Assembly (NCBI RefSeq): GCF_016786355.1
Contig: NZ_JADWYX010000004.1
Span: 1-64,000 of the forward strand
Source of the DNA: Frankia sp. AgB1.9
GTDB lineage: Bacteria; Actinomycetota; Actinomycetes; Frankiales; Frankiaceae
DNA: 64,000 nucleotides
Direction: 5' to 3'
Both the position numbers and the translations under genes were made by a program. Below the pieces are notes generated by a model, which saw only the letters and a list, made by a program, of their open reading frames with translations, was not told where the DNA came from and ran no database searches. Shown here piece by piece: positions 1 through 64,000 of the stretch (its first letter is position 1; every line of letters starts with the position of its first letter).

Positions 1-2
1 CG

Positions 3-308
3 CAGGCGCTCGACCACGCGACCGGCTACCTGCTCGCCGCGTCGATCATCGACGCGCTGGTCGACCGCGCCGCCGACGGCCGGGGCCGCGACCTCGCCGC
101 GGCCCTCGCCCGCACCGCGGCCTGGCTGCTCGACCGGCCGGACCGCGAACCGGGCCACGCTCCGGCCGCGGCGCCCACCGCGCGGTCGGCCGTCACGCAC
201 GGCACGCGCACGACCGCCCGTCCGGCGATCCCCGGCTTCGACGACTACCCGTTTCCCGCGCACCCCTGGGGCAGCGACCAGGCCACCTTCGGTGAGCCCC
301 GGCTCTGA
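3..308 (+). CDS. CaiB/BaiF-type (family III) CoA-transferase, C-terminal fragment
   Basis: The open frame runs in from the left edge and stops at TGA 306-308, so only the last 101 residues are seen. The first residues read QALDHATGYLLAA, which resembles the conserved C-terminal region of type III acyl-CoA transferases. These enzymes move CoA between carboxylic acids in the cytoplasm. The tail after about residue 55 is Ala/Pro/Arg-rich and of low information, ending GFDDYPFPAHPWG. The catalytic Asp of the family lies upstream of the window, so activity cannot be judged. The next gene converges on it from the other strand with only about 10 bp between. Confidence 0.6.
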   Translation, partial: QALDHATGYLLAASIIDALVDRAADGRGRDLAAALARTAAWLLDRPDREPGHAPAAAPTARSAVTHGTRTTARPAIPGFDDYPFPAHPWGSDQATFGEPRL

Positions 309-318
309 GGCCGGGGTA

Positions 319-861
319 TCAGGCGACCGGGTTGGGCGGCTTGACGGGGTCCTCGTCCGGCGTCAGGTCCAGCTGCAGCCAGGCGACGTCGTGCCAGACG
401 CCGTGCTTCCAGCCGATCTTGTACATGACCCCGACGTCGGTGAAGCCGAAGGCGTAGTGCAGGCCGTTGCTGGCGTCGTTCGGCTGGGTGATCCCCGCGA
501 TGACCCGGCGGTAGCCGCGCTCGGCGAGCCGGGGCAGCAGCGCCTGGTAGAGCGCGCGCCCGGCGCCCGTGCGGCGCCGGCCCATCCGCAGGTAGACGCT
601 CGCCTCGCAGGACCAGCCGTAGGCGGCGCGGGTGTGGTACTCCCGCCCGTAGGCGTACCCGACGATCGTCCCGTCGGCCTCCAGTACCAGCCAGGCGTGG
701 CGCTCGTTGGACCGCTGGATCCGGCTGGCCATCTCCTCGATCGACGGGACCTCGGTCTCGAAGGTGATCGCCGTGTCGGTGACGTAGTCCGCGTAGATCG
801 CCGTACAGGCCGGGGCATCCGCCGCGGTCGCCGGCCGGATCCGCCAGGGTTCGCTAGGCAC
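319..861 (-). CDS. GNAT N-acetyltransferase, phosphinothricin acetyltransferase-like
   Basis: This 180-residue protein has the length and order of the PAT/Bar family. It opens IRPATAADAPACTAIYADYV, has the acetyl-CoA loop RTGAGRALYQALL (about residues 96-108) and the family's C-terminal stretch GFTDVGVMYKIGWKHG followed by WLQLDLTP. These enzymes acetylate small amines such as phosphinothricin or methionine sulfoximine in the cytoplasm. I chose the GTG at 859-861. It has no Shine-Dalgarno, and a TACTAT/TATAGG box lies just upstream, so a leaderless transcript is likely. It is divergent from an XRE-cupin regulator with only 49 bp between the two starts, which suggests that regulator controls it. 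The substrate is inferred from the family only. Confidence 0.85.
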   Translation of the reverse strand: MPSEPWRIRPATAADAPACTAIYADYVTDTAITFETEVPSIEEMASRIQRSNERHAWLVLEADGTIVGYAYGREYHTRAAYGWSCEASVYLRMGRRRTGAGRALYQALLPRLAERGYRRVIAGITQPNDASNGLHYAFGFTDVGVMYKIGWKHGVWHDVAWLQLDLTPDEDPVKPPNPVA

Positions 862-865
862 GTTC

Positions 866-892
866 CTATAGTAGACGCGAGACTTACCATAG
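866..892. promoter_or_regulatory. Divergent promoter region with inverted-repeat candidate operator
   Basis: Between the two divergent GTG starts, CTATAGTA (866-873) is mirrored by TACCATAG (885-892), whose reverse complement is CTATGGTA; 7 of 8 positions match. Centre-to-centre distance is 19 bp, about two helical turns. The arms overlap the -10-like hexamers for both genes. I infer an operator for the adjacent XRE-cupin regulator; binding is not shown. Confidence 0.45.
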
Positions 893-910
893 TTTCACTA
901 GGCTGGAGCC

Positions 911-1522
911 GTGAGTGACGAACTCGGCGCCGCGCTGGCGGCCACCGTCCGATCCGCCCGGGCCGCGCGCGGCCTGACCGTCGCGGGGCTGGCCGACGCG
1001 TCCGGGGTCTCCCGGGCGATGATCTCCAAGGTCGAACGCGCGGAGGCCCAGCCGACGGCGGCCCTGCTGGCCAAGCTCTCCGGCGCGCTGGGCCTCACGC
1101 TCTCGGAGCTGATCGCGCGGGCGGAGAGCGGGCCGTCGCGGCTCACCCGTCACGACGAGCAGCCCGCCTGGACCGACCCCGACAGCGGCTACTCGCGTCG
1201 CGCCGTGTCCCCGCCGGCGAGCACCGGTCTGGAGCTCGTCGAGGTCGAGCTGCCCGCCGGGGCGACCGTGGCGATGCCGGCCAGCACCTATCGCTTCATC
1301 GACCAGCAGATCTGGGTCCTCGCCGGTCGGCTCCGCTTCGTCGAGGGTGACGACGTCCACGAGCTGGACCAGGGCGACTGCCTCCAGCTCGGCGCCCCGG
1401 CCGACTGCGTGTACTTCAACCCGGCCGAGACCCCCTGCCGCTACCTGGTCGCCCTCTACAAGCTGTCCGCGCCGCGCGGCTTGACCCTGACGCGAGGTCA
1501 GGGGACAGAGTCGGCGGTGTGA
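911..1522 (+). CDS. XRE-family regulator with C-terminal cupin
   Basis: This is a 203-residue one-component regulator. Residues about 10-62 form an XRE helix-turn-helix (LTVAGLADASGVSRAMISKVERAEAQPT in two adjoining helices). Residues about 100-190 form a cupin_2 barrel (LAGRLRFVEGDDVHELDQGD). Such proteins sense a small ligand in the cupin and repress nearby genes. It is divergent from the PAT-like gene across the candidate operator and shares a GTGA stop/start overlap with the downstream TipA-like regulator, so the two regulators are co-transcribed. The GTG at 911 has GGAG only 2 nt upstream, so the mRNA may be leaderless. Confidence 0.85.
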   Translation: MSDELGAALAATVRSARAARGLTVAGLADASGVSRAMISKVERAEAQPTAALLAKLSGALGLTLSELIARAESGPSRLTRHDEQPAWTDPDSGYSRRAVSPPASTGLELVEVELPAGATVAMPASTYRFIDQQIWVLAGRLRFVEGDDVHELDQGDCLQLGAPADCVYFNPAETPCRYLVALYKLSAPRGLTLTRGQGTESAV

Positions 1523-2307
1523 GCAGCGATCAGGCGGAGACCGGCACCGGGCTCACGGTCGGGCAGGCCGCGCGCCGGGCCGGGATAACCGTCCGGACGC
1601 TGCACCACTACGACCGGATCGGCCTGGTCCGCCCGTCGGGCCGCACCACCGGCGGGTACCGGGTCTACCACGGGCCCGATCTTGAGCGGCTGCGGCAGGT
1701 ACTCGTGTACCGCGAGCTGGGATTCACGCTCGACGCCGTCCGAGCCCTGGTGGACGACCCGGACGTGGACATGGTCGCGCACCTGCGCCGGCAGCGGGAG
1801 CTGCTGGTCGAGCGGGGCGCACGGCTCGCCGCGATGGTCACCGCCATCGACAACGAACTGGAGGCACGCGCGATGGGCATGCGACTGACGCCGGACGAGC
1901 AGCTCGAGGTCTTCGGCACCGACCAGGTCGGCGGGGCCTGGGCCGACGAGGCCGAGCTGCGGTGGGGCGAGACCGACGCCTACCGACAGTCCCAACGCCG
2001 TACGGCCGCCTACACGAAGGCCGACTGGGCCCGGATGAAGGTCGAGTCGGACGAGGGCCTTCGTGCCTTCCGCGACGCGCTGCGGGCCGGCCTGCCCGCG
2101 GACGGGCCGGCCGCGATGGCGCTCGCCGAGCAGCACCGCCGGTTCATCACCGACTGGTTCTACGACTGCGACCACACCATGCACCGCAGCCTCGGCGAGC
2201 TGTACCTGGCCGACGAGCGTTTCACCCGGCTGTACGAGGACATGGCCCAGGGTCTCGCCCAGTACGTCCGCGACGCGATCGCCGCCAACGCGGACGCCCA
2301 GTCCTGA
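1519..2307 (+). CDS. MerR-family regulator with TipAS ligand-binding domain (TipAL-like)
   Basis: This is a 262-residue protein. Residues 11-80 form a MerR winged helix (LTVGQAARRAGITVRTLHHY, GYRVY), followed by a coiled coil at about 85-118 and a TipAS domain from 119 to the end. TipAL proteins are autoregulators that bind cyclic thiopeptides covalently through a cysteine in the TipAS domain. Here Cys217 sits in FYDCDHTMHRSLGELY, which I take as the equivalent position. An internal ATG (codon 119) with its own Shine-Dalgarno would make a free 144-residue TipAS form (see the separate entry). The start overlaps the upstream stop (GTGA). Ligand identity is unknown. Confidence 0.88.
   Translation: MSSDQAETGTGLTVGQAARRAGITVRTLHHYDRIGLVRPSGRTTGGYRVYHGPDLERLRQVLVYRELGFTLDAVRALVDDPDVDMVAHLRRQRELLVERGARLAAMVTAIDNELEARAMGMRLTPDEQLEVFGTDQVGGAWADEAELRWGETDAYRQSQRRTAAYTKADWARMKVESDEGLRAFRDALRAGLPADGPAAMALAEQHRRFITDWFYDCDHTMHRSLGELYLADERFTRLYEDMAQGLAQYVRDAIAANADAQS
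1860..1875 (+). promoter_or_regulatory. Internal ribosome binding site and start for a TipAS-like short product
   Basis: GGAGG at 1860-1864 lies 8 nt before an in-frame ATG at 1873-1875 (codon 119). Starting there gives 144 residues, which is the length I recall for Streptomyces TipAS, also made from an internal start. Confidence 0.55.
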
Positions 2308-2372
2308 CGCCGGACGGCCAGGCGCCCGCGGCAGGGGTTGACCTCGGTCGAGCGGCGGAATTGGGTTGGGTC

Positions 2373-3266
2373 ATGGTCGAGGTCAACGTTGCCCAGCGGA
2401 TGTGGCGGCTGTTCGAGCCGGTGCACGCCGTCACCTACTTCGCGCCGGCCAGCCTGGCAGCGTGGGAGGACGCCGGCGTGCGGGGCTACTGGCGCGGGTA
2501 CTTCGCGGGCCGGGCCGCGCCGCTGGGACCGGTCGAGGCCGGGCCGGTCGTCGGCGCCTTCTTCGGGTTCGCGCCCGCCATGGTGACCCGCGCGCTGCCG
2601 GAGGTCTGGACCCGGATCTCCCCGGAGAAGGCGCTGGCCACCCGGCTCGACGGCGCCCGCGCCGCCCTCGGCCCGCTGCTCGCCGGCACCGACCCGGACG
2701 AGGTCGCCGAGCTGGCCACGCTGCTGCGGTCCACGGCCGAGGCGGCGCCGGTCGCCGGCCGTGTCCTCGGCGCCGCGAACGCCGCGCTTCCCTGGCCCGA
2801 CGACCCGGTCGCCGTCCTGTGGCACGCCAGCACCATCCTGCGGGAACACCGAGGCGACGGGCACGTCGCGGCCCTGGTCACCGCCGGTCTCGACGCCCCC
2901 GAGAGCCTCGTCTGGCGGGTCAGCAGGGGCGGCACCGACCGTGCGTTCTACCAGCGGATCCGCGGTTGGACCGACGACGAGTGGGACGCGGCGGCCGACC
3001 GGCTGCGCGCTCGCGGCTGGCTCGACGCCGCCGGCGCTGCGACCGCGCCGGCGCTGGCGGCCGCCGACGACCTGGAGGCGACGACGGACCGCCTCGCCAG
3101 CCCCGCCTGGGACGCGCTCGAACCAGCCATGACCGAACGCGCCGCGACGCTGCTCGCTCCGATCGCCCAGGCCGCCGCGCCGCTGCTGATGTGGCCCAAT
3201 CCCGTCGGCGTGCCCGACCCACGAGCCCAGGCGCAGGCTGACCGGGACGAGCGGCTCGGCAGCTAG
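2373..3266 (+). CDS. SCO6745-like helix-turn-helix family protein of unknown function
   Basis: This is about 297 residues from ATG 2373; the frame stays open far upstream but only as a shadow of the TipA gene. It opens NVAQRMWRLFEPVHAVTYFA and continues with a two-lobed alpha-helical body, GYWRGYFAGRAAPLG and ALPEVWTRISPEKALATRL. This matches the actinobacterial SCO6745/SalK-like family, which has a winged-helix-like C-terminal half (DEWDAAADRLRARGWLD). The role is unknown; such proteins lie in many actinobacterial accessory loci. No Shine-Dalgarno supports the start, and TTG 2361 is an alternative. It follows the regulator pair by 65 bp in the same direction. Confidence 0.65.
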   Translation: MVEVNVAQRMWRLFEPVHAVTYFAPASLAAWEDAGVRGYWRGYFAGRAAPLGPVEAGPVVGAFFGFAPAMVTRALPEVWTRISPEKALATRLDGARAALGPLLAGTDPDEVAELATLLRSTAEAAPVAGRVLGAANAALPWPDDPVAVLWHASTILREHRGDGHVAALVTAGLDAPESLVWRVSRGGTDRAFYQRIRGWTDDEWDAAADRLRARGWLDAAGAATAPALAAADDLEATTDRLASPAWDALEPAMTERAATLLAPIAQAAAPLLMWPNPVGVPDPRAQAQADRDERLGS

Positions 3267-3273
3267 CCGCATC

Positions 3274-3327
3274 CATGATCGGGTGGATTCGGGGTAGCCC
3301 GGGCTACCCCGAATCCACCCGATCATG
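3274..3327. repeat. Perfect 54-bp palindrome without loop
   Basis: Arms of 27 bp (3274-3300 and 3301-3327) are exact reverse complements with no spacer. The left arm begins CATGATCGGGTGGATTCGGG. It lies between two convergent genes, 8 bp after one stop and 65 bp before the other. It could act as a bidirectional terminator stem, but there is no T-tract, and a perfect zero-loop palindrome of this length is unusual. Confidence 0.9.
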
Positions 3328-3391
3328 AGACCTGCTGGGACCGCTGGCCGACCAGCCCCGCCACATAGCCGACGTGGCTGCCGCGGTCCGG

Positions 3392-4234
3392 TTACAGGTG
3401 CGCGCGCAGCCAGTCGCCGACCACACGGTCGACGACCTTGGCCAACGGGAGCTGGGGCGCCGGTTCGAGGCCGGGACGCTCGGCCAGCGGATGGTCGAGG
3501 CCCTCGATCGTCGTCAGCCGAACCCGGTCGGGCTCCCGGTACTCGGCCTGGAGCGCGGTCACCAGGGCGTCCGCGTCGGCGCGGCTGTTCGGGTAGTCGA
3601 GCGCGCCGCTGACCAGAAGGACGGCCGGTGCCGGCCGGCGGGCGCTGACCAGGCCGGCCTGGGCCACGAAGTCCAGCCGGCCGGCCGCGGCGAGGGCCGG
3701 CTCGGACCAGTCGTAGGTCGTGCCGGCGGCCGCGGTGAAGATCTCGACCGCGGTGCGTGCCCGGATGGCCGGGTTGACCAGCGCCACCACGGAGACCTCG
3801 ACCGGCAGCCGAGCCACGACGTCGAGCGCGACGTTGCCTCCGAGGGACGCGCCGACGACGCCGATCGGCCCGTCCCGGAAGGCGAACATCTCCCGCAACG
3901 CGTCGAGCGCCGCGGGGAACTCGTCGGTGGCCTGGCGGACGACGGGTTCGACGTAACCCAGCATCGGATCGGCCAGCGCCGCCTCATACCCGTCGTCCCG
4001 CGGGCGCCGCCCCACCCACGGCATCCCGAGATGCACCCGCCACGCGGGCACTGCGGCCAGCGGGAGCGCCGCGGCGAACGCGGCGTCCGAACGCGGCGCG
4101 TCCATCATGTGCCAGGTCACCACCAGCGGCGCGGGCTCGCCTGCGCCGCCGGCCGGTGGCAGCGCCGTGAACGGGACGCCGGCCGCCCAGCCCGTGATCG
4201 CTTCGCCGTCGAGGGCGGTCGTCGTCTCGGTCAT
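3392..4234 (-). CDS. Alpha/beta-hydrolase family protein
   Basis: A 280-residue single-domain hydrolase. The nucleophile elbow GASLGG (about residue 128) carries Ser, an acid is likely in SGALDYPNS, and the His is likely in EGLDHPLAE, giving a complete triad. The oxyanion-side segment PLVVTWHMMDAPRSD is near the N-terminus. There is no signal peptide, so it is cytoplasmic. The substrate cannot be read from sequence; esterases, lipases and peptidase-like hydrolases share this fold. It is divergent from the dehydrogenase gene downstream on the other strand and convergent with the SCO6745-like gene across the palindrome. Confidence 0.75.
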   Translation of the reverse strand: MTETTTALDGEAITGWAAGVPFTALPPAGGAGEPAPLVVTWHMMDAPRSDAAFAAALPLAAVPAWRVHLGMPWVGRRPRDDGYEAALADPMLGYVEPVVRQATDEFPAALDALREMFAFRDGPIGVVGASLGGNVALDVVARLPVEVSVVALVNPAIRARTAVEIFTAAAGTTYDWSEPALAAAGRLDFVAQAGLVSARRPAPAVLLVSGALDYPNSRADADALVTALQAEYREPDRVRLTTIEGLDHPLAERPGLEPAPQLPLAKVVDRVVGDWLRAHL

Positions 4235-4369
4235 GCTGGCAACCTAGAGCGGCGACAGGCCGGACCGGGCCGGCGCTCGGCTGGCAGCAGAATCTGTCTG
4301 CCGACGGCAGACGGACGGCCGCGCGACGCGCTCACGGCCACGAGCACACGACATCAGGAGGAGACCTCG

Positions 4370-5308
4370 TTGTTGTCCGGACACCACGGGCCGCTGGTCG
4401 TGACCGTTCCGACCGAGGACCTCCGGGCCGCGCTCGCCGCCATGCCCGGGACGGAGGTGACTGTCTGGGACCTGTCCGGCCCGCCGGCCCGGGTGGATCT
4501 CGACCTCGTCGTGGTGCCGTACATGGCTGCCCCAACCGTGCTGACGGCGCTCCAGGGCTTGCGCCCGTTGGTCGTGCAGAGCCAGTCCATCGGCTACGAG
4601 GGCGTCGGTGCCGTGCTTCCCGACGGCCACACCTTCTGCAACGCCGCGGGGGTGCACGAGGCGTCCACCGCCGAGCTGGCGATCGGGCTGATGATCGCCA
4701 GCCAGCGCCGGCTGCCGACGTTGCTGCGCGCGCAGGCCGATCACAGGTGGGCCCACGCCGAGTCCCCGGCGCTGGCGGACTCGAAGGTGATCGTGGTCGG
4801 CCAGGGCGGTGTCGGCCGGGCGGTCGTCAGTCGCCTGAAGCCCTTCGAGGTCGACGTCGTCCGGGTGGCGACGAACCGCCGGGTCGACGCCGACGGCGTC
4901 GTTCGCGCGGTCGGCGAGCTGTCGGATCTGCTGCCCGACGCGGACATCGTCGTGCTCGCCGTGCCGCTGAACCCGAGCACGGCGGCCCTGGTGGACCGGA
5001 AGTTCCTGGCCGCGATGAAGCCCGCCGCCCTGTTGGTGAACGTCGCGCGCGGCGGGGTGGTCATCACCGCGGACCTGGTCGACGCGGTCCGGGCCGGCCG
5101 GGTCAGGGCCGCGCTGGACGTCGTCGATCCCGAGCCGCTGCCGCCGGAGCACGCCCTGTGGGGTCTTGACGGCGTCATCCTCACTCCCCACGTCGGTGGG
5201 CACAGTGCCGCGATGCGACCGCGCGTCGTCGCCCTGCTCCGCCGCCAGCTCGACGCCCTGTCAAGCGGTGCGCCCCCGCACAACGTCGTCATTCCGGCCC
5301 GTCCCTAG
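4370..5308 (+). CDS. D-isomer-specific 2-hydroxyacid dehydrogenase
   Basis: This is 312 residues from TTG 4370, chosen because AGGAGG at 4356-4361 lies 8 nt upstream; TTG 4373 is also possible. The Rossmann loop VVGQGGVGRAVV lies near residues 140-151. The catalytic Arg is in NVARGG, the Glu in DPEPLP and the His in TPHVGGHS, so the catalytic set is intact. These enzymes reduce 2-keto acids to D-2-hydroxyacids with NAD(P)H in the cytoplasm. The N-terminal half (LDLVVVPYMAAPT) is the usual flavodoxin-like substrate domain. The upstream neighbour is divergent; no operon partner is seen. Confidence 0.85.
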   Translation: MLSGHHGPLVVTVPTEDLRAALAAMPGTEVTVWDLSGPPARVDLDLVVVPYMAAPTVLTALQGLRPLVVQSQSIGYEGVGAVLPDGHTFCNAAGVHEASTAELAIGLMIASQRRLPTLLRAQADHRWAHAESPALADSKVIVVGQGGVGRAVVSRLKPFEVDVVRVATNRRVDADGVVRAVGELSDLLPDADIVVLAVPLNPSTAALVDRKFLAAMKPAALLVNVARGGVVITADLVDAVRAGRVRAALDVVDPEPLPPEHALWGLDGVILTPHVGGHSAAMRPRVVALLRRQLDALSSGAPPHNVVIPARP

Positions 5309-5338
5309 CCGCGTGCCGCCGGGCCGGCGGGCTCGGCG

Positions 5339-6829
5339 TCAGATGGGCGGGCGCGGTTGTCCCAGCTCCCAGCCGGCGTCGCGGACCGCCGCGCCCACCA
5401 GGCGGTCACCGGTGCCGGCCGCCGCGGCGGCCATCGCGGGCTGGCCCGCGACAGCCGTCAAGGTGGGCTGACGGTCCGGTGGGCTCACCCGGTCCGTCCG
5501 CGAGGCGGACCGGCGGCGGCGCTGGATGGGTCGTTCGACCAGGTAGTAGGACGCGGCTGCCAGCGCCACCGAGATCGCCGCGACGGCGAGGATCGCCGGC
5601 CACCGGCCGAGCGAGCCGGTCAGGTCGTCACCCCAGTGCGCGACCACCGGGAAGTGCCAGAGGTAGAAGCCGTACGAGATCTTGCCAAGCCAGGCGAGCG
5701 GCCGGGCGGCCAGGGCGCGGAACAGCCAGCTCGTCGTCAGCCCCTGCTCCAGGGCGAGGACGACGACCCCGGCGAGCAGCGCGACGACGGTGAAACCGCC
5801 GCGCGAGAGCGAGGTCGGCCGCGGGCCCCATCCGCTCGGCGCGGTCATGGCCGCCACCGCCAGCAAGGCGAGCGCCACGGGACCGACGACCGGGAGGACG
5901 GCCCGCACCCGGGCCAGGCGGCGTTGCCAGGTCAGCGCTGCGCGGCCCCCGCCGTCCGCCCCGCTGCGCGCCGCCCGCAGCCAGGCGGCCAGCGCGCAGC
6001 CGACCAGCAGCGCGTCCGCGCGGGTGTCCAGGGCGAAGTAGGCCCGCGTGCCCGACGCCCCGAACGCGACCAGGACGTTGCGCCACACCAGGACCGCGGC
6101 CACCCCACCCAGCAGGACCAGGGGCAGCCTGCGCGCGAACCACGGCCGGCGGCACAGGGCGATCAGGAGCAGCGGCCAGAGCAGGTAGAACTGCTCCTCC
6201 AGCGACAGCGACCAGGTGTGCCCCAGCCAGCCGGCGCCCGTGCTCTGCCGGGCGACCTGGAAGTAGTTGTTCAGGTAGAGCATCGAGGCGGCCAGGCTGT
6301 CGAGGAACTCGGACCGGTCGCTGTCCGGGCCCATCCCCAGCAGCACGACCGAAGCGAAGCCGACCAGGGCCAACAGCCAGAACGCGGGCAGCAGACGGTA
6401 GGCGCGGCGCAGATAGAACCGGGGCAGGGACACGGCGCCGGTCCGGTCCCACTCGGCCAGCAGCTGCCCGGTGATCAGGAAACCGCTGAGCACGAAGAAC
6501 ACGTCGACGCCCAGGTAGCCGCCGCGCAGCGAGTCCATGTGGAACACGAGCACGGCGAGGACCGCGAGCGCCCGGACGCCGTCCAGTGCGGGGTTGTAGC
6601 CGCCAGGCCGGACCCCACCCCGTTCCATGGCCCCGGCCGCCGGGCGGGCCGCCGTCTGGTCGTGGCGGCCGGCCAGCTGGACGTTCTGCCGGGTCTGGCA
6701 AGGTTTGCGCGGCGGTGGCGGCCAGGTGGCCGGGGCGCCGGGCCGTTCGCTCGCGGCCGCTCGGCGAGTCTGCGCCATCACCGTCGCGCCGCGCGGCGCT
6801 CCGGCCGAGCCGTCTTCCTGTTCCGTCAT
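5339..6829 (-). CDS. Acyltransferase family 3 (OafA/YrhL-like) membrane protein
   Basis: This is 496 residues from ATG 6829, preceded by AGGGGAG; the frame is open 36 codons further upstream. After a roughly 85-residue Arg/Pro-rich cytoplasmic tail come about ten hydrophobic segments. The acyltransferase-3 hallmarks are present: LDGVRALAVLAVLVFHMD with the candidate catalytic His, FFVLSGFLITGQLL, and WSLSLEEQFYLLWP. Such proteins O-acetylate or acylate cell-surface polysaccharides or antibiotics across the membrane. The C-terminus is short, basic and cytoplasmic, with no SGNH domain, so acyl transfer to the acceptor must occur within the membrane domain or with a partner. It stands alone. Confidence 0.85.
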   Translation of the reverse strand: MTEQEDGSAGAPRGATVMAQTRRAAASERPGAPATWPPPPRKPCQTRQNVQLAGRHDQTAARPAAGAMERGGVRPGGYNPALDGVRALAVLAVLVFHMDSLRGGYLGVDVFFVLSGFLITGQLLAEWDRTGAVSLPRFYLRRAYRLLPAFWLLALVGFASVVLLGMGPDSDRSEFLDSLAASMLYLNNYFQVARQSTGAGWLGHTWSLSLEEQFYLLWPLLLIALCRRPWFARRLPLVLLGGVAAVLVWRNVLVAFGASGTRAYFALDTRADALLVGCALAAWLRAARSGADGGGRAALTWQRRLARVRAVLPVVGPVALALLAVAAMTAPSGWGPRPTSLSRGGFTVVALLAGVVVLALEQGLTTSWLFRALAARPLAWLGKISYGFYLWHFPVVAHWGDDLTGSLGRWPAILAVAAISVALAAASYYLVERPIQRRRRSASRTDRVSPPDRQPTLTAVAGQPAMAAAAAGTGDRLVGAAVRDAGWELGQPRPPI

Positions 6830-7226
6830 CCGCACTCCCCTCAGAACTCCGGGCTGCCCACCTCCTGGCTCTTTGCACACATCTATCCCGTTAACCTGGG
6901 CGCCACCTGTCAGGTGGACCTTGCGGCCGCGGCCCACCGGCCGCCCATGACCTGCGGAAACAGCCCGTCACGGGCTACGGCCGCGCCGCCGTCGCCGGTC
7001 CGGGTCGAGCACTCCCGCCAGCCGCCGAGCCCGCCAGCCGCGTTGGCGAGGTGGCCGATCGGCCTAAGAGGCTAGCGGCGTCCGCCCCGCCGACGCCCCA
7101 GCGAGCATCACGGCGCGTCGCGCATCGATCTGGTTCCGTAACCGGATACGGCGACGCCCGAACATCAGGCCAGCACCTGTTTCGACCGGCGGTGGCGCGT
7201 CGGGAGTGGCGGGTAACGTGACGGGC
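6830..7226. other. Intergenic region between divergent genes
   Basis: About 400 bp with no convincing gene. A short inverted repeat, CCGTA (7136-7140) and TACGG (7147-7151), lies upstream of the Uma2 gene. I see no clear sigma-70 box. Confidence 0.4.
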
Positions 7227-7877
7227 ATGGCGACGCCAGAGGCTCCCGACTGGTCGTGGCTACGTGCCGCGGCGCAGGCGCCCGAGATAACTCTCGATCT
7301 TTACGAAGAGCTTCCCGAGGATCTCGCCAGCCGGATCGAGGTCTCGGACGGCTCGGTCGTCATCTGTCATTCGCCCAGCGACAAGCACCTGACAGTCCAG
7401 CACGCTCTGCTCAACGCGCTCGCCGAGGCCGCTCGCAAGCACGACCAGCGCACGGGGACCTGTCACCGGGTCCGTGCCGACATCGACGTCCTGCTCACGG
7501 AGGTGCCGTTCCACTTCCGTCGCCCGGACCTGACCCTCTTCCGCTGCCTCGACGACCCGCGCCGGGGGCGGTGGCAGGGCAAGCCAACCGCGGCCGACAC
7601 GTTGATCGTCATCGAGATCGTGTCACCTGGATCGGTCTCAGACGACCTGCTCGTCAAGCGAGTCCGCTACGCCAGGGCGGGCATCGGCTTCTACTGGATC
7701 GTCCGGCTCGCTCAGAACGACGGCCCCGCGGTGTCCGTCGAACGGCTGCGGCTGACGTCGGACGGCACCTACGCGATGGAGCAGGTCACCTTCCGGAAGA
7801 AGGACCTCCTCGCTGTCGACGCCATCGACCCCATCGAGGTCACCGCGACCTGGGACCAGCTGGACGAATGGCTCTGA
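7227..7877 (+). CDS. Uma2-family restriction-endonuclease-like protein (DUF820)
   Basis: This is 216 residues from ATG 7227; GTG 7206 is an alternative start. It has the Uma2 layout of the PD-(D/E)xK nuclease fold: RIEVSDGSVVICHSPS, then RPDLTLF, then VIEIVSPGS followed by KRVRYARAGIGFYWIV. The Asp of RPD, the Glu of VIEIVSP and the Lys of VKRVRYA are plausible active-site residues. The family is abundant in cyanobacteria and filamentous actinobacteria, usually as isolated copies, and its biological role is unclear. It is isolated here too. Confidence 0.8.
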   Translation: MATPEAPDWSWLRAAAQAPEITLDLYEELPEDLASRIEVSDGSVVICHSPSDKHLTVQHALLNALAEAARKHDQRTGTCHRVRADIDVLLTEVPFHFRRPDLTLFRCLDDPRRGRWQGKPTAADTLIVIEIVSPGSVSDDLLVKRVRYARAGIGFYWIVRLAQNDGPAVSVERLRLTSDGTYAMEQVTFRKKDLLAVDAIDPIEVTATWDQLDEWL

Positions 7878-8059
7878 AGCCGAGCCAAGACCGGTCAGGG
7901 CCCACCGCCCAGGCGATGGTGATCCGACCCCAGGTGACGCCAGCCAACTAGCCGGCTACCCGCTCCGCGCCGGCCCTTCCCTCCTGGCCACCTCGTGATC
8001 TTCGGCAGCCACCCGCGCCCGGGACCAGGGTCGCGGGCGCGGGTGACCGGTGGGTCGCG

Positions 8060-8551
8060 TCAGTTCTGGACGAGCTCGCAGCTCGCGGCGGTCTCGACGT
8101 TCTTGCAGATGTCGCTGCCGGCGCCGCCGTCGATGAAGTCGAAGCCCGTGCCGCCGTTGAGCACGTCGCCGCCGCTGCCGGAGGTGATCGCGTCGTTGCC
8201 CGGGCCGCCCATCACCGACAGGGCACGGTTCGGCGCCCCGCCGTTGCCGGTGACCGTGTCGTCACCGTCGCCCAGGCAGATCACCACGCCGGACAGGTTG
8301 GGACCGACCTTCACGGTGTCGTTGCCGCCGAGGGCGTCGACCACGGCGTTGCTACTCGTGACGGTCAGGACGTCGTTGCCGTTCGTCCCGCTCAGCGTCA
8401 CCGGGAGCGCGGCTCCCGAGAACTGGTCGACGCAGGTGCCGGCCGCCAGCGCCGGCGTGGCGGCGCCACCGACGACCGCCGCCGAGGCGACGAGGACGGC
8501 CGCCGCGCCTCCGAGCACGAGGCGACGCGCACCTGAACGCAGGGTGATCAC
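8060..8551 (-). CDS. Exported protein with RTX-type calcium-binding repeats
   Basis: This is 163 residues from GTG 8551, chosen because GGAGGAG lies about 7 nt upstream; the longer frame has no signal. Residues 1-35 form a signal peptide (RSGARRLVLGGAAAVLVAS, cleavage near ALAAG). The mature part carries glycine/aspartate nonapeptide-like repeats GGNDTV, GDGDDTV, GGPGNDAI, GSGGDVLNGG and GGAGSDIC, which are the Ca2+-binding RTX beta-roll motif. Cysteines near both ends could form disulfides. There is no catalytic domain, so it may be a small calcium-stabilised surface or secreted protein. It is divergent from the MarR fusion gene. Confidence 0.75.
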   Translation of the reverse strand: MITLRSGARRLVLGGAAAVLVASAAVVGGAATPALAAGTCVDQFSGAALPVTLSGTNGNDVLTVTSSNAVVDALGGNDTVKVGPNLSGVVICLGDGDDTVTGNGGAPNRALSVMGGPGNDAITSGSGGDVLNGGTGFDFIDGGAGSDICKNVETAASCELVQN

Positions 8552-8721
8552 AATCTTCTCCTCCCGACGCCGGTCTTGGACGTAGAGGTGTGCCAGCGTC
8601 ACGGAGAGTTCGCTGGGCGGGTCGAGGTGGATGACGAAGGTCGGCTTGACGACAGTCCCGCCGACGGCTTGGCCGAACCGGTGCGGCGTCACGCTCGAAT
8701 ACGTCGGTTTGACGCCCAGTT

Positions 8722-8751
8722 AGTTATGCGCATAACGTTATGCGCATAACT
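8722..8751. promoter_or_regulatory. Two abutting copies of a 14-bp palindromic MarR-type operator
   Basis: GTTATGCGCATAAC occurs at 8723-8736 and again at 8737-8750. Each copy is a perfect palindrome, and with flanking A and T the pair makes a perfect 30-bp palindrome. It ends 20 bp before the chosen start of the MarR fusion gene. MarR proteins bind such AT-flanked palindromes to autoregulate, so I infer this is its operator; the divergent RTX gene could also be controlled. Confidence 0.75.
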
Positions 8752-8771
8752 TGTCTCGTCAGGGAGCGACC

Positions 8772-9764
8772 GTGGAGTTCGAGCACGCTGACGCCATCAA
8801 CCAGGCCATCCGGCTCCTGAGCCTGCGCCACCGGGCCAGGGCCGCGGCCCTGCTGGCCCCGCTCGGCCTGTATCCCGGGCAGGAGGCGCTCCTGCTCGAG
8901 CTCGCCAGGACCGGCCCGATGATCCAGGCTCAGCTCAGCGAGGCCCTCGGCTGCGAGCCACCCAGCGTCACGCTCATGACCCGCAAGCTCGAAGCCTCCG
9001 GCCACCTCCGCCGCGCCCCCGCCCCGTCCGACAAGCGCGCGAGCGTCGTCGAGCTCACCGACCGCGGCCAGGCGGTGGCCGAGCAGGTCAAGGAGCTGTG
9101 GTGCGCTCTCGCGCAGGAGACCGTGACCGGCCTGCCCGCCGAGACGGTGACGGAGCTACCCGGCCTCCTCAACACCTTGACCCGCAACGTGGACACCAGG
9201 CGCCCCGACCAGCCACGCGGGCACCGGCCCGGTCTGGTCGCGGAATCGCGACGGGCCGGGCGCATTGATCAGCGCGGGCCCAGGACGGGCGACTACGAAC
9301 CGAGCGCATTGGGGTTCGTGCGCGACCATGTCGAGCAGATCGTGCGCACCGGCACGACGGACGGCGTCACGATGAAAGGCCAGCCCATGGTGCTGATGAC
9401 CTACCTGGGCGCCAGGAGCGGCAAGGTTCGCAAGACACCGGTGATGCGGGTCGAGCACGAGGGCAGCTTTGCCGCTGTCGCGTCCAACGGCGCCCAACCG
9501 GCCAACCCGCAGTGGTACTCGAGCCTGCTCGCCGAGCCGGTCATCGAGCTCCAGGACCGCGCGGTGACGCGCCAGTACCGGGCCCGCGAAGTGTTCGGCG
9601 ACGAGAAGGCCCTCTGGTGGCGCCGCGCGGTGGACGCGTTTCCGGACTACGCCGACTACCAGCGCGGGATCGACCGCCAGATCCCGGTCCTCGTCCTCGA
9701 ACCGGTCACCGACGGCACGGGACCGGCTGGTTCCGTGACGGCCGAGGTCGGCCCGGCGGAGTGA
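8772..9764 (+). CDS. MarR regulator fused to F420 (deazaflavin)-dependent nitroreductase-like domain
   Basis: A single 330-residue frame from GTG 8772 (AGGGAG at 8761-8766); TTG 8751 is possible but falls inside the operator. Residues about 1-130 are a MarR winged-helix domain (QAQLSEALGCEPPSVTLMTRKLEASGHLRR, split over the recognition helix, then SDKRASVVELTDRG). A basic linker follows. From about 165 comes a Ddn/nitroreductase-family split-barrel domain: RTGDYEPSALGFVRDHVEQ, LGARSGKVRKTPVMRVEHEG, ALWWRRAVDAFPDYADYQ. The Ddn family uses F420H2 to reduce nitro or quinone substrates. No start codon fits inside the linker, so this reads as a true fusion. It could couple ligand sensing to detoxification. 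Confidence 0.8.
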   Translation: MEFEHADAINQAIRLLSLRHRARAAALLAPLGLYPGQEALLLELARTGPMIQAQLSEALGCEPPSVTLMTRKLEASGHLRRAPAPSDKRASVVELTDRGQAVAEQVKELWCALAQETVTGLPAETVTELPGLLNTLTRNVDTRRPDQPRGHRPGLVAESRRAGRIDQRGPRTGDYEPSALGFVRDHVEQIVRTGTTDGVTMKGQPMVLMTYLGARSGKVRKTPVMRVEHEGSFAAVASNGAQPANPQWYSSLLAEPVIELQDRAVTRQYRAREVFGDEKALWWRRAVDAFPDYADYQRGIDRQIPVLVLEPVTDGTGPAGSVTAEVGPAE

Positions 9765-9836
9765 TCGCCGTTTTGGCCCTCGGGTGGTCGTGAACCGACC
9801 CTTCTCACAACCAATCGAGGGCCAAACTCGCGATCA
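9761..9836. repeat. Dispersed imperfect palindromic repeat, copy A
   Basis: The left arm starts GTGATCGCCGTTTTGGCCCT. The right arm, read on the minus strand, starts ATGATCGCGAGTTTGGCCCT. The arms match at about 25 of 34 positions around a short centre. It begins at the stop codon of the MarR fusion gene. Related copies lie at 27125-27198 and 61185-61262. Confidence 0.75.
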
Positions 9837-10091
9837 TTCCTCGTCGGCCGCGATCGCCGAAAACGGGTAGCCGTATTCGGGTTCCCTCCCCGTCATCCGA
9901 CTCCTCCCGAGTCATCGCAGTCCGAAGCCGACGGAACCACCTAACGACATCGACGAAGCCGTGGCTGCTCGGGTCCGGCGACGAGAGATCTTGCACCGCC
10001 CCGACAGGCGGCTCCACTCCGCGCAGCACGGTAGACCGCCCACTGGCCCGAGGTCCGGAATACGCCGTGCCTGGCGCAGCGCTCTGTCGGT
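9837..10091. other. Intergenic region upstream of the AraC-type regulator
   Basis: I see no supported gene. A short minus-strand frame here is produced partly by repeat copy A (its tail reads MIASLALDWL) and is not credible. Confidence 0.4.
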
Positions 10092-11006
10092 GTGGCCGCG
10101 ACCGTGAACGAGCCGAGGTCCGACACCGTGCGCCTCTCGACACACGGGAACGTCTGGGAGATGTCGCGGCTCCAGCACGAGCGCGTTCCGGCCGGCTCGG
10201 CGCTCCCGGGCGCGCGGGGTCCGTTGTGGGTGCTCGTCCTGGACGGTTCCGCGGAGCTCGAGACCGCCGCCGAGCGCCATGCTCTCGACCCCGGAGACGC
10301 GGCGCTCGTCGCGGCGCGCACCGCCCACCGACTCGTCGCCGGCGAGAACCTCCTGGTCGCGGCGGCGGACCTGCGACCGGTGGTGGCCTCGTCCTATCGG
10401 CTGCCGAGCCCGTTCGTCGTACGAGGGTTCAGCGGTCGCCATCCCGCCGTGACGCGCCTCATCGGAACGTGCCCGCTCGAAGGCCGGTGTCTCACGCCGC
10501 TGTTCGCGTTCGGCTACGCGAGCCTGCTCGGCGCCGCGCTGGTCACCTCCTGGCTGGAGACTCGCGAACGCGACGAGCGGCCGGGGCAGGACGAGGCCGT
10601 CGCCGACGTGCTCGCCGCGCTCGCGTCGGATCCGGGCGAGGACTGGACGCCCGAGCGGATGGCACGGGTGGCGCACCTGTCGCGATCCGCGTTGACGGCG
10701 CGGTTCCGGCGCGCGACGGGGCGGTCGCCGATGGAGATCCTGCGTGAGCTGCGGATGCACCACGCACGCACCCTGCTGGCCGACGGCTCCCAACCGGTGG
10801 GACGGGTGGCGTCCGCGGTGGGCTACGGCTCGGTCGCGGCGTTCAGCAGGGCGTTCGCCGCTCACCACGGCGCGGCCCCGCAGGCGTGGCGCGCGGCAAC
10901 GTCGTCGTCAGCCGCGGGGCACCCGCAGGAGCCCGAAGCCGAGGCCGGCGGCGAGCGCCGAGGCGGCCCCGACGACCAGCGGCACCCGCACGCCGTGCGC
11001 GTCTAG
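10092..11006 (+). CDS. AraC-family transcriptional regulator with N-terminal cupin
   Basis: This is 304 residues from GTG 10092; GTG 10104 is an alternative. Residues about 20-190 resemble the cupin_6 sensor (PLWVLVLDGSAELETAAERH, DPGDAALVAARTAHRL). Residues about 195-275 form two AraC helix-turn-helix motifs: WTPERMARVAHLSRSALTARF and RVASAVGYGSVAAFSRAF. The C-terminal 30 residues are polar and overlap by 99 bp the 3' end of the convergent MFS gene. The arrangement suggests it controls that exporter, although AraC/MFS pairs are more often divergent. Confidence 0.85.
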   Translation: MAATVNEPRSDTVRLSTHGNVWEMSRLQHERVPAGSALPGARGPLWVLVLDGSAELETAAERHALDPGDAALVAARTAHRLVAGENLLVAAADLRPVVASSYRLPSPFVVRGFSGRHPAVTRLIGTCPLEGRCLTPLFAFGYASLLGAALVTSWLETRERDERPGQDEAVADVLAALASDPGEDWTPERMARVAHLSRSALTARFRRATGRSPMEILRELRMHHARTLLADGSQPVGRVASAVGYGSVAAFSRAFAAHHGAAPQAWRAATSSSAAGHPQEPEAEAGGERRGGPDDQRHPHAVRV

Positions 11007-12080
11007 CAACGCGCCGCCGACCGAGGCGCCCAGCGTGATCGCGACCTGGAACGCCGTGACCTGCAGCGACACCGCGGCCTCCGCGCGGTCTGGCTCGACT
11101 CTGGTCACCCACAGCTGGGTCGCGACCGGCAGCATGTTGAACGCGAACCCCCACAGCACGATCCCGGCGGCGAGCGGCACGACGGAGTGCGCCGTGGCGG
11201 TGACCAGCAGTCCGGCGGCGAGCAGGATCGGCGCCCCGGCCGCCAGCTGCCGCAGCCTGGCGGCGAGCGCGCCAGCCAGGAAGTTGCCCGCCATGCCTCC
11301 GACGCCCCAGGCGACGAGCAGCCAGGTCGTGTCGGCGCTCACCCGCTCGATCGCGACCCTGATGTACGGGTAGCTGGCGAAGTTCCCGAACGCGGCCAGG
11401 GCGACGCACCCGATCCCCGCCATGAGCCGTCGCCGCGCGAGGGCCGCCCGCAGCATCGGCAGACCGGCGGACGGATGCGCCGGCACCCCTGGCAGGCTGA
11501 CCGCGAGCCAGGCCGCCGCGGCGGCACAGACGGCCGCGGCACCGGCGAAGGCGGCCCGCCAGCCGACGTCATTGCCGACGAACGCGGCCAGCGGCACGCC
11601 CAGTACCGTCGCGAGGCTCACCCCGAACGCGAGCGCGGTCGACACGGTGCTCGGCCTGCCGGGCATCGCGGTCAGGCCCGCGCCAAAAGCGAAGGACCAG
11701 AAACCGGCGATCGCGATGCCGAGCAGCAGTCGCCCCAGCAGCAGCACGGCGAAGTTCGGGGCGACCGTCACGGCGAGATTGGCGACCACGCCGGCGACCA
11801 GCAGCGCGATGAGCACCGAGCGCCGGTCCGTCCGCGGCAGCAGGAGCGCGATCGTGGGCGCCGTGAAGGCGCCCGCGATCGCGGTGGCCGCGACCGCGAG
11901 GCCCGCGACGCCCTCGCTGACGCCGATGTCCGCGGCCATAGTCGGCAGGACGCCCGCGGGCAGGAACTCGCTCGTCACGAGCACGGTCGTCCCCGACGCC
12001 AGCGCGGCCAAGGGCGCCCAGGCCGTCGCCCGGACGGTAGCCTCGCTGGTCGGCGCGGGCAGGGAGGTCTGGTTGCTCAT
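10908..12080 (-). CDS. MFS transporter, DHA1-type drug or purine efflux-like
   Basis: This is 390 residues from ATG 12080 (an upstream GTG at 12098 is in frame). About twelve hydrophobic segments are present. The motif-A region after TM2 reads LLLPRTDRRSVLIALLV, and the motif-C-like segment GAGLTAMPGRPSTVSTALAF follows TM4. Its N-terminal TM1 segment STTVLVTSEFLPAGVLPTMA is typical of the AraJ/YdhP/NepI branch (SEFLPAGLLP). These proteins export drugs, sugars or nucleosides using the proton gradient. It converges on the AraC-type regulator with 3' overlap. Confidence 0.85.
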   Translation of the reverse strand: MSNQTSLPAPTSEATVRATAWAPLAALASGTTVLVTSEFLPAGVLPTMAADIGVSEGVAGLAVAATAIAGAFTAPTIALLLPRTDRRSVLIALLVAGVVANLAVTVAPNFAVLLLGRLLLGIAIAGFWSFAFGAGLTAMPGRPSTVSTALAFGVSLATVLGVPLAAFVGNDVGWRAAFAGAAAVCAAAAAWLAVSLPGVPAHPSAGLPMLRAALARRRLMAGIGCVALAAFGNFASYPYIRVAIERVSADTTWLLVAWGVGGMAGNFLAGALAARLRQLAAGAPILLAAGLLVTATAHSVVPLAAGIVLWGFAFNMLPVATQLWVTRVEPDRAEAAVSLQVTAFQVAITLGASVGGALLDAHGVRVPLVVGAASALAAGLGFGLLRVPRG

Positions 12081-12400
12081 GGGTTCAACGTGCCGCACCG
12101 CTGGCGAGCGGACTTGACTCCGCGACGCTTCCCGTTGACTCCGCCGCCTGTTCCGAGCCGCGCCTACGATGTTCCGCCGTCGCCGGTCGAGGCACCTCGC
12201 CTACCCGAGGATGCGGCTATTGGAATCACCGGTCCCGTCGGTCGCGTTCCCGGTAGGCTCATCAGCTGATCCCTCAGGTCTTCGTCGGCACCTGTCCGAG
12301 TCATCGCGCCTGACGCTCTCGCGGAAACCCGAAGATTCCTCACGGACCTTTCACGCCTGCTGACAGGAACGAGGAGGGCGGATGGAGGCAGGGCGTTCGC
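12081..12400. other. Intergenic region, promoters of divergent genes
   Basis: About 320 bp between the MFS gene and the binding-protein gene. I see no open frame or hairpin of note. Confidence 0.35.
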
Positions 12401-13495
12401 ATGCTTGACCCGCAGCGGCGACCGGTGCTGTTCGCGATCGTCACCTCGGTGCTCGGCGGGCTCGGTGTCATCGCCGCGACGAGCGCGCTCGGAAAGCTGA
12501 AAAACAGTCTGCTCGCTGGCGCCAGGATTCCCATCGGAATCTTCCTCGGCACGGTTTCCTTCCTTCTCCTCCTTCTCGTACTGAGTTCGAGAAAGTGGCG
12601 GCGGCCGGGACCGCAGCGCAACGTTTTCGTCGTGATGTCAGCCTGGGGCCAGAAGCACTGGCTCGCCGACCTGCTGCGGGCGGTCGACCAGTCCCTGGAC
12701 CGCCGGGGCTTCGACCTCGTCCTCAAGATTCCCGATCGGGACTACCTCGGCGCCGCGCAGAACTACCGCCTCCGGCAGACCATCACCAAGAGCGCCCGGT
12801 ACTCCGCGGGCCTTGTCATCCCGGCCGACCCGGAGAACACGTACGAGGACCTGGCGGAGTTCTGTCGTAACGCCTCGGTTCCGGTGGTGTTCGCGGACGT
12901 GGATCCCTTCCGCAACGAAAGCGACTATCCACCCAACGCCGCGTTCGTCGGATACCGCCCGGAACAAATCGGCGAACGGGCCGCCGACTACGTCGCCGAC
13001 CAGCTGCGTCGCGGAGGTCGAACGAATCCGGTCGTGCTGGTCATCGCGGGCAGAGGCCAGACCGGTCGGCAGCGACGATTCGTCGAAGTGATGCGTGACC
13101 GGTGCCCTCAGGCCGAGATCGTCCTCGACGAGGAAGGCGGATTCGTTCGCAGGCGAGCCCGGGACATCGCGCGTCGCAAGCTGACGTCCTTCGGCCAGCA
13201 GGGAAGATCCGTCGACATGATCTTCTGCACCAGCGACGAGATGGCGCTCGGCGCCGTCGACGCCGTGCAGATGTTCGGCTCCGGCGGCGGAGCGGCTGCT
13301 CAGGTGATCGGCGTGGACGGGACGTCCGAGGTCGTGGCGCTCGTCGACTCGGGTGTGAGCCCACTCTGCGCGACGGTCGTGCAGGACCACGCCAGACTGG
13401 CCGAGCACGCTGTCGACCTCATGGAGCGGATGATGCGGGCAGAGCCCGTCCCCGTCCGCACCTTCCTGCCGGTCGACCTCTACTCACGGGACTGA
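12401..13495 (+). CDS. Membrane-anchored periplasmic-binding-protein-like (LacI/Peripla_BP) domain protein
   Basis: This is 364 residues. Two hydrophobic helices come first (about 8-30 VLFAIVTSVLGGLGVIAATS and 44-62 IPIGIFLGTVSFLLLLLVL), followed by a basic stretch SSRKWRRPG. From residue about 73 there is a type I periplasmic-binding fold of the LacI/sugar-binding class: NVFVVMSAWGQKHWLADLL, GLVIPADPENTYEDLAEF, VPVVFADVDPF, FVGYRPEQIGERAADYVAD, IFCTSDEMALGAVDAVQMF, VIGVDGTSEVVALV. No helix-turn-helix is present. Positive-inside logic places the binding domain in the cytoplasm, which is unexpected. No transporter genes adjoin. It may be a membrane-tethered sensor. Confidence 0.7.
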   Translation: MLDPQRRPVLFAIVTSVLGGLGVIAATSALGKLKNSLLAGARIPIGIFLGTVSFLLLLLVLSSRKWRRPGPQRNVFVVMSAWGQKHWLADLLRAVDQSLDRRGFDLVLKIPDRDYLGAAQNYRLRQTITKSARYSAGLVIPADPENTYEDLAEFCRNASVPVVFADVDPFRNESDYPPNAAFVGYRPEQIGERAADYVADQLRRGGRTNPVVLVIAGRGQTGRQRRFVEVMRDRCPQAEIVLDEEGGFVRRRARDIARRKLTSFGQQGRSVDMIFCTSDEMALGAVDAVQMFGSGGGAAAQVIGVDGTSEVVALVDSGVSPLCATVVQDHARLAEHAVDLMERMMRAEPVPVRTFLPVDLYSRD

Positions 13496-13724
13496 GAGGC
13501 GCCGCTCCCGCGACGGCATGACCTCGCCGACGATCGACAGCGGCTCGCGCAGGCGCTTCTCGTGGTCGGGTGTGGCCGCGGCCGTTGACCGCAGTTGCGG
13601 AAATACGCGATCGGGCGTCGTCAACAACGTGTCGTGGTAGATCTTGCGGCGACGTATCTGTTCGGGTCACGCGGTCCGGCACCTGACAGCCGGTCCGTTG
13701 CGGCCGCCTGAGATCGTGGCGGGG

Positions 13725-14687
13725 ATGAGATCTCCTCCCCATGGCCGGAAATCGGTCGCGGCCAGGCGGGTATCCCAGGCCGCGCTTGTCGGCCTGCTGC
13801 TCGTGGCGGCCTGCGGGCGGACACCGGCCCACTCCACGCCGACGCCACCCAGCCCCCGCGCCCAGACGCCGTCCACTCAGGCGGCTCCGCTCGCTGCACA
13901 CCCTCTGGTCGAGAGCATCGCTCCGTCGGCTTCCGGGACGACCTCCCCCGGGGCTTTTCCGGCGCCGGAAGACGCCGGCGGGGCCGTGCCCCCGACGGTC
14001 GCAGCTCTCGCCCCCGGGCCCGCCTCAGCAATGGCACCAACGCCGGGCGCGGTCGTCGCCGGGATCGACGTGTCCAAGTGGCAGCCGTCCATCGACTGGC
14101 GCCAGGTGCGCAAGGCGGGATACCAGTTCGCGTACGTGGGCGCGGTCGGTAGCTACGGAGCGAACCCGAGCTTCCGCACCCAGTACGACGGCGCCGCGGC
14201 TGCCGGCCTGTACCGGGGCGCCTACTTCTTCGCCAACCCGGCCACCGCCACCGGAACGGCCGACGCCGACCGGTTCTTGGCCCTGACCGGCGACCTAAGC
14301 GACGGCACGACCCTCTGGCCGGTCCTCGACGTGGAACGTCACCCCAAGCTCGCCGCCTGCGACGGAATTGGCCCAGCTGCCTGGACCAGTTACATCCGGG
14401 CATTCCTGGCCCGCGTCGCGGCCCGCACCGGCGTGACACCGATGATCTACACTGCGGCCAACTTCTGGCGAACCTGCCTGCAGAACACCGCCGCCTTTAC
14501 CCGGACGACCCGGTTGTGGGCCGCGCAGCCGCGCACCCTCTCACCGCAGCCATTCGCCGGCTGGCCCAGGCTGACATTCTGGCAGCACTCGACGGGCCAG
14601 GTCCCCGGCATCACGGCCACGACCGATCGCGACACGTTCTTCGGCACCCCGGCCGACCTTCGCGGTCTCGTTGTCACACGGTCCTGA
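13725..14687 (+). CDS. GH25-family lysozyme-like lipoprotein
   Basis: This is 320 residues from ATG 13725; the frame is open 27 codons upstream but a lipoprotein signal fits this start. The signal ends with lipobox LLLVAAC near residue 30, so the protein is predicted to be lipid-anchored outside the membrane. A roughly 85-residue Pro/Thr/Ala linker follows. From about 112 comes a GH25 muramidase domain: VVAGIDVSKWQPSIDW with the first Asp, VLDVERHP with the catalytic Asp and Glu, and the terminal LTFWQHSTGQVPGI. It would cut peptidoglycan at the cell surface. No neighbour suggests a specific programme. Confidence 0.85.
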   Translation: MRSPPHGRKSVAARRVSQAALVGLLLVAACGRTPAHSTPTPPSPRAQTPSTQAAPLAAHPLVESIAPSASGTTSPGAFPAPEDAGGAVPPTVAALAPGPASAMAPTPGAVVAGIDVSKWQPSIDWRQVRKAGYQFAYVGAVGSYGANPSFRTQYDGAAAAGLYRGAYFFANPATATGTADADRFLALTGDLSDGTTLWPVLDVERHPKLAACDGIGPAAWTSYIRAFLARVAARTGVTPMIYTAANFWRTCLQNTAAFTRTTRLWAAQPRTLSPQPFAGWPRLTFWQHSTGQVPGITATTDRDTFFGTPADLRGLVVTRS

Positions 14688-14724
14688 GGTCGACCTCCCG
14701 ATCTGCGGGCCTTGGGACCGGCGC

Positions 14725-15189
14725 TCAGCCGTCTGCCAAACTCGCGGAGACGACAGCGCCGAGTTCCCAGCACGCTTCGCGGTCGGCGGCGTCCAGTTGA
14801 CCTGTCACGGAGAGTGGATCGCGCAGGCGCTTCCACCTCAAACCGGTGGCGATGGTCTCGACCCCTCGAATCGCGCCGGTCGTGTCGCTGCTCCCATGCA
14901 CGTAGAGCGCGTACGGCCGACCGACAGTCGTCTCAAGCACGGGATAATAGATCTGGTCGAAGAAGTGCTTCAAAGCCCCCGACATGTAGCCGATGTTCGC
15001 CGGGGTCCCGAGCAGGTAGCCGTCGGCCGCCAGCACATCGACCGCGGTGGCCGCCAGGGCCGGGCGGACGACGACCTCCACGCCCTCGATCGCCTCGTCC
15101 CTGGCGCCGGCGAGCACTGCTTCCAACATCGCCTGCATGGACGGCGACGGCGTGTGGTGGACGATCAGGAGCGTCGGCATCGACGCCAT
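14725..15189 (-). CDS. Flavodoxin-like NAD(P)H-dependent oxidoreductase
   Basis: This is 154 residues; ATG 15189 or ATG 15180 could start it. It opens MPTLLIVHHTPSPSMQAMLE, the FMN phosphate-binding loop of flavodoxin-fold reductases. It has GYLLGTPANIGYMSGALKHF followed by FDQ, the typical second FMN-contact region. Such proteins are soluble FMN-dependent reductases. A frame upstream of these starts is open but low-complexity. It converges with the lysozyme gene at 37 bp. Confidence 0.8.
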   Translation of the reverse strand: MASMPTLLIVHHTPSPSMQAMLEAVLAGARDEAIEGVEVVVRPALAATAVDVLAADGYLLGTPANIGYMSGALKHFFDQIYYPVLETTVGRPYALYVHGSSDTTGAIRGVETIATGLRWKRLRDPLSVTGQLDAADREACWELGAVVSASLADG

Positions 15190-15579
15190 GCTATTGGCCC
15201 TGCCAACCCTCGCATCGCCACACCCAGCCAACCACCTGGCTCCGGGTGCTCTTCCCGGCCACCACTCCCCCCGGTTCACCTCATTCCGAGGGTCTCTGAC
15301 CGGCGACCCCGGCCCATATCGGGCAGGTGCGAAGAAACTGGAAGAATGCGCGTTGATTTGCTGCCGCCCGCGCGCGGACTTGCGTGGGCAGATCTCAGCC
15401 TCGGCTCGCCAGCTCGCGCCGAGAATTGATGAAGGCAAATCCTGATCACTTTACCGCGCGTTGCCCGCACTATCACGCGGTGCTACGGTCAATTTGCCGC
15501 ACGCGACGATCATATCGGGGCTGAAAAGACGCACCGACGGTCGTGTTCTGGCGACTTTGACGAGCAAAGGAGACCCTCA
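15190..15579. other. Intergenic region upstream of the copper-storage-like gene
   Basis: 390 bp, with its 3' half clearly less GC-rich than the surroundings. No supported gene, and no clear CsoR-type palindrome was recognised. Confidence 0.4.
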
Positions 15580-15933
15580 GTGACCACCCTTTCTGTGCGT
15601 ACCGCCGAGATGCAGGAATGCATTGACGCATGCATCGACGCCCGCTCGGCCTGTCGCAGCACCATGGATTACTGTATGCGCCAGGGTGGGAAGATGATGG
15701 ACGCCGCCCTCATGCGGATGCTCCTGGACTGCAGCGACACCTGCGGCATGTGCGCCGACATGATCATGCGGGACTCGGCCAGCATGCGGGAGATGTGCCG
15801 CATGTGCGCGGACATGTGCACCCAGTGCGCCGACATGTGCGCCAAGATGCCCGCTGACAGCCAGATGGTGGCCTGTGCGGAGGCGTGCCGCCGGGCCGCT
15901 GCCGCGTGCCGGAAGCTCGCGACGGCGAAGTAA
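15580..15933 (+). CDS. Cys/Met-rich four-helix-bundle copper-binding protein (Csp/DUF326-like)
   Basis: This is 117 residues from GTG 15580; AAGGAG at 15567-15572 fixes the start. The protein has fifteen cysteines and many methionines spaced along amphipathic helices: ECIDACIDARSAC, LLDCSDTCGMCADM, MCRMCADMCTQCADMC, ACAEACRRAAAAC. This is the pattern of Csp copper storage proteins, which line a four-helix bundle with thiolates to hold many Cu(I) ions. There is no signal peptide, so it is a cytosolic Csp3-type. It is monocistronic with a strong hairpin 27 bp after the stop. Confidence 0.88.
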   Translation: MTTLSVRTAEMQECIDACIDARSACRSTMDYCMRQGGKMMDAALMRMLLDCSDTCGMCADMIMRDSASMREMCRMCADMCTQCADMCAKMPADSQMVACAEACRRAAAACRKLATAK

Positions 15934-15959
15934 CGGGCGCTCCCACGGAGCACGTTCGG

Positions 15960-15986
15960 GGCGGTGGCATCCTGGATGCCACCGCC
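15960..15986 (+). terminator. Hairpin terminator after the copper-binding protein gene
   Basis: GGCGGTGGCATCC (15960-15972) and its exact complement (15974-15986) flank a single T. There is no long T-tract, as is common in high-GC actinobacteria. Confidence 0.7.
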
Positions 15987-16200
15987 TTCGTGCCGCCCGG
16001 ACCGAAGCACGCGGTATTCACCAGCGCCGGCCGGCGACAGCCCCGAAGGACGTGTCGCTCGGAATCCATTCAAGCTCGCACGCGCAGACTCCGGTACTCA
16101 ACAATGTCGAGGGTAATGGTGGGCTTTCCCGCGACGTCCGGGCCGTGGTCGGTCGGGGCGCTCAAAGCGCCCGCGGCGCGCCGCTGGCAGGCTTGCCGGG

Positions 16201-17466
16201 ATGACTGAGCCCCAGAGCACTCAGACCGCCGCCGGCTACGACGTCGCCGAGGTCCGCGCCCGGTTCCCCGCGCTCGCCGCCGGCGCCGCCCACTTCGACG
16301 GGCCGGGTGGCTCGCAGACCCCCGAGGTCGTGGCGCGAGCGGTCTACGACACGCTCACCCATCCGCTGGCCAACCGTGGCACCGCGACCCTCGCCGAGCG
16401 GAACGCCGAGGATGCCGTCGTCGCCTGCCGGGCCGCTCTCGCCGACTTCCTCCACGTCGAGCCGAACGGCGTGATCTTCGGCCGCAGCATGACCCAGAAC
16501 ACGATGGACCTCGCTCGCACGCTCGCGAGGCGATGGGGGCCGGGCGACGAGGTGGTCGTCACCCGGCTCGACCACGACGGCAACGTCCGGCCCTGGGTGC
16601 TCGCCGCGCGGGCGGTCGGGGCGACAGTCCGTTTCGCCGACTTCGACCCGGAGACGGGCGAGCTCAGGCCGGATCACGTCGAGCGGGCCCTCTCCCCCGC
16701 CACCCGGCTGGTCGCCGTCACGGCGGCCTCCAACCTGATCGGCACCATGCCCGACATCGCCGCGATCAGCCAGGTCGTCCACGCGGCCGGAGCGTGGCTG
16801 CACGTCGACGGCGTGCACTACTCGGCGCATCGGGCGGTGGACGTCCCGACGCTCGGCGCGGACTTCTACGCCTGCTCGCCCTACAAGTTCCTCGGCCCTC
16901 ACTGTGGCGTCACCTACGGCAGGCCGGAGATTCTCGAACAGCTCGACCCCGACAAGCTGCTGCCGGCGACCGACGCCGTGCCCGAGCGATTCGAGCTCGG
17001 AACCCTCCCCTACGAGCTGATGGCCGGTACGACGGCGGCTGTCGACTTCCTCGCCGACCTGGCGCCCGCCGCGGCCGGACCGGGGGCGGACCGCCGCACG
17101 AGACTTCGTGCCTCAATGGCGGCGCTGGAGGTCCACGAGGACGGCCTGCGCCGGCGGATCGAGGAAGGGTTGTCCGGGCTGCCCGGGACCACGCTCTGGT
17201 CCAGAGCGGCCCGCCGCACGCCCACTCTCCTGGTGACATTCGAGGGCCAGGATCCGCAGGTCATCCGGGCCTTCCTCGGCACACGTGGGGTCAACGCCCC
17301 AGCAGGCTCCTTCTACGCCTACGAGCCCTCCCGCCGGCTGGGACTCGGCTACGCCGGCGGCCTGCGGCTCGGCCTGGCGCCGTACAACGACGACGGCGAC
17401 GTCGACCGGCTGCTCTCGGCGCTGCGGGACTACTTCGACCGCGCGCATATCTGGGCTGAACGTTGA
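16201..17466 (+). CDS. Cysteine-desulfurase-like class V aminotransferase
   Basis: This is 421 residues. The PLP-binding region is complete: THPLANRG near the N-terminus, WLHVDGVHYSAHRAVDVP with the cofactor Asp, and FYACSPYKFLGPHCGVTYG with the Schiff-base Lys. This matches the TIGR01976-type cysteine-desulfurase-like subfamily better than SufS/IscS, since no obvious sulfur-relay Cys loop is seen near the C-terminus. It probably acts on an amino acid substrate in the cytoplasm. The stop overlaps the TTG start of the M20 peptidase by 4 bp, so the two form an operon and may act in one catabolic route. Confidence 0.82.
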   Translation: MTEPQSTQTAAGYDVAEVRARFPALAAGAAHFDGPGGSQTPEVVARAVYDTLTHPLANRGTATLAERNAEDAVVACRAALADFLHVEPNGVIFGRSMTQNTMDLARTLARRWGPGDEVVVTRLDHDGNVRPWVLAARAVGATVRFADFDPETGELRPDHVERALSPATRLVAVTAASNLIGTMPDIAAISQVVHAAGAWLHVDGVHYSAHRAVDVPTLGADFYACSPYKFLGPHCGVTYGRPEILEQLDPDKLLPATDAVPERFELGTLPYELMAGTTAAVDFLADLAPAAAGPGADRRTRLRASMAALEVHEDGLRRRIEEGLSGLPGTTLWSRAARRTPTLLVTFEGQDPQVIRAFLGTRGVNAPAGSFYAYEPSRRLGLGYAGGLRLGLAPYNDDGDVDRLLSALRDYFDRAHIWAER

Positions 17467-18806
17467 CCGACCCCGTCATCGACCCGTGCGTCGAGGTGGT
17501 GACGCTGGCCAGCGAGCTGATCGCCATCGACACCACCAACCTCGGCGATCCGGACCTGCCCGGGACCGAGCGGCCGGCGGCGGAGTACGTCGCCGAGAAG
17601 CTGGTCGAGGCCGGGTACGAGCCGATCCTCGTGGAGTCGGGCTCCCGTGGCCGTGGCAACGTGATCGCCCGGCTGCCGGGCGCGAACCCGTCTCGCGGCG
17701 CGCTGCTGGTGCACGGCCACCTGGACGTGGTCCCGGCAGACGCGAGCGAGTGGACGGTTCATCCGTTCTCCGGTGAGGTGACCGACGGGTACGTCTGGGG
17801 TCGCGGCGCCGTCGACATGAAGGGCATGGTCGCGATGACGCTGGCCGTGGCCCGCCGGTTCCGTCGCGAGGGTGTCGTCCCACCCCGAGACCTGGTCTTC
17901 GCGTTCCTCGCGGACGAGGAGGCCGGCGGCATCCTCGGGGCCCGTTGGCTCGTCGAGCATCGCCCGGACCTGTTCGAGGGCGTGACCGAGGCGATCGGCG
18001 AGGTCGGCGGGTTCTCCATCACCCTCCCCGGCAACCGAACCGGCGGCGGCACGGTCGACCCTGTTCGGGCCTACCTGGTCGAGACCGCGGAGAAGGGCTC
18101 GATGTGGCTGCGGCTGGCCGCCCGCGGCGCGCCCGGGCATGGCGCGATGCTGCATGACGACAACGCCATCGCGAAGCTGGCCGCGGCCGTCGCCCGGTTG
18201 GACGCGCACCGCTTCCCACTGATCCTGACCGATCCCGTCCGAGAGTTCCTCGAGGGCGTGGCGGACCTCACCGGCGTCCCCTTCGACGAGGGCGACCCAC
18301 AGGCCGCGGTCGACCGGCTCGGGAACCTGTCCCGCCTGATCGGTGCCGCGCTGCGCGACACCGCCAACGTCACCCTGTTCCACGCGGGATACCGGTCGAA
18401 CGTGGTGCCTTCGGTGGCGGAGGCGACCGTCGACGCCCGTTTCCTGCCCGGCCGGGAGGCGGCTCTGGCGCGCGAGCTGGTCGACGTCCTCGGCCCCGGC
18501 ATCGAGGCCGTTTGGGACACGCTGCCCGCCGTGCACACGAGCTTCGACGGGGCGTTGGTCGACGCGATGGCCCGGGCGATCGCCTGGGAGGACCCGGGGG
18601 CGCGGCTGCTGCCCTACATGCTCTCCGCCGGCACCGACGCGAAGTCCTTTTCCCGGCTCGGCATCCGGCACTTCGGGTTCGCCCCGCTCCGGCTCCCACC
18701 GGAGCTCGACTTCACCGCCCTTTTCCACGGCGTGAACGAGCGCGTGCCCGTCGACGCCCTCGTGTTCGGCACGCGCGTTCTCGACCGGCTCCTGCGGGAC
18801 TGCTGA
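17463..18806 (+). CDS. M20 family zinc peptidase/deacylase (ArgE/DapE-like)
   Basis: This is 447 residues from TTG 17463, overlapping the previous stop as TTGA. The metal site is complete: LVHGHLDVVP (His and Asp), WGRGAVDMKGMVAMT (bridging Asp) and FAFLADEEAGG (catalytic Glu plus metal Glu); a later ligand is likely in ALFHGVNERV. The lid/dimerisation domain is between about 190 and 320. These cytoplasmic enzymes hydrolyse N-acyl amino acids or dipeptides. Coupling to a PLP enzyme suggests hydrolysis followed by side-chain chemistry on the released amino acid, which is inference. Confidence 0.85.
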   Translation: MTDPVIDPCVEVVTLASELIAIDTTNLGDPDLPGTERPAAEYVAEKLVEAGYEPILVESGSRGRGNVIARLPGANPSRGALLVHGHLDVVPADASEWTVHPFSGEVTDGYVWGRGAVDMKGMVAMTLAVARRFRREGVVPPRDLVFAFLADEEAGGILGARWLVEHRPDLFEGVTEAIGEVGGFSITLPGNRTGGGTVDPVRAYLVETAEKGSMWLRLAARGAPGHGAMLHDDNAIAKLAAAVARLDAHRFPLILTDPVREFLEGVADLTGVPFDEGDPQAAVDRLGNLSRLIGAALRDTANVTLFHAGYRSNVVPSVAEATVDARFLPGREAALARELVDVLGPGIEAVWDTLPAVHTSFDGALVDAMARAIAWEDPGARLLPYMLSAGTDAKSFSRLGIRHFGFAPLRLPPELDFTALFHGVNERVPVDALVFGTRVLDRLLRDC

Positions 18807-18957
18807 GTCAAGCGGCTTCCCGCCGAGCCGCTGGTCCCGGGACAGCGACGCCGACAGGCAGGGACGGCGACGTCGAACGCCCACGCTTCAGGGGCGCCGC
18901 GAGACGCGGAAGCTCAGGCCCGTCAGCGCCGCTTTCAAGCCGGGGTGGATTTCCCAC

Positions 18958-19434
18958 TTACGAGGACGCGAGTCGTTTTCGGATACCCTCCTGATCGAGA
19001 CGGACCCCGACCGCCGAGTTGACGATCGCGTCAATCATATCGTCCCGACGCAGGCTCAGGCTTACCCGTACTCCGAGGTCTCGGCCGAGTTGCTGAAGGG
19101 CCTTCTTATTGCTAGCAACACCCGCAAGAAATTCGCGCGCCTCATCTCGGCTACCCATCTCGTCGAGACGGCGGCGCACCACCACGATGTCAACACGGCC
19201 AGCGGTGGCCGAGGGGCCGACCTCAGCATTCCGGCCGCTTTTCCACGGCACGCTCTGACGAGCCGGCGGGCCGCTGGGTCGCTCGTCACTGACATCGCCG
19301 CTGGCGACCGGCGGCCCGACTCTGCGCTCCACCGCGAGAACAAGCCGACCCTCGACGAGTTCAAGCGCAGCCTCGTCATCGAGGCTCCGTATGAGCGCCG
19401 AGACCTGCTCCAGCACCGCGAGGACGGCCGCCAT
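18958..19434 (-). CDS. Small protein with SAP-like C-terminal domain, partner of ParA-like ATPase
   Basis: This is 158 residues from ATG 19434; in-frame GTG 19446 would instead overlap the ParA stop. Residues about 1-30 form an amphipathic helix (AAVLAVLEQVSALIRSLDDE). A variable linker follows, and residues about 95-150 read KALQQLGRDLGVRVSLSLRR then DDMIDAIVNSAVG, resembling a SAP-like or rho-N-like helical nucleic-acid-binding hairpin. I do not recognise a named family. It follows the ParA gene by 4 bp, so they are co-transcribed. It may be a DNA-bound adaptor, as ParB or ParG are for ParA, but this is inference. Confidence 0.55.
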   Translation of the reverse strand: MAAVLAVLEQVSALIRSLDDEAALELVEGRLVLAVERRVGPPVASGDVSDERPSGPPARQSVPWKSGRNAEVGPSATAGRVDIVVVRRRLDEMGSRDEAREFLAGVASNKKALQQLGRDLGVRVSLSLRRDDMIDAIVNSAVGVRLDQEGIRKRLASS

Positions 19435-19438
19435 GCTT

Positions 19439-20368
19439 TCAGCCACCGACCTCGCCACCGATCCTGCTCTCAAATTCCTCGACGAGTGAACGGATTTCCG
19501 CTGCTTTATCGGGGCCCAGCTCGAACGCCGCAGGCAGCAACCTGTCGACGCCCATCTGGAAATCCATGCTCTCGCGCATCATGGCGCCGAATGTCGGGAA
19601 CATGCGGCGAACTTCGTCAATGATCTGCTGGCTCGTCGGGATCGGCCCAGGGGACCCGCCGCCGTGCTTCACTCGAGTGAACACCACACCCAGGACAACG
19701 GGCGCTAGGTCGTCGATACTCGCCTCACCTGAGGGTGACTGGCCGAAGAGCTCAAGATTCTTCTGTTTGAAGTCGGCGAGTTTTCCGATCAAATGACGAA
19801 TTCCGAAGGTTGCCAACCGCTCCGGCTGCGCCGGTACCAGGATTCCGTCACTGGCTACGACCGCGGATCGGGTAAGAATCTCGAAATCCGGCCTACAGTC
19901 GATGAGAACGTAGTCGAATCCTTCACGGCGCAGGGACCGCAGTCCGTCGGCTAGCCGCGTCACAACGCGGCGGTGCCGATCCTGGTAGCGACGCGAGCTG
20001 GGATCACCGAGCTCCACTCCGAGCCGGGCGGCAACCTCCTCGAGCTTCGGATCGGACGCCACGATCGCGAGTTCCCCACCATTTCTTCTGGCGTGTGTTC
20101 GAACTGCCTGCGGCCACGATACGTACTGCATGAGATCCGGGCCCACCCCTCTACGGCCACGGGCCGCATACCAGTCCGCGACGGTTCGCCACTCGATCTC
20201 TCGCCCCACATCAGCCGGCCGGAAGAAGGAGTGGGTGAGGCTCGCCTGAAAATCGAGGTCGAGCAGGAGAACGCGCCGCCCTCGGCGGGCGAGTTCAGCG
20301 CCGAGGTTGGCCGTGAGAGTCGTCTTGCCGACCCCGCCCTTGGAGTTGACGACGGTCGCGACCTTCAT
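19439..20368 (-). CDS. ParA/Soj-like ATPase (AAA_31)
   Basis: This is 309 residues from ATG 20368, with GGAG 7 nt upstream. The deviant Walker A KGGVGKTT (about residue 10, signature Lys present), Walker A' DLDFQASLTHSFF and Walker B YVLIDCRPDF are intact. The C-terminal half (TSQQIIDEVRRMFPTFGAMM) is typical of chromosomal ParA relatives. Such ATPases dimerise on ATP and bind DNA to position cargo. There is no parB or parS-like site nearby. It pairs with the SAP-like gene and is divergent, across 350 bp, from a DUF262/HEPN operon, so it is more likely part of an accessory (defence) module than chromosome partitioning. Confidence 0.85.
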   Translation of the reverse strand: MKVATVVNSKGGVGKTTLTANLGAELARRGRRVLLLDLDFQASLTHSFFRPADVGREIEWRTVADWYAARGRRGVGPDLMQYVSWPQAVRTHARRNGGELAIVASDPKLEEVAARLGVELGDPSSRRYQDRHRRVVTRLADGLRSLRREGFDYVLIDCRPDFEILTRSAVVASDGILVPAQPERLATFGIRHLIGKLADFKQKNLELFGQSPSGEASIDDLAPVVLGVVFTRVKHGGGSPGPIPTSQQIIDEVRRMFPTFGAMMRESMDFQMGVDRLLPAAFELGPDKAAEIRSLVEEFESRIGGEVGG

Positions 20369-20718
20369 CACCGGTCTCCGCGGCCTGCGGCGCCCAGCGG
20401 CGTTCGGTCGGTCGGAACCTCGCCACGCCCGAAACTGCCTGGTGCCGTGAGATCGCAACGGCGGACCAACCCCATGGCGACAGAGTGCCATCCGCGTGGC
20501 CCGGCATCAGGGAAACGCCATGACTCACGACCGCGGCGGCGCTCGGTGACTATTCCGGACTAACCAGCCGTGAGCACTTTTGGCCATCAGGGCCGGCCCC
20601 CACAGGCCGTTACTTTCGACCGGGCCGGGCCCGACCTAGTTCGTTCGGACCGCCCGCTGGTCGCGCTGTGATCTCGTCAGCGTGTCGATGCTGGTAGCCT
20701 CTGCGGCAACGCATCGCT
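20369..20718. other. Divergent control region between ParA-like and DUF262 genes
   Basis: 350 bp without a supported gene. A TAGCCT box near 20695 could serve as -10 for the DUF262 gene. No iteron array or parS-like palindrome was found. Confidence 0.4.
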
Positions 20719-21957
20719 ATGGTCGGCAGTCAGCGCAGGCGGGCCACCGCAGGCATTGAACGACCGAACCGATCCGCCTGTTCTGAGATCCTTTCCGGCA
20801 CGGTCCCGTCGCCGGTACGACGACACGAGGAGGTGACCGAGACGGCTGCACGAGCGGGCGATGACAGCGACTCCGAGGAGTTGCGTGACGAGGACAAGGC
20901 CGAGCTTCAGGAGGTGGACCCCGACCCCCCGCAGATCAGCTACAGTGGTACCGACTTCGACGTCGAAGGCCTAGTCCGCCGACACGATCGGGGCGATATT
21001 GTCGTTCCGTCCTTCGGCAACGATGATCCCGGAATCGAGACAGCCGGATTCCAGCGCGAGTTCGTCTGGAAGCGGTCGCAGATGGATCGTTTCATCGAGT
21101 CACTGCTGCTTGGGTACCCCATCCCGGGAATATTTTTGGTCCAACAGCAGGACCGCCGCTATCTCGTCCTGGACGGACAGCAACGAATTAAGACCCTGAG
21201 CCTATTTTATGGCGGCAGCATAAACGGTCGCGACTTCGCACTCCAGAATGTCGCGGAAAGATTCCAGGGACTGACCTACCGCACCTTTTCGCCGGAGCAG
21301 CGCCGGACGCTCGACAACACCTTCATCCAGGCGACGATCGTCAAGACCGACGGTACTCGTGAATCGCTCGACGGCGTCTACCAGATATTCGAGCGGTTGA
21401 ACTCCGGCGGTACCCAGCTCACGGCACACGAGATTCGCGTGGCGCTCTATGCTGGTGAGTTCATCAAGTTCCTGACCAGCTTGAACGAAAACCCGGCGTG
21501 GCGAGCGCTCTATGGCCCGCCGTCGCCACGCCTGCGCGACCAGGAGATAGTGCTCAGATTCATCGCCCTGTACGTTTCGCCGGGCAGCTACAAGCGTCCA
21601 CTGAAGAAGTATTTGAACGATTTCGTTGGTGCCCATCGTCAATTGGACGAGCTGGACGCCGATCTGATCGCAAGACGCTTCAGCAGAGCCGCGGAGTTGG
21701 TGTTGGAGGAAGCCGGGAGAAGCGCTCTTCGCGTCCGGGGCCGCCAACTGAACGCCGCCCTCACCGAAGCACTCTTGGTAGGCCTTGCCCGCCGGCTCGA
21801 CGCCGGGAGCGAGCCGACCTCGGCGGAGGTCAGCCACGCCGTTGACGAACTTCTCAGCGAATCTGACCTGGACTATGTCACCACGCGCGCAACGGCCGAC
21901 GAGGAGAGTGTGCGGATGCGTCTCGCGTTGGCCACGAGAGCGTTCTCGCGCATCTGA
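20719..21957 (+). CDS. DUF262 (GmrSD N-terminal-like) protein
   Basis: This is 412 residues from ATG 20719; GTG 20833 is another possible start, immediately abutting GGAGG. After an acidic N-terminus the DUF262 ParB/sulfiredoxin-like core is clear: FQREFVWKRSQMDRFIESLL, GYPIPGIFL, YLVLDGQQRIKTL with the DGQQR nucleotide-site motif, and IFERLNSGGTQLTAHEIRVA. The C-terminal half is helical. DUF262 proteins hydrolyse NTPs and occur in anti-phage systems such as GmrSD. It lacks a fused DUF1524 HNH nuclease; a HEPN protein 1 bp downstream probably supplies the nuclease. Codons such as ATA, TTT and TAT are more common here than around. Confidence 0.85.
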   Translation: MVGSQRRRATAGIERPNRSACSEILSGTVPSPVRRHEEVTETAARAGDDSDSEELRDEDKAELQEVDPDPPQISYSGTDFDVEGLVRRHDRGDIVVPSFGNDDPGIETAGFQREFVWKRSQMDRFIESLLLGYPIPGIFLVQQQDRRYLVLDGQQRIKTLSLFYGGSINGRDFALQNVAERFQGLTYRTFSPEQRRTLDNTFIQATIVKTDGTRESLDGVYQIFERLNSGGTQLTAHEIRVALYAGEFIKFLTSLNENPAWRALYGPPSPRLRDQEIVLRFIALYVSPGSYKRPLKKYLNDFVGAHRQLDELDADLIARRFSRAAELVLEEAGRSALRVRGRQLNAALTEALLVGLARRLDAGSEPTSAEVSHAVDELLSESDLDYVTTRATADEESVRMRLALATRAFSRI

Positions 21958-21958
21958 C

Positions 21959-22471
21959 ATGAGCAGGCGAGAACGTGCCGAAATTTGGCCCCCAGTCGAA
22001 ACACGAATCATCCTCGACCGGCTGTCCGAGTTGTCGGTCCTTATGCAGGAGCAGGCACGGACCTCAGACAGCCAGGAAGTCGTCGCCTGGCTCGCGCGCC
22101 TGCTGGTCATCCGGAGCTGCGGATACCTGGAACAGACCGTGGCCGAGACTTTCCGGGCCTACACGAAGAGGCTGTCCTACGGTCACGTCAGGAACTTCTC
22201 ACTTGGCTGGCTAGATCGGACGCAGAACCCGACTCCTGCAGCGTTGGAGACCCTGGCCGGCCGTTTCGACCAGGACCTGCGCGAGGAGCTGGGCACGCTG
22301 CTCGACGCGGACGACGGGCGGCTTCGTCGAGAACTGGCTGCGCTGGTTGACCGGCGGAACCGGATCGCCCACGGTCTCAACGAGGGCGTCGGCATGGTGA
22401 AGGCGTTGGATCTTCAGAAGGTCGCTTGTGAGGTCGCCGACTGGTTCATCCTCCGCTTCGGGCCTGTTTGA
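21959..22471 (+). CDS. HEPN-domain protein (MAE_28990/RiboL-PSP-HEPN-like), putative RNase
   Basis: This is 170 residues from ATG 21959, starting 1 nt after the DUF262 stop. The helical body contains VAWLARLLVIRSCGYLEQTV and ends with LAALVDRRNRIAHGLNEGV. The RNRIAH stretch is the HEPN Rx4-6H catalytic motif with the usual Asn after Arg. HEPN proteins of this class are metal-independent RNases in toxin-antitoxin and abortive-infection systems. Tight coupling to the DUF262 gene implies one functional unit, with DUF262 as sensor/NTPase and HEPN as effector (inference). Confidence 0.75.
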   Translation: MSRRERAEIWPPVETRIILDRLSELSVLMQEQARTSDSQEVVAWLARLLVIRSCGYLEQTVAETFRAYTKRLSYGHVRNFSLGWLDRTQNPTPAALETLAGRFDQDLREELGTLLDADDGRLRRELAALVDRRNRIAHGLNEGVGMVKALDLQKVACEVADWFILRFGPV

Positions 22472-22575
22472 TCCCCGGCGCGGGGAGGCACGGTCGCCCG
22501 GCGAACGGTCACCGCACCGTGACGGGTACGTGTCGCTGGGGAATGTCGCGGCTCCCGCCGTGGGTTGGCCCTCGC

Positions 22576-23274
22576 ATGACGACGATCGGACTCATCGGAA
22601 GCGGAAGCATCGGCTCGACCGTGGCGCGCCTCGCGGTGACGGCCGGCTACGACGTGGTGCTGAGCAACTCGCGCGCGCCCGAGACCCTGGCCGAGCTGGC
22701 GGCGGAACTCGGCCCCAAGGCGCGGGCCTCGACGCCGACGGGGGCGGCCGAGGCCGGGGACCTGGTGGTCGTGACCATTCCGCTGCGGGCATACCGGAGC
22801 GTGCCGGTGCAGCCGCTCGCCGGCAAGATCGTGCTCGACACCAACAACTACTACCCCCAGCGCGACGGGCAGATCGCCGAGCTTGACGACGAGAGCACGA
22901 CGAACAGCGAACTTCTGCAGGCACACCTGCCCGACTCGAAGGTCGTCAAGATCTTCAACAACATCTACTTCAAGCACCTGCTGTCGCTCGCCCGACCGGC
23001 CCAGGCAGCCGACCGCTCGTCGCTCGCGATCGCCGGCGACGACGCCGGCGCGAAGGCGACCGTCACCGCGTTCCTCGACGACCTCGGCTACGACACCGTC
23101 GACGCGGGCCCTCTCGCCGAAGGCTGGCGGTTCCAGCGCGACACCGCCGCCTACGGAGGCGTCTACTTCGGCCCAGGCGGCGCCGGTGGCGACGCGGGAG
23201 TTCCGGTCGACGCGGCCACCCTGCGCGCCGCCCTCGCCGCCGCACGCCGCTACGCCGACGCTTCCCCCAGCTGA
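22576..23274 (+). CDS. NADPH-dependent F420 reductase-like oxidoreductase
   Basis: This is 232 residues from ATG 22576. The N-terminal Rossmann loop reads TIGLIGSGSIGSTVARLAVT, NADP binding is likely through LSNSRAPETL, and the middle contains VVTIPLRAY and LDTNNYYPQRDG. The C-terminal part (VKIFNNIYFKHLLSLARP and AGDDAGAKATVTAFLDDLGY) matches the NADP oxidoreductase/F420 reductase (Fno-like) family. Many members are not true F420 reductases, so the substrate is uncertain. It looks like an ordinary metabolic gene between the two defence-type modules. Confidence 0.82.
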   Translation: MTTIGLIGSGSIGSTVARLAVTAGYDVVLSNSRAPETLAELAAELGPKARASTPTGAAEAGDLVVVTIPLRAYRSVPVQPLAGKIVLDTNNYYPQRDGQIAELDDESTTNSELLQAHLPDSKVVKIFNNIYFKHLLSLARPAQAADRSSLAIAGDDAGAKATVTAFLDDLGYDTVDAGPLAEGWRFQRDTAAYGGVYFGPGGAGGDAGVPVDAATLRAALAAARRYADASPS

Positions 23275-23339
23275 CCCGCCCCCCATCGGGCCCGACGGGA
23301 AAGTCCACGCCGAATACAGAATCCTGTATCCGAGAAGAT

Positions 23340-23762
23340 TTACCCCTCCACGCCAGATACGTAGCGCGCAATTGCCCGAACGAATTCCTCGAGGTCGCCG
23401 AGGTCTTTCAGCCGGCCAATGACGATATCGTCGTCGACCTGGATGTAGTCGTGGACGAGGACATTTCTGAAGCCGACTGCCTTGCGGAGCGACCGCGCAA
23501 GCTGCGGCGCCAGAGCTCCGTGGTCACCGAGGAGCCGGATCGAGTCGCCGTTGTCCGCCGGTGGTCCCCAGCCCTGCGTCGCGCAGATGTGCTGCGCGAC
23601 GTCGACGCAGGCCTCGATCGCGGTCACGAAGGTGTACTTGACACCTCGTAGCCAGATCGGGTCTGCTCGGCGGCCGTCATCGGCGTCCGACTCTCGGCCG
23701 AGAACAGACAGGTCATCGGTGATCGCGCGAAGCAGGCGTTGCACCCGGGCCTCGTCGACCAT
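23340..23762 (-). CDS. hepT: HepT-like ribonuclease toxin (DUF86)
   Basis: This is 140 residues. It opens with an all-helical segment (DEARVQRLLRAITDDLSVL), then KYTFVTAIEACVDVAQHI, and carries FRNVLVHDY, i.e. the HEPN Rx4H motif followed by the Tyr (HxY) that partner MntA proteins AMPylate. HepT is an RNase that cuts tRNA or mRNA unless modified. It lies 3 bp after the MNT gene in the same direction, the order known for MntA/HepT (type VII) modules. The region just downstream is AT-richer than average. Confidence 0.85.
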   Translation of the reverse strand: MVDEARVQRLLRAITDDLSVLGRESDADDGRRADPIWLRGVKYTFVTAIEACVDVAQHICATQGWGPPADNGDSIRLLGDHGALAPQLARSLRKAVGFRNVLVHDYIQVDDDIVIGRLKDLGDLEEFVRAIARYVSGVEG

Positions 23763-23765
23763 CGG

Positions 23766-24158
23766 CTAGGCGCTCCTGCCCAGCAGGGCAGCGACGAACT
23801 CGCGGTGCGCGCGCGTGATCCGCGGGAGTTCATCGAAGTAGATCTTTCTCGTCATCGCCTCCCAGTGGACCCGCGCGGCCCGGTCCTCCTCGAAGAGGAG
23901 CCGCCCAGCGGCCGCGACCCTGCCGGCCAGTTCGAGCGGTGCCTTGTCGAGGACGAGGAGGTCGACTCCGGTCGGGAGGAGTATGTCGAACGAGTTCGGC
24001 GGCACCGGTCCGCCGAAGTAGGCGGCGATGTCGATGTCAGAGTCCGACTGCTGGCGCCCAACGGCATAGCTGCCGTGCAGGTAGGCGAACCGGGCACCCG
24101 CCTGACGGAGCACGTCGACGGCCTCGCGTGTCGCCGTCGCGGCGCGCGTCTCGTCCAT
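23766..24158 (-). CDS. mntA: MntA-like minimal nucleotidyltransferase antitoxin
   Basis: This is 130 residues from ATG 24158. The nucleotidyltransferase motif is GSYAVGRQQSDSDID, which fits the GSx10DxD pattern required for AMP transfer. A third carboxylate is probably in VDLLVLDKAPLE. MntA neutralises HepT by AMPylating its Tyr. The gene precedes hepT by 3 bp, so they are translated together. All expected key residues of both partners are visible, so the module should be functional. Confidence 0.85.
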   Translation of the reverse strand: MDETRAATATREAVDVLRQAGARFAYLHGSYAVGRQQSDSDIDIAAYFGGPVPPNSFDILLPTGVDLLVLDKAPLELAGRVAAAGRLLFEEDRAARVHWEAMTRKIYFDELPRITRAHREFVAALLGRSA

Positions 24159-24540
24159 GGCCCAATCTTCGCAGATGGGAGAGCCAGGCGGCCTCCGCTT
24201 TCGCCGCGCCGCGGATCCGCGTCGGGTGGAAGAACGCGGCCTGACGTGCCGTCTCCCGACCCTGCGACCTCGCGTCGTGGTGCTGCCGGCGTCCGCGGCC
24301 AGCCCAGGAGCTGTCTCGGGCAGGCCGCGAAAGCGACCATTTGCTGCGATGACGACCAAGGTCGAACGCCTGCCGCCGCCATCTCGAATTCGAACACACG
24401 AACGAATGAGGAGTCGATATTCGCGGAAGGGGCCCTGGCTAACTTACCGACGGTCCCGTCGGCCTAGCACGTTGAATCTGGCCTGATGACCAGAAACCCG
24501 GATTCGCCCAACGGCACCGCCCTATGATTCTGATGGCTCG
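24159..24540. other. Intergenic region between MntA and the NERD helicase
   Basis: About 380 bp with a short GC hairpin (CCGACGG and CCGTCGG with a 2-nt loop, near 24450-24465). It is locally AT-richer near 24380-24480. No supported gene. Confidence 0.4.
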
Positions 24541-26979
24541 ATGCGAGGGGGTGACGTGGCCGCGACCGGATCGCGTGTCAGTCGATCCGCCGAGTCGAGT
24601 GGCCACAGGTCAGTAATTCCTTCGGCGGAAAGCGGCGATTACCTACCGCAACCATCGGCCCTGGCCAAGGCGGCCGAGCTCGCCGAAGAGATCGACGGAA
24701 TTCAGCGCCAGATTCTGCAGCTCAACGACCTCCTGAAGCAGCTCCGTCGTCATCACGGGAACTGGACGGCCGGCGGGCGGGGCGAGCAGAACGTGACGCG
24801 CGTGCTGGTCGGGATGGACGACGCGGGATGGCATGTCCTCCCGGACCGGCAGTGGCCCGGAAGCCGCCGCGCGAACATCGACGTGATCCTGGTCGGGCCC
24901 GGCGGAGTCTTCGTCATCGACGTGAAGAACTGGCGGGAGGCGAGCGTCCGCGACGGACGGCTGTGGCGGGGCGACGCCGACGCGGACGACGAACTGGGCA
25001 AGCTGGTCAGGCAGACGGTCGCCGTGGAGGAGGTGCTGGCCGAAGCGGGCCTGCCACCGACCGAGGTGGTTCCACTGCTCGTTCTCGCCGGTCGGCGCAA
25101 CATCAGGGCGACCCTCGACCGGGTGCTCGTGATCGGCGAGGACGACCTGGTTCGCGAGGTCGTCCCCCGTGGTGCCCGCCTGGAGCCGGAGATCGTGGAG
25201 CGCCTGCTGAGCCGGCTGGAGCAGGGCTGCCCGCCGATGCCGCGTGCGCAGGCCATGGCGCCCCAGCCCGCTCGGCCTCGGACGGCGGCCACGCCACGGC
25301 CGGTGACGCCCACGGTCCACCCGAATCGGGTCGAGGCGAGGCGCACCACACCGAGACCAGAGCCAGAGCCCGCGACAGCGACAGTGACGGGCTGGACGCC
25401 GTCGATCGAGGTCGAGGTCGCGCCCGCGCCGCGCCGCGGGCAGCCGGCGCAGGAGCCGTTGATGACCCGAGAGGAGCTTTGGCAGGAACTGCTCGACGCC
25501 GCCGCCCGAGAGCCGATCGAGTCCTGGATGACCTGGCTGCACCCGACGCAGGCCCGGCTGCCGGGCCGCAGGTTCTCCGGACCAGCCCGGATTCGCGGCT
25601 CCGCCGGCACCGGCAAGACAGTGGTCGCCCTGCACCGCGCCAAGTACCTGGCCGCGCGCGGCGACCGTGTCCTGTTCACGTCGCTGGTGCGCACGCTCGG
25701 ACCGGTCTACCGCCAGCTGATGACCAGAATGGCCCCCGACCAGGTGGACCGGGTCGAGTTCGCCACCGTTCACGCCGTCGCCACCCGCTGCCTGCGCGAA
25801 CACGGCCTCGCGCAGCGCCACCAGCCGGAGGCCGCTGAGACCTGCTTCTGGCGCGCCTGGGCGCAGGTCGGGAAAGGCTCAGTCCTACCCGGGCTGGGCC
25901 TCGCGCCGCGATACTGGAAGGACGAGATCGGCACCGTCATCAAGGGCCGCGGGCTCACCACGTTCGATCAGTACGCCAAGCTGGCGCGCATCGGCCGCCG
26001 CACCCCGCTGCTCGCCGGGCACCGCCGAGCGGTCTGGGACCTGTATGAGACCTACGAGCTGCTGCGGGCGGAACGCGGGATCCTCGACCGGGACGACGCG
26101 CTGCTACTCGCCACCGAGCTGGTGCGGGCGAACACCGAGGCCCGATACGACGCGGTGATCGTCGACGAGGTTCAGGACCTCACCTGCGCCGGCCTGCGGC
26201 TGCTGCACGCGTTCGTCGGTGACCGGCCGGACGGCCTGCTCGTCGTCGGCGACGGGCAACAGTCCATCTACCCGGGCGGTTTCACGCTGGCTGAGGCCGG
26301 CGTCTCCGTCGTCGGTCGCTCCACGGTGCTCACGCGCAACTATCGCAACCGCGAACGAATCGTGCGGTACGCGCAGGCGGTCGTCGCCGAGGACAGTTTC
26401 GACGACCTCGACGGCGTCCAGGAGAGCGGCAGCCGCGCGGTCGACGTCGACCAGCCCGGCGGAGATGTGTACGAGGTCGCTGTCACCTCGCCGGCAGCCC
26501 AGGAGAAGGCGCTCGGCGACCACCTCGTTCAGCTGCACGCCGCCGGGCAGGTCCGGTACCGGGACATGGCGGTCCTGGTCCCGACGAACGCCGCCGCCGC
26601 CTCCTGGTCGCGGGCGCTGGCACGGCGCGGCATTCCCGTGGTCTCGCTGCTGGACTATGACGGCAGCGGCAGCGAGGCGGTCAAGATCGGCACTTACCAC
26701 CGGGCCAAGAGCCTCGACTTCGGCCACGTGTGCGTCCCGGACCGCAATCGCTTTCCAGAACCACGCCGCCCCGCCGAGTCCATCGAGGCGTACAACGAGC
26801 GCACCCAGCTGGAGCGCCGGGCGCTGTACGTGGCCATCACGCGGGCCCGCGACAGCCTGTGGGCAGGCATTCGAGCGGAGCCCGAGGCGGACAGAACGCC
26901 CCATTCCGCCGCGGCCCGACATGACACCGCGCCGCCGGCCGACGGACCGGACCGGCCCCACCGGCGCGCTACTACCTGA
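24541..26979 (+). CDS. NERD-domain nuclease fused to UvrD/PcrA-like helicase
   Basis: This is about 812 residues from ATG 24541; GTG 24556 is an alternative start. Residues about 78-200 form a NERD nuclease-related domain (GGRGEQNVTRVLVG, RRANIDVILVGPGGVFVIDV then KNW). A Pro-rich linker at 235-300 joins it to an SF1 helicase: Walker A GSAGTGKT near 353, VDEVQDLT (Walker B), GDGQQSIYPGG, LTRNYRNRERIV, and the C-terminal VAITRARDSLW motif. Such fusions are often found in defence islands and are presumed to unwind and cut foreign DNA. It is flanked by toxin-antitoxin modules here, which supports that reading. No partner gene is adjacent. Confidence 0.85.
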   Translation: MRGGDVAATGSRVSRSAESSGHRSVIPSAESGDYLPQPSALAKAAELAEEIDGIQRQILQLNDLLKQLRRHHGNWTAGGRGEQNVTRVLVGMDDAGWHVLPDRQWPGSRRANIDVILVGPGGVFVIDVKNWREASVRDGRLWRGDADADDELGKLVRQTVAVEEVLAEAGLPPTEVVPLLVLAGRRNIRATLDRVLVIGEDDLVREVVPRGARLEPEIVERLLSRLEQGCPPMPRAQAMAPQPARPRTAATPRPVTPTVHPNRVEARRTTPRPEPEPATATVTGWTPSIEVEVAPAPRRGQPAQEPLMTREELWQELLDAAAREPIESWMTWLHPTQARLPGRRFSGPARIRGSAGTGKTVVALHRAKYLAARGDRVLFTSLVRTLGPVYRQLMTRMAPDQVDRVEFATVHAVATRCLREHGLAQRHQPEAAETCFWRAWAQVGKGSVLPGLGLAPRYWKDEIGTVIKGRGLTTFDQYAKLARIGRRTPLLAGHRRAVWDLYETYELLRAERGILDRDDALLLATELVRANTEARYDAVIVDEVQDLTCAGLRLLHAFVGDRPDGLLVVGDGQQSIYPGGFTLAEAGVSVVGRSTVLTRNYRNRERIVRYAQAVVAEDSFDDLDGVQESGSRAVDVDQPGGDVYEVAVTSPAAQEKALGDHLVQLHAAGQVRYRDMAVLVPTNAAAASWSRALARRGIPVVSLLDYDGSGSEAVKIGTYHRAKSLDFGHVCVPDRNRFPEPRRPAESIEAYNERTQLERRALYVAITRARDSLWAGIRAEPEADRTPHSAAARHDTAPPADGPDRPHRRATT

Positions 26980-27124
26980 CCTCGCACCCGTCGGGCGACA
27001 CCTCGGTGCCTGCGCGGCATTGGCCTATGTCAGGCGATACGACGCGGAGGGTACCGAGCGTTGCCAGACGCCGGCCTGTCGATGATGTCCAAGTTCCGAG
27101 CCCCGCGAGGTCGGCCCGCTGGCT

Positions 27125-27198
27125 TGATCGCCGTTCTGGTCCTCGCATGGTCACAAAAACGCCGCGATTACAGCCACGCGAGGGCGGAACAGCGATCT
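27125..27198. repeat. Dispersed imperfect palindromic repeat, copy B
   Basis: The left arm reads TTGATCGCCGTTCTGGTCCT. The right arm on the minus strand reads AGATCGCTGTTCCGCCCTCG. It is more degenerate than copy A but keeps the GATCGC ends, the GTT block, CCTCG and TGG. It lies in the 360-bp intergenic space 26980-27339, where I see no gene. Confidence 0.65.
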
Positions 27199-27339
27199 TG
27201 CTGGTCTCGGCACGAGGCCAGCCTTGTCGGGGGGCCGCGCTAGCCAGCGACGGCGCGGTGGGGCGGCACTCGGCACCGACGCTTGACAGCAATCCACAGA
27301 GATTGTCTGATTGGATAACAAGGGATTGGGAGGCGCCGC

Positions 27340-27927
27340 GTGGAGCTGGATCGTGACACGCGCGAAGTCATGGCCTGGCTGGACCGCGCCTTGGCGGACA
27401 GCGGTCTGACACAGGCGGAGTTCGCCGCCGCGCTCGCCACCTCCGCTTCGAGGTTCTCCACCTACCGCTCCGGCAGGACAAGGCCGACAGCCGCGTTCTG
27501 CTTCCGCGCTCGCCGCATAGCCGAGGGACTCGCCGCGGCGCGGCGGACGCGCGTGATGTCAGCGCCAGTCACGGCTAAGATCATTCGTGACGCGGAGGAC
27601 GAGGACTGGGCCTGGCGGATGCTGCTCCAAGGCCGCGACCACCTACGTATGCTCCTCGAGGATGGCGACGCCGCAGTCTCCAGCTGGGAGGCGGTGCCTC
27701 CGAGCACCGGGAGCGCCGCATTCGACACCTTGCTCGCGGTTCTGACGCGCCGGGAGTTCGACGCGGCTGGCATCGAGGCGCCCGTCTGGTGTCGTCCCAA
27801 GCGCCTGCCGGAGGCGTGGATTCCCCGTCATCCGTTTCTCACCCATGTCGAAGTCATAGCCAAGACGCCAGAGTTCCTGAAGGAACTCAACGTGTTCGTT
27901 CCCGCCCGCGATCTGGTTACCGCGTGA
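27340..27927 (+). CDS. HTH (XRE-like) antitoxin-type protein
   Basis: This is 195 residues from GTG 27340. Residues about 8-50 form a helix-turn-helix (LADSGLTQAEFAAALATSAS then RFSTYRSGRTRPT). The C-terminal half (WAWRMLLQGRDHLRMLLEDG, AVLTRREFDAAG) is helical and fits HTH antitoxins that partner nucleotidyltransferase-like toxins. The stop overlaps the next start as GTGA, so the pair is one transcriptional and translational unit. I infer antitoxin and autorepressor. No palindromic operator is obvious upstream, although an AT-rich patch (27295-27325) may hold the promoter. Confidence 0.65.
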   Translation: MELDRDTREVMAWLDRALADSGLTQAEFAAALATSASRFSTYRSGRTRPTAAFCFRARRIAEGLAAARRTRVMSAPVTAKIIRDAEDEDWAWRMLLQGRDHLRMLLEDGDAAVSSWEAVPPSTGSAAFDTLLAVLTRREFDAAGIEAPVWCRPKRLPEAWIPRHPFLTHVEVIAKTPEFLKELNVFVPARDLVTA

Positions 27928-28508
27928 GCGGCGGCTATGAGTTCACAGCAGCCGAGATAACCGACCTGCTCGCAAAGCTCGACGAACGCCTCCGCGCGCG
28001 AGGCGCCTCCGCGACGGTCTTCATCGTAGGCGGCGCAGCGATCGCGGTCAGATCACGCCAGTATCTACGACAGACCGAGGATATCGACGCGATCACTCGC
28101 GACGAAATCGTCCTGCACGAGGCCCGCGGGTTGGCAACCGAGATCGGACTCCCGCGGAACTGGCTCAATGGCCGCGCAAGCATGTGGATGCCACCAGTGC
28201 CCGAGGATGCGCTGGCGCCGGTGACCGAACCGGGCCTCCACATCACGTACGCCACCGACGAGTTCCTCCTCGCCACGAAGCTGATTGCCCAACGACGCAA
28301 AGACGCACGCGACATCCTGGAGCTCGCGGCCCGCGCAGGGCTGACGGATGCCACCGCTGACGAGCTTGAAGCGTTGATCTACCGCTACTACACCGATGCC
28401 GGAGCACTCGAGTTCATCGTCGACGGCACGGACACCCAGACCGAAGTTCGACTATTGGCCGATCATGCGGCTCAGCTCCTCGCGCGCGGCCGGTCGCTCG
28501 ACGGGTGA
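27924..28508 (+). CDS. Nucleotidyltransferase-fold protein (DUF6036/AbiEii-like), putative toxin
   Basis: This is 194 residues from GTG 27924, overlapping the HTH gene stop. It has the nucleotidyltransferase start VFIVGGAAIAV, the acidic pair in RQTEDIDAITRDEI and the tail FLLATKLIAQRRKDARDILE, the pattern of DUF6036 and AbiEii/MenT-like proteins. Related toxins add nucleotides to tRNA or proteins. Paired with a HTH protein this looks like a type II or IV toxin-antitoxin unit. Which of the two is toxin is inferred. Confidence 0.65.
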   Translation: MSGGYEFTAAEITDLLAKLDERLRARGASATVFIVGGAAIAVRSRQYLRQTEDIDAITRDEIVLHEARGLATEIGLPRNWLNGRASMWMPPVPEDALAPVTEPGLHITYATDEFLLATKLIAQRRKDARDILELAARAGLTDATADELEALIYRYYTDAGALEFIVDGTDTQTEVRLLADHAAQLLARGRSLDG

Positions 28509-28657
28509 GGTGGCCGTCCGTCGCCGCGGCCCATTGCGCGACCGCTGTCCGCCATTCACGGGACGGATAAGCCCGGGGCTCCTCAGGATGGCCCACTAGA
28601 CTCGAACCCGATCGCGCCCAGTGGAGACGATGTGAGGCGACAGAGCTTGCGGGACGA

Positions 28658-30541
28658 TTGGTGATCGTCGACCGGGGGCGGGTGACGCAGGCGCTACCTG
28701 GCTATGTGCTGGGTGAGAAGCTTGGGTCCGGGGCATTCGGCCTGGTGTTGGCGGGGACGCATCGTCAGCTGGGCCGGCCGGTGGCTATCAAGGTGATGGA
28801 GACCACAAGTACCGCGGCAAGTTTCGCCGCCGAGGCTCGGGTGCTGGCCAGGCTGGACCATCCGCATATCGTGCGGGTCTACGACTACGTCGAGGACCAC
28901 GGCCTAAGCCTGGTCGTGATGGAACTGCTGGCCGGGGGCACCCTGACCGGCCAACGGGCGGTGCTGAGCCCCGAGCAGATCTGCGCGGTGGCGTTGGCGA
29001 TCGCCGCGGCACTTGAGCACGCGCACCGGCACAAGGTGCTGCACCGCGATATCAAGGCCGAGAACGTCATGTTCGCCAGTGACGGCACGCTCAAGGTCAC
29101 CGACTTCGGCGTGGCCAAGCTGATGGAGGGGGTGGGGACGACCTCGAGCGGCGTCGCCGGCACGCCGGCCTACATGGCGCCGGAACAGATCGAGGGCGGC
29201 CAGCTCGGGCCGTGGACCGATCTGTACGCGCTGGGGATCGTCCTTTACAGGCTGTTCACCGGTCGGCTGCCGTTCGACCCGAAGCTTCCGCTGCTCGCGC
29301 TGCTGAGCCACCAGCTGACCAGGCAGCCACCGCCGATGGACGGTGTCGCCGCTCCACTGGCCGAGGTGGTGTCGCGTCTGCTGGCCAAGTCACCCGGCGA
29401 CCGCCCTCCGGACGCCGCCACGTTCGCGCTCGAACTCGCGACGGCGGCCACCACGGTGTTCGGCGTCGGATGGGCCGCGCTCGGGCCGATGCCGCTGCAC
29501 CTCGATGACGTGGTTCGTGCCGCCACCGAGCGTCCTGCGGACCGCGCGGCCGTCGCCCTGGTCGGGCGGGCGGAACCCGCTACCCCGGAGGATCTCGCAC
29601 CTCGCCCACTGAGCATGACGAGGACCGGGTCGGCGACGTTGGTCCCATCCCAACCGCCGGCCAGGCTCGGCGAACCGCCCTTCTCGGCGGGGCCCCGACT
29701 CCCGCCGTGGGAATCCGGGGAGGGCTCCCCAGTCCCGACCGCCTCTCCCGACCCGTCCGCCTCGGGCGGGTCTGCGCCCGAGACGTCCGGGCTTTTGACC
29801 GAGATCCCCCGGGGTGGCGAAGCGCCTTCGGCGGACGGTTCCGGTGAGAAGCCGCCCGCGGATCAGCCTTCCGGCGCGCGGGCCAGAAGGCGGCGGCGTC
29901 GTCGGCGGGAACGCGGTGCCTGGATCGTCGGGGGCGTCGTGCTCGTCCTGGTGGTCGCGGCGGCAGTCCTCGCGCCGTCCTTGTCCCCCGGGAGCTCTCC
30001 TCGACCTCCCGAGGCGCAGAAGGCCACCACGGTCCTGCCCGACACCGGGCCGGCGGCCGGGACGCCGCGGTCCCCGTCGGCGACGCCGATCCGCTCCGTC
30101 GACGCGACCATCCCACCCAGCAGTCCCGGCATGATCACCACCTTGAGCGCCGCGACGACGAACGCCGGCGTCGTCCCGACCGCCTATTCGATCGACGGAA
30201 TCAACGGCGGCGACGACACGACCCAGGTTCCGGGCTCCGAGGCGGACACCTACTGGGTGGGCAACGACGCGACCTGTTCGGCGTGGCTGGACGACAACGG
30301 CTCCGGCGCGCTCGCGGGAGTGCTCAACACCTCGCTCACCCAGTCCTGCGTCGCCGAGCTGTTCCGCAGCGATGCCTCGGCCTACACCTTCTCCGCGTCG
30401 TGGGGCGCCAAGAAGACGAACTTCATCCCGGTCGGGGGATCCACCATGTGGATCTGCGTATGGCACGCGGACCTTCAGTCGACCACCGAGGTGTGCTCGC
30501 CTCACTTCGGCATGAACGGCAGGACTCCGGTCAGGCGATGA
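28658..30541 (+). CDS. Membrane Ser/Thr protein kinase (PknB-type)
   Basis: This is about 627 residues from TTG 28658; GTG 28661 and 28682 are also possible. The kinase domain spans about 16-265: glycine loop LGSGAFGLV, Lys45 in AIKVM, catalytic Asp131 in HRDIKAEN, DFG at 149-151, and APE in AYMAPEQIEG. A disordered Pro/Ser/Glu-rich juxtamembrane region and a run of eight Arg lead to a TM helix (about 421-440, IVGGVVLVLVVAAAV). The outer 185 residues have no PASTA repeats. They contain a compact part with Cys residues (TCSAWLDDNGSGALAGVLN, TMWICVWHADLQ) that may sense an extracellular signal. Confidence 0.88.
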   Translation: MVIVDRGRVTQALPGYVLGEKLGSGAFGLVLAGTHRQLGRPVAIKVMETTSTAASFAAEARVLARLDHPHIVRVYDYVEDHGLSLVVMELLAGGTLTGQRAVLSPEQICAVALAIAAALEHAHRHKVLHRDIKAENVMFASDGTLKVTDFGVAKLMEGVGTTSSGVAGTPAYMAPEQIEGGQLGPWTDLYALGIVLYRLFTGRLPFDPKLPLLALLSHQLTRQPPPMDGVAAPLAEVVSRLLAKSPGDRPPDAATFALELATAATTVFGVGWAALGPMPLHLDDVVRAATERPADRAAVALVGRAEPATPEDLAPRPLSMTRTGSATLVPSQPPARLGEPPFSAGPRLPPWESGEGSPVPTASPDPSASGGSAPETSGLLTEIPRGGEAPSADGSGEKPPADQPSGARARRRRRRRRERGAWIVGGVVLVLVVAAAVLAPSLSPGSSPRPPEAQKATTVLPDTGPAAGTPRSPSATPIRSVDATIPPSSPGMITTLSAATTNAGVVPTAYSIDGINGGDDTTQVPGSEADTYWVGNDATCSAWLDDNGSGALAGVLNTSLTQSCVAELFRSDASAYTFSASWGAKKTNFIPVGGSTMWICVWHADLQSTTEVCSPHFGMNGRTPVRR

Positions 30542-30594
30542 CACGACCCCGTGTCGAGTGCCGACCGCGCGAGCGGAGACGACCCCGCGAAAGG

Positions 30595-31002
30595 TCAGGC
30601 GAGCTGCTCGCGCAGCCATGAAAGCGGCCGGCCCTCGAGTTCCGCCAGTCCCTCCTGGGCGGTCAGCTCGGTCGACGCGGCCACCGGGAATCGCCGCACC
30701 ATTCGGGTCGCGGGGTAGTAGACGAAGCGCTCGCCGAACTCCAGACAGAGCCGGAACGAGGCGACCCAGGAGGCGACCCCTTCGTCCGCGCCGCGCGCGG
30801 CGAGGAACGCCTCGGCGCTGGAAAAGCGTTCGACCGAATCCTGCTGGTCCTTGCGGTCGATCTCGTAGTAGCCGTAGACGTTTTCGATCGGGTCGAAGAA
30901 ATAGCCGACCTCGTGCCACTGATCGGCGTCGACGGTCAGGACCGGGTACGTCCTCGATGTCACGGCCACGAACTCGCGCACGGAGAGCGCAACGTCAGGC
31001 AT
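30595..31002 (-). CDS. Unrecognised 135-residue cytoplasmic protein
   Basis: Starts at ATG 31002. The sequence has good actinobacterial composition and a folded look: REFVAVTSRTYPVLTVDADQ, VGYFFDPIENVYGYYEIDRK, RFSSAEAFLAARGADEGVAS, FGERFVYYPATRMVRRFP. I do not recognise a family. Its aromatic, acidic character and size resemble immunity-type proteins, but no toxin adjoins, so that is only a guess. It ends 53 bp from the convergent kinase gene. Confidence 0.6.
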   Translation of the reverse strand: MPDVALSVREFVAVTSRTYPVLTVDADQWHEVGYFFDPIENVYGYYEIDRKDQQDSVERFSSAEAFLAARGADEGVASWVASFRLCLEFGERFVYYPATRMVRRFPVAASTELTAQEGLAELEGRPLSWLREQLA

Positions 31003-31031
31003 GTTCCGCACCCTACGACCGAGGATGTCCT

Positions 31032-31074
31032 GGGGATCCGGTCCGCCCGCCAAGGCCGGGCGGACCGGATCCCC
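31032..31074 (-). terminator. Strong GC-rich terminator hairpin
   Basis: GGGGATCCGGTCCGCCCG (31032-31049) and its exact complement (31057-31074) flank a 7-nt loop. It lies 14 bp after the stop of the MacB-like permease gene (minus strand) and just before the start of the next minus-strand gene. Confidence 0.75.
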
Positions 31075-31088
31075 GAGGACCGGCCGGG

Positions 31089-33494
31089 CTACTCGGAACG
31101 CAGCGCTGTCACGGCCCGGGTCCGCGCCGCCCAGACGGCGGGGAGCATGGCGCCGGCCACCGCGATGACCAGCCCGCCCAGGGCCAGCGGCACCAGCATC
31201 GGCCCGTCGAAGACCGCGACGTCCGCGTGCGGAATCCCGGTGCCGACCGAGTGGCCCATCAACGGGACGATCAGGTGGTGCAGCGCGATTCCCGCGGGCA
31301 CGCCGACCAGGCCCGCGACCAGGCCGAGGCCCGAGACCGACGCGATCACCATGCCCACGGTCTGGCGGGGCGTCATGCCCAACGCCTTGAAGACGCCGAG
31401 GTCGTGGACGCGTTCCCTGGTATCGAGGACGACCGTGTTGAGCACCCCCAGCGCCGCCACGACCGTGAGCGCCACGGTAAGCGTGCCGATCAGCGCCTCC
31501 ATCGTCGCGATCACCGAAGAGGCATTGGTGAGGTTGGCCTCGGCGTCGCCACCGCTGGCCGCGACCGCGGGGCCCAGTTTGGCGAGATACCCGGCCAGGT
31601 TGCTGCCGGGCTTGAGGTCGACGTGGAACTCCGTGGGCGAAAGGTCGTCGCCGAGCCCGGCCAGGGAGTCGCTCTCGGTCAGCAGGGTCATTCCGTCGTG
31701 ATGGAGGTCGAGGGCCTCGCCGACGATCCGGAGGCTGACGCTGTGGCCCTGGTCGAGAACCGTGACGCTGTCGCCGACCTTCACGCCCGCGGCATGGAGG
31801 AACCGGGTACCGACGACGACCTCCCCTGGCCGGCTGAACCAGCTCCCCGAGATCATCTGGTAGGTCGCCCAGGAGGAGTCGCCCTGGTAGGCGACGGCCG
31901 TGGTCGCCCCGGTGAGACCGGAGACGCTCACCTCGGTCTCGCTGACGCTGTAGAAGCGGCGAGTCCCTGGCTGAGCTCTGATCGCGGCGGCGACCGCGCC
32001 CGGGTCGGGCTGGACCGAGGTCTGCGCGTCCAATGGCTGCGGAACCTTCCCCGCCCCGGGACCCCGCGCGGGACCGGCCGCATAGACGACGACGGCGCCG
32101 AGTGAGTCGCGGTTGCGCGCCGCCTGGATGTCGTTCAGCGAGAGCCCCAGCCCGACCGCGAACGTCACGCCGATCGCGCCGAAGCCGATCGCGGCGACCA
32201 GCACCGACGAGCGGGCGGGACGAGAGAAGGGCTGGGCAAGGCCGAGGGCCACCGCGCGCGGCAGCCGCGACCGGCCGACCAGCCGCTGCGCCAGGCGCCC
32301 GCGGGTGGTGCGGACGGCCCGTCCAACGCTGATCGCCTCGACGGCCCGCAGCCGCCCGGCCCGCAGCGCGGGCGCCAGGGCGGCGGCGCCGACGACCCCG
32401 AGGGCCGCCGCCGCCACGGCGAGGTCGACCCAGAGCGGGATCGACGGGGCGATGCCGCCGTAGGCGTTCGCCTGCTCGCGCAGCACCGGCACCGCCAGCA
32501 GGTTCCCGCCGACCGCGCCGAGCACGACGCCCGCCGACGCGGGGATCAGCGCCTGCCCGAGATAGGCGCGCACGACCTGCGCCGGGGTGAAGCCCAGCGC
32601 CTTCAGGACGCCGATCCGCCCGATGGCCGCGCCGACGGCGCCGCTGACGACGATGCCGATGATCAGAGCCGACATCACGAGCCCGAGGATGCCGAAGGCG
32701 GCGACGAACGGCACGAAGGCCGCGGTGCTGGAGTTCGCGCGCTGCCTGACCGCGAGGTAGGACTGCGTGCCCGTCATCGACCCGGCGGGCACCGCGGCCG
32801 CGATCGAGGCCCGGCCGGCCGCCACCTCGGCGTCCGTACCGGCGGCGCGGAATCGGTAGAGCATCTCGAAGCCCGCCGTCGTGCCGGTGGCGGTCAGGGC
32901 CGGCAGCTGCGCCGGGACGACCCAGGCGTCGGCGGTATGGCTCACCGACCGGGCGATGCCGACCACCGTCACCGTCTGACTTCCGGATCGTCCAGGGAAC
33001 AGCAGCGAGTCGCCGAGCTGCACGGGAGCACCTCCCGCGTCGGAGGCCAGCACGATCTGCCCGCTGCCGGTGGCCCATCGCCCCTGCAGCAGCGTCACGT
33101 CGTCAACCGGGCCACCCCGGTCCGCTCGACCGACGACGGTCAGCGGCTGCAGGTCGATTCCCGCGGGAACGCCGACGCTCCCGGCGGTGGTGCGCGGCCG
33201 GGCCGACGTGGTCGGGAAGGGCCCGGCCGCGGCTGTCACCCCCGGCGCCCGCGCGGTGGCGGCGAGCCGCGCGGCGGTGACCTTCGTCCCGTCGAACTGG
33301 GCGGTCAGCTGTGCCCCGTGCTGCCCGGCGAAGGCATGGTCGAACGGCGCGTTCGACGCGACGAGCAGACCGGTGGCGAGCACGGAGGCGGCCACGGCCA
33401 GGAGCACGGTCAGGGTCAGCACGATGGTCCGCACCCGGTGCCGGCCGACCCCGGCCCGCACCACCGCGCCCAGCGCCCCGCGCCGAGCCCTCAT
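31089..33494 (-). CDS. FtsX-like ABC transporter permease (two-repeat, MacB/LolC type)
   Basis: This is 801 residues from ATG 33494. The first TM (VLTLTVLLAVAASVLATGLL) is followed by a large extracytoplasmic domain, three TMs around 260-400, another TM/ectodomain repeat, and three final TMs (about 690-795). The two FtsX blocks each carry the conserved cytoplasmic helix (GRIGVLKALGFTPAQVVRAY and DLGVFKALGMTPRQTVGMVI). Such permeases export lipoproteins or peptides, or confer antimicrobial resistance. Its start overlaps the ATPase stop by 4 bp. The pair is divergent from a NarL-type two-component system that probably controls it. Confidence 0.88.
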   Translation of the reverse strand: MRARRGALGAVVRAGVGRHRVRTIVLTLTVLLAVAASVLATGLLVASNAPFDHAFAGQHGAQLTAQFDGTKVTAARLAATARAPGVTAAAGPFPTTSARPRTTAGSVGVPAGIDLQPLTVVGRADRGGPVDDVTLLQGRWATGSGQIVLASDAGGAPVQLGDSLLFPGRSGSQTVTVVGIARSVSHTADAWVVPAQLPALTATGTTAGFEMLYRFRAAGTDAEVAAGRASIAAAVPAGSMTGTQSYLAVRQRANSSTAAFVPFVAAFGILGLVMSALIIGIVVSGAVGAAIGRIGVLKALGFTPAQVVRAYLGQALIPASAGVVLGAVGGNLLAVPVLREQANAYGGIAPSIPLWVDLAVAAAALGVVGAAALAPALRAGRLRAVEAISVGRAVRTTRGRLAQRLVGRSRLPRAVALGLAQPFSRPARSSVLVAAIGFGAIGVTFAVGLGLSLNDIQAARNRDSLGAVVVYAAGPARGPGAGKVPQPLDAQTSVQPDPGAVAAAIRAQPGTRRFYSVSETEVSVSGLTGATTAVAYQGDSSWATYQMISGSWFSRPGEVVVGTRFLHAAGVKVGDSVTVLDQGHSVSLRIVGEALDLHHDGMTLLTESDSLAGLGDDLSPTEFHVDLKPGSNLAGYLAKLGPAVAASGGDAEANLTNASSVIATMEALIGTLTVALTVVAALGVLNTVVLDTRERVHDLGVFKALGMTPRQTVGMVIASVSGLGLVAGLVGVPAGIALHHLIVPLMGHSVGTGIPHADVAVFDGPMLVPLALGGLVIAVAGAMLPAVWAARTRAVTALRSE

Positions 33495-34168
33495 CGGGCC
33501 ACCGCCGTGGCATCCCGGGTGATCGCGCCGTCCACCAGCTCGATGGTCCGGCTCGCGCACGCCTCCGCGAGCGCCACGTCGTGGGTGACCAGCAGGATCG
33601 TCTGGCCATCCTCGCGCAGCCGGATCAGCAGTTCCGTGACCTGCGCGCCCGAGGCGCTGTCCAGCGCGCCGGTCGGCTCGTCGGCCAGCAGCAGGGCCGG
33701 CCGGTTCACCAGCGCCCGAGCGACAGCGACCCGCTGCCGCTCGCCGCCGGAGAGCCGGCCGGGGTAGGCCTGGGCCAGCCGGTCGATGCCGAGATGGTCG
33801 AGCAGCTCGCCCGCCCGGGCGCGAGCCTTCGCCCGCGGCATCCCGGCGAGCTGGGCCGGCAGCAGGACGTTGTCGACGACGGTCAGGTCGTCGAGCAGGT
33901 TGAAGAACTGGAAGACCAGGCCGATCTTGGCTCGCCGGTACCGTGCCGAGGCGGCCTCGCCCAGGGAGTCGACCCGGACTCCGTCGACGACGACGCTGCC
34001 GGCGCTGGGGCGGTCGAGCCCCGCGATGATGTTCAGCAGCGTCGACTTGCCGCTGCCGGACGGGCCGAGCACGGCCAGCGTCTCCCCGGCCCGCACATTC
34101 AGCGACAGGTCGACCAGGGCCGGCGGCCCGGCGTCGTATCGCTTGCTCACCTCATGGATCTCGATCAT
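33491..34168 (-). CDS. ABC transporter ATP-binding protein (MacB/LolD type)
   Basis: This is 225 residues from ATG 34168. Walker A GPSGSGKST (about residue 36), Q-loop FQFFNLLDDLTVVDN, signature LSGGERQRVAVARALVNRP, Walker B LLLADEPTGALD and H-loop VTHD are all intact. The length and the DNVLLPAQLAGMP segment are typical of ATPases that partner FtsX-like permeases. It is followed by the permease with an ATGA overlap. It would power export coupled to signals from the adjacent histidine kinase system. Confidence 0.92.
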   Translation of the reverse strand: MIEIHEVSKRYDAGPPALVDLSLNVRAGETLAVLGPSGSGKSTLLNIIAGLDRPSAGSVVVDGVRVDSLGEAASARYRRAKIGLVFQFFNLLDDLTVVDNVLLPAQLAGMPRAKARARAGELLDHLGIDRLAQAYPGRLSGGERQRVAVARALVNRPALLLADEPTGALDSASGAQVTELLIRLREDGQTILLVTHDVALAEACASRTIELVDGAITRDATAVAR

Positions 34169-34381
34169 CGTTTCGCCCACGCGTCCCCACGGTCCGGTCG
34201 GAAAGGTCGACGGCGACGCTAGGTGGGTGACCGGGTCCGCTACGTCGCCCGCGATGGCGAAGTCGGCTACCACGCCAGGATGATCCGAACCGCGTGTCAT
34301 CCCCGCGAGGTAGGCGGGCGATGTACGGCGATGCACCGCCAGGTGGATGTCCCAGGTCCCTGGCGTTGCCACACTGGACCG

Positions 34382-35863
34382 GTGCACCGGGAAGCCATCG
34401 GAGACCGTCCACGGGACGGCGTAGCGAGTCGACGCCACACGACCGACGCACGGTCAGCGCTGCCGCGGCGGCCCTGGCTGGCCGAGGTGTTGGCCCCTGG
34501 TGGACCGATCACCCGGGAGGCGGTCACGGAGCGGGTACGCGCCTGGGCCACGAGCCTGCCGCGGGCGACCCGCGACCGGCCCGACCTCTCGTCCTGGGCC
34601 TTGCTCGCCGACATGACCCTCGCCGCGGTCCTGGCCGTGGGGACGGGCCTCTACGCGTGGCGAGACCGCGTCGGCGAGGACGGGGCCGTGATGGTCCTGC
34701 CCCACGCGCCGCCGGCGCCCGACGCGCCTTTCGCCCCCTTCGCGACGCCGGCGCCGCCTCCCGGGATCAAGCTTCCGGTGGACATCGTGACCCATACGGA
34801 CGCCGGCACCCACTGGGCGCTGGCGGTCGGGGCCGCGCTGACCGCGGCGCCGCTGCTGGTCCGCCGCCGCTACCCGCTGGCGGCCTTCTGCGCCGTGGTC
34901 GTGGCGATCCTGGCGTTCCACGTGAGCGCCGACAGCCCGGTCGCCGCGGAGGCGCTGTCGTTGACCTGCCTGATCGCCGGTTACAGCGCCGCGCGCTACA
35001 GCCCCTACCGGACGGGCGCCCTGACGGCGGTGGTCGTGGGCGCGCTCCTGATCGCGCCGGTCACGTTCCGCGGCATTCTGACGATCAAGGGCGTCTACGT
35101 GCCCTTTCTCGTGCTGGTTCCGCTCGGCCTGGCCGCCAACGCGATCCACACCTGGAAACAGCGGGCGCTGGGGCTGGAGGCGGGGCAGGAGGCGACCACC
35201 CGGCTCGCGGTCGAGCGGGAGCGCTCCAGGATCGCGCGGGAGCTCCACGACGTGGTCACCCACAATGTCAGCGTGATGGTCGTTCAGGCCGGCGCGGCCC
35301 GCAAGGTGATCGACGTGGCGCCCGACGCCGCCAGGGAGGCGCTGCTGGCCGTCGAGGCCGGCGGACGGGCCGCGATGGCCGAGCTGCGCCACGTGATGGG
35401 CCTGCTCACCCTTGCCACCGACGGGATGGCCACCGACGGCCCGGACGCCGCGGGCGGTGGCGACCTTACCCCGCAGCCGGGCCTGGGCCAGGTCGAGGCG
35501 CTGGCGGGCCGCGTCCGCGACACCGGGGTTCCGGTCCGGCTGACCCTGGCCGGGCGGCCCCGGCCGCTGCCGCCCGGTGTCGATCTGGCCGCCTACCGGG
35601 TCGTGCAGGAGGCGCTGACCAACACGGTCAAGCACGCCGCCGGGGCCAGCGTCGCGATCACCATCGGCTACACGGACGACGCCGTGAGCATCGAGGTCAC
35701 CGACACCGGCGGGCTGGCCACGGCGCGGGACGATGCGGGCAGCGGGCGCGGCCTGATCGGGCTGCGCGAGCGGCTCGCCGTCTACGGAGGGACGCTGCGG
35801 GCCGAGAAGGCCGACGCCGGCGGCTACCAGGTGCGCGCGATGATCCCGGTGGGACCGGCATGA
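34382..35863 (+). CDS. NarL-family sensor histidine kinase (HisKA_3)
   Basis: This is 493 residues from GTG 34382. The frame is open further upstream, but the extra sequence crosses into the divergent ABC promoter region; a CACACT box 7 nt before GTG suggests a leaderless start. Hydrophobic segments at about 80-100 and 150-270 form the membrane sensor. The HisKA_3 H-box is ERSRIARELHDVVTHNVSVM. The HATPase N-box is VVQEALTNTVKHA and a G-box is GSGRGLIGLRERLAVYGG. It phosphorylates the downstream regulator, whose ATG overlaps its stop. Antibiotic or cell-envelope stress sensing is likely given the ABC neighbour. Confidence 0.88.
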   Translation: MHREAIGDRPRDGVASRRHTTDARSALPRRPWLAEVLAPGGPITREAVTERVRAWATSLPRATRDRPDLSSWALLADMTLAAVLAVGTGLYAWRDRVGEDGAVMVLPHAPPAPDAPFAPFATPAPPPGIKLPVDIVTHTDAGTHWALAVGAALTAAPLLVRRRYPLAAFCAVVVAILAFHVSADSPVAAEALSLTCLIAGYSAARYSPYRTGALTAVVVGALLIAPVTFRGILTIKGVYVPFLVLVPLGLAANAIHTWKQRALGLEAGQEATTRLAVERERSRIARELHDVVTHNVSVMVVQAGAARKVIDVAPDAAREALLAVEAGGRAAMAELRHVMGLLTLATDGMATDGPDAAGGGDLTPQPGLGQVEALAGRVRDTGVPVRLTLAGRPRPLPPGVDLAAYRVVQEALTNTVKHAAGASVAITIGYTDDAVSIEVTDTGGLATARDDAGSGRGLIGLRERLAVYGGTLRAEKADAGGYQVRAMIPVGPA

Positions 35864-36552
35864 CCTCGCCACCGCGGGTGGTCATCGTGGACGACCAGGC
35901 GCTGGTCCGCTCCGGCTTCCGGATGATCCTGGCCGCCGACGGGATCGACGTCGTCGCGGAGGCCGCGGACGGCGGGCAGGCCGTCGACGCGGTCCGCCGG
36001 ACCTGCCCGGACGTCGTGCTGATGGACATCCGGATGCCCGAGATGGACGGTCTGGAGGCCACCCGGCGGATCCTCGGCGGCCGACCGGTCGACGCGGCCG
36101 GCGCTCCCCGCGTCATCATCCTCACCACGTTCGACCTCGACCGCTACGTCTACGCGGCGCTGACCGCCGGCGCCAGCGGCTTCCTGCTCAAGGACGTCAG
36201 CCCCGAGCACCTGGTCGCCGCGGTCCGCCTGGTCCGGATGGGTGACGCGCTGCTGGCGCCCGCCATCACCCGGCGCCTGGTCGAGCGCTTCGCCTCGCGG
36301 GACAGCGGGGCGGCCGGGCTGCACCGGGACCTGTCCGCGCTGACCCCCCGCGAGCTGGAGGTCCTCGAGTTCCTGGCCCAGGGGCTGAGCAACGCCGAGC
36401 TCGCCGCGAGGTTCCAGCTGAGCGAGGCGACCGTGAAGACCCACGTCGCCCGCATCCTGTCCAAGCTCCAGGTCCGCGACCGCGCCCAGGCCGTCATCGT
36501 CGCCTACGAGACGGGTCTGATCACCCCGGGCGCCGGTCGGGCCGGCTCTTAG
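35860..36552 (+). CDS. NarL/LuxR-family response regulator
   Basis: This is 230 residues, ATGA-overlapping the kinase gene. The receiver domain has the acidic pair VVIVDDQALVRSGF, phospho-acceptor Asp56 in DVVLMDIRMPEMDG, Thr in ILTTFD and Lys in FLLKDVSPEH. The LuxR HTH is LTPRELEVLEFLAQGLSNAE, then VKTHVARILSKLQVRDR. All switch residues are present. It probably activates the divergent ABC exporter genes across the 213-bp shared control region (34169-34381), in which I see no clear palindrome. Confidence 0.92.
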   Translation: MTSPPRVVIVDDQALVRSGFRMILAADGIDVVAEAADGGQAVDAVRRTCPDVVLMDIRMPEMDGLEATRRILGGRPVDAAGAPRVIILTTFDLDRYVYAALTAGASGFLLKDVSPEHLVAAVRLVRMGDALLAPAITRRLVERFASRDSGAAGLHRDLSALTPRELEVLEFLAQGLSNAELAARFQLSEATVKTHVARILSKLQVRDRAQAVIVAYETGLITPGAGRAGS

Positions 36553-36562
36553 CAGTCGTGGG

Positions 36563-36599
36563 GCGTGTTGCCGGTTCGCGGCCTGAACAGGCAACACGC
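36563..36599 (+). terminator. Hairpin terminator of the two-component operon
   Basis: GCGTGTTGCCGGTTC and GAACAGGCAACACGC pair with one mismatch around a 7-nt loop, 10 bp after the regulator stop. It may also serve the convergent SMR gene. Confidence 0.65.
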
Positions 36600-36669
36600 A
36601 CCGGGTTCGACGCGTCCAGGCCGCCGAGGGTTGCCCTGTCGACGCCCGCGAAAAGGGCCGGCGAAACCG

Positions 36670-36996
36670 TCAGCGGCTGGTGCCGCCGAGCTGGAGGCCG
36701 ATGACGCCCAGCACGATGAGCGCGAGGCCGGCGGCCTTCAGGGTGTTCATCTGCTCCTTGAAGGCGAACACGCCGATCGCCGCGACGACCGCCGTGCCGG
36801 CGCCGGACCAGATCGCGTAGGCGACGGCCAGCGAGATCGTCCGCAGCGCCCGGGACAGCAGGTAGAAGCACACCGGGTAGCAGACGACGACCAGGAGCGT
36901 CGGCCACAGGCGGGTGAACCCGTTGGACTGACGAAGCGCCGTCGTCGCCACGATCTCCAGCGCGATGGCCAGCGCGAGCTGGAGCGCGGCAAGCAT
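36670..36996 (-). CDS. Small multidrug resistance (SMR/QacE-type) transporter
   Basis: This is 108 residues from ATG 36996; GTG 37020 is in frame. Four TM helices are seen. The key membrane Glu lies in LALAIALEIVATTALRQS (Glu15, equivalent to EmrE Glu14), and TM3 carries the conserved AYAIWSGAGTAVVAAIGVFA pattern with the second signature FKEQMN. Such dimers swap protons for cationic drugs or guanidinium. I looked upstream for a guanidine riboswitch and saw none. Confidence 0.88.
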   Translation of the reverse strand: MLAALQLALAIALEIVATTALRQSNGFTRLWPTLLVVVCYPVCFYLLSRALRTISLAVAYAIWSGAGTAVVAAIGVFAFKEQMNTLKAAGLALIVLGVIGLQLGGTSR

Positions 36997-37082
36997 GGCC
37001 TGACGGTAACCGGCCCGCACCCCGCCCGACGTGCTGTTTCGCGCACATCACGGGACGGCGGGCCGGTCGCCGCCTTCGGCCA

Positions 37083-38231
37083 CTACTGGATGAAGCCGCG
37101 GCCCATCTGGCCGAACAGGCCGCCGAGTCCGGGCGGGCCCTGCAGATGACCGGGCTGCCCGCTCCCGTGCGGGTTGCCCTGGCCGCCGAGCCGGTTGCCG
37201 GCGAAGCCGCTCTGGCCCATGCCGAACAGCTGGGCGCCGGGGTTGCGGCCGGCGAGCGCGTTGTACGGCGGCATGAGCTCGCTCGGCTGGATCACGACGA
37301 AGCCGTCGCCGGTGAACTGCATCTGCCAGCCCTCGCCGGTGTTCCCGCGCGGCTTCCAGGCCGAGCTCGACGTCACCGCCGCCTCCATCGAGACCTGCAG
37401 GCCGGACGACCAGCCGACGACCGCGTCCGCGTCGGCGAAGTAGTAGTTCTGGGTCGTGACGCGCATGACCAGCGGCGCGCCCGTCACGCAGATCGCGAGC
37501 TTGCCGCTGCCGGTCAGCTCGATCTGGTAGCCGCCGACCCCCGCGATCCCGACATGGGACTGGATCTTGACGATCTCCCAGCTCAGGCTGGTGTCGAAGG
37601 CGAGGACGTTGCGCCCGTCGATCGTGAAGCCGTCCCGGCCGTCGAGGTCGACGAGGTAGACGTCCTGCGCCTGGTTGGCCAGGAAGACGGAGCCGGCGCC
37701 GTGGACCTTCATCAGGTGCAGGGTCTCGCCGTCGCCGAACAGGTGGCTCCACTGGCCGGCCCAGCCCTCCCACTGGCCGTCGAAGTGGACGCCGCCCTTG
37801 TAGGCGACCATCGCGCCGGCGCGTGCGTAGAACTCGCGCATGCCCTGGGCGCCGAGGTTGGCCTTGAGCATCTTGCCGTTCTGCAGGGTGAACCGCTCGG
37901 ATGAGCTGACCTCGGGGTTGTCGAGCAGCGAGCTGCGGATGCCGGCGCTCTGGTTGCCACCGGCGCCTGGGCCCATGCCGGGAGGCGGGGGCGGCATTCC
38001 CGGCGGGAAGGCACCCGGGCCACCGGGCGGGAAGCCACCGGGGGCACCGGGCGGCGGCGGGAAGCCGCCGGGCCCGGGGGGCGGGTAGCCGCCCGGGGCC
38101 TGCGGGTAGCCACCGCCGGGCGGCGGCGGATAGCCGCCCGGCGACGGCGGGTATCCGCCGGGCGGCGGCGGGAATCCCTGACCGGGAGGCGGCGGGTAGC
38201 CGGGGCCTTGCGGAGGCGGCGGGTAGCTCAT
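37083..38231 (-). CDS. AIM24-family protein with Pro/Gly-rich N-terminus
   Basis: This is 382 residues. Residues 1-90 are a repetitive Pro/Gly/Tyr tract (PPPPQGPGYPPPPGQG, GGYPPSPGGYPPPPGG). From about 95 there is a bacterial AIM24-type double-psi/beta-sandwich domain: SERFTLQNGKMLKANLG, GAGSVFLANQAQDVYLVDLD, FTIDGRNVLAFDTSLSWEI, and GDGFVVIQPSEL near the end. The last 55 residues are Gly/Gln-rich. The family was named for the mitochondrial protein AIM24; bacterial roles are unknown. It is the third gene of a TerD-AIM24/AIM24/AIM24 run on this strand. Confidence 0.82.
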   Translation of the reverse strand: MSYPPPPQGPGYPPPPGQGFPPPPGGYPPSPGGYPPPPGGGYPQAPGGYPPPGPGGFPPPPGAPGGFPPGGPGAFPPGMPPPPPGMGPGAGGNQSAGIRSSLLDNPEVSSSERFTLQNGKMLKANLGAQGMREFYARAGAMVAYKGGVHFDGQWEGWAGQWSHLFGDGETLHLMKVHGAGSVFLANQAQDVYLVDLDGRDGFTIDGRNVLAFDTSLSWEIVKIQSHVGIAGVGGYQIELTGSGKLAICVTGAPLVMRVTTQNYYFADADAVVGWSSGLQVSMEAAVTSSSAWKPRGNTGEGWQMQFTGDGFVVIQPSELMPPYNALAGRNPGAQLFGMGQSGFAGNRLGGQGNPHGSGQPGHLQGPPGLGGLFGQMGRGFIQ

Positions 38232-38331
38232 GACGACGTCCTTCCAGCGGCAGCCGGGCACGGCCGGCGCGGGAGCGCAACGACGGGATCGGCGGCGGGC
38301 CTCGACCCGCGGGAAGCCAGCGAAAACATGA

Positions 38332-39024
38332 TCATCCGCGTGGCGAGAAGTGCGGGCGGGCGTCCTCGCTGGGCTGGACGACGACGAAGCCCTGGCCGGA
38401 GAAGCCCAGCTGGAAGGCCTCGCCCGAGCCGCGGCCGAGCATGCTGCCGATCCCTGCGGTGCGCCGCTTCTCGATGTGCAGCCCCTCGGTGTAGCCGACC
38501 AGCGCGTCGGTGTCGACGAACGTCGGCGCCTCGCGGGTGTCCAGCATGATCGGGGTGCCCTTCGAGGTCATCGCGACCCAGCCGGGGTTGGGCGTGTTGT
38601 TGCGGATCATCACGTTGAACATGCCCATGCCGGACAACATCGACACGCCCTTGACCCGTTCGATGCCCCACTGCAGGTGGGCGTCGAAGGCGAGGATGTT
38701 CTTGCCGTTGACCGACACGGCCTCGTTCGGGGTGAGCTGCAGGACGATGACGTCCTTGCCGTAGTCGGCGAGGTAGAGCAGCCCCTGGCCCTTGGCCGTC
38801 ATCAGCGGCACGCCCTCGCCGGTCGCCCAGCTCTTGGCGATGTTGCGGATTTGCGGCGGCTGCGGGTCGAACTCGATGAGGCCCTCGTAGCCGATCATCG
38901 AGCCGGACCGGGCGAACAGGTCGAACCCGGGCCACATCACCACCTTGGCGATCTTCGACCCGTGCTTGCTCATCCGGTCCATGACCGGGGTCTGGCCGTA
39001 GTGATCGATCAGTTGTCCCTGCAC
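38332..39024 (-). CDS. AIM24-family protein
   Basis: This is 230 residues, almost wholly the AIM24 domain: SKHGSKIAKVVMWPGFDLFA, GYEGLIEFDPQPPQIRN, QGLLYLADYGKDVIVLQLTP, VNGKNILAFDAHLQWGIER and GFVVVQPSEDARP near the end. It has no signal peptide or TM. It starts 12 bp after the TerD-AIM24 gene and is followed after 100 bp by a third AIM24 gene. Three diverged paralogues in a row suggests a hetero-oligomer. Confidence 0.82.
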   Translation of the reverse strand: MQGQLIDHYGQTPVMDRMSKHGSKIAKVVMWPGFDLFARSGSMIGYEGLIEFDPQPPQIRNIAKSWATGEGVPLMTAKGQGLLYLADYGKDVIVLQLTPNEAVSVNGKNILAFDAHLQWGIERVKGVSMLSGMGMFNVMIRNNTPNPGWVAMTSKGTPIMLDTREAPTFVDTDALVGYTEGLHIEKRRTAGIGSMLGRGSGEAFQLGFSGQGFVVVQPSEDARPHFSPRG

Positions 39025-39036
39025 GACCGGCTCCCG

Positions 39037-40458
39037 TCAGACCTCGTACGGCTGGACGACGATGAAATGGCCACCGCCCATGGCCTGGAACTGCATGTTG
39101 AACGTCTCGCCGCTCTCGGAGCTGTAGATCTGCCGCGAGATACCGACGTGCGAGGAGACGCTGACGCGTTGGCCGACGGTCCAGCAGACGAGCGCGTTGA
39201 TGTCCGCGAAGGTCGGTCCCTGGACGGGCAGGGTGAGCGGCGTGCCCTTGGTCATCACGACGACCGTGCCGGGGCCGGACATCTCGAAATGGAAGACGCC
39301 GCCGCCTGGGATACCGGCGCTCTCGATCCGCCGGACCTCGCTGCGCACCGTGGCGTCCATGGCCAGCACGTTCTTGGTGTTGACGCACAGCTGCTGGTTG
39401 GGACCGAGCTCGACGATGTGCAGGTCGGCCGCGTCCTGGGCGAGGAACACCTCGCCCTGGCCCTTGCAGGTCATCAGCTTCACGCCCTGGCCGGTGAGCT
39501 TCTCCTCGAGCATGCCGCGCAGGCCGCGGCTCTTGTAGTCGAACTCGATGTTGCCCTGGTAGGCGACCATCGCGCCACGCAGCGCCAGCGCGTCCTCGCC
39601 GAGCCGGACCTTGACCAGCCTGGGGTTCTGCAGCACCCACCGGCCCGGCGCCTGGTTCTCGGCGTACGGGGTGAGGCTCGCCATCGCGCCCGGCGGGACC
39701 GGCTGCGCCAGCGACGGCGGCGGTTCCTTGTACAGGCTGATCACGGACGCGGCCGGGCCGGCGGCCGCGGGGGCCATCGGAGCCGCGGGGGGCGCCGCCT
39801 GCGGCAGCGGCGGGGCCGCCGGGCGGGGCGGCGGGGGTGGCGGGGCGTAGCCGCCGGGAGCCGGGGGTGGCGGCGCGAACCCGCCGGCCGGGGCCGGCGG
39901 GGCGACCGGCGGCGGGGCGGCGGGGGCCTCGGCCTCGACCTCGCCGCCGTAGGACTGGATCAGCTCGGCGAGGCCGCCGGCGAAGCCCTGCCCGTTGGCG
40001 GCGACCCGCCAGACACCCTTGCGGTAGACGTCGCCGATCATGACGGCTCGTTCGGTGGTGAAGTCCGCCCCGCTGAAGGGGTAGCGCATCACCTCCTGGC
40101 CGCCGACGACGATCCGGAAGTAGCCGGAGACGATCTGCCGGGCGCTGCCGGCGCCGTCGATCGCCGCGCAGAACGACAGCTTGTCGACCGACGACGGCAC
40201 GGCGCCCAGGTTCACCCGGAACGCGGCAGTGTCGCCCTGCTGGGCGCCGAGCAGCTCGATCGAGCCCTCGGGCGACTTCGGCTGGTTGAAGAAGATGAAG
40301 TACCGGTCGTCGGAGAGCCGGTCGTTGCCGTCCAGGCCGAAACAGGAGATGTCCCAGCTGGTGCCCGGGGCGTTGAGCTGGATGCCGATGACAAGGTCGG
40401 TGCCCTGCGTGATCGCGGACAGCTGGCTCTTCTGCCCTCGACCGAACTGCGTGACCAC
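39037..40458 (-). CDS. TerD-domain/AIM24-domain fusion protein
   Basis: This is 473 residues from GTG 40458, with GGGGAGG about 6 nt upstream. Residues 1-180 are a TerD domain (LVIGIQLNAPGTSWDISCFG, SDDRYFIFFNQPKSPEGSIE, EVMRYPFSGADFTTERAVMI with Asp/Glu for Ca2+ binding). A roughly 75-residue Pro/Ala linker follows. Residues about 255-473 are an AIM24 domain (GEVFLAQDAADLHIVELGPN, GGGHFIVVQPYEV). TerD proteins bind calcium and accompany tellurite/stress and phage-resistance ter gene sets. It heads the three-gene AIM24 operon. Confidence 0.85.
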   Translation of the reverse strand: MVTQFGRGQKSQLSAITQGTDLVIGIQLNAPGTSWDISCFGLDGNDRLSDDRYFIFFNQPKSPEGSIELLGAQQGDTAAFRVNLGAVPSSVDKLSFCAAIDGAGSARQIVSGYFRIVVGGQEVMRYPFSGADFTTERAVMIGDVYRKGVWRVAANGQGFAGGLAELIQSYGGEVEAEAPAAPPPVAPPAPAGGFAPPPPAPGGYAPPPPPPRPAAPPLPQAAPPAAPMAPAAAGPAASVISLYKEPPPSLAQPVPPGAMASLTPYAENQAPGRWVLQNPRLVKVRLGEDALALRGAMVAYQGNIEFDYKSRGLRGMLEEKLTGQGVKLMTCKGQGEVFLAQDAADLHIVELGPNQQLCVNTKNVLAMDATVRSEVRRIESAGIPGGGVFHFEMSGPGTVVVMTKGTPLTLPVQGPTFADINALVCWTVGQRVSVSSHVGISRQIYSSESGETFNMQFQAMGGGHFIVVQPYEV

Positions 40459-40814
40459 GCTGATCCTCCCCGCCGCGTCCTCGTCTGCCTGGCCGCGACC
40501 GGGTCACGGGCCTGGGCCCGGGCGCCGTGTCGCAGCCGCCGGGTGGTTCGGACGTCCGCGCCGGGTCAGAAATCCGCTGGATTTCCCACCCGTCGGCATC
40601 CGATGTGAACCGGACTGAGTGGAACCTTACAGTCCGCGTCCAGTGAGCCTTCCGCACCTCGGACCGCGACGCTGTCGCTCGGCGGACACCGGGGCGACCG
40701 GCCGCGCAGGGCGACCACGCCGGCCGCGACCCAGCCCTCGATTCGCACCAGGGGCGCACATCCGACTACGGACCGCGAGCGGGGTCGCCGACACGGTCCG
40801 TAGCGGACGGCGGC
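40459..40814. other. Upstream region of the TerD-AIM24 operon with an inverted repeat
   Basis: About 355 bp with no supported gene. GAAATCC (40569-40575) and GGATTTC (40579-40585) form an exact inverted repeat with a 3-nt spacer, about 110 bp upstream of the TerD-AIM24 start, a possible operator. Confidence 0.45.
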
Positions 40815-41648
40815 TTACTCCGGCTCGCCTGGTCCCGGGGCCGCCGGCTGGCTGGGCGGCGTCGCGGCGTCGACCCGCGGCGGCGCGGCGGCGGCCCGCT
40901 CGTCACCGGACGGCTCGGAGGGGGGCAGCACGGCCGGCCGGAACGCCGACGCGGCGGCGAACGCCTCGTCCGGGGCTGGCTGCTCGTCGGGCCCGGGGGC
41001 CGGAGCGTTCGCGCGCCGGAGGATGGCGGTCGGCAGCCAGAGTGCGAACGCCAGGACCAGCAGAGCCGTCACCGGCAACACCAGGTACAGCCCGGTTGCG
41101 CGGACCTTGACGTCTACGAGGCCTGCGACGTACGCGGGGGCATGCGGCGGCAGCTGGCGCAGCACGCCGGGCGAGCGGACGAGATGGCCGATCCAGCCGG
41201 CGAGAAGCGACCCGGCGAACCCGCCGCCGGCGAGGGCCGCCGGCACCGGCCAGCCGGCGTCCGCGGCCCGCCAGCGGGCCAGCACGCCGGCGACGACGCC
41301 GGCGCCCAGGCAGATGAAACCGAACGTCGCGTCGATGTCGGCCTGCGCCGTGAACGCCGTCTCGCTCCCGCTGATCCCGGCGGCCACGTCCAGCCGAGGC
41401 GCCACGGCGGCCCACAGCAGCCCGAGCAGGGGCCCGGCAGCCGTCAGCCCCAGCAGGAAGAAAAGCCCCGCGCGCAGGTCGCCGCCAGGCAGCTCGCCTG
41501 GGAGGAACCGGGCCCGGAAACGGCCCGGCGCGGCATGCCGAGGGCCGCCATCCCCGCCCGACGGGCCAGGCCCGCCGTCTGGGCCCCCGCCGCTGCCCGT
41601 ACCCCCGCCCGCGTCGGTGACCGGGGCGGGCTCGTGCCGGCGGCTCAC
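40815..41648 (-). CDS. Actinobacterial membrane protein, DUF2567-like
   Basis: This is 277 residues from GTG 41648, overlapping the permease stop (GTGA). After a Gly/Pro-rich N-terminus four TM helices are predicted: AGLFFLLGLTAAGPLLGLLW, ATFGFICLGAGVVAGVLA, AALAGGGFAGSLLAGWIG and LVLPVTALLVLAFALWLPTA. The order, with the WAAVAPRLDV loop after TM1, resembles DUF2567 proteins. The C-terminus is a 65-residue polar tail. It is the last gene of an ABC-2 operon; the role is unknown. Confidence 0.55.
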   Translation of the reverse strand: MSRRHEPAPVTDAGGGTGSGGGPDGGPGPSGGDGGPRHAAPGRFRARFLPGELPGGDLRAGLFFLLGLTAAGPLLGLLWAAVAPRLDVAAGISGSETAFTAQADIDATFGFICLGAGVVAGVLARWRAADAGWPVPAALAGGGFAGSLLAGWIGHLVRSPGVLRQLPPHAPAYVAGLVDVKVRATGLYLVLPVTALLVLAFALWLPTAILRRANAPAPGPDEQPAPDEAFAAASAFRPAVLPPSEPSGDERAAAAPPRVDAATPPSQPAAPGPGEPE

Positions 41649-42517
41649 GCCGTGCCGGCCCGGCGCAGGGCCCCCGCCGCGGCGACCAGGGTGACGACGG
41701 CGACCAGGGCGCACACGCCGAGGTCGAGCGCGACGACGCCCCAGCGCACCGACGGCAGGAACGTCTCGGTGAGGGCGTCGACGGCGTAACTGCTCGGCAG
41801 CAGGTCACGCACCAGCCAGCCGATGCCGGGGAGGTGCTTCGACGGGATGATGCCGAGGAACAGCACGATGCTCATGCCAAGCTGGCCGGCGATCGTCGCG
41901 AGCTCGGGGCGGGGCGCGAGCAGCCCGGCGGCGGCACCGATCCCGGCGAGGCTCGCGCCGGCGAGCAGCGCGACCGGGGCGAGCACCCAGAGGCCGCCGA
42001 GCGGCAGGTCGAACAGCAGCGCGCCGGTGACGGCGGTGACGACGACCCCGGGAACGGCGAACGTCGCGTAGGAGGCCGCGGTGCCTAGCACGACGGCCGT
42101 GCCAGGGACGGGCAGCGTCAGGTAGTAGTCGAGCGCGCCGGCCGCCCGCAGGGCACCGAACCGCTGGGCGAGCAGGTTGAGCGCGACGAAGGCGACGACC
42201 AGCACCGTGCATCCCGCGACGGCCTGCGCGGCGACGGCGACGTCGGCGATGTCGACTACACCGCGCAGCAACAGCAGGATGCCGACCGACTGCAACGCGG
42301 CGACGAACATCAGCGGCATCCGGGCGACCTTGCCCCGGGACAGCTGGCCGCGATAGACGGCGACGAACGCGACCGGGAACGAGGTACGTCCGGGCACCGC
42401 GGGGACGACGGTGTGGGCGACGCGCGCCGGGGCGACGGGCACGGCAGCGGCAGCGGCAGCGGCCAGGCTGGTCGGTGTCGGCGGCGTGCCGTCGGCGGCG
42501 ACGGGAGCGATGGTCAC
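41645..42517 (-). CDS. ABC-2 type transporter permease
   Basis: This is 290 residues from GTG 42517. An Ala-rich N-terminus precedes six hydrophobic segments: FVAALQSVGILLLLRGVVDI, VAGCTVLVVAFVALNLLAQR, AVVLGTAASYATFAVPGVVV, LAPVALLAGASLAGIGAAAG, MSIVLFLGIIPSKHLPG and LDLGVCALVAVVTLVAAAGA. The LLPSSYAVDALTETFLPS segment before the last TM is typical of ABC-2 drug or lipid exporters. The ATPase gene ends 37 bp upstream. The substrate is unknown. Confidence 0.82.
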   Translation of the reverse strand: MTIAPVAADGTPPTPTSLAAAAAAAVPVAPARVAHTVVPAVPGRTSFPVAFVAVYRGQLSRGKVARMPLMFVAALQSVGILLLLRGVVDIADVAVAAQAVAGCTVLVVAFVALNLLAQRFGALRAAGALDYYLTLPVPGTAVVLGTAASYATFAVPGVVVTAVTGALLFDLPLGGLWVLAPVALLAGASLAGIGAAAGLLAPRPELATIAGQLGMSIVLFLGIIPSKHLPGIGWLVRDLLPSSYAVDALTETFLPSVRWGVVALDLGVCALVAVVTLVAAAGALRRAGTA

Positions 42518-42554
42518 CGGGCCTGCCGTCCGGGCCCGTCGGGACAGGTCTGGG

Positions 42555-43508
42555 TCACATCCGCTCCAGGTCACGGGAGGTTCCGCCGAGCGACAGGTAG
42601 ACGTCCTCCAGGGACGGCGTCGCCAGGCTGAAGTCGTCAAGGGCCGCGAACGCGGGGCCGGTGGTGAGCAGGGCGAGTGCCTCGCGGGCCCGCTCCGGTG
42701 ACATCCGGACGGTCCAGCGACGGCCGGAGCGGGTCGCGCCCTCGCCCAGCCAGCACACCGTCGGGTCGGCGGCGGGCGGCTCCTCGCGCCAGGCGAGCTC
42801 GAGGCGGACATCCGCGTCGACGAGCGCCTTCAGCCGGCCCGGTGTGTCACAGGCGATCACCCGACCGGCGTCGAGCACCGCCACCCGGTCGAGCACCGTC
42901 TCCGCCTCCAGCACGTTGTGGGTGATCAGCACCACCGTCACACCCGCGTCGTCACAGCGGCGCCGCAGCGCCGTCCAGACCGCGCGCCGGCTACGCGTGT
43001 CGAGACCGGTCGTCGGCTCGTCGAGCACCAGCACGGGCCGGGACCCGACGAGCGCCGTCGCGACGCACGCCAGCCGGCGCTGGCCGCCGGACAGCCGGCC
43101 AAGGGGGCGGCCGGCGACGCCGACCAGGTCCAGCTCGTCGAGCACCGCGTCCCGCTCGGCGCGGGCCGTGGCCTTCGACAGGCCACGCATCCGCCCGGTG
43201 GTCTCCACCGCGGTCGCGACCGGCAGCTCGGCAAGGGCGAGGTCGCTCTGGCCAAGATAGGCGACCAGCCGGGCCGGCAGGTCCGGCCGGGCGACGACGT
43301 CGTGCCCGAAGAGCTCGACGCTGCCCTCGTCGGGCCGCAGCAGGCCCATCAGCTGCCGCACCAGCGTCGTCTTACCGGCGCCGTTGGGGCCCAGGATGCC
43401 GAACACCTCACCGGCCGGGACATCGAGATCGATGTGGTCGTTGGCGAGCACGACCGTGTCCCCGGACCGGTGCCGGCGGGTCAGACCCCGAACGGCGAAA
43501 CTACGCAC
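42555..43508 (-). CDS. ABC transporter ATP-binding protein (drug-export type)
   Basis: This is 317 residues from GTG 43508, chosen because GGGAG lies 8 nt upstream; a start at 43568 is possible. Walker A GPNGAGKTTLVRQLMGLL, signature LSGGQRRLACVATALVG, Walker B VLVLDEPTTGLD and switch His in LITHN are present. The C-terminal 90 residues are the usual extension of DrrA-like ATPases (SLEDVYLSLGG near the end). It is the first gene of an operon with the ABC-2 permease and the DUF2567-like gene. Confidence 0.9.
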   Translation of the reverse strand: MRSFAVRGLTRRHRSGDTVVLANDHIDLDVPAGEVFGILGPNGAGKTTLVRQLMGLLRPDEGSVELFGHDVVARPDLPARLVAYLGQSDLALAELPVATAVETTGRMRGLSKATARAERDAVLDELDLVGVAGRPLGRLSGGQRRLACVATALVGSRPVLVLDEPTTGLDTRSRRAVWTALRRRCDDAGVTVVLITHNVLEAETVLDRVAVLDAGRVIACDTPGRLKALVDADVRLELAWREEPPAADPTVCWLGEGATRSGRRWTVRMSPERAREALALLTTGPAFAALDDFSLATPSLEDVYLSLGGTSRDLERM

Positions 43509-43595
43509 CGGACCATTCTCCCTGACGCCGGGACCACTCCGTACGGGCGGCGGCGTCCGGATAGTCACGCGAGGCCGGCCGGGGCTGCGCCGCGC

Positions 43596-44240
43596 TCAGA
43601 CCGCGCTGCTCATCCACACGACGATGTCGAGCATGCGCAGCGAGCTGACCCCCGGGCCGGGGGTCGGGACCAGGTTCGACAGCCGTTGGAACTCCTCGGC
43701 GTTCTCGCGCAGGTCGAACTGCATCGCACGGACCAGCAGCTCCATGTACTGCCGCCAGGACCGGCCGTCCTTCGGCGCCGCCGGCACGCAGTTCTCGTGC
43801 TGGTAGAAGATCCGGACCTTCGAGTCGAACAGGGGGACGAGCGCCGGACGCTTACGGTGCAGGACCTTGGCGATGAGCGATCCCTTGACGTCGCGGTCGG
43901 ACACGTCGGGGTCGTCCAGCGGGTCGTAGAGGGCGGCGACCAGGTCGAGGGTGACGTCGTCGGCCTCGATCAGCTCGATACCGGGCGGCAGCTTGTCCAG
44001 CGCCCGCTGCAGCAGCGGCATCAGCGCGGTCAGGGTGTGCAGCCGGTCGACGTCCACCCCGACGCCGAGCAGGGCAGGGGCGAGCAGGTCGCCGGTGCAG
44101 AGCAGATCGGGGTCACCGTTCGTGACCAGGCCGTCGTAGTACGGGTAGGCGTAACGCAGCCCGCGCTTGCGCGGCCCCAGGTATTCCTCGAGCAGGCTCT
44201 CCGCGTCGAAGACCTCCCGGGTGCCCATCGCCAGCTTCAC
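43596..44240 (-). CDS. DUF6308-like protein of unknown function
   Basis: This is 214 residues from GTG 44240, chosen because GAGGAA sits 6 nt upstream. The sequence is well conserved in character (RYAYPYYDGLVTNGDPDLLC, GDLLAPALLGVGVDVDRLHT, ALYDPLDDPDVSDRDVKGSL, RKRPALVPLFDSKVRIFYQH) and looks like the actinobacterial DUF6308 family. It has no membrane segment or catalytic motif that I can name. It precedes the ABC exporter operon by 87 bp in the same direction but need not be linked. Confidence 0.55.
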   Translation of the reverse strand: MKLAMGTREVFDAESLLEEYLGPRKRGLRYAYPYYDGLVTNGDPDLLCTGDLLAPALLGVGVDVDRLHTLTALMPLLQRALDKLPPGIELIEADDVTLDLVAALYDPLDDPDVSDRDVKGSLIAKVLHRKRPALVPLFDSKVRIFYQHENCVPAAPKDGRSWRQYMELLVRAMQFDLRENAEEFQRLSNLVPTPGPGVSSLRMLDIVVWMSSAV

Positions 44241-44602
44241 CGAAAGTTCCTCATTCCTCGCGTCTGGCGCCCGTCCCAGGGCACACCGCGGTCTCGGTCG
44301 TCCCGGCCGCGCCCGGGGGCACGGCGAGCCGGGCGCGCGGGCGCGCCGGTGTCCCCCAAACAGTACGGCCGATCGTGGCGCTCTGTGACCACCCGTCGCG
44401 ATCGTCACTGATCGCCCAGGTACTCGCTGAAGATAATCTCCCGCCCGGACCTCGACCGGAAGCACCGGTTGCCCCACCGCAACCCTCACGCCCGTTAGGG
44501 GCGGATCCGCGCGCCTTGGCCCGCTCTCGTGCCCGCTCATCGTGGTCGGACGCCGGGGCGAGAGCGGGGCGAACGATTTGCACGCATGTGCGCAGGTCAG
44601 CT
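44241..44602. other. Intergenic region
   Basis: About 360 bp between the DUF6308-like and CopG-type genes. No supported gene or hairpin. Confidence 0.35.
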
Positions 44603-44620
44603 ACTGTCGACTACGACAGT
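44603..44620. promoter_or_regulatory. Candidate operator of the CopG-type antitoxin
   Basis: ACTGTCG and CGACAGT form an exact inverted repeat with a 4-nt spacer, nested in GCTAC (44600-44604) and GTAGC (44624-44628). It lies 84 bp upstream of the antitoxin start. Ribbon-helix-helix antitoxins autoregulate through such sites; binding is inferred. Confidence 0.5.
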
Positions 44621-44703
44621 GACGTAGCCGTCACTCATGCCCGACTCTCGCCACAGCACGTCCGCCGGAAGGCGCGGGCGTACACCAAAGAAGGAGGTTG
44701 CCC

Positions 44704-45042
44704 ATGTCCGCGGTAGCCACGGTCGGACCGGTCGTTCAGACGGAGACCACGGAGGATGCGCCGCAAAGGACCTACGCTCGGACCATGGCACTGAAGCGCG
44801 TCACGATCCGCGTTCCAGAAGAGCTCCTCGCCAAGGCGCATCGCGCGATGGAAGAGGGCCGGGCCGCGTCGGTCTCGGCCTACTTCGTGAAGCTCGCCGA
44901 ACTGGAGCCTGACTGGAGGGATGCCCGGGAGGTGGTCGACGAGATGATCGCGGCTATCGGCGGCATCGACCCGGAGACCGAGGCGTGGGCCCGATCAGTG
45001 CTCGACGAGGACCAAGCTGGTGAGAACGCCGGCCCAGCATGA
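44704..45042 (+). CDS. CopG/ribbon-helix-helix-type antitoxin
   Basis: This is 112 residues from ATG 44704; AAGGAGG at 44691-44697 fixes the start. Residues about 30-65 read LKRVTIRVPEELLAKAHRAM then EEGRAASVSAYFVKLAEL, a beta-strand plus two helices as in RHH antitoxins. The acidic C-terminus (VVDEMIAAIGGIDPETEAWA) would wrap the toxin. ATGA overlap with the PIN gene marks a toxin-antitoxin operon. Since the toxin is frameshifted, the antitoxin may be a relic. Confidence 0.78.
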   Translation: MSAVATVGPVVQTETTEDAPQRTYARTMALKRVTIRVPEELLAKAHRAMEEGRAASVSAYFVKLAELEPDWRDAREVVDEMIAAIGGIDPETEAWARSVLDEDQAGENAGPA

Positions 45043-45417
45043 AGGCGGTCGTTCTCGACTCGGGCGCGCTGATCGCGCTTGAACGGCAGGACCATCGGAT
45101 GATCAAGATTGTTGATAGGGTCATCTCCGGCCAGCTGCCGACGTACCTCCCGGCCGGAGTGCTGGCGCAGGTCTGGCGTGGCTCGCCTCGGCAGCATTCG
45201 CTGACCCGACTCGTGCGGGACCCGCTCGGTCCGCGTCGAGCCTCTGTCCGAAGATGCCGCGCGAAGCATCGGACGACTGCTCGCGGCGAGCGGTACCAGC
45301 GATGTCGTGGACGGACACGTGGCACTACTCGCCCGCCATCGGCACGCGACGGTCATCACGTCAGACCCGAAAGACCTGCAGCTCCTTGATGCGACGCTCC
45401 CGTTGATCATCGTCTAG
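45039..45417 (+). pseudogene. PIN-domain (VapC-like) toxin, frameshifted
   Basis: The frame begins MKAVVLDSGALIALERQDHR with the first PIN Asp and is normal to LTRLVRDPL. It then leaves the family pattern. Reading one base later from 45230 restores a perfect PIN C-terminus: VRVEPLSEDAARSIGRLLAA, SDVVDGHVALLARHRHATVI, TSDPKDLQLL and stop TAG 45415-45417. Dropping one G at 45228/45229 joins both halves as DPLVRVEP. As it stands the protein loses the later catalytic Asp residues. Either a real inactivation or a sequencing error. Confidence 0.85.
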
Positions 45418-45449
45418 GCGTTTGCCGACAACCGACCCACAGCTGGCCC

Positions 45450-45489
45450 GCAGGCTGCCCGCCCGCATTGACGCGCGCGGGCAGCCTGC
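45450..45489 (-). terminator. Terminator hairpin between ileS and the PIN pseudogene
   Basis: GCAGGCTGCCCGC (45450-45462) and its exact complement (45477-45489) flank a 14-nt loop. It lies 9 bp after the ileS stop and can serve both converging transcripts. Confidence 0.7.
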
Positions 45490-45497
45490 AGCCGGCT

Positions 45498-48400
45498 CTA
45501 CCTGGCCGCCGGTTCCGCTTTGCCCAGCGCGAAGTTGAGGCCCAGCTCGTCCGAGGTGTGGTGGGTGCCGGCCGGCAGATCGCCCTCGACGAAGCTGACG
45601 GCCAGGACCTCCTCGGCGACCGATGCCGCGTGCTCGCGCAGCGCCAGCGCGGTCGCGGACTTGGACGCCGACCACCAGACGTCGACCCGGTCGGTGATCT
45701 CCAGGCCGGAGCTCTTGCGGGCGTCCTGCAGGACACGGACGACGTCGCGGGCGAGGCCGGCCCGGGCCAGCTCCGGGGTGATCTCCAGGTCGAGGGCGAC
45801 CGACAGGCCGGACTCGGAGGTGACCGCCCAGCCCTGGCGCGGCGTCTCGGTGACGATCAGTTCGTCGCCGGACAGCTCGATGGACTCGCCCTCGACCACG
45901 ACCGTGAGCTTCCCGTCCACGGGCAGCCCCGCGGTGGCGACGGCGCCCGCCACGACCGGCGTCCGCTTGCCGAACCGACGGCCCAACGCCCGGAAGTTCG
46001 GTTTGACCGAGACGTCGACGACATCCGCGGTCGCGCCCTCGACGGTCGTGACGTTGAGCTCGTCGGCGATCTGGGCCCGCAGCTCGGCGGGAAGCGACTC
46101 GAAGGCGGCCCCGCCGACAACGGCCCGCGGCAGCGGCTGGCGGGTCCGCACCGCGCTGCCTGCCCTGGCGGCTCGGCCGAGCTCCACGATCCGGCGGACG
46201 AGCGTCATCTGCTCGGAGAGCGTCTCGTCAACCCAGGACGCGGGCGGCTCGGGCCAGGAGGCCAGGTGCACCGAGTCCGGCGAGCCGGGGGTGTGGGCGA
46301 ACAGCCGGGCCCACAGCCAGTCGGTCAGGAACGGCGCGAACGGCGCCATCGCCCGGGTGACCCCGTCCAGGCAGCGGTAGAGGGTGTCCAGCGCGTCCGG
46401 GTCGCCGGCCCAGAACCGCCGCCGCGACCGGCGGACGTACCAGTTCGACAGGTCGTCGACGAACTGGGAGAGGCGTCGACCGGCGCGCAGCGTGTCGAAC
46501 TTCTCCAGCGCCTCGTCGACCTCGCGGACGGTCGCGGCCAGCTCCGAGAGGGCCCAGCGGTCGAGGACCGGGCGGTCAGCGGGCGGCGCGCCGTGGGCCT
46601 CGGCCGGGTCCCAGCCAGCGGCCGAGGCGTAGAGGGAGAAGAAGGACGCGGTGTTCCAGTAGGTCAGCAGGACCTTGCGGACGATGTCCTCGATCGCCTC
46701 GTGGCCGACCCGGCGGTCCGACCACGGCGAGCCGCCGGCGAGCATCAGCCAGCGGACCGCGTCCGCGCCGTGCTGCTCGAACAGCGCGAACGGGTCCAGG
46801 ACGTTGCCGATGTGCTTGGACATCTTGCGTCCGTCGGCGTCCAGCAGCAGGCCGAGGCAGAGCACGGTCTCGTAGCTCGACTGGTCGAAGACCAGCGTGC
46901 CGACGGCCATCATCGTGTAGAACCAGCCGCGGGTCTGGTCGATCGCCTCGCAGATGTACTGCGCCGGGTAGTGGCTGGCGAACTCGTCCTGGTTGCGGTG
47001 CGGGGCGCCCCACTGGGCGAACGGCATCGCGCCGCTGTCGTACCAGACGTCGATCACCTCGGGCACCCGGCTGGCCGTGCCGCCGCAGCCCTCGTGCCGG
47101 CAGGGCAGGGTGACGTCGTCGACGAAGGGCCGGTGCGGGTCGAGGGCGGACAGGTCGCGGCCGGTGAGCGTCGAGAGCTCGGCCAGCGACTCGACGCAGG
47201 TCAGGTGGGTCGGGTCGTCCTGGCAGCGCCAGATCGGTAGCGGGGTGCCCCAGTAGCGGTTGCGCGACAGCGCCCAGTCGACGTTGTTGCGCAGCCACTC
47301 GCCGTAGCGGCCGGTTCTGATCCGGTCCGGGTGCCAGTCGGTCTTCGCGTTCTCCTCGACCAGCCGGTCACGGATCGCCGTCGTGCGGATGTACCAGCTG
47401 GGCAGCGGGTAGTAGATCAACGGCGTGTGGCAGCGCCAGCAGTGCGGGTAGCTGTGCACGTAGCTGGTGCCGCGCCACAGCAGCCCGCGGGCGTCGAGGT
47501 CCGCGGTCAGCGGCGCGTCGGCGTCCTTGAAGAACTGCCCGCCGACGAGCGGGACGTCGGCCAGGAAGTGGCCGTCGGTGCCGATCGGGTTGACGACCGG
47601 CAGGCCCACGCCGCGGCAGACCCCGAGGTCCTCGGCGCCGAACGCCGGCGCCTGATGGACCAGACCCGTGCCGTCGGTGGTGGTGACGTAGTCGGCGAGC
47701 AGCACCGAGTGCGGGGCCGCCGCGGCACGGCCGGCGGCGAGCCGGCCGGTGACCCCGTCGGCGCCGGGCTCGAACCGGGCCGCGTCGAGCAGCTCGAACG
47801 GCCGCTGGTACCGGGTTCCGGCGAGCTGGGCGCCGGTCAGCCGGTCGACGACCGTGGCCCCCTCGGCAGCGTCACCGAGGGCCGTGGCGACGAGCGGCTC
47901 GGCGACCACGAGGTGCTCCCCCGCGGCGGTGCGCACGAGGACGTAGGTGACGTCCGGATGGGCCGCGACGGCCGTGTTGGAGACCAGCGTCCACGGGGTC
48001 GTCGTCCAGACGAGCAGCCTCGCGTCGCGCTCGGCGGTGAAGAACCCCGCCGGCCCGGTGCCGGCCACGACCGGGAACCGGACGTAGACCGACGGGTCGG
48101 CGACGTCCTTGTAGCCCTGGGAGACCTCGTGGTCGGACAGCGGGGTCTCGTCGCGCGGGCAGTACGGGGTGACCCGGAAGTCCTCGACCAGCAGGCCCTT
48201 GTCGAAGATCTGCCGCAGGGACCACCAGACGGACTCGATGTAGGACGTGTCCATCGTCCGGTAGGCGCCGTCGAGGTCGACCCAGTAGCCCATCCGCTCC
48301 GTCATCGCGGAGAAGTCGGCGACGTGGCGAAGCACCGACTCGCGGCAGCGGGCGTTGAACTCGGCGATGCCGTACTTCTCGATGTCCGACTTGCTGGTGA

Positions 48401-48758
48401 AGCCCAGCTCCTTCTCGACCGCGAGCTCGACGGGAAGGCCGTGGCAGTCCCAGCCCGCGCGGCGGGGGACGTGGTAGCCCTTCATCGTCCGGTAGCGCGG
48501 GAAGATGTCCTTGAACACCCGTGCCTCGACGTGGTGGGCGCCCGGCTTGCCGTTGGCGGTCGGCGGGCCCTCGAAGAACACCCACAGCGGCGCGTCGGCG
48601 GTCGCGGCCAGCGAGCGCTCGAAGACCTGGGTGTCACGCCAGCGGTCGAGCGTCTCCTGCTCGAAGGCGGGCAGGTCGACCTTCGTCGGCAGCGGGGCGA
48701 ACGCCGGCGGATGGTCGGCGCTGGCAGCGGTGGTGGGCGTATCCGTGGGGCTGGTCAT
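45498..48758 (-). CDS. ileS: Isoleucyl-tRNA synthetase
   Basis: This is 1086 residues from ATG 48758. The class I HIGH-type motif is PPTANGKPGAHHVEAR and the KMSKS motif is GRKMSKHIGN. The CP1 editing domain (VWTTTPWTLVSNTAVAAHPD) and WDCHGLPVELAVEKELGF are present. The size and motifs are those of the longer, eukaryote-like IleRS found in actinobacteria, which is often mupirocin-tolerant. It charges tRNA-Ile in the cytoplasm. The leader carries a T-box, so expression rises when uncharged tRNA-Ile accumulates. Confidence 0.96.
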   Translation of the reverse strand: MTSPTDTPTTAASADHPPAFAPLPTKVDLPAFEQETLDRWRDTQVFERSLAATADAPLWVFFEGPPTANGKPGAHHVEARVFKDIFPRYRTMKGYHVPRRAGWDCHGLPVELAVEKELGFTSKSDIEKYGIAEFNARCRESVLRHVADFSAMTERMGYWVDLDGAYRTMDTSYIESVWWSLRQIFDKGLLVEDFRVTPYCPRDETPLSDHEVSQGYKDVADPSVYVRFPVVAGTGPAGFFTAERDARLLVWTTTPWTLVSNTAVAAHPDVTYVLVRTAAGEHLVVAEPLVATALGDAAEGATVVDRLTGAQLAGTRYQRPFELLDAARFEPGADGVTGRLAAGRAAAAPHSVLLADYVTTTDGTGLVHQAPAFGAEDLGVCRGVGLPVVNPIGTDGHFLADVPLVGGQFFKDADAPLTADLDARGLLWRGTSYVHSYPHCWRCHTPLIYYPLPSWYIRTTAIRDRLVEENAKTDWHPDRIRTGRYGEWLRNNVDWALSRNRYWGTPLPIWRCQDDPTHLTCVESLAELSTLTGRDLSALDPHRPFVDDVTLPCRHEGCGGTASRVPEVIDVWYDSGAMPFAQWGAPHRNQDEFASHYPAQYICEAIDQTRGWFYTMMAVGTLVFDQSSYETVLCLGLLLDADGRKMSKHIGNVLDPFALFEQHGADAVRWLMLAGGSPWSDRRVGHEAIEDIVRKVLLTYWNTASFFSLYASAAGWDPAEAHGAPPADRPVLDRWALSELAATVREVDEALEKFDTLRAGRRLSQFVDDLSNWYVRRSRRRFWAGDPDALDTLYRCLDGVTRAMAPFAPFLTDWLWARLFAHTPGSPDSVHLASWPEPPASWVDETLSEQMTLVRRIVELGRAARAGSAVRTRQPLPRAVVGGAAFESLPAELRAQIADELNVTTVEGATADVVDVSVKPNFRALGRRFGKRTPVVAGAVATAGLPVDGKLTVVVEGESIELSGDELIVTETPRQGWAVTSESGLSVALDLEITPELARAGLARDVVRVLQDARKSSGLEITDRVDVWWSASKSATALALREHAASVAEEVLAVSFVEGDLPAGTHHTSDELGLNFALGKAEPAAR

Positions 48759-48787
48759 CGTGGTGGGGTCCCGGTCTCCGTCGACAT
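48755..48787 (-). CDS. Possible 10-codon upstream ORF overlapping the ileS start
   Basis: ATG 48787 reads MSTETGTPPR and its TGA overlaps the ileS ATG (ATGA). ileS itself has no good Shine-Dalgarno close to its ATG, so translational coupling from this leader ORF is possible. This is seen in the sequence but unproven. Confidence 0.3.
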   Translation of the reverse strand: MSTETGTPPR

Positions 48788-48789
48788 GG

Positions 48790-49040
48790 CTGTGCCGCCG
48801 GAGGGACGACGCCACTGCGCTCCCCCGGGCCCAGACCCGGCGGCGCGGCGACACCGCGGTACCACCCTCCTTGCGCGCCGGCCCGGCCTGCCGGCCGCGG
48901 GCGCACCCCTCGTTCCACCGCGGCTGCCGGATCTACTGACGCCCAGGACGAGCGTGTTCTCCCGACGACTCAGGGCTGATCTTCACGACGCGCTAGCCAC
49001 CGGGCTTCCACCATCCCCGGCTCGCTGGAGTTCTCGTGCT
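48790..49040 (-). promoter_or_regulatory. T-box riboswitch of ileS
   Basis: On the minus strand, the T-box consensus AGGGTGGTACCGCGGTG is at 48852-48868. About 110 nt further upstream, GAAGATCAG in a stem-I-like context holds the specifier ATC (48978-48980), an Ile codon. GGTGGAACGAGG lies between the two. No terminator with T-tract follows, so, as known for actinobacterial ileS T-boxes, control is probably at translation. The 5' boundary is approximate. Confidence 0.85.
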
Positions 49041-49450
49041 GGCCGCGCCCGCCGCTACTCGTCCCGTCGACGTCTTGCCGCTGGCTGTTTCCCAGCGTAG
49101 CGGAGCGACGCAACCCGGTTTACCCGGCCGCTCCCAGCCGGACCCGGAACAGCCATGATCACGGATTTTCCGCCCGGAGCCACGCCCAGGCCCGGTCAGA
49201 TGCCAAGCCGATCGGGAGACACCGCCGCTCACGGGAGACACGCCGCTCAATGGCCGGCCCCGGTTCGCACAGTCGTTCCCTCGACGTTTCCACATAGTGG
49301 GCCCGAAGTGGCCATAATCGCCAGGAGCAATAGACACAAATGGCCCGGGCAAGTGATCCCCTACTTGGTCCGTATGCGGATCAGTGGGACCCCCATGGGC
49401 ACCGGGGTCCCCGGGAGCGCGACCCGGCGGAGACCTCGGGTTGGGTGAGG
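49041..49450. other. Intergenic region between ileS leader and CFA-like gene
   Basis: No supported gene. It holds a tandem near-duplicate of 19 and 18 bp (CGGGAGACACCGCCGCTCA at 49213-49231, and the same less one C at 49232-49249). Confidence 0.45.
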
Positions 49451-50635
49451 ATGAGCACGGCTACCTGGGACCGCTTCGAGCGTCGGCTTCGGCAGGCCTG
49501 TGCGAAGAGGTCGATACGGACCACGTTCACCGTCCAGATGTCGGATGGCTTCACGTTCCAGGTCGGTGACGACGAGCCGCGGTTCTCGATAACCAGCCAG
49601 GCGGCGGCCGGTGACAAGGCGCTGACATCCATGGATCTCTTCCAGGTCGGCGACGCCTTCATCGGCGGCGCCGTGGCGGTCGACGGCGACGTCGTCGCGG
49701 CACTGGCCTCCCGGAAGGTCTTCTCGGACTTCCACCCGCTTGTCTGGCTCCGGCGGTTCGCGCCGCTGGCCCTCGGCGGCCGCGCCCAGCGCAGGGCCGA
49801 CGACGCGGCGATCGCCGCGCACTACGACGAGGACGCGGACTTCTTCACCACGTTCCTGGACACGGCATACCGGTGCTACACGCACGGCGTCTTCACGTCG
49901 GACACCGAGCCGCTCGAGGCCGCGATGGCGAACAAGATGCGCTACGCGTACGAGGCCCTGGAGCTGTCCCCCGGCGCCCGCGTGGTCGAGGTCGGCGGCG
50001 GCTGGGGCGCGTTCCTGCAGTACGGCTCCGAGCAGGGTGCCCGGGTGACGTCACTCACGCTCTCCCGCGCCTCCGAGACGTTCATGAACGACCTCGCGAA
50101 GGAACGCGGGTTCCGCGACGCGACGGTCGTGCGCCAGCACCTGTTCGCGTACGAGAGCAGCAAGCCCTACGACGCGCTCGTGAACATGGGCGTCACGGAG
50201 CATCTGCCCGACTACAGGTCCACGCTGCGCAAGTACGCGGAGCTGGTCCGTCCGGGCGGCCTGGTCTACCTCGATGCCGTGGCGATGCGCCGCAAACACC
50301 ACCTGTCAAGCTTCATGAGCCGGCACATCTATCCGGGCCGCTCGACGCCGATGGTGCTGCACGAGTACCTGGCCTGTGTCGCCCGGTCGCCGCACTTCCG
50401 GGTCCGGACCGTGATCGAGGACACCCGCAACTACATGCTGACCTGCCGAGCGTGGGCGCTGGGCCTCGACGGGGCCCGAGAGCAGATCACCGAGCGCTGG
50501 GGCGCCGAGATCTACCTCAGGTTCCGCGCGTTCCTGTGGGGCTCGACGGCCGGGTTCGTCACCGGCCAGCTGCAGGCCTACCGGGTCGTGCTGGAGCGCC
50601 TCGGCACCGGCGACGTCGCCGAGCTGCCGGCCTGA
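49451..50635 (+). CDS. Cyclopropane-fatty-acyl-phospholipid synthase-like SAM methyltransferase
   Basis: This is 394 residues from ATG 49451; the start is uncertain since GAGG abuts it and the frame is open to 49340. Residues about 1-110 are the N-terminal lipid-binding-like part. The methyltransferase begins with HYDEDADFFTTFLDTAYRCY, SAM motif I is VVEVGGGWGAFLQYGSEQGA, and NMGVTEHLPDYRSTLRKYAE and LVYLDAVAMRRK follow. It resembles CmaS/CFA enzymes that modify unsaturated acyl chains, though mycobacterial-type relatives also act on other lipids. It is monocistronic, divergent from ileS. Confidence 0.82.
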   Translation: MSTATWDRFERRLRQACAKRSIRTTFTVQMSDGFTFQVGDDEPRFSITSQAAAGDKALTSMDLFQVGDAFIGGAVAVDGDVVAALASRKVFSDFHPLVWLRRFAPLALGGRAQRRADDAAIAAHYDEDADFFTTFLDTAYRCYTHGVFTSDTEPLEAAMANKMRYAYEALELSPGARVVEVGGGWGAFLQYGSEQGARVTSLTLSRASETFMNDLAKERGFRDATVVRQHLFAYESSKPYDALVNMGVTEHLPDYRSTLRKYAELVRPGGLVYLDAVAMRRKHHLSSFMSRHIYPGRSTPMVLHEYLACVARSPHFRVRTVIEDTRNYMLTCRAWALGLDGAREQITERWGAEIYLRFRAFLWGSTAGFVTGQLQAYRVVLERLGTGDVAELPA

Positions 50636-50727
50636 CCTCCCGCGGCCGACAGCCGGGCGGCGCGCAGACGAAAGCCCAGCCCACGGGCCATCCGGCGGGC
50701 GGCGACGAGTCCGGTCGCCGACGCCCG

Positions 50728-50741
50728 TAGAGTTGACGGCG
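50728..50741 (+). promoter_or_regulatory. -10 box for a leaderless lspA transcript
   Basis: TAGAGT at 50728-50733 ends 7 nt before the GTG start at 50741, and there is no Shine-Dalgarno. Transcription would begin at the start codon itself, a frequent arrangement in actinobacteria. Confidence 0.5.
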
Positions 50742-51523
50742 TGGGAGAGGCACCGACCAGCGAGGGTGACGTACGCGAGCCGGGCGACGAGTCCGTCGCG
50801 CGCGCGTATCTGGACTGGGGCAAGGAGCCGGAACCGACGGCTGGGAAGGCCACCGGCGCGCACGCCGGTCCGCCCGCGGCGACGCGGGCCGACGGTGCGT
50901 CCGGCGGGGTCACCCTGCCCGGCGACGAAGACGCAGAGCTCCGGGGCGGAGGGTCCGCCCCTCGGGCATCCCGATCAGTCGCGCGCACCCCGGTGCGCGT
51001 TCTGCTCGGCACGGCGGTCGGAATCGTCCTGCTCGACGCCATCACGAAGATCATCGTCGTGGCGACGCTCTCCAACCACGCGCCGGTGACGCTGATCCCG
51101 GGTGTGCTCCAGCTGGAGCTCACCCGTAACTCCGGTGCCGCGTTCAGCATCGGGGGCGGCGCCACGGTGCTGTTCAGCCTGATCGCCGTGGCCGTGGTCG
51201 TCATCGTCGCGCGCACCGCCCGCCGGCTGGCCTCGGTCGCCTGGGCCGTCGTGCTCGGCGCGATCGTCGGCGGCGCCGTCGGGAACCTCGTCGACCGGCT
51301 GGTCCGCGCGCCCGGTCCACTGCGCGGCCACGTGGTCGACTGGATCTATCTGCACCACTGGCCGATCTTCAACGTGGCCGACTCGTCGATCGTCATCGCC
51401 GCCGTGCTCGCGGTGATCCTCTCGGCGCTGGGTATCGGCCTGGACGGCGGCCGGTACAGCCGAACGGACCAGGCAGCAGCGCCGGGGCCGCCGGTCGAGC
51501 AGCCCCCGGCCGGCCGGGGATGA
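50741..51523 (+). CDS. lspA: Lipoprotein signal peptidase II with N-terminal extension
   Basis: This is 260 residues. A polar N-terminal extension of about 85 residues precedes the four-TM signal peptidase II core. The catalytic Asp residues are in [11 protein letters not shown] and [23 protein letters not shown] and [15 protein letters not shown] are also typical. It cleaves the signal peptide of diacylglyceryl-prolipoproteins at the membrane. ATGA/GTGA overlaps join it to rluD-like and a membrane gene in one operon, an order common in bacteria. Confidence 0.95.
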
Positions 51524-52497
51524 CGCCGGTGCCGGCCGAGGCCGGCTCCCCCGTCTCCCGCCGCCCGGGAGAGCACCGCTCGCTGCCGGTACCCGACGGT
51601 CTCGACGGGCTGCGCCTCGACGCAGCGATCGCGCGGATGTTCGGACTGTCCCGTACCGTCGCCGCCGCGCTGGTCGACGACGGTCAGGTCAGCGTGGACG
51701 GAACCGCGCCCGGCCGGTCCGACCGCGTGCGCGGCGGCGCGTGGCTGGACGTCGAGCTGCCGCCCTCGCCGCGCCCGGTCACCGAGGTGATCGCGACTCC
51801 CGTCGACGGCCTGACGATCGTGCACGACGACGACGACCTCGTCGTCATCGACAAACCCGTCGGAGTGGCGGCGCACCCGGCGCCCGGCTACACCGGGCCG
51901 ACCGTGATCGGCGCGCTCGCCGCCGCTGGTTACCGGATCGCCACCTCCGGGGCGGCCGAGCGGCAGGGCGTCGTGCATCGGCTCGACGTCGGCACCACCG
52001 GGGTGATGGTGGTCGCGAAGAGCGAGTCGGGCTACGCGGCGCTCAAGCGGGCGTTCCGCGAACGTGAGGTCGACAAGCGCTACCGGGCGGTCGTCCAGGG
52101 CCACCCCGACCCGCTGCGTGGCACCGTGGACGCCCCGATCGACCGGCACCCGCGCAAGCCGGGCCTGTTCGCCGTCGTCGCCGACGGGAAGCCCAGCGTC
52201 ACCCACTACGACCTCGATGAGGCGTTCCGCGCCGCGTCGCTGCTCGAGGTCCGGCTGGAGACCGGCCGCACCCACCAGATCCGGGTGCACATGTCCGCGT
52301 TGCGCCATCCCTGCGTCGGTGACCTGGCCTACGGCGCCGATCCGACCCTGGCCGAGAAGCTCGGCCTGCGCCGCCAGTGGCTGCACGCCTTCCAGCTGTC
52401 CTTCGAACATCCGGCGGACGGCCGGCTGGTCACCTTCACCAGCCCCGACCCGCCTGATCTCGCCGAGGCGCTGGAGCGGCTCCGGGCGATGTCGTGA
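51520..52497 (+). CDS. rluD: RluA-family 23S rRNA pseudouridine synthase
   Basis: This is 325 residues, starting in overlap with lspA. An S4 domain (about 25-85, [20 protein letters not shown] then [11 protein letters not shown]) precedes the catalytic domain with [18 protein letters not shown], where Asp of HRLD is the nucleophile, and the late motif [20 protein letters not shown]. It isomerises uridines in 23S rRNA. The symbol rluD is by best fit; RluC/RluA-type specificity cannot be excluded. Confidence 0.92.
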
Positions 52498-53573
52498 GCC
52501 CGCTGCCGCCCCGCTTCCCTGGGCGCTCGGCCGCGCGTGAGGTTGTGGGCGCGGCCCGCCAGGCCGGCATCCGGGCGGCGGTCGAGGTCGCCACCGCCGG
52601 CGGCGCTCGGCTCGCACGGGCGGCCGACCACGCGGGGCCGTTGCTCGACCAGCTTGACGACACCCTGCTCCCGGCGACAGGCGACGCCCTGGAGGTGGTC
52701 GCCGGCGGCGCCGCCGCGACCAGCCGGGCCGTGGCGACCCGGCTCCTGCGCTTAGCCGTCCGGGTTCGGCTGCTCTCGTCCCCCAGCCCGGCGGACGGCG
52801 TCCCCTACGCCACGCTGGGCACCGGCGGCGGGGTCGCCGCGGCCTCAGGCCCGGCCGGGGTCATGCCGGTCGGACGGGCGATGTTGGAGCGGGGCGCGCG
52901 GATCGCGGTGCTCGGCCTGGTCGCGATGATCGTGCTGAGCACGGCGGCCGCGCTGCTGCTGCCCGGGGTCAGCGGCCAGCCGGTCGTGGAGCCGGTCACC
53001 TCCGGCCCGCCGCCGGGCGGTGGGCGGGCGGCCGCGCCACCGCCGGCCTTCACCCCGAGCGTCACCATCGGCCCGTTCGCGGGCGACTCGACGGCCGCCT
53101 ACATCGGGATCGCGGACCGCGAGCTGACCCAGCAGGCCCAGGCCGCCCCCGACGCCGAGCTGCTCGCTGTGGTGGACCTGAGCGGGTTTCGGTCCCCGCA
53201 GGCCCTGCATGCCCTGCTCAGCGACTACCGCGTGACCCAGGTCTTCTTCACCGTCCCGGGCAGCGGCGGGGTCTATCAGGCGGCGGTCCGCGACCCGCTG
53301 GCGGACGTGCTGGCCGCGTTCGACGCCCAGGCCGCCGGCGCGGCCGGACGGGCCGCGACCACCGCCGACGCGGCCACCCGCAGGCGTGACCAGTCCGAGG
53401 CGACCGCGCTGCGCGCCCACTGCGACTGCGCCTTCGCCGCCGTCATCCGGACCCCGGCGGTTCGGCTCATCGAACTGCGGGCGAACCCGGCTGTCCGGGT
53501 CATCGACGCCGCCCCGCCCGGAGCCGTGGAAAGCACGGTCCGCTTCATCCCCCTCGCCCCCGACCAGCAGTAG
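52494..53573 (+). CDS. Membrane-anchored protein of unknown function in the lspA-rluD operon
   Basis: This is 359 residues, starting with GTG in overlap with the rluD-like stop. The N-terminal 125 residues are cytoplasmic and Ala-rich. One TM helix ([20 protein letters not shown]) precedes a Pro/Gly linker and an outer domain: [40 protein letters not shown], and a Cys pair in [16 protein letters not shown] do not recognise the family. It is probably a cell-envelope protein, linked to lspA only by operon position. Confidence 0.6.
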
Positions 53574-53648
53574 ACCAGCGCCAGGCCAGCCGCCTCAGGG
53601 TCGAAACGGCGCCACGAGCCCGAAGACCGCGGGCGTGACCCCAGGGAT

Positions 53649-53825
53649 TCAGCCGACGGACCCGCCAGGACCGCGGCGGGCCCGGCGGGCGGCGCCGAGA
53701 GGCAGCATCCCCGCGGCGAAGAGAGTCAACGCCAGGGACGCATAGACGCAGGCGGTCGGTCCGAAGGCACCGGCCACCCACAGCACGGCCGCGACCGCCA
53801 GCAACCCGCCACTAAGGATGATCAT
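53649..53825 (-). CDS. Small membrane protein (58 residues)
   Basis: ATG 53825 has AGGAGAGG about 7 nt upstream. The protein has two hydrophobic stretches, IILSGGLLAVAAVLWVAGAF and CVYASLALTLFAAGMLPLG, and a basic C-terminus RRARRGPGG. The good ribosome binding site and composition support a real gene. It lies upstream of nothing in its operon and after divIVA on the same strand. Function unknown. Confidence 0.6.
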   Translation of the reverse strand: MIILSGGLLAVAAVLWVAGAFGPTACVYASLALTLFAAGMLPLGAARRARRGPGGSVG

Positions 53826-53995
53826 CGCTCATCCTCTCCTCGGTCCCCCGCCACCTGGGCGCGGACCGGGTTCCGGAACGGCGGGACGGCACGATCGGTC
53901 GACCGCGAGCCGGCACGGGTACCGTGCCGGCCACGCATTCTCACCAGGCATGCTCACCGTCGGGCGAGAACTCCGCGCCGACGGTGAGCCTCGCG

Positions 53996-54934
53996 TCAGA
54001 AGTCCTGCATGCCGTTGTTGGCGCGCGGGTCGTGATCGGGGCGGCCGACGCCGTTCTGGACGCCCATCTGCCCGGGACCGGGCTGGTAGGCCCCGGCCGG
54101 CACACCGACGCCCGCGGGCTGCGGCTGCTGCTGGGCCCCCTGCGAGCCAGGGTTGAGACCTGGCCGCTGCGGGCCACCCGAGCCGACTGCCGGCTGGGTC
54201 GGCATGCCGTCGAGGTCGCGCAGCTGCATCTCCAGGTAGGCACGCAGCCGGGTGCGGTACTCACGCTCGAACGCGCGCAGCTGCTCGACCTGGCCCTCGA
54301 GGCGACGCTTGTCGTCCTCCAGGCCACCGAGCTGCTCGGCGACGTGCGCCCGCGCCTCGGCGAGGATGCGGTCCGCGTCCTGACGAGCCTCGCGGCGGGC
54401 ACGCTCGGACTCGGCACGCGCCTCCCGCACAGCCTCGTCGGCGGTCCGCTGAGCGAGCACCAGGGTACGGGCGACCCGCTGCTCGATCTCCGTGTCGATC
54501 GCCGCGTTGCCCGACGGGGCCTGCTGCTGCTGCGCCGCGGCCGCACGGGCACCGACCGCCGGGATCACCTGGGTCGCGCCGCCGGGAATCGGGACCGGGG
54601 ACGTCGACGGGCCACGAGCCGCGGCGGCCGCCGCCTGAGCCTGGGCCTGCTGGGCGGCTGCCTGCGCCTGGGCGGCGGCACGGCGTGCCTCCTCCACCTG
54701 GCGGCGCAGCTGCTGGTTCTCCTCGATGAGCTGAGGCGGCACGCCCGGGCCACCGCCGCCGGCGCGCCGGGCCTCGTCGAGCTGGCGGCGGACGTCGGCG
54801 TTCTCGTCCAGCAGCCGGGTCAGCTCAGCCTCGACCTCGTCGAGGAAGGTGTCAACCTCATCCTCGTTGTAGCCGGTCCGGAACCTCGTCGGGCTGAAGA
54901 CCTTGTTCTGGACATCCTGTGGTGTCAGCGCCAC
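53996..54934 (-). CDS. divIVA: DivIVA/Wag31 polar growth scaffold
   Basis: This is 312 residues from GTG 54934, with GGAGG just upstream. The conserved N-terminus reads MALTPQDVQNKVFSPTRFRT then GYNEDEVDTFLDEVEAELTR, the membrane-binding DivIVA domain. Coiled coils at about 55-105 and 145-240 flank a Gln/Ala-rich insert with no fixed structure. The C-terminal 65 residues are Pro/Gly/Gln-rich. In actinobacteria it marks cell poles and hyphal tips and recruits wall synthesis. It is the last gene of the minus-strand dcw run. Confidence 0.95.
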   Translation of the reverse strand: MALTPQDVQNKVFSPTRFRTGYNEDEVDTFLDEVEAELTRLLDENADVRRQLDEARRAGGGGPGVPPQLIEENQQLRRQVEEARRAAAQAQAAAQQAQAQAAAAAARGPSTSPVPIPGGATQVIPAVGARAAAAQQQQAPSGNAAIDTEIEQRVARTLVLAQRTADEAVREARAESERARREARQDADRILAEARAHVAEQLGGLEDDKRRLEGQVEQLRAFEREYRTRLRAYLEMQLRDLDGMPTQPAVGSGGPQRPGLNPGSQGAQQQPQPAGVGVPAGAYQPGPGQMGVQNGVGRPDHDPRANNGMQDF

Positions 54935-55027
54935 GTCGCCTCCTCATGCGGCATCGCCGCTCCCCGAAGAGAGGGCGGTCTACGGGCAGTCTCCCGCGCC
55001 CGTGTCGGCGGTGTGCACACGACCCCG

Positions 55028-55312
55028 TCACAACCTCGTCGCATAGCTCCGCAACACCACGATCACGATGAACAACAGCAGGAAACCGAGGTCGAAGGCA
55101 ACCGATCCGACGCGCAGCGGCGGGATGAAGCGCCGCAGCAGTCGCAACGGGGGGTCAGTCGCCGTGTACACGACCTCGCAGATCACGACCCACGGGCCGG
55201 TGGGTCGAAAGTTCCGACTCACCGACTGCAGCAGGTCGATGACCGCCCGCGCAATCAGAAGCAGAAGGTACACCAGCAGCACCCATGAGATGACAGCGCC
55301 CAGAGTGCTGAT
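55028..55312 (-). CDS. YggT-family membrane protein
   Basis: About 94 residues. Two TM blocks, AVISWVLLVYLLLLIARAVI and FDLGFLLLFIVIVVLRS, enclose the family loop SVSRNFRPTGPWVVICEVVY and PPLRLLRRFIPPLRVG. YggT sits next to sepF in many dcw clusters. No ATG/GTG start fits. An excellent Shine-Dalgarno (AAGGAGAGG, 55318-55326) points to an ATC codon at 55310-55312. TTG 55360 would add 16 residues but lacks a ribosome site. The start is therefore uncertain. Confidence 0.82.
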   Translation of the reverse strand: MSTLGAVISWVLLVYLLLLIARAVIDLLQSVSRNFRPTGPWVVICEVVYTATDPPLRLLRRFIPPLRVGSVAFDLGFLLLFIVIVVLRSYATRL

Positions 55313-55364
55313 GACTACCTCTCCTTGTTGGCGGGACGTCCTTGGCGGGTTAGACGCCAAGCCG

Positions 55365-55904
55365 TCAGGACTGGTTGTAGAAGCCACCCTCGGCGATACG
55401 CTGCCGGTCACTTTCGGTGACCTCGACGTTCGATGGAGTAAGCAGGAAGACCTTGTTGGTCACCCTCTCGATCCGCCCGTGCAACCCGAAGATCAGCCCG
55501 GCGGCGAAATCGATCATCCGCTTGGCCTCTACATCGTCCATCTCGGTGAGGTTCATGATGACGGGGGTGCCGTCCCTGAACTCCTCACCGATCTGACGGG
55601 CGTCATTGTAGCTCCGCGGCTGGAGCGTGGTGATCCGGTAAGGGGAGGGGTCCTCCACAGCAGCTACCCGTCGCATAGGAACCGCTCCAGCGGGACGCAG
55701 CGGCTCGACGGATGAGGAACGTCTGGCCATTGGCGGCGGCTCCTCTCGCGCGTCGATACGCCGCACCGTTCGGTCGAACGGGACGGGCTCGCGCACGTCC
55801 CGTCGGTCATCCTGACCGTCGTCCTCGTCGTCGAGGTAGTCGTACTCTTCGTCGTCCTCCTCGGCCAGACCGAGGTAGACCATCGCCCTGCGCCCGAGCC
55901 CCAT
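55365..55904 (-). CDS. sepF: SepF cell division protein
   Basis: This is 179 residues. The N-terminal amphipathic membrane anchor is [20 protein letters not shown], an acidic linker follows, and the SepF core at about 85-175 reads [60 protein letters not shown] then [11 protein letters not shown]. SepF tethers FtsZ to the membrane; actinobacteria lack FtsA, so it is the main anchor. It lies between yggS and yggT. Confidence 0.95.
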
Positions 55905-55913
55905 GGCGCGACT

Positions 55914-56810
55914 CTAAGGGACAGGAAGCCGCTCACCGAACAAAGCGGTCCCGATCCGTAGGTGTGTCGCGCCTTCGGCCACCGCCGCTTCCAGATCCCC
56001 TGACATTCCGGCACTGATGACGCGCGCGTCGGGATGGGTTTGGCGCAGCTTCTCGGCGACTTCCCGTAGCCGGGCGAAGGCTGGGCGTGGCGGTTGTCCT
56101 CGCGGAGCCACCGCCATCACTCCGGCTAGCCGCAGCCAGCCCGCCGCTGCGACAAGATCGGCCAAACCGGGGACATCCGCGGGCGCGGCGCCGCCCCGCC
56201 CGGCGTTCGGGGCACCGTTGGGCCCCGATTCGGGTCCGCCGGGGGACGTGTCGAGCGACACCTGCAGGCACACGGTCAGCTCGCGGCCCGCCGTCGCCGC
56301 CGCCCGGGCAAGGCTCGCGACGATTTCGGGCCGGTCCACGCACTGGACCCAGTCTGCCCATCGGGCCACCGCGTTCGCCTTGTTCCGCTGCAGCTGCCCG
56401 ACGTAATGCCAGATCGTCCGCTCTGCCGCACTTGTCCCCGCGTGACAGGAATCTCCCCCGCGAACGGAGTCCTCGGCCAGCCCGGACCCGGCGGCGACGC
56501 CGTTCACCCCGGCCGGGAGCAGGCCCAGCCGCGCGTGGACCTCGGCGACCTTGCGGGCGGCCTCCTGCTCACGGTTCTCGGCGAAGTGCGTCACCCCGAG
56601 CCCGCGCAGAACCACGACATCGGCGGCGGGCCAGGTCTTGCTCACGGCGACGAGGGTCAGCTCGGCCGGGTCGCGGCCGGCCGCGCGGGCCGCGGTGGCG
56701 ATCCGGTCCTGCACGTCGTCGAGGTTGGCCCGCAGCCTTGGCAGGTCGGCCCGCGGTCCGTCGTCGGATGTGTCCGCTGTGTCCGCGCCAGTCAGTTCGC
56801 CACCGTGCAT
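55914..56810 (-). CDS. YggS-type PLP homeostasis protein
   Basis: This is 298 residues from ATG 56810. The PLP Lys is in LTLVAVSKTWPAADVV, followed by HFAENREQEAARKV, WHYVGQLQRNKANAVARWAD, and the late motif ISAGMSGDLEAAVAEGATHL then RIGTALFG. It is longer than usual because of a Gly/Ser-rich insert between HARLGLLPAGVNG and TIWHYVGQ and an extra loop near GGPESGPNGAPNAGRGG. The protein buffers PLP in the cytoplasm. It follows pgeF in the dcw cluster. Confidence 0.93.
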   Translation of the reverse strand: MHGGELTGADTADTSDDGPRADLPRLRANLDDVQDRIATAARAAGRDPAELTLVAVSKTWPAADVVVLRGLGVTHFAENREQEAARKVAEVHARLGLLPAGVNGVAAGSGLAEDSVRGGDSCHAGTSAAERTIWHYVGQLQRNKANAVARWADWVQCVDRPEIVASLARAAATAGRELTVCLQVSLDTSPGGPESGPNGAPNAGRGGAAPADVPGLADLVAAAGWLRLAGVMAVAPRGQPPRPAFARLREVAEKLRQTHPDARVISAGMSGDLEAAVAEGATHLRIGTALFGERLPVP

Positions 56811-57004
56811 GTCCCTACTGACCGCCCTGGAGCCTTTCCCGTCAAGTCGACCGGTCCAGGCCGTGGGGCCGCGGCGCTTGACCGGCCGCGGCCGGCGGCC
56901 GGCGAGCCGCGCGCTCACAGCGTCTCGGGTTCGCTTCGTCGCCTCACTCACTCCGCGGCCGTCCTCGTACCTCGGACGACCACTCCACTCGCTCACTCCT
57001 GCGC

Positions 57005-57745
57005 TCACAGCCACGCGACACCGGCGAAACGGCCGGTGCGGCCGGCGTCGCGGCGATGCGAGAACAGCGCGGGGTCCTCCATGGTGCAGCGGTCGGAGAC
57101 CGTGATGTCGGTGACACCCAGGTCCCGCAGCTGCCCGGCGACGCCGGCGCGCAGGTCCAAAGCCGGGGTGCCGGCCCTGGTGGCGGTCGCCGTGCCCGGG
57201 ACGAGGGCCTCGACCTCGTCGCGCATCGCCGCCGGCACCTCGTAGCAGCGGCCGCACACCGACGGCCCGACCTCGACGTGGAGGTGCTCCGGCGCGGCGC
57301 CGAGGTCGGCCAGGGCGGCGACGGTCGCGGGCACCACGCCGGCGGCGAGCCCGGCCCGACCCGCGTGCGCGACGCCGACCGCGCCGGGAGCGGTGAACAC
57401 CACCGGCACGCAGTCCGCGACCAGCACCGTCAGCGCGAGGCCGGGAACGTCGGTGACCAGACCGTCCTCCCCGCGCGAGTCGGCGTCCCGCGCGGCCGCC
57501 CGTTCGGGCGCGGAGCCGAGGGCGCCGTCGCGAAACCAGTCCGCCCGGGTCCGCTCACTGAGCGTAACCACCACGGCGCCGTGGACCTGGCGCATGAAGC
57601 ACGCCGGCGCCCCGGTGATCTCGGCGAGCACGCGCCGGTTGGCCGCTACCGCCTCGGGATCGTCTCCGACGTGGGCGCCGAGGTTCAGCCCGGCATACGG
57701 GCCAGCGGACACGCCGCCGGAGCGGTCGGTGAACAGGAAGGGCAC
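57005..57745 (-). CDS. pgeF: PgeF/YfiH laccase-domain peptidoglycan editing factor
   Basis: This is 246 residues from GTG 57745, 3 bp after the ftsZ stop. Zn-site motifs are present: FMRQVHGAVVV (His), VLVADCVPVVF (Cys), VGVAHAGRAGLAAGVVPATV (His). GPSVCGRCYEVP and SHRRDAGRTGRFAGVAWL complete the family signature. The protein removes wrongly incorporated Ser/Gly residues from muropeptide precursors. It is co-transcribed with ftsZ as in other actinobacteria. Confidence 0.94.
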   Translation of the reverse strand: MPFLFTDRSGGVSAGPYAGLNLGAHVGDDPEAVAANRRVLAEITGAPACFMRQVHGAVVVTLSERTRADWFRDGALGSAPERAAARDADSRGEDGLVTDVPGLALTVLVADCVPVVFTAPGAVGVAHAGRAGLAAGVVPATVAALADLGAAPEHLHVEVGPSVCGRCYEVPAAMRDEVEALVPGTATATRAGTPALDLRAGVAGQLRDLGVTDITVSDRCTMEDPALFSHRRDAGRTGRFAGVAWL

Positions 57746-57748
57746 GGG

Positions 57749-59137
57749 TTACTTGAGGAAGTCCGGGACGTCCAGCTCGTCCTCGTCGTCGGCGATCGGC
57801 CGGACCGGCCGGCGCTGCGGCGGGTAGCTCGGCCGCGCCCCGGACCGCTGGTCGGGGCCGGACCCGTAGCCGCCGTCAGACCCGTACCCACCGGTTCCGG
57901 AGCCGTGGCCCTCGCCGTGCTGGGCGACGTACCGGTGCGGGGGCTCGTCCATCTCCGGCCGCGGGTCGAGCGGCTCCGGCACGTACTGGGCCGGCGTCGG
58001 CGCAGGAGCGGCCGGCGGCGGGCCCAACGGGGGCGGCGCATAGCTGGGCGTCGGCTGCGATCCGGGCGGCGGCGTGACGACCGGCGGGATCGCCGGCAGC
58101 ACGCCGGCCGGGACCGGCGTGGCGGCGGCGACAGCTGGCGGCGGGCTCGGGCGGGAGCGCTGCTGCGCCGCGCCCTTGGCCCGCCGGTCCGGCACGGTGT
58201 CGAAGCCGGCGGCGATCACCGTCACCCGGACCTCGTCACCCAGGGCATCGTCAATCACGGCACCGAAGATGATGTTCGCCTCGGGGTGGGCGGCGTCGGC
58301 GACCAGCTCGGCGGCGGCGTTGATCTCGAACAGGCCGAGGTCGGAGCCGCCGGAGATGTTGAGCAGCACGCCCTGGGCGCCGTCCATGCTGGCCTCGAGC
58401 AGCGGCGAGGCGATCGCCTGCTCGGCCGCGACGGTGGCCCGGTCGTCGCCGCGGGCCCGGCCGATGCCCATCAGGGCGGAGCCGGCGTGCGACATGACGG
58501 TCTTGACGTCCGCGAAGTCGAGGTTGATCAGGCCGGGGGTCGTGATCAGGTCGGTGATGCCCTGGACACCGGAGAGCAGGACCTGGTCGGCACTGCGGAA
58601 CGCGTCGAGGACGCTGATGTCGCGGTCGGTCATCGCCAGCAGCCGGTCGTTCGGGATGACGATGAGGGTGTCGACCTCGTTGCGCAGCGTGTCGATGCCC
58701 GTGTCGGCCTGGTTCGCCCGGCGGCGACCCTCGAACGTGAACGGGCGGGTGACCACACCGATCGTCAGAGCGCCCAGCGAGCGGGCCACGTTGGCCACCA
58801 CCGGCGCGCCGCCGGTGCCGGTGCCGCCGCCCTCGCCGGCCGTGACGAACACCATGTCGGCGCCCTTGAGGACTTCCTCGATCTCCTCGCGGTGGTCCTC
58901 GGCGGCCTGCCGGCCGACCTCGGGGTCGGCGCCGGCGCCGAGGCCCCGGGTGAGCTCGCGGCCGACGTCGAGCTTCACGTCGGCGTCGCTCATCAGCAGC
59001 GCCTGGGCGTCGGTGTTGATCGCGATGAACTCGACGCCCTTGAGACCGACCTCGATCATTCGGTTCACAGCGTTGACGCCACCGCCACCAATGCCGACAA
59101 CCTTGATGACCGCTAGGTAGTTCTGCGGGGCTGCCAT
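57749..59137 (-). CDS. ftsZ: FtsZ tubulin-like cell division GTPase
   Basis: This is 462 residues from ATG 59137. The GTP-binding G-box is [20 protein letters not shown] and the T7-loop region is [20 protein letters not shown]. After about residue 320 a long Pro/Gly/Tyr-rich linker of about 130 residues leads to the conserved tail [13 protein letters not shown] that binds SepF. It forms the division ring. It has its own upstream region (432 bp, divergent from murC) rather than following ftsQ. Confidence 0.97.
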
Positions 59138-59570
59138 TGCGGGGTCGGTCCTCCAGCGGCGTCGGTGGGGCGGAACAACACCCGCCCGCGCCAGTACGTC
59201 CGTCTTAACGGCGCCGCCGGAGCGAGTCGGGAGAAGTAGCCGCCGAGCCTCAACCTTCACCGTGCACTAGACGGTTAGAGTTATGTCAACTTGCGACTGT
59301 GTTTGGACAGTAGGCATGGCGTCCGCATGGGTCAAGGAACCGCCCGGCGCGTCAACCCATGGAATTCTCCGTCCTCTTCGTCACAGTGCCGAGCGTTCCT
59401 TCCCGGCACGTCACTGTCGCCCCCGTACCGGCCCCCGCCAGCGACGACACGCGGGCGGGCCGGCCCCCCGCGTCGCGGCCCACTGACGATCGACACGAAG
59501 CCGAGCCCGTCCACCCCGCCCGGCCGTGCCAGCGCATAGGCGCGAGCCCCGGTGGTGTTCACTCACTCCC
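59138..59570. promoter_or_regulatory. ftsZ/murC divergent control region; no ftsQ
   Basis: On the minus strand TTGACATAACTCTAACC begins at 59289, resembling sequences I recall upstream of actinobacterial ftsZ. GTGCCG and CGGCAC form a short inverted repeat near 59390-59410. I searched both strands for an FtsQ-like POTRA/FtsQ frame and found none; the short frames here are low-complexity. Confidence 0.6.
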
Positions 59571-61145
59571 GTGAGCGCAGGAACAGGCGAGCAGACACCC
59601 CGACGTGTGCACTTCCTCGGCATCGGCGGCTCCGGCCTCGCCCCACTGGCCCGGATCGCCCTGGCGCGTGGCGCGAGCGTCTCGGGCAGCGACCAGGAGC
59701 CGTCCGACCGGGTCGAGGCCCTGCGCGCGCTGGGCGCCCGGGTCCGCACCGGCGCGCCGCCCGATCCGGCCGTCCTGGCCGCCGAACTGGTCGGCGTGGA
59801 CGTCGTCGTCGCCTCCAGCGCCCTGCCCGACGACCATCCGGAGATCGTCGCCGCCCAGGCGGCCGGCCTGCCCGTGCGCCGGCGGTCGGACTGGCTCCCG
59901 GAGCTGACCGATGGCTACCGGCTGGTCGCCGTCGCCGGCTCGCACGGCAAGACCACCACCTCGGCGATGCTCGCGGTCGCGCTGCGCGCCGCCGGCGCCG
60001 ACCCGACCGCCGTGATCGGCGGCGAGGTGCCGCAGCTCGGCGGCGGCGCGGTGGTCGGCCGGGGCGAGATCTTCGTGCTGGAGGCCGACGAGTACGGCGG
60101 CGCGTTCCGCGGGCTCGACCCGGCGCTCACGATCCTGACGAACGTCGAGTGGGAGCATCCGGACCTCTTCCCCGACGAGGCGGCTGTGCGCGCGGTCTTC
60201 GCCGCGTTCGCCGCTCGGGTGCGTCCCGGCGGCACGCTGGTCGCCTGCGGCGACGACCCGGGTGTCGCGGCCGTCCTCGGCACGCTGGCAGAGGGCTCCG
60301 GGGGCGGGCCACGGGTCGTCCGCTACGGCTTCGGGGACGGGCTCGGCTGGCGCGCGGTGGACGTCACGACCGGCCAGCCCGGCGCCCCCCGTGCGGCCTC
60401 GGCCCCGGCCCTGTCGTCCTCGGCCTCTGCCTTGCCCTTGTCGTCCTCGGCCTCGTCCTTGCCCGTCGGCGGAGGCGCCGCGGGCGGCCTCGACCGGGCC
60501 GCCGCCGGGCCGCCGGTGGTGACCGAGGCCACCGTGCTGCGGGACGGGGAGCCGGTTGGAACCCTGCGCCTCGCGCTACCCGGCCGGCACACCGTCCTGA
60601 ACGCGCTGGCGGTGCTCGCCACCGCCAGCGAGTTGGGCGTGCCGGTCGAGACGACACTCACCGCGCTGGCCGGCTACACCGGCGCCGCCCGGCGGTTCCA
60701 GCGGATCGGCGCCCGGGCGCTGCCCGGCCCGGGAGCGGTCGAGATCGTCGACGACTACGCCCACCACCCGACGGAGATCCGCGCCACGCTCGCCGCGGCG
60801 CGCCAGCAGGCGGCGGGCCGGCAGGTCTGGGCGGTACTCCAGCCGCACACCTACAGCCGGCTGGCCGCGTTGCTGGCCGACTTCGCCGTGGCGTTCGGCG
60901 ACGCCGACCGGCTCTACGTCACGGACATCTACGCCGCGCGGGAACGCGATGACCTCGGGGTGCACGCCTCCGACCTTGCCAAGCGGGTCCGGGTACCGAC
61001 GGAGACGAGCTACGTCGGCTGGGCCGAGCTGCCGGACCGCCTGGCCGCCGACCTGCCGGGCCACGACGTCCTGCTGCTGACGCTGGGCGCAGGCACCATC
61101 ACCGAGCTCGGACCCCGCCTGCTCGCGATGCGCCTGGACCGCTAG
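59571..61145 (+). CDS. murC: UDP-N-acetylmuramate-alanine ligase, inverted and divergent in type
   Basis: This is 524 residues from GTG 59571. N-terminal VHFLGIGGSGLAPLARIALA binds UDP-MurNAc, the ATP loop is VAGSHGKTTTSAML, then LEADEYGGAF, ILTNVEWEHPDLFPD and VEIVDDYAHHPTEI, with DRLYVTDIYAARERDDLG near the end. It joins L-Ala to UDP-MurNAc. Most actinobacterial MurC have EADESDGSF here; EADEY is a motif I associate with Chloroflexi-type MurC and Mpl. A roughly 45-residue Ala/Ser-rich insert lies at about 265-310. It is on the plus strand, opposite to the rest of the dcw cluster. Confidence 0.88.
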   Translation: MSAGTGEQTPRRVHFLGIGGSGLAPLARIALARGASVSGSDQEPSDRVEALRALGARVRTGAPPDPAVLAAELVGVDVVVASSALPDDHPEIVAAQAAGLPVRRRSDWLPELTDGYRLVAVAGSHGKTTTSAMLAVALRAAGADPTAVIGGEVPQLGGGAVVGRGEIFVLEADEYGGAFRGLDPALTILTNVEWEHPDLFPDEAAVRAVFAAFAARVRPGGTLVACGDDPGVAAVLGTLAEGSGGGPRVVRYGFGDGLGWRAVDVTTGQPGAPRAASAPALSSSASALPLSSSASSLPVGGGAAGGLDRAAAGPPVVTEATVLRDGEPVGTLRLALPGRHTVLNALAVLATASELGVPVETTLTALAGYTGAARRFQRIGARALPGPGAVEIVDDYAHHPTEIRATLAAARQQAAGRQVWAVLQPHTYSRLAALLADFAVAFGDADRLYVTDIYAARERDDLGVHASDLAKRVRVPTETSYVGWAELPDRLAADLPGHDVLLLTLGAGTITELGPRLLAMRLDR

Positions 61146-61184
61146 GCCGCCCCCGCCGAGGGTCGTCCGCGTCGTCCCCCAGGC

Positions 61185-61262
61185 CGTGATCGCGAGTTCG
61201 GCCCTGGAACGGTTGCGATGCGGCGCGATTCACGACCACTGGAGGGCGAAGACGGCGATCAC
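61185..61262. repeat. Dispersed imperfect palindromic repeat, copy C
   Basis: The left arm reads GTGATCGCGAGTTCGGCCCT. On the minus strand the right arm reads GTGATCGCCGTCTTCGCCCT then CCAGTGGTCGTGAATCGC. The right arm matches the left arm of copy A closely. It lies between the convergent murC and murG genes. Confidence 0.75.
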
Positions 61263-61291
61263 TACGCCGGCCGACCGGGGGCCCGGCTGGC

Positions 61292-62422
61292 TCAGTGGGC
61301 CGCGTGGCGGCCGCCTGAGCGGCGGCGGGATGCCTCGGCCTCGTGGATCATCGCGACGATCGTCTGGGCCGCCCGCGGATGGCCTGCGCCAGCCATGGCC
61401 GCCTGCATCTTCGCCAGGCGCTCCGGCGAGACGAGCACCGGCACGACATTGTTCATGATCCACTCGGCGGACAGGTCCGCGTCGTCGACGATCAGGCCGC
61501 CGCCGGCCTCCACGGTCGGCAGCGCGTTGCGCCGCTGCTCGCCGTTGCCGTGCGGCAGCGGGACGTAGGCCGCCGGCAGGCCCACCGCCGAGAGCTCCGC
61601 GCAGGTCATCGCGCCGGACCGGCACAGCACCATGTCCGCCGCGGCGTAGGCCGACGGGATGTGGTCGAGGTAGGGCAGCAGCACGTACGGCGCCGGCAGG
61701 CCGGTGGGCAGCGCCGCCGTCACCTCGTCGATGTTGCGGGGGCCGGCGGCGTGCAGCACCTGGACCCCGGAGCGGGCCAGCGCGTGGGCGGCCTGCGTCA
61801 TCGCGGTGTTGACCGAGCGGGCGCCCTGCGAGCCGCCGACGACCAACAGGGTGGGGCGCTGGTAGTCCAGGCCGTAGCGGCCCCTGGCGGTGCGCTGCGC
61901 GCCCGGGGAGCGGTCCAGGGTGAGGATCTCGGGGCGCAGCGGAATACCGGTCAGGCGAGCGCCCCGCAGCGGGGTGCCGGGGTAGGACGTGGCGACGTAC
62001 GGCGTGAACCGGGCGCCGAGGCGGTTCGCCACCCCGGGCAGCGGGTTCGCCTCGTGGACCACGATCGGGATGCCACGGCGGCGGGCGGCCAAGTAGGCGG
62101 GAACCGAGACGTAGCCACCGAAGCCGACGACGACGTCGGCGCGGGTCTCGGCCAGCACGTGGGCGGCCGTGCTCACCGCGCCGGCGAGCCGGCCGGGAAC
62201 GGTGAGCAGCTGGGCGCTGGGGCGCCGCGGCAGCGGCACCTTCTCCACGGTGGCGAGCTCGTACCCGCGCGCCGGCACGAGGCGGGCCTCCAGGCCGGTC
62301 CTCGTGCCGAGCAGGGTCAGGCGCAGGCGGGGGTCGGTCGCGCGCAGCGCGTCCGCGACCGCGAGGGCGGGTTCGACATGGCCGGCCGTACCGCCGCCGG
62401 CGAGCAGCACACTCTTCAGCAT
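61292..62422 (-). CDS. murG: MurG glycosyltransferase
   Basis: This is 376 residues from ATG 62422; ATG 62440 is in frame. The lipid I-binding glycine loop is [20 protein letters not shown], the second loop is [20 protein letters not shown], and the donor-site C-terminal part reads [35 protein letters not shown] and [15 protein letters not shown]. It adds GlcNAc to lipid I on the inner membrane face. It follows ftsW on the minus strand but its usual downstream partner murC is inverted. Confidence 0.95.
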
Positions 62423-62499
62423 CGTCCCTGACGATGGCACACGAGCCGGCCGCTGTGAGCGACTGGCCCGTCAGGGCCAGTCATCGCGGCGACCGGGAA

Positions 62500-64000
62500 T
62501 CAGCCAGCGTTGGGAGGGCCGTCAGGACCCGGCTCGCCGTCCCTGCGGTCGCCGCGTCGGTATGGTCCCGGTTCGGGCCGCCGCCGGTCCGCCGTCGCGC
62601 CCCTGGCACTCTCCCGGCCATCATCAGACTTGCCGGCCCGGCCCGTGGCGCCGGTCCCACCAGCGGTGCCGGTCGTGCCGGCCCGGCCGGTCGCGCTGCC
62701 CTTGCCAGTCCCGCTGGCCCTGTCAGCCTCGCTGCGGGCCGTGGCGGCCCTGCGAGTCCCGCCGCCCTTCCCAGTCCCGCTCACCCTGCCAGCCTCGTCG
62801 GCCCCACGAGCTGTAGCGGCCCTGCCAGCCCCGCCGGACCTGCCGGCCTTGCCAGTCTGGCCGGATCCGCCAGTCCGGCCCGACCCCCCAGTCCCACCGG
62901 ACCCGCCAGTCCCACCGGACCCGCCAGTCGTGGCCACTGAGCCAGCCGTGCCGGCCCGGCCCGGCTTCGCGCGGCCCCTTTTCGGCGTTCCGTTCAGGTC
63001 TTGGTCACGCCGTCCCGACCTGGTTCTGGCCGGGACGCCGGTCTGAGCACGCTCGGCGCCGTCGGACCGGGCCGCGCGGGTCGGGGCAGGCCCGGCGCCA
63101 CCGGCAGCCGCGCCGTCACGGGCTCGGCCGCGGGGGCCGCGCCGGCGCTGCTTGCGCGCCTCGCGTCGCCGCTGGGACCGTTCGGCCAGCAGCCGGGCCG
63201 CCGCCGGCTCGGAGCGGGCGAACGCGAGCAGCATCCCGATCGAGAACATGGTCAGGACCAGCGACGACCCGCCGAACGACACCAGCGGCAGGGGGATGCC
63301 GGTGATGGGCAGCAGGCCGACGACGGCGCCCATGTTCACCACGGCCTGGGTGAGGATCCAGCCGGTCGAGCCGGCCGCCGCCAGCCGGACGAACTGGTTG
63401 TCGCTGCGGTGCGCGACGCGCAGGCCGGCATAGCCGAAGACACCGAAAAGGATCACCACGACCAGGCAGCCGAGCAGCCCCAGCTCCTCGCCGATGATCG
63501 CGAGGATGAAGTCGGTGTACGACGCGGGCAGCAGGTCGGGCCACTTCTCCTTGGAGGCGCCCAGCCCCTCGCCGAACCAGCCGCCGCCGGCGAGGGCGTA
63601 GATCCCCTGGACGGCCTGCCAGCCGCTGCCCTGGACGTGCTGGAACGGGTCGCGGTAGGACAGCAGCCGTTCCAGGCGGTACGGCTCTATCACCGCGAGT
63701 ATGGCGCCGACGGCCCCGAGCACGCCGACGAGGCCGGCGTAGACCCGGCCGGGCGTGCCCACCACCCACAGCACGACGAACAGCACGGCGAACACGACGA
63801 TCGTCGTCCCCATGTCGGGCTGCATCATGATCAGCCCGCCGATCAGCGCCGACACCGGGACGACCGGAACGATCAGGTGCTTCCAGTCCCCGAGCAGCCG
63901 GCGTTTGCGGGTCAGCAGGTCGGCCGACCAGAGCACCAGCGCGAGCTTGGCCAGCTCGCTGGGCTGCAGGCTGAGCGAGCCGACCCCGAGCCAGCGCTGG
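62500..64000 (-). CDS. ftsW: FtsW lipid II polymerase/division protein, N-terminus outside the window
   Basis: The frame runs to the right edge, so about 500 C-terminal residues are seen. The SEDS motifs RWLGVGSLSLQPSELAKLAL and MMQPDMGTTIVVFAVLFVVL are followed by about six TMs and the late GIPLPLVSFGGSSLVLTMF. FtsW is chosen over RodA by its place next to murG. After the last TM the protein carries a basic run (RSQRRREARKQRRRGPRGRA) and a cytoplasmic tail of about 200 low-complexity residues with GGSGGTGGSG repeats, unusually long for the family. Confidence 0.93.
   Translation of the reverse strand, partial: QRWLGVGSLSLQPSELAKLALVLWSADLLTRKRRLLGDWKHLIVPVVPVSALIGGLIMMQPDMGTTIVVFAVLFVVLWVVGTPGRVYAGLVGVLGAVGAILAVIEPYRLERLLSYRDPFQHVQGSGWQAVQGIYALAGGGWFGEGLGASKEKWPDLLPASYTDFILAIIGEELGLLGCLVVVILFGVFGYAGLRVAHRSDNQFVRLAAAGSTGWILTQAVVNMGAVVGLLPITGIPLPLVSFGGSSLVLTMFSIGMLLAFARSEPAAARLLAERSQRRREARKQRRRGPRGRARDGAAAGGAGPAPTRAARSDGAERAQTGVPARTRSGRRDQDLNGTPKRGRAKPGRAGTAGSVATTGGSGGTGGSGGTGGSGRTGGSGQTGKAGRSGGAGRAATARGADEAGRVSGTGKGGGTRRAATARSEADRASGTGKGSATGRAGTTGTAGGTGATGRAGKSDDGRESARGATADRRRPEPGPYRRGDRRDGEPGPDGPPNAG
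62860..62935. repeat. Tandem short repeats encoding the FtsW tail
   Basis: Two exact 18-bp copies of GTCCCACCGGACCCGCCA (62891-62908, 62909-62926) with degenerate copies on their left encode the Gly/Thr/Ser repeats in the FtsW tail. This tract is a likely site of length variation. Confidence 0.7.

Follow-up and report, generated by a model that had tools for sequence, protein, structure and literature searches.

A co-inherited unit of a ParA–SAP-like gene pair and a DUF262–HEPN gene pair in Frankia

Four neighbouring genes in the window (the whole 64,000-nucleotide stretch of Frankia sp. AgB1.9 DNA analysed here) are one co-inherited unit made of two two-gene cassettes. One cassette encodes a ParA-family protein and a SAP/Rho_N-like partner, and the other encodes a DUF262 protein and a HEPN protein. 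The DUF262–HEPN kind is already known; here it is co-inherited with ParA–SAP, a pair that also has links to PIN_8 genes and to the P2 hotspot.

Organization of the locus

The four open reading frames are present at 18958..22471 as two divergent two-gene pairs, and Pfam matches for ParA, DUF262 and HEPN agree with the families named in the preliminary description. The features of the locus are as follows.

18958..19473, minus strand: SAP/Rho_N-like partner of ParA; start at TTG 19473 or ATG 19434; dN/dS 0.28–0.35
19439..20368, minus strand: predicted ParA-family ATPase; deviant Walker A motif KGGVGKT intact; dN/dS 0.09–0.18
20369..20832, no strand: divergent intergenic/promoter region, conserved in part in two other copies
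20833..21957, plus strand: DUF262 (GmrSD_N) NTPase-like protein of the NsnA/PD-T4-2_A type; likely start at GTG 20833; dN/dS 0.02–0.04
21959..22471, plus strand: HEPN (RiboL-PSP type) putative RNase; ATG start; R-x4-H intact; dN/dS 0.04–0.09
18954..22482, no strand: unit in common, by DNA similarity, with genome G088 and, split into two pieces and reaching 22465, with Frankia sp. AgB32
18808..23308, no strand: segment that congener G100 lacks at the corresponding site, comprising the module and an oxidoreductase gene

Tight spacing had been reported within both pairs. The HEPN ATG (21959) does lie 1 bp past the DUF262 stop, and the 4-bp spacing between the SAP-like gene and ParA is correct for a start at ATG 19434 but not for TTG 19473, which gives a 35-nt overlap with ParA. 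The longest DUF262 ORF opens at ATG 20719; alignment with relatives favours GTG 20833, and hence the gap from which the two pairs diverge is probably 464 bp rather than the 350 bp first given. No inverted repeat in this region was common to the window and G088, the two copies searched.

The module was also described as richer in AT than its surroundings. The lowest GC among the 64 one-kb bins is indeed found at 21–22 kb (0.603) and 19–20 kb (0.633), and with neighbours at ∼0.72 on the left and 0.66–0.73 on the right, the contrast is marked to the left and modest to the right. The HepT/MntA and NERD–UvrD genes named as neighbours are present (the MntA score is just below the NCBIfam cut-off) and are separated from the module by an NAD(P)/F420 oxidoreductase gene. 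This region of the window is a variable island holding further toxin- or defence-like genes.

The four genes are inherited together

If the two pairs adjoined each other only here, there would be little reason to speak of a module. We found the four-gene unit, in the same order and divergent orientation, at three unrelated sites with different neighbours (3/35 Frankiaceae genomes). The other two copies, in G088 and G122 (Frankia sp. AgB32), are chromosomal. DNA similarity among the copies starts and stops no more than ∼12 bp from the stop codons of the outer genes, and dS is alike across all four genes, at 0.81–1.36 between the window and the two other Frankia copies and 0.33–0.49 between those two. 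Values of dN/dS from 0.02 to 0.35 over the four genes indicate purifying selection. A chance neighbourhood is ruled out by the limits of similarity at the outer genes and the matching divergence. Two congeners, G100 and G242, lack the module at the corresponding site.

The DUF262–HEPN cassette

The DUF262 protein matches Pfam GmrSD_N (1.2e-29), with a weak DEK_C match, and contains a DGQQR motif, in keeping with its earlier placement in a family of the GmrSD kind. Its best PADLOC match is NsnA (6.6e-59), over nearly the full length, and it also matches PD-T4-2_A (1.8e-47), a model that matches all nine DUF262 rows scanned, window included. NsnA is likewise the best PADLOC match of the DUF262 homologues on E. 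coli, Arthrobacter and Rhodococcus plasmids; a literature search gave no paper explaining the NsnA name or its partner. For the HEPN protein, the Pfam match is HEPN_RiboL-PSP (2.3e-13, 50.9 bits), and R-x4-H is invariant in 11/11 aligned rows, window included. Against the MAE_28990/MAE_18760-like model it scores 15.4 bits, under the cut-off of 26.8, and its match to PADLOC PD-T4-2_B (0.0025) is weak and partial. A Pfam scan found no DUF1524 nuclease domain in either protein. These matches place DUF262–HEPN among pairs already known, those of the NsnA/PD-T4-2-like type, and the PADLOC models support the earlier description of the pair as defence-like.

This cassette is also found by itself. ParA–SAP is lacking near close DUF262–HEPN genes at three of the six informative Frankiaceae loci (absence in G056, G242 and G299 was judged with the window proteins as BLAST queries, E 1e-3), a count that leaves out G292, whose contig ends inside the gene, and seven distant DUF262-only genomes (about 28–36% identity). 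The single four-gene module put forward earlier thus stands as one inherited unit, but not as a fixed association. Outside the Frankiaceae, ParA–SAP accompanied DUF262–HEPN at 0/4 actinobacterial genomes looked at, and it was found on 0/7 IMG/VR contigs with DUF262 relatives; HEPN adjoins in five of these seven, L213 being cut at the contig end and L217 a different DUF262 type. On plasmids, E. coli included, 0/4 stretches with DUF262–HEPN had ParA–SAP, as judged by PLSDB annotation only, which is stated to be incomplete.

The ParA–SAP cassette

ParA matches Pfam AAA_31 (3.2e-29), and its family matches include phrog_164, 'ParA-like partition protein'. The other ParA-like proteins of this genome match it partially and weakly (E 1.3e-9 or worse). 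A ParA profile run against 393 genomes of the class at E 1e-40 gave at least 21 matching genomes (20 Frankiaceae and 1 other), and against 173 genomes of the phylum at E 1e-60 it gave this genome alone among the matches listed; these counts are lower bounds because the best few candidates per genome were scored.

The partner protein consists of a short conserved N-terminal segment, a variable linker and a C-terminal domain of ∼65 residues that appears SAP/Rho_N-like. The 'SAP-like' label of the preliminary description, a sequence-based one, applies to the window protein only indirectly, through its family: the window protein has no Pfam match of its own, Rho_N is matched by 2/19 family members (one over the Pfam cut-off), and the hhalign match to L202, this genome's own Rho_N match, covers 34 columns (probability 38, E 0.0003). 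A PDB profile search of the family returned nothing meaningful, and Pfam and NCBIfam gave no ParB, HTH or RHH centromere-binder match. It had been considered that the partner of ParA might prove to be a partition ParB encoded elsewhere in the genome; we find instead that ParA is partnered by the SAP-like gene, and searching this genome gave no further copy.

ParA–SAP is a patchy two-gene unit that is mostly found without DUF262–HEPN. A PIN_8 RNase gene lies directly behind it in G268, G056, G162 and G233, and with imperfect loci counted (G224, split over two contig ends; G038, broken; G181, with a SAP remnant), this linkage is seen in 7/10 Frankiaceae genomes with a PIN_8 match. PIN_8 matches were obtained in 25 genomes and the regions read in 24, G113 being left out. 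PIN_8 is co-directional with SAP, overlapping it by 4 bp in G268, G056 and G224 and following it by 20 bp in G162 and G233. Loci without these RNases comprise 11 Frankiaceae loci of group Y together with the G095, IMG/VR and E. coli loci. Around IMG/VR ParA matches, a SAP-like gene follows ParA at 3/7 loci in one search and 4/15 in another; the four of the latter are the full-length ParAs. The partial ParA matches have no such gene.

We also searched 72,556 plasmid records, of which none matched the window ParA at E 1e-15 or the window SAP at E 0.01. An IMG/VR ParA (L205) used as query matched six plasmids at E 1e-20. Identity was above 50% for just one of these, in a match covering 40% of the protein; it is an apparently broken gene on a Vibrio plasmid, after qatC/qatD. 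No phage record had the window SAP or the double-domain protein of G122, and 27/50,697 matched the L205 ParA at E 1e-15 (26–34% identical among the 25 matches listed).

In E. coli, the pair is present in 8/5,426 genomes. Six of the eight copies lie between the replication endonuclease (gpA) and portal (gpQ) genes of P2-like prophages, and the other two are found next to an integrase at tRNA-Asn. Identity among the six P2 copies is 99.7–100%, and hence they may represent one acquisition. The gpA–gpQ region has been termed a defence hotspot (PMC9122126, PMC9519451); this position concerns the E. coli ParA–SAP pair and not the module in Frankia. Confinement of ParA–SAP to the Frankiaceae plus one other genome was overturned by the IMG/VR and E. 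coli loci.

In trees built from 23 of the 43 ParA places (left out were G296, G299, G181, G251 and G224, which are Y- or Z-like, and 15 scoring like group X), the 7 rows of RNase-linked ParAs and the 15 rows of unlinked ParAs from Frankiaceae split on one branch with support 99/98, or 91/94 without O_G095. When five non-Frankia rows were included, the two groups were supported at 90/82 and 100/99. One caveat here is that the W branch is long (1.4–1.6 changes per site), making the placement of W ParA less sure. The first tree, which took in three own-genome ParAs filled in 16–20% of columns, joined W, Z and G095 against the rest at only 81/98 and was poorly resolved elsewhere; later trees drop these three.

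Comparison with known systems

PD-T4-2 is an E. coli anti-T4 system (Vassallo 2022, PMC9519451) that is listed with Pfam PF18735 in a review (PMC10952713). There too a DUF262 gene is followed by a HEPN gene, and PF18735 is the HEPN family found in the window; however, the window HEPN matches PD-T4-2_B weakly, and the window has the ParA–SAP cassette in addition. The likeness to NsnA (PADLOC-DB PDLC03877) lies in the DUF262 match over nearly its whole length. With GmrSD, BrxU and SspE the window shares the DUF262 domain and the DGQQR motif (for its meaning, see PMC10952713), but it lacks DUF1524 and encodes HEPN in a gene of its own. Membership of GmrSD is ruled out by the lack of DUF1524.

A dyad of HEPN(MAE_18760) and ParA/Soj has been predicted to be a toxin–antitoxin pair (Anantharaman 2013, PMC3710099). 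As in the window, a ParA-type ATPase gene adjoins a HEPN RNase gene, but the dyad has two genes and a different HEPN family, whereas the window ParA is followed by SAP and is divergent from DUF262–HEPN.

A plain chromosomal ParAB was considered and rejected, as the partner is not ParB-like and the own-genome ParA matches are partial and weak. ParA ATPases are textbook DNA movers, and in the usual partition layout ParA comes with a small downstream partner. The window pair resembles ParA–ParB in the ATPase family, the Walker motif and the small downstream gene, but differs in having a SAP/Rho_N-like partner that gave neither a ParB nor an HTH match, and in its near absence from plasmids. Carriage by plasmids or by all chromosomes, as for ParABS, was not seen (0/72,556 plasmids; unit in 3/35 Frankiaceae genomes). 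ParA–SAP is not an ordinary partition pair.

Possible roles of the two cassettes

Our best explanation, which we put forward tentatively and at a little under an even chance, is a module in which a DUF262–HEPN effector pair is joined by a ParA–SAP accessory unit whose ties to RNase genes fall on one side of the ParA tree. ParA–SAP is best read as a sensing or regulatory pair for RNase effectors. The ATPase, NTPase, RNase and nucleic-acid-binding roles of the four proteins are predicted from their families. The DUF262 protein would be an NTPase-type sensor or switch, and HEPN an RNase halting the infected cell. ATP-bound ParA dimers would coat DNA non-specifically; the C-terminal domain of the partner would bind nucleic acid, and its N-terminal segment would stimulate the ParA ATPase. 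Infection, through foreign or degraded DNA, might then shift the state of ParA–SAP and so license or position the RNase effector. We counted for this explanation the unit at three sites, its absence in G100 and G242, the similar dS, the NsnA and PD-T4-2_A matches, the PIN_8 linkage, the ParA tree split, the P2 hotspot and the qatC/qatD neighbour; against it we counted that each cassette persists alone, that the window cassettes are divergently transcribed, that the W branch is long and that the P2 copies are near-identical. A further-reaching proposal, possible but rather doubtful, is that ParA and SAP together make up a two-gene immune unit not recognised before, in which a partition-type ATPase turned DNA-state sensor is joined by a nucleic-acid-binding partner. 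It would work by itself in the P2 prophages of E. coli and, with interchangeable RNase effectors (PIN_8, DUF262–HEPN) in Frankia, would yield four-gene abortive infection.

The main rival holds that ParA–SAP and a PD-T4-2-like DUF262–HEPN pair are two independent defence cassettes co-moving as a defence mini-island. We give it a limited chance: each is found without the other, they are transcribed separately and divergently, and they sit in a variable island with other toxin- or defence-like genes, but their linkage has been kept through dS ∼1 at three sites, and the side of the ParA tree that holds this linkage also includes ParAs linked to another kind of RNase gene, PIN_8, which is co-directional with SAP and overlaps it or lies close to it. 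HEPN and PIN_8 folds are known from RNase toxins, and such neighbours, recognized here by Pfam, would also suit a toxin–antitoxin-like arrangement in which ParA, with SAP, is an antitoxin or regulator holding the RNase off, with phage sensing unneeded. The predicted ParA/Soj–HEPN dyad (PMC3710099) is a precedent. We regard this as improbable, in that the window HEPN is of the RiboL-PSP and not the MAE_18760 type, and since many genomes carry DUF262–HEPN without ParA, these pairs do not depend on ParA as an antitoxin. It is also quite improbable that ParA–SAP serves partition or the maintenance of a prophage or island, with SAP as centromere binder and DUF262–HEPN as passenger or addiction module. 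The phrog_164 match and the small downstream partner fit such a role, as do the putative partition genes described for about one P2-like phage in four (PMC9122126). However, almost no plasmids carry the pair, the L205 query adding just six with its one closer match apparently broken beside qat genes; the partner has no ParB or HTH match; and at 8/5,426 E. coli genomes ParA–SAP is too rare to be the common P2 partition system.

ParA–SAP may thus be a component of bacterial immunity that has escaped study. If it serves defence with two kinds of RNase, partition machinery would have been reused for immunity. Frankia genetics is hard, and the E. coli copies make the question simple to address by cloning and plaquing in K-12.

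A divergent four-gene unit in a variable island

Four open reading frames occupy 18958–22471 of the window, which comes from a 9.79-Mb assembly (G000), and their families and strands bear out the preliminary description:

19439–20368, minus strand: ParA-family ATPase (Pfam AAA_31, 3.2e-29; KGGVGKT intact)
directly after ParA, minus strand: ParA partner, SAP-like, 158–171 residues
from a likely GTG start at 20833, plus strand: DUF262 protein (Pfam GmrSD_N, 1.2e-29)
1 bp after DUF262, to the module end at 22471, plus strand: HEPN protein (Pfam HEPN_RiboL-PSP, 2.3e-13)

Judged against its relatives, DUF262 probably starts at GTG 20833, which would make the divergent gap ~464 bp rather than the 350 bp first proposed; the 1-bp DUF262–HEPN spacing holds. 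The module had also been called AT-richer than its surroundings, which is true to the extent that it contains the two lowest-GC bins (0.603, 0.633) among the 64 one-kb bins of the window, with flanking GC of ~0.72 on the left and 0.66–0.73 on the right.

At the matching site, the congener G100 lacks 18808–23308 (the module plus an oxidoreductase gene), and another congener, G242, lacks 18830–36670, next to an M20 peptidase gene. The module is therefore located in a variable island. Among the genes of the island 18830–36670 are toxin-antitoxin and defence-like ones. HepT/MntA and NERD-UvrD genes lie next to the module (23309–26979 in the window, compared with stretch L166). These genes are open in the window, but in G100 internal deletions have removed 161 bp of hepT, 131 bp of mntA and, from the helicase gene, 321 and 624 bp.

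Co-inheritance of the four genes

The adjacency of ParA-SAP and DUF262-HEPN extends beyond the window to two other Frankiaceae genomes, G088 and G122 (probably Frankia sp. AgB32), in identical divergent order. In DNA alignments, similarity between the window and G088 spans 18954–22482 and then ends, 4 bp beyond the SAP stop and 11 bp beyond the HEPN stop. Similarity to G122 falls into two pieces (18954–20589 and 20826–22465), and G088 and G122 share a single 3,541-bp match at 87.9%. The genes flanking the unit are different in the three genomes. For the window versus G088/G122, dS is 1.14/1.36 for ParA, 0.81/0.98 for SAP, 1.00/1.22 for DUF262 and 1.12/1.35 for HEPN; for G088 versus G122, the values are 0.33, 0.41, 0.49 and 0.38, respectively. 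Since dS is alike across genes and dN/dS is 0.02–0.35 (highest for SAP), these data indicate that selection acts on each of the four genes and that they have been inherited as one. A stretch of ~75–150 bp, which might be a mobile repeat, borders the unit in G122 (L020 9034–9137, ending 12 bp before it) and lies away from it in the window (14810–14962) and G088 (L019 17004–17170).

DUF262-HEPN with and without ParA-SAP

The window DUF262 protein matches the PADLOC defence models NsnA (6.6e-59) and PD-T4-2_A (1.8e-47), both of which match 9/9 DUF262 rows scanned, window included. The HEPN protein matches PD-T4-2_B only weakly (0.0025); all 11 aligned rows, window included, keep the R-x4-H motif unchanged. 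Its Pfam family, PF18735, is given for PD-T4-2 in a review (PMC10952713); deletion of PD-T4-2 from its native strain increased T4 plaquing, and the system is active in K-12 (PMC9519451). By these matches, DUF262-HEPN is a predicted effector pair of a known kind.

The proposed four-gene module stands in that the genes are as described and inherited as a unit, but DUF262-HEPN also occurs without ParA-SAP. Such pairs are present in G123, G481, G611 and G435, which belong to the same phylum (the second gene of G481 was located by eye and from the alignment), on IMG/VR contigs and, by annotation, on plasmids from Arthrobacter, Kocuria, Rhodococcus and E. coli, the second gene of the last being annotated 'hypothetical protein' and included in an alignment. 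Among 35 Frankiaceae genomes, seven have a close DUF262 relative and seven have distant relatives only. ParA-SAP adjoins three of the seven close genes (window, G088, G122) and is absent from the 18–19 kb stretches around those of G056, G242 and G299 (in G299, the DUF262 reading frame is split); at the seventh locus, in G292, the contig ends inside the gene. Another DUF262 gene, in G207 (L150:3944–5734), is followed by a 228-aa protein that looks HEPN-like by eye, and a PIN_8 C-terminal fragment lies a few kb away.

The ParA partner and the wider ParA-SAP family

In 19 members of the partner family, a variable linker separates a short conserved N-terminal segment from a C-terminal domain, whose pattern is L..LA..LGV...IVD.TVG.RL. 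Rho_N matches two of the 19, one above cut-off, and SAP gives one weak match. The partner profile aligns over 34 columns with L202, the best PF07498 (Rho_N) match in a scan of G000's own proteins (probability 38, E 0.0003), and matches the repeated domain of a Cys/His-containing G122 protein with probability 97. 'SAP/Rho_N-like' thus seems a reasonable, if provisional, label. The G122 protein (L194:1015–2142, contig C235) has a zinc-ribbon-looking N-terminal Cys/His part and two SAP/Rho_N-like domain copies; its gene adjoins a methyltransferase-like gene (by eye), and it had zero matches in 50,697 phage records.

Scanning IMG/VR with the ParA alignment gave seven loci, three of them full-length at 31–34% identity. 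A SAP-like gene follows ParA in all three (E 1e-17, 5e-12 and 3e-15 among locus ORFs, with a profile not containing them). A second scan added one full-length locus, L230, with a broken ParA and neighbours that are P2-like by eye. Searching from the IMG/VR stretch L205, we found the pair in 8 of 5,426 complete E. coli genomes. Six copies, 99.7–100% alike, sit in P2-like prophages, in the region bounded by the replication endonuclease/DinI genes and by the portal gene, where the other occupants come in three differing sets; this region is reported to be a hotspot of anti-phage systems (PMC9122126, PMC9519451). The other two copies neighbour an integrase and lie at a tRNA-Asn gene. A three-gene set with a PD-(D/E)XK nuclease adjoins ParA-SAP on the opposite strand in four of the P2 hotspots (L219/L220 5934–8684, L225/L226 1434–4184; the nuclease is annotated hypothetical in L220), and other genes take its place in 17MR471 and VG12A2. 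The Vibrio plasmid pMBL287 has, after qatC and qatD, a ParA of this type that seems to be broken. PADLOC models do not cover the pair: SAP had zero matches, and ParA had a short P-loop match to PDC-M28B.

In Frankiaceae, three ParA-SAP-PIN_8 loci (L136:1853–8201 in G162, L100 in G233, L138 in G038) have same-strand genes directly upstream, for a 1,088–1,128-aa HerA/AAA-type ATPase and a smaller protein. The G162 ATPase matches PADLOC mad8 (2.9e-22), and the five genes possibly form a defence operon. A second Frankiaceae ParA family, group X (L098, L099, L101, L102), is without SAP and lies near prephenate-dehydratase-like and dehydrogenase-complex-like genes in 2/4 loci (L099, L101; by eye). 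It is a conserved solo ParA.

Possible roles of ParA-SAP

ParA-family proteins bind DNA as ATP-bound dimers and have their ATPase stimulated by a partner; PIN is an RNase fold. HEPN is also an RNase fold (PMC3710099), and the DUF262 domains of SspE and BrxU hydrolyze NTP and control a nuclease domain (PMC10952713). Because alternative RNase genes neighbour the pair, the most economical reading is that ParA-SAP would supply an RNase effector with an additional step of sensing or regulation, roles read from the families. The two cassettes may instead be separate defence units that travel together, since each also occurs by itself. A partition role is a poor fit, as none of 72,556 plasmids matches the window ParA at 1e-15 or the window SAP at 0.01.

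An association of ParA and HEPN genes has been noted before: a 2013 HEPN survey describes a HEPN (MAE_18760)-ParA/Soj dyad, for which a toxin-antitoxin role was proposed, and a RiboL-PSP HEPN in an operon with ParB (PMC3710099). No description of the ParA-SAP pair was found in the literature searched; it may be listed in the supplementary tables of PMC9122126, in whose main text the whole words 'ParA' and 'SAP' were not found. As far as our searches go, what is new is the stable union of DUF262-HEPN with ParA-SAP, together with the wider ParA-SAP family.
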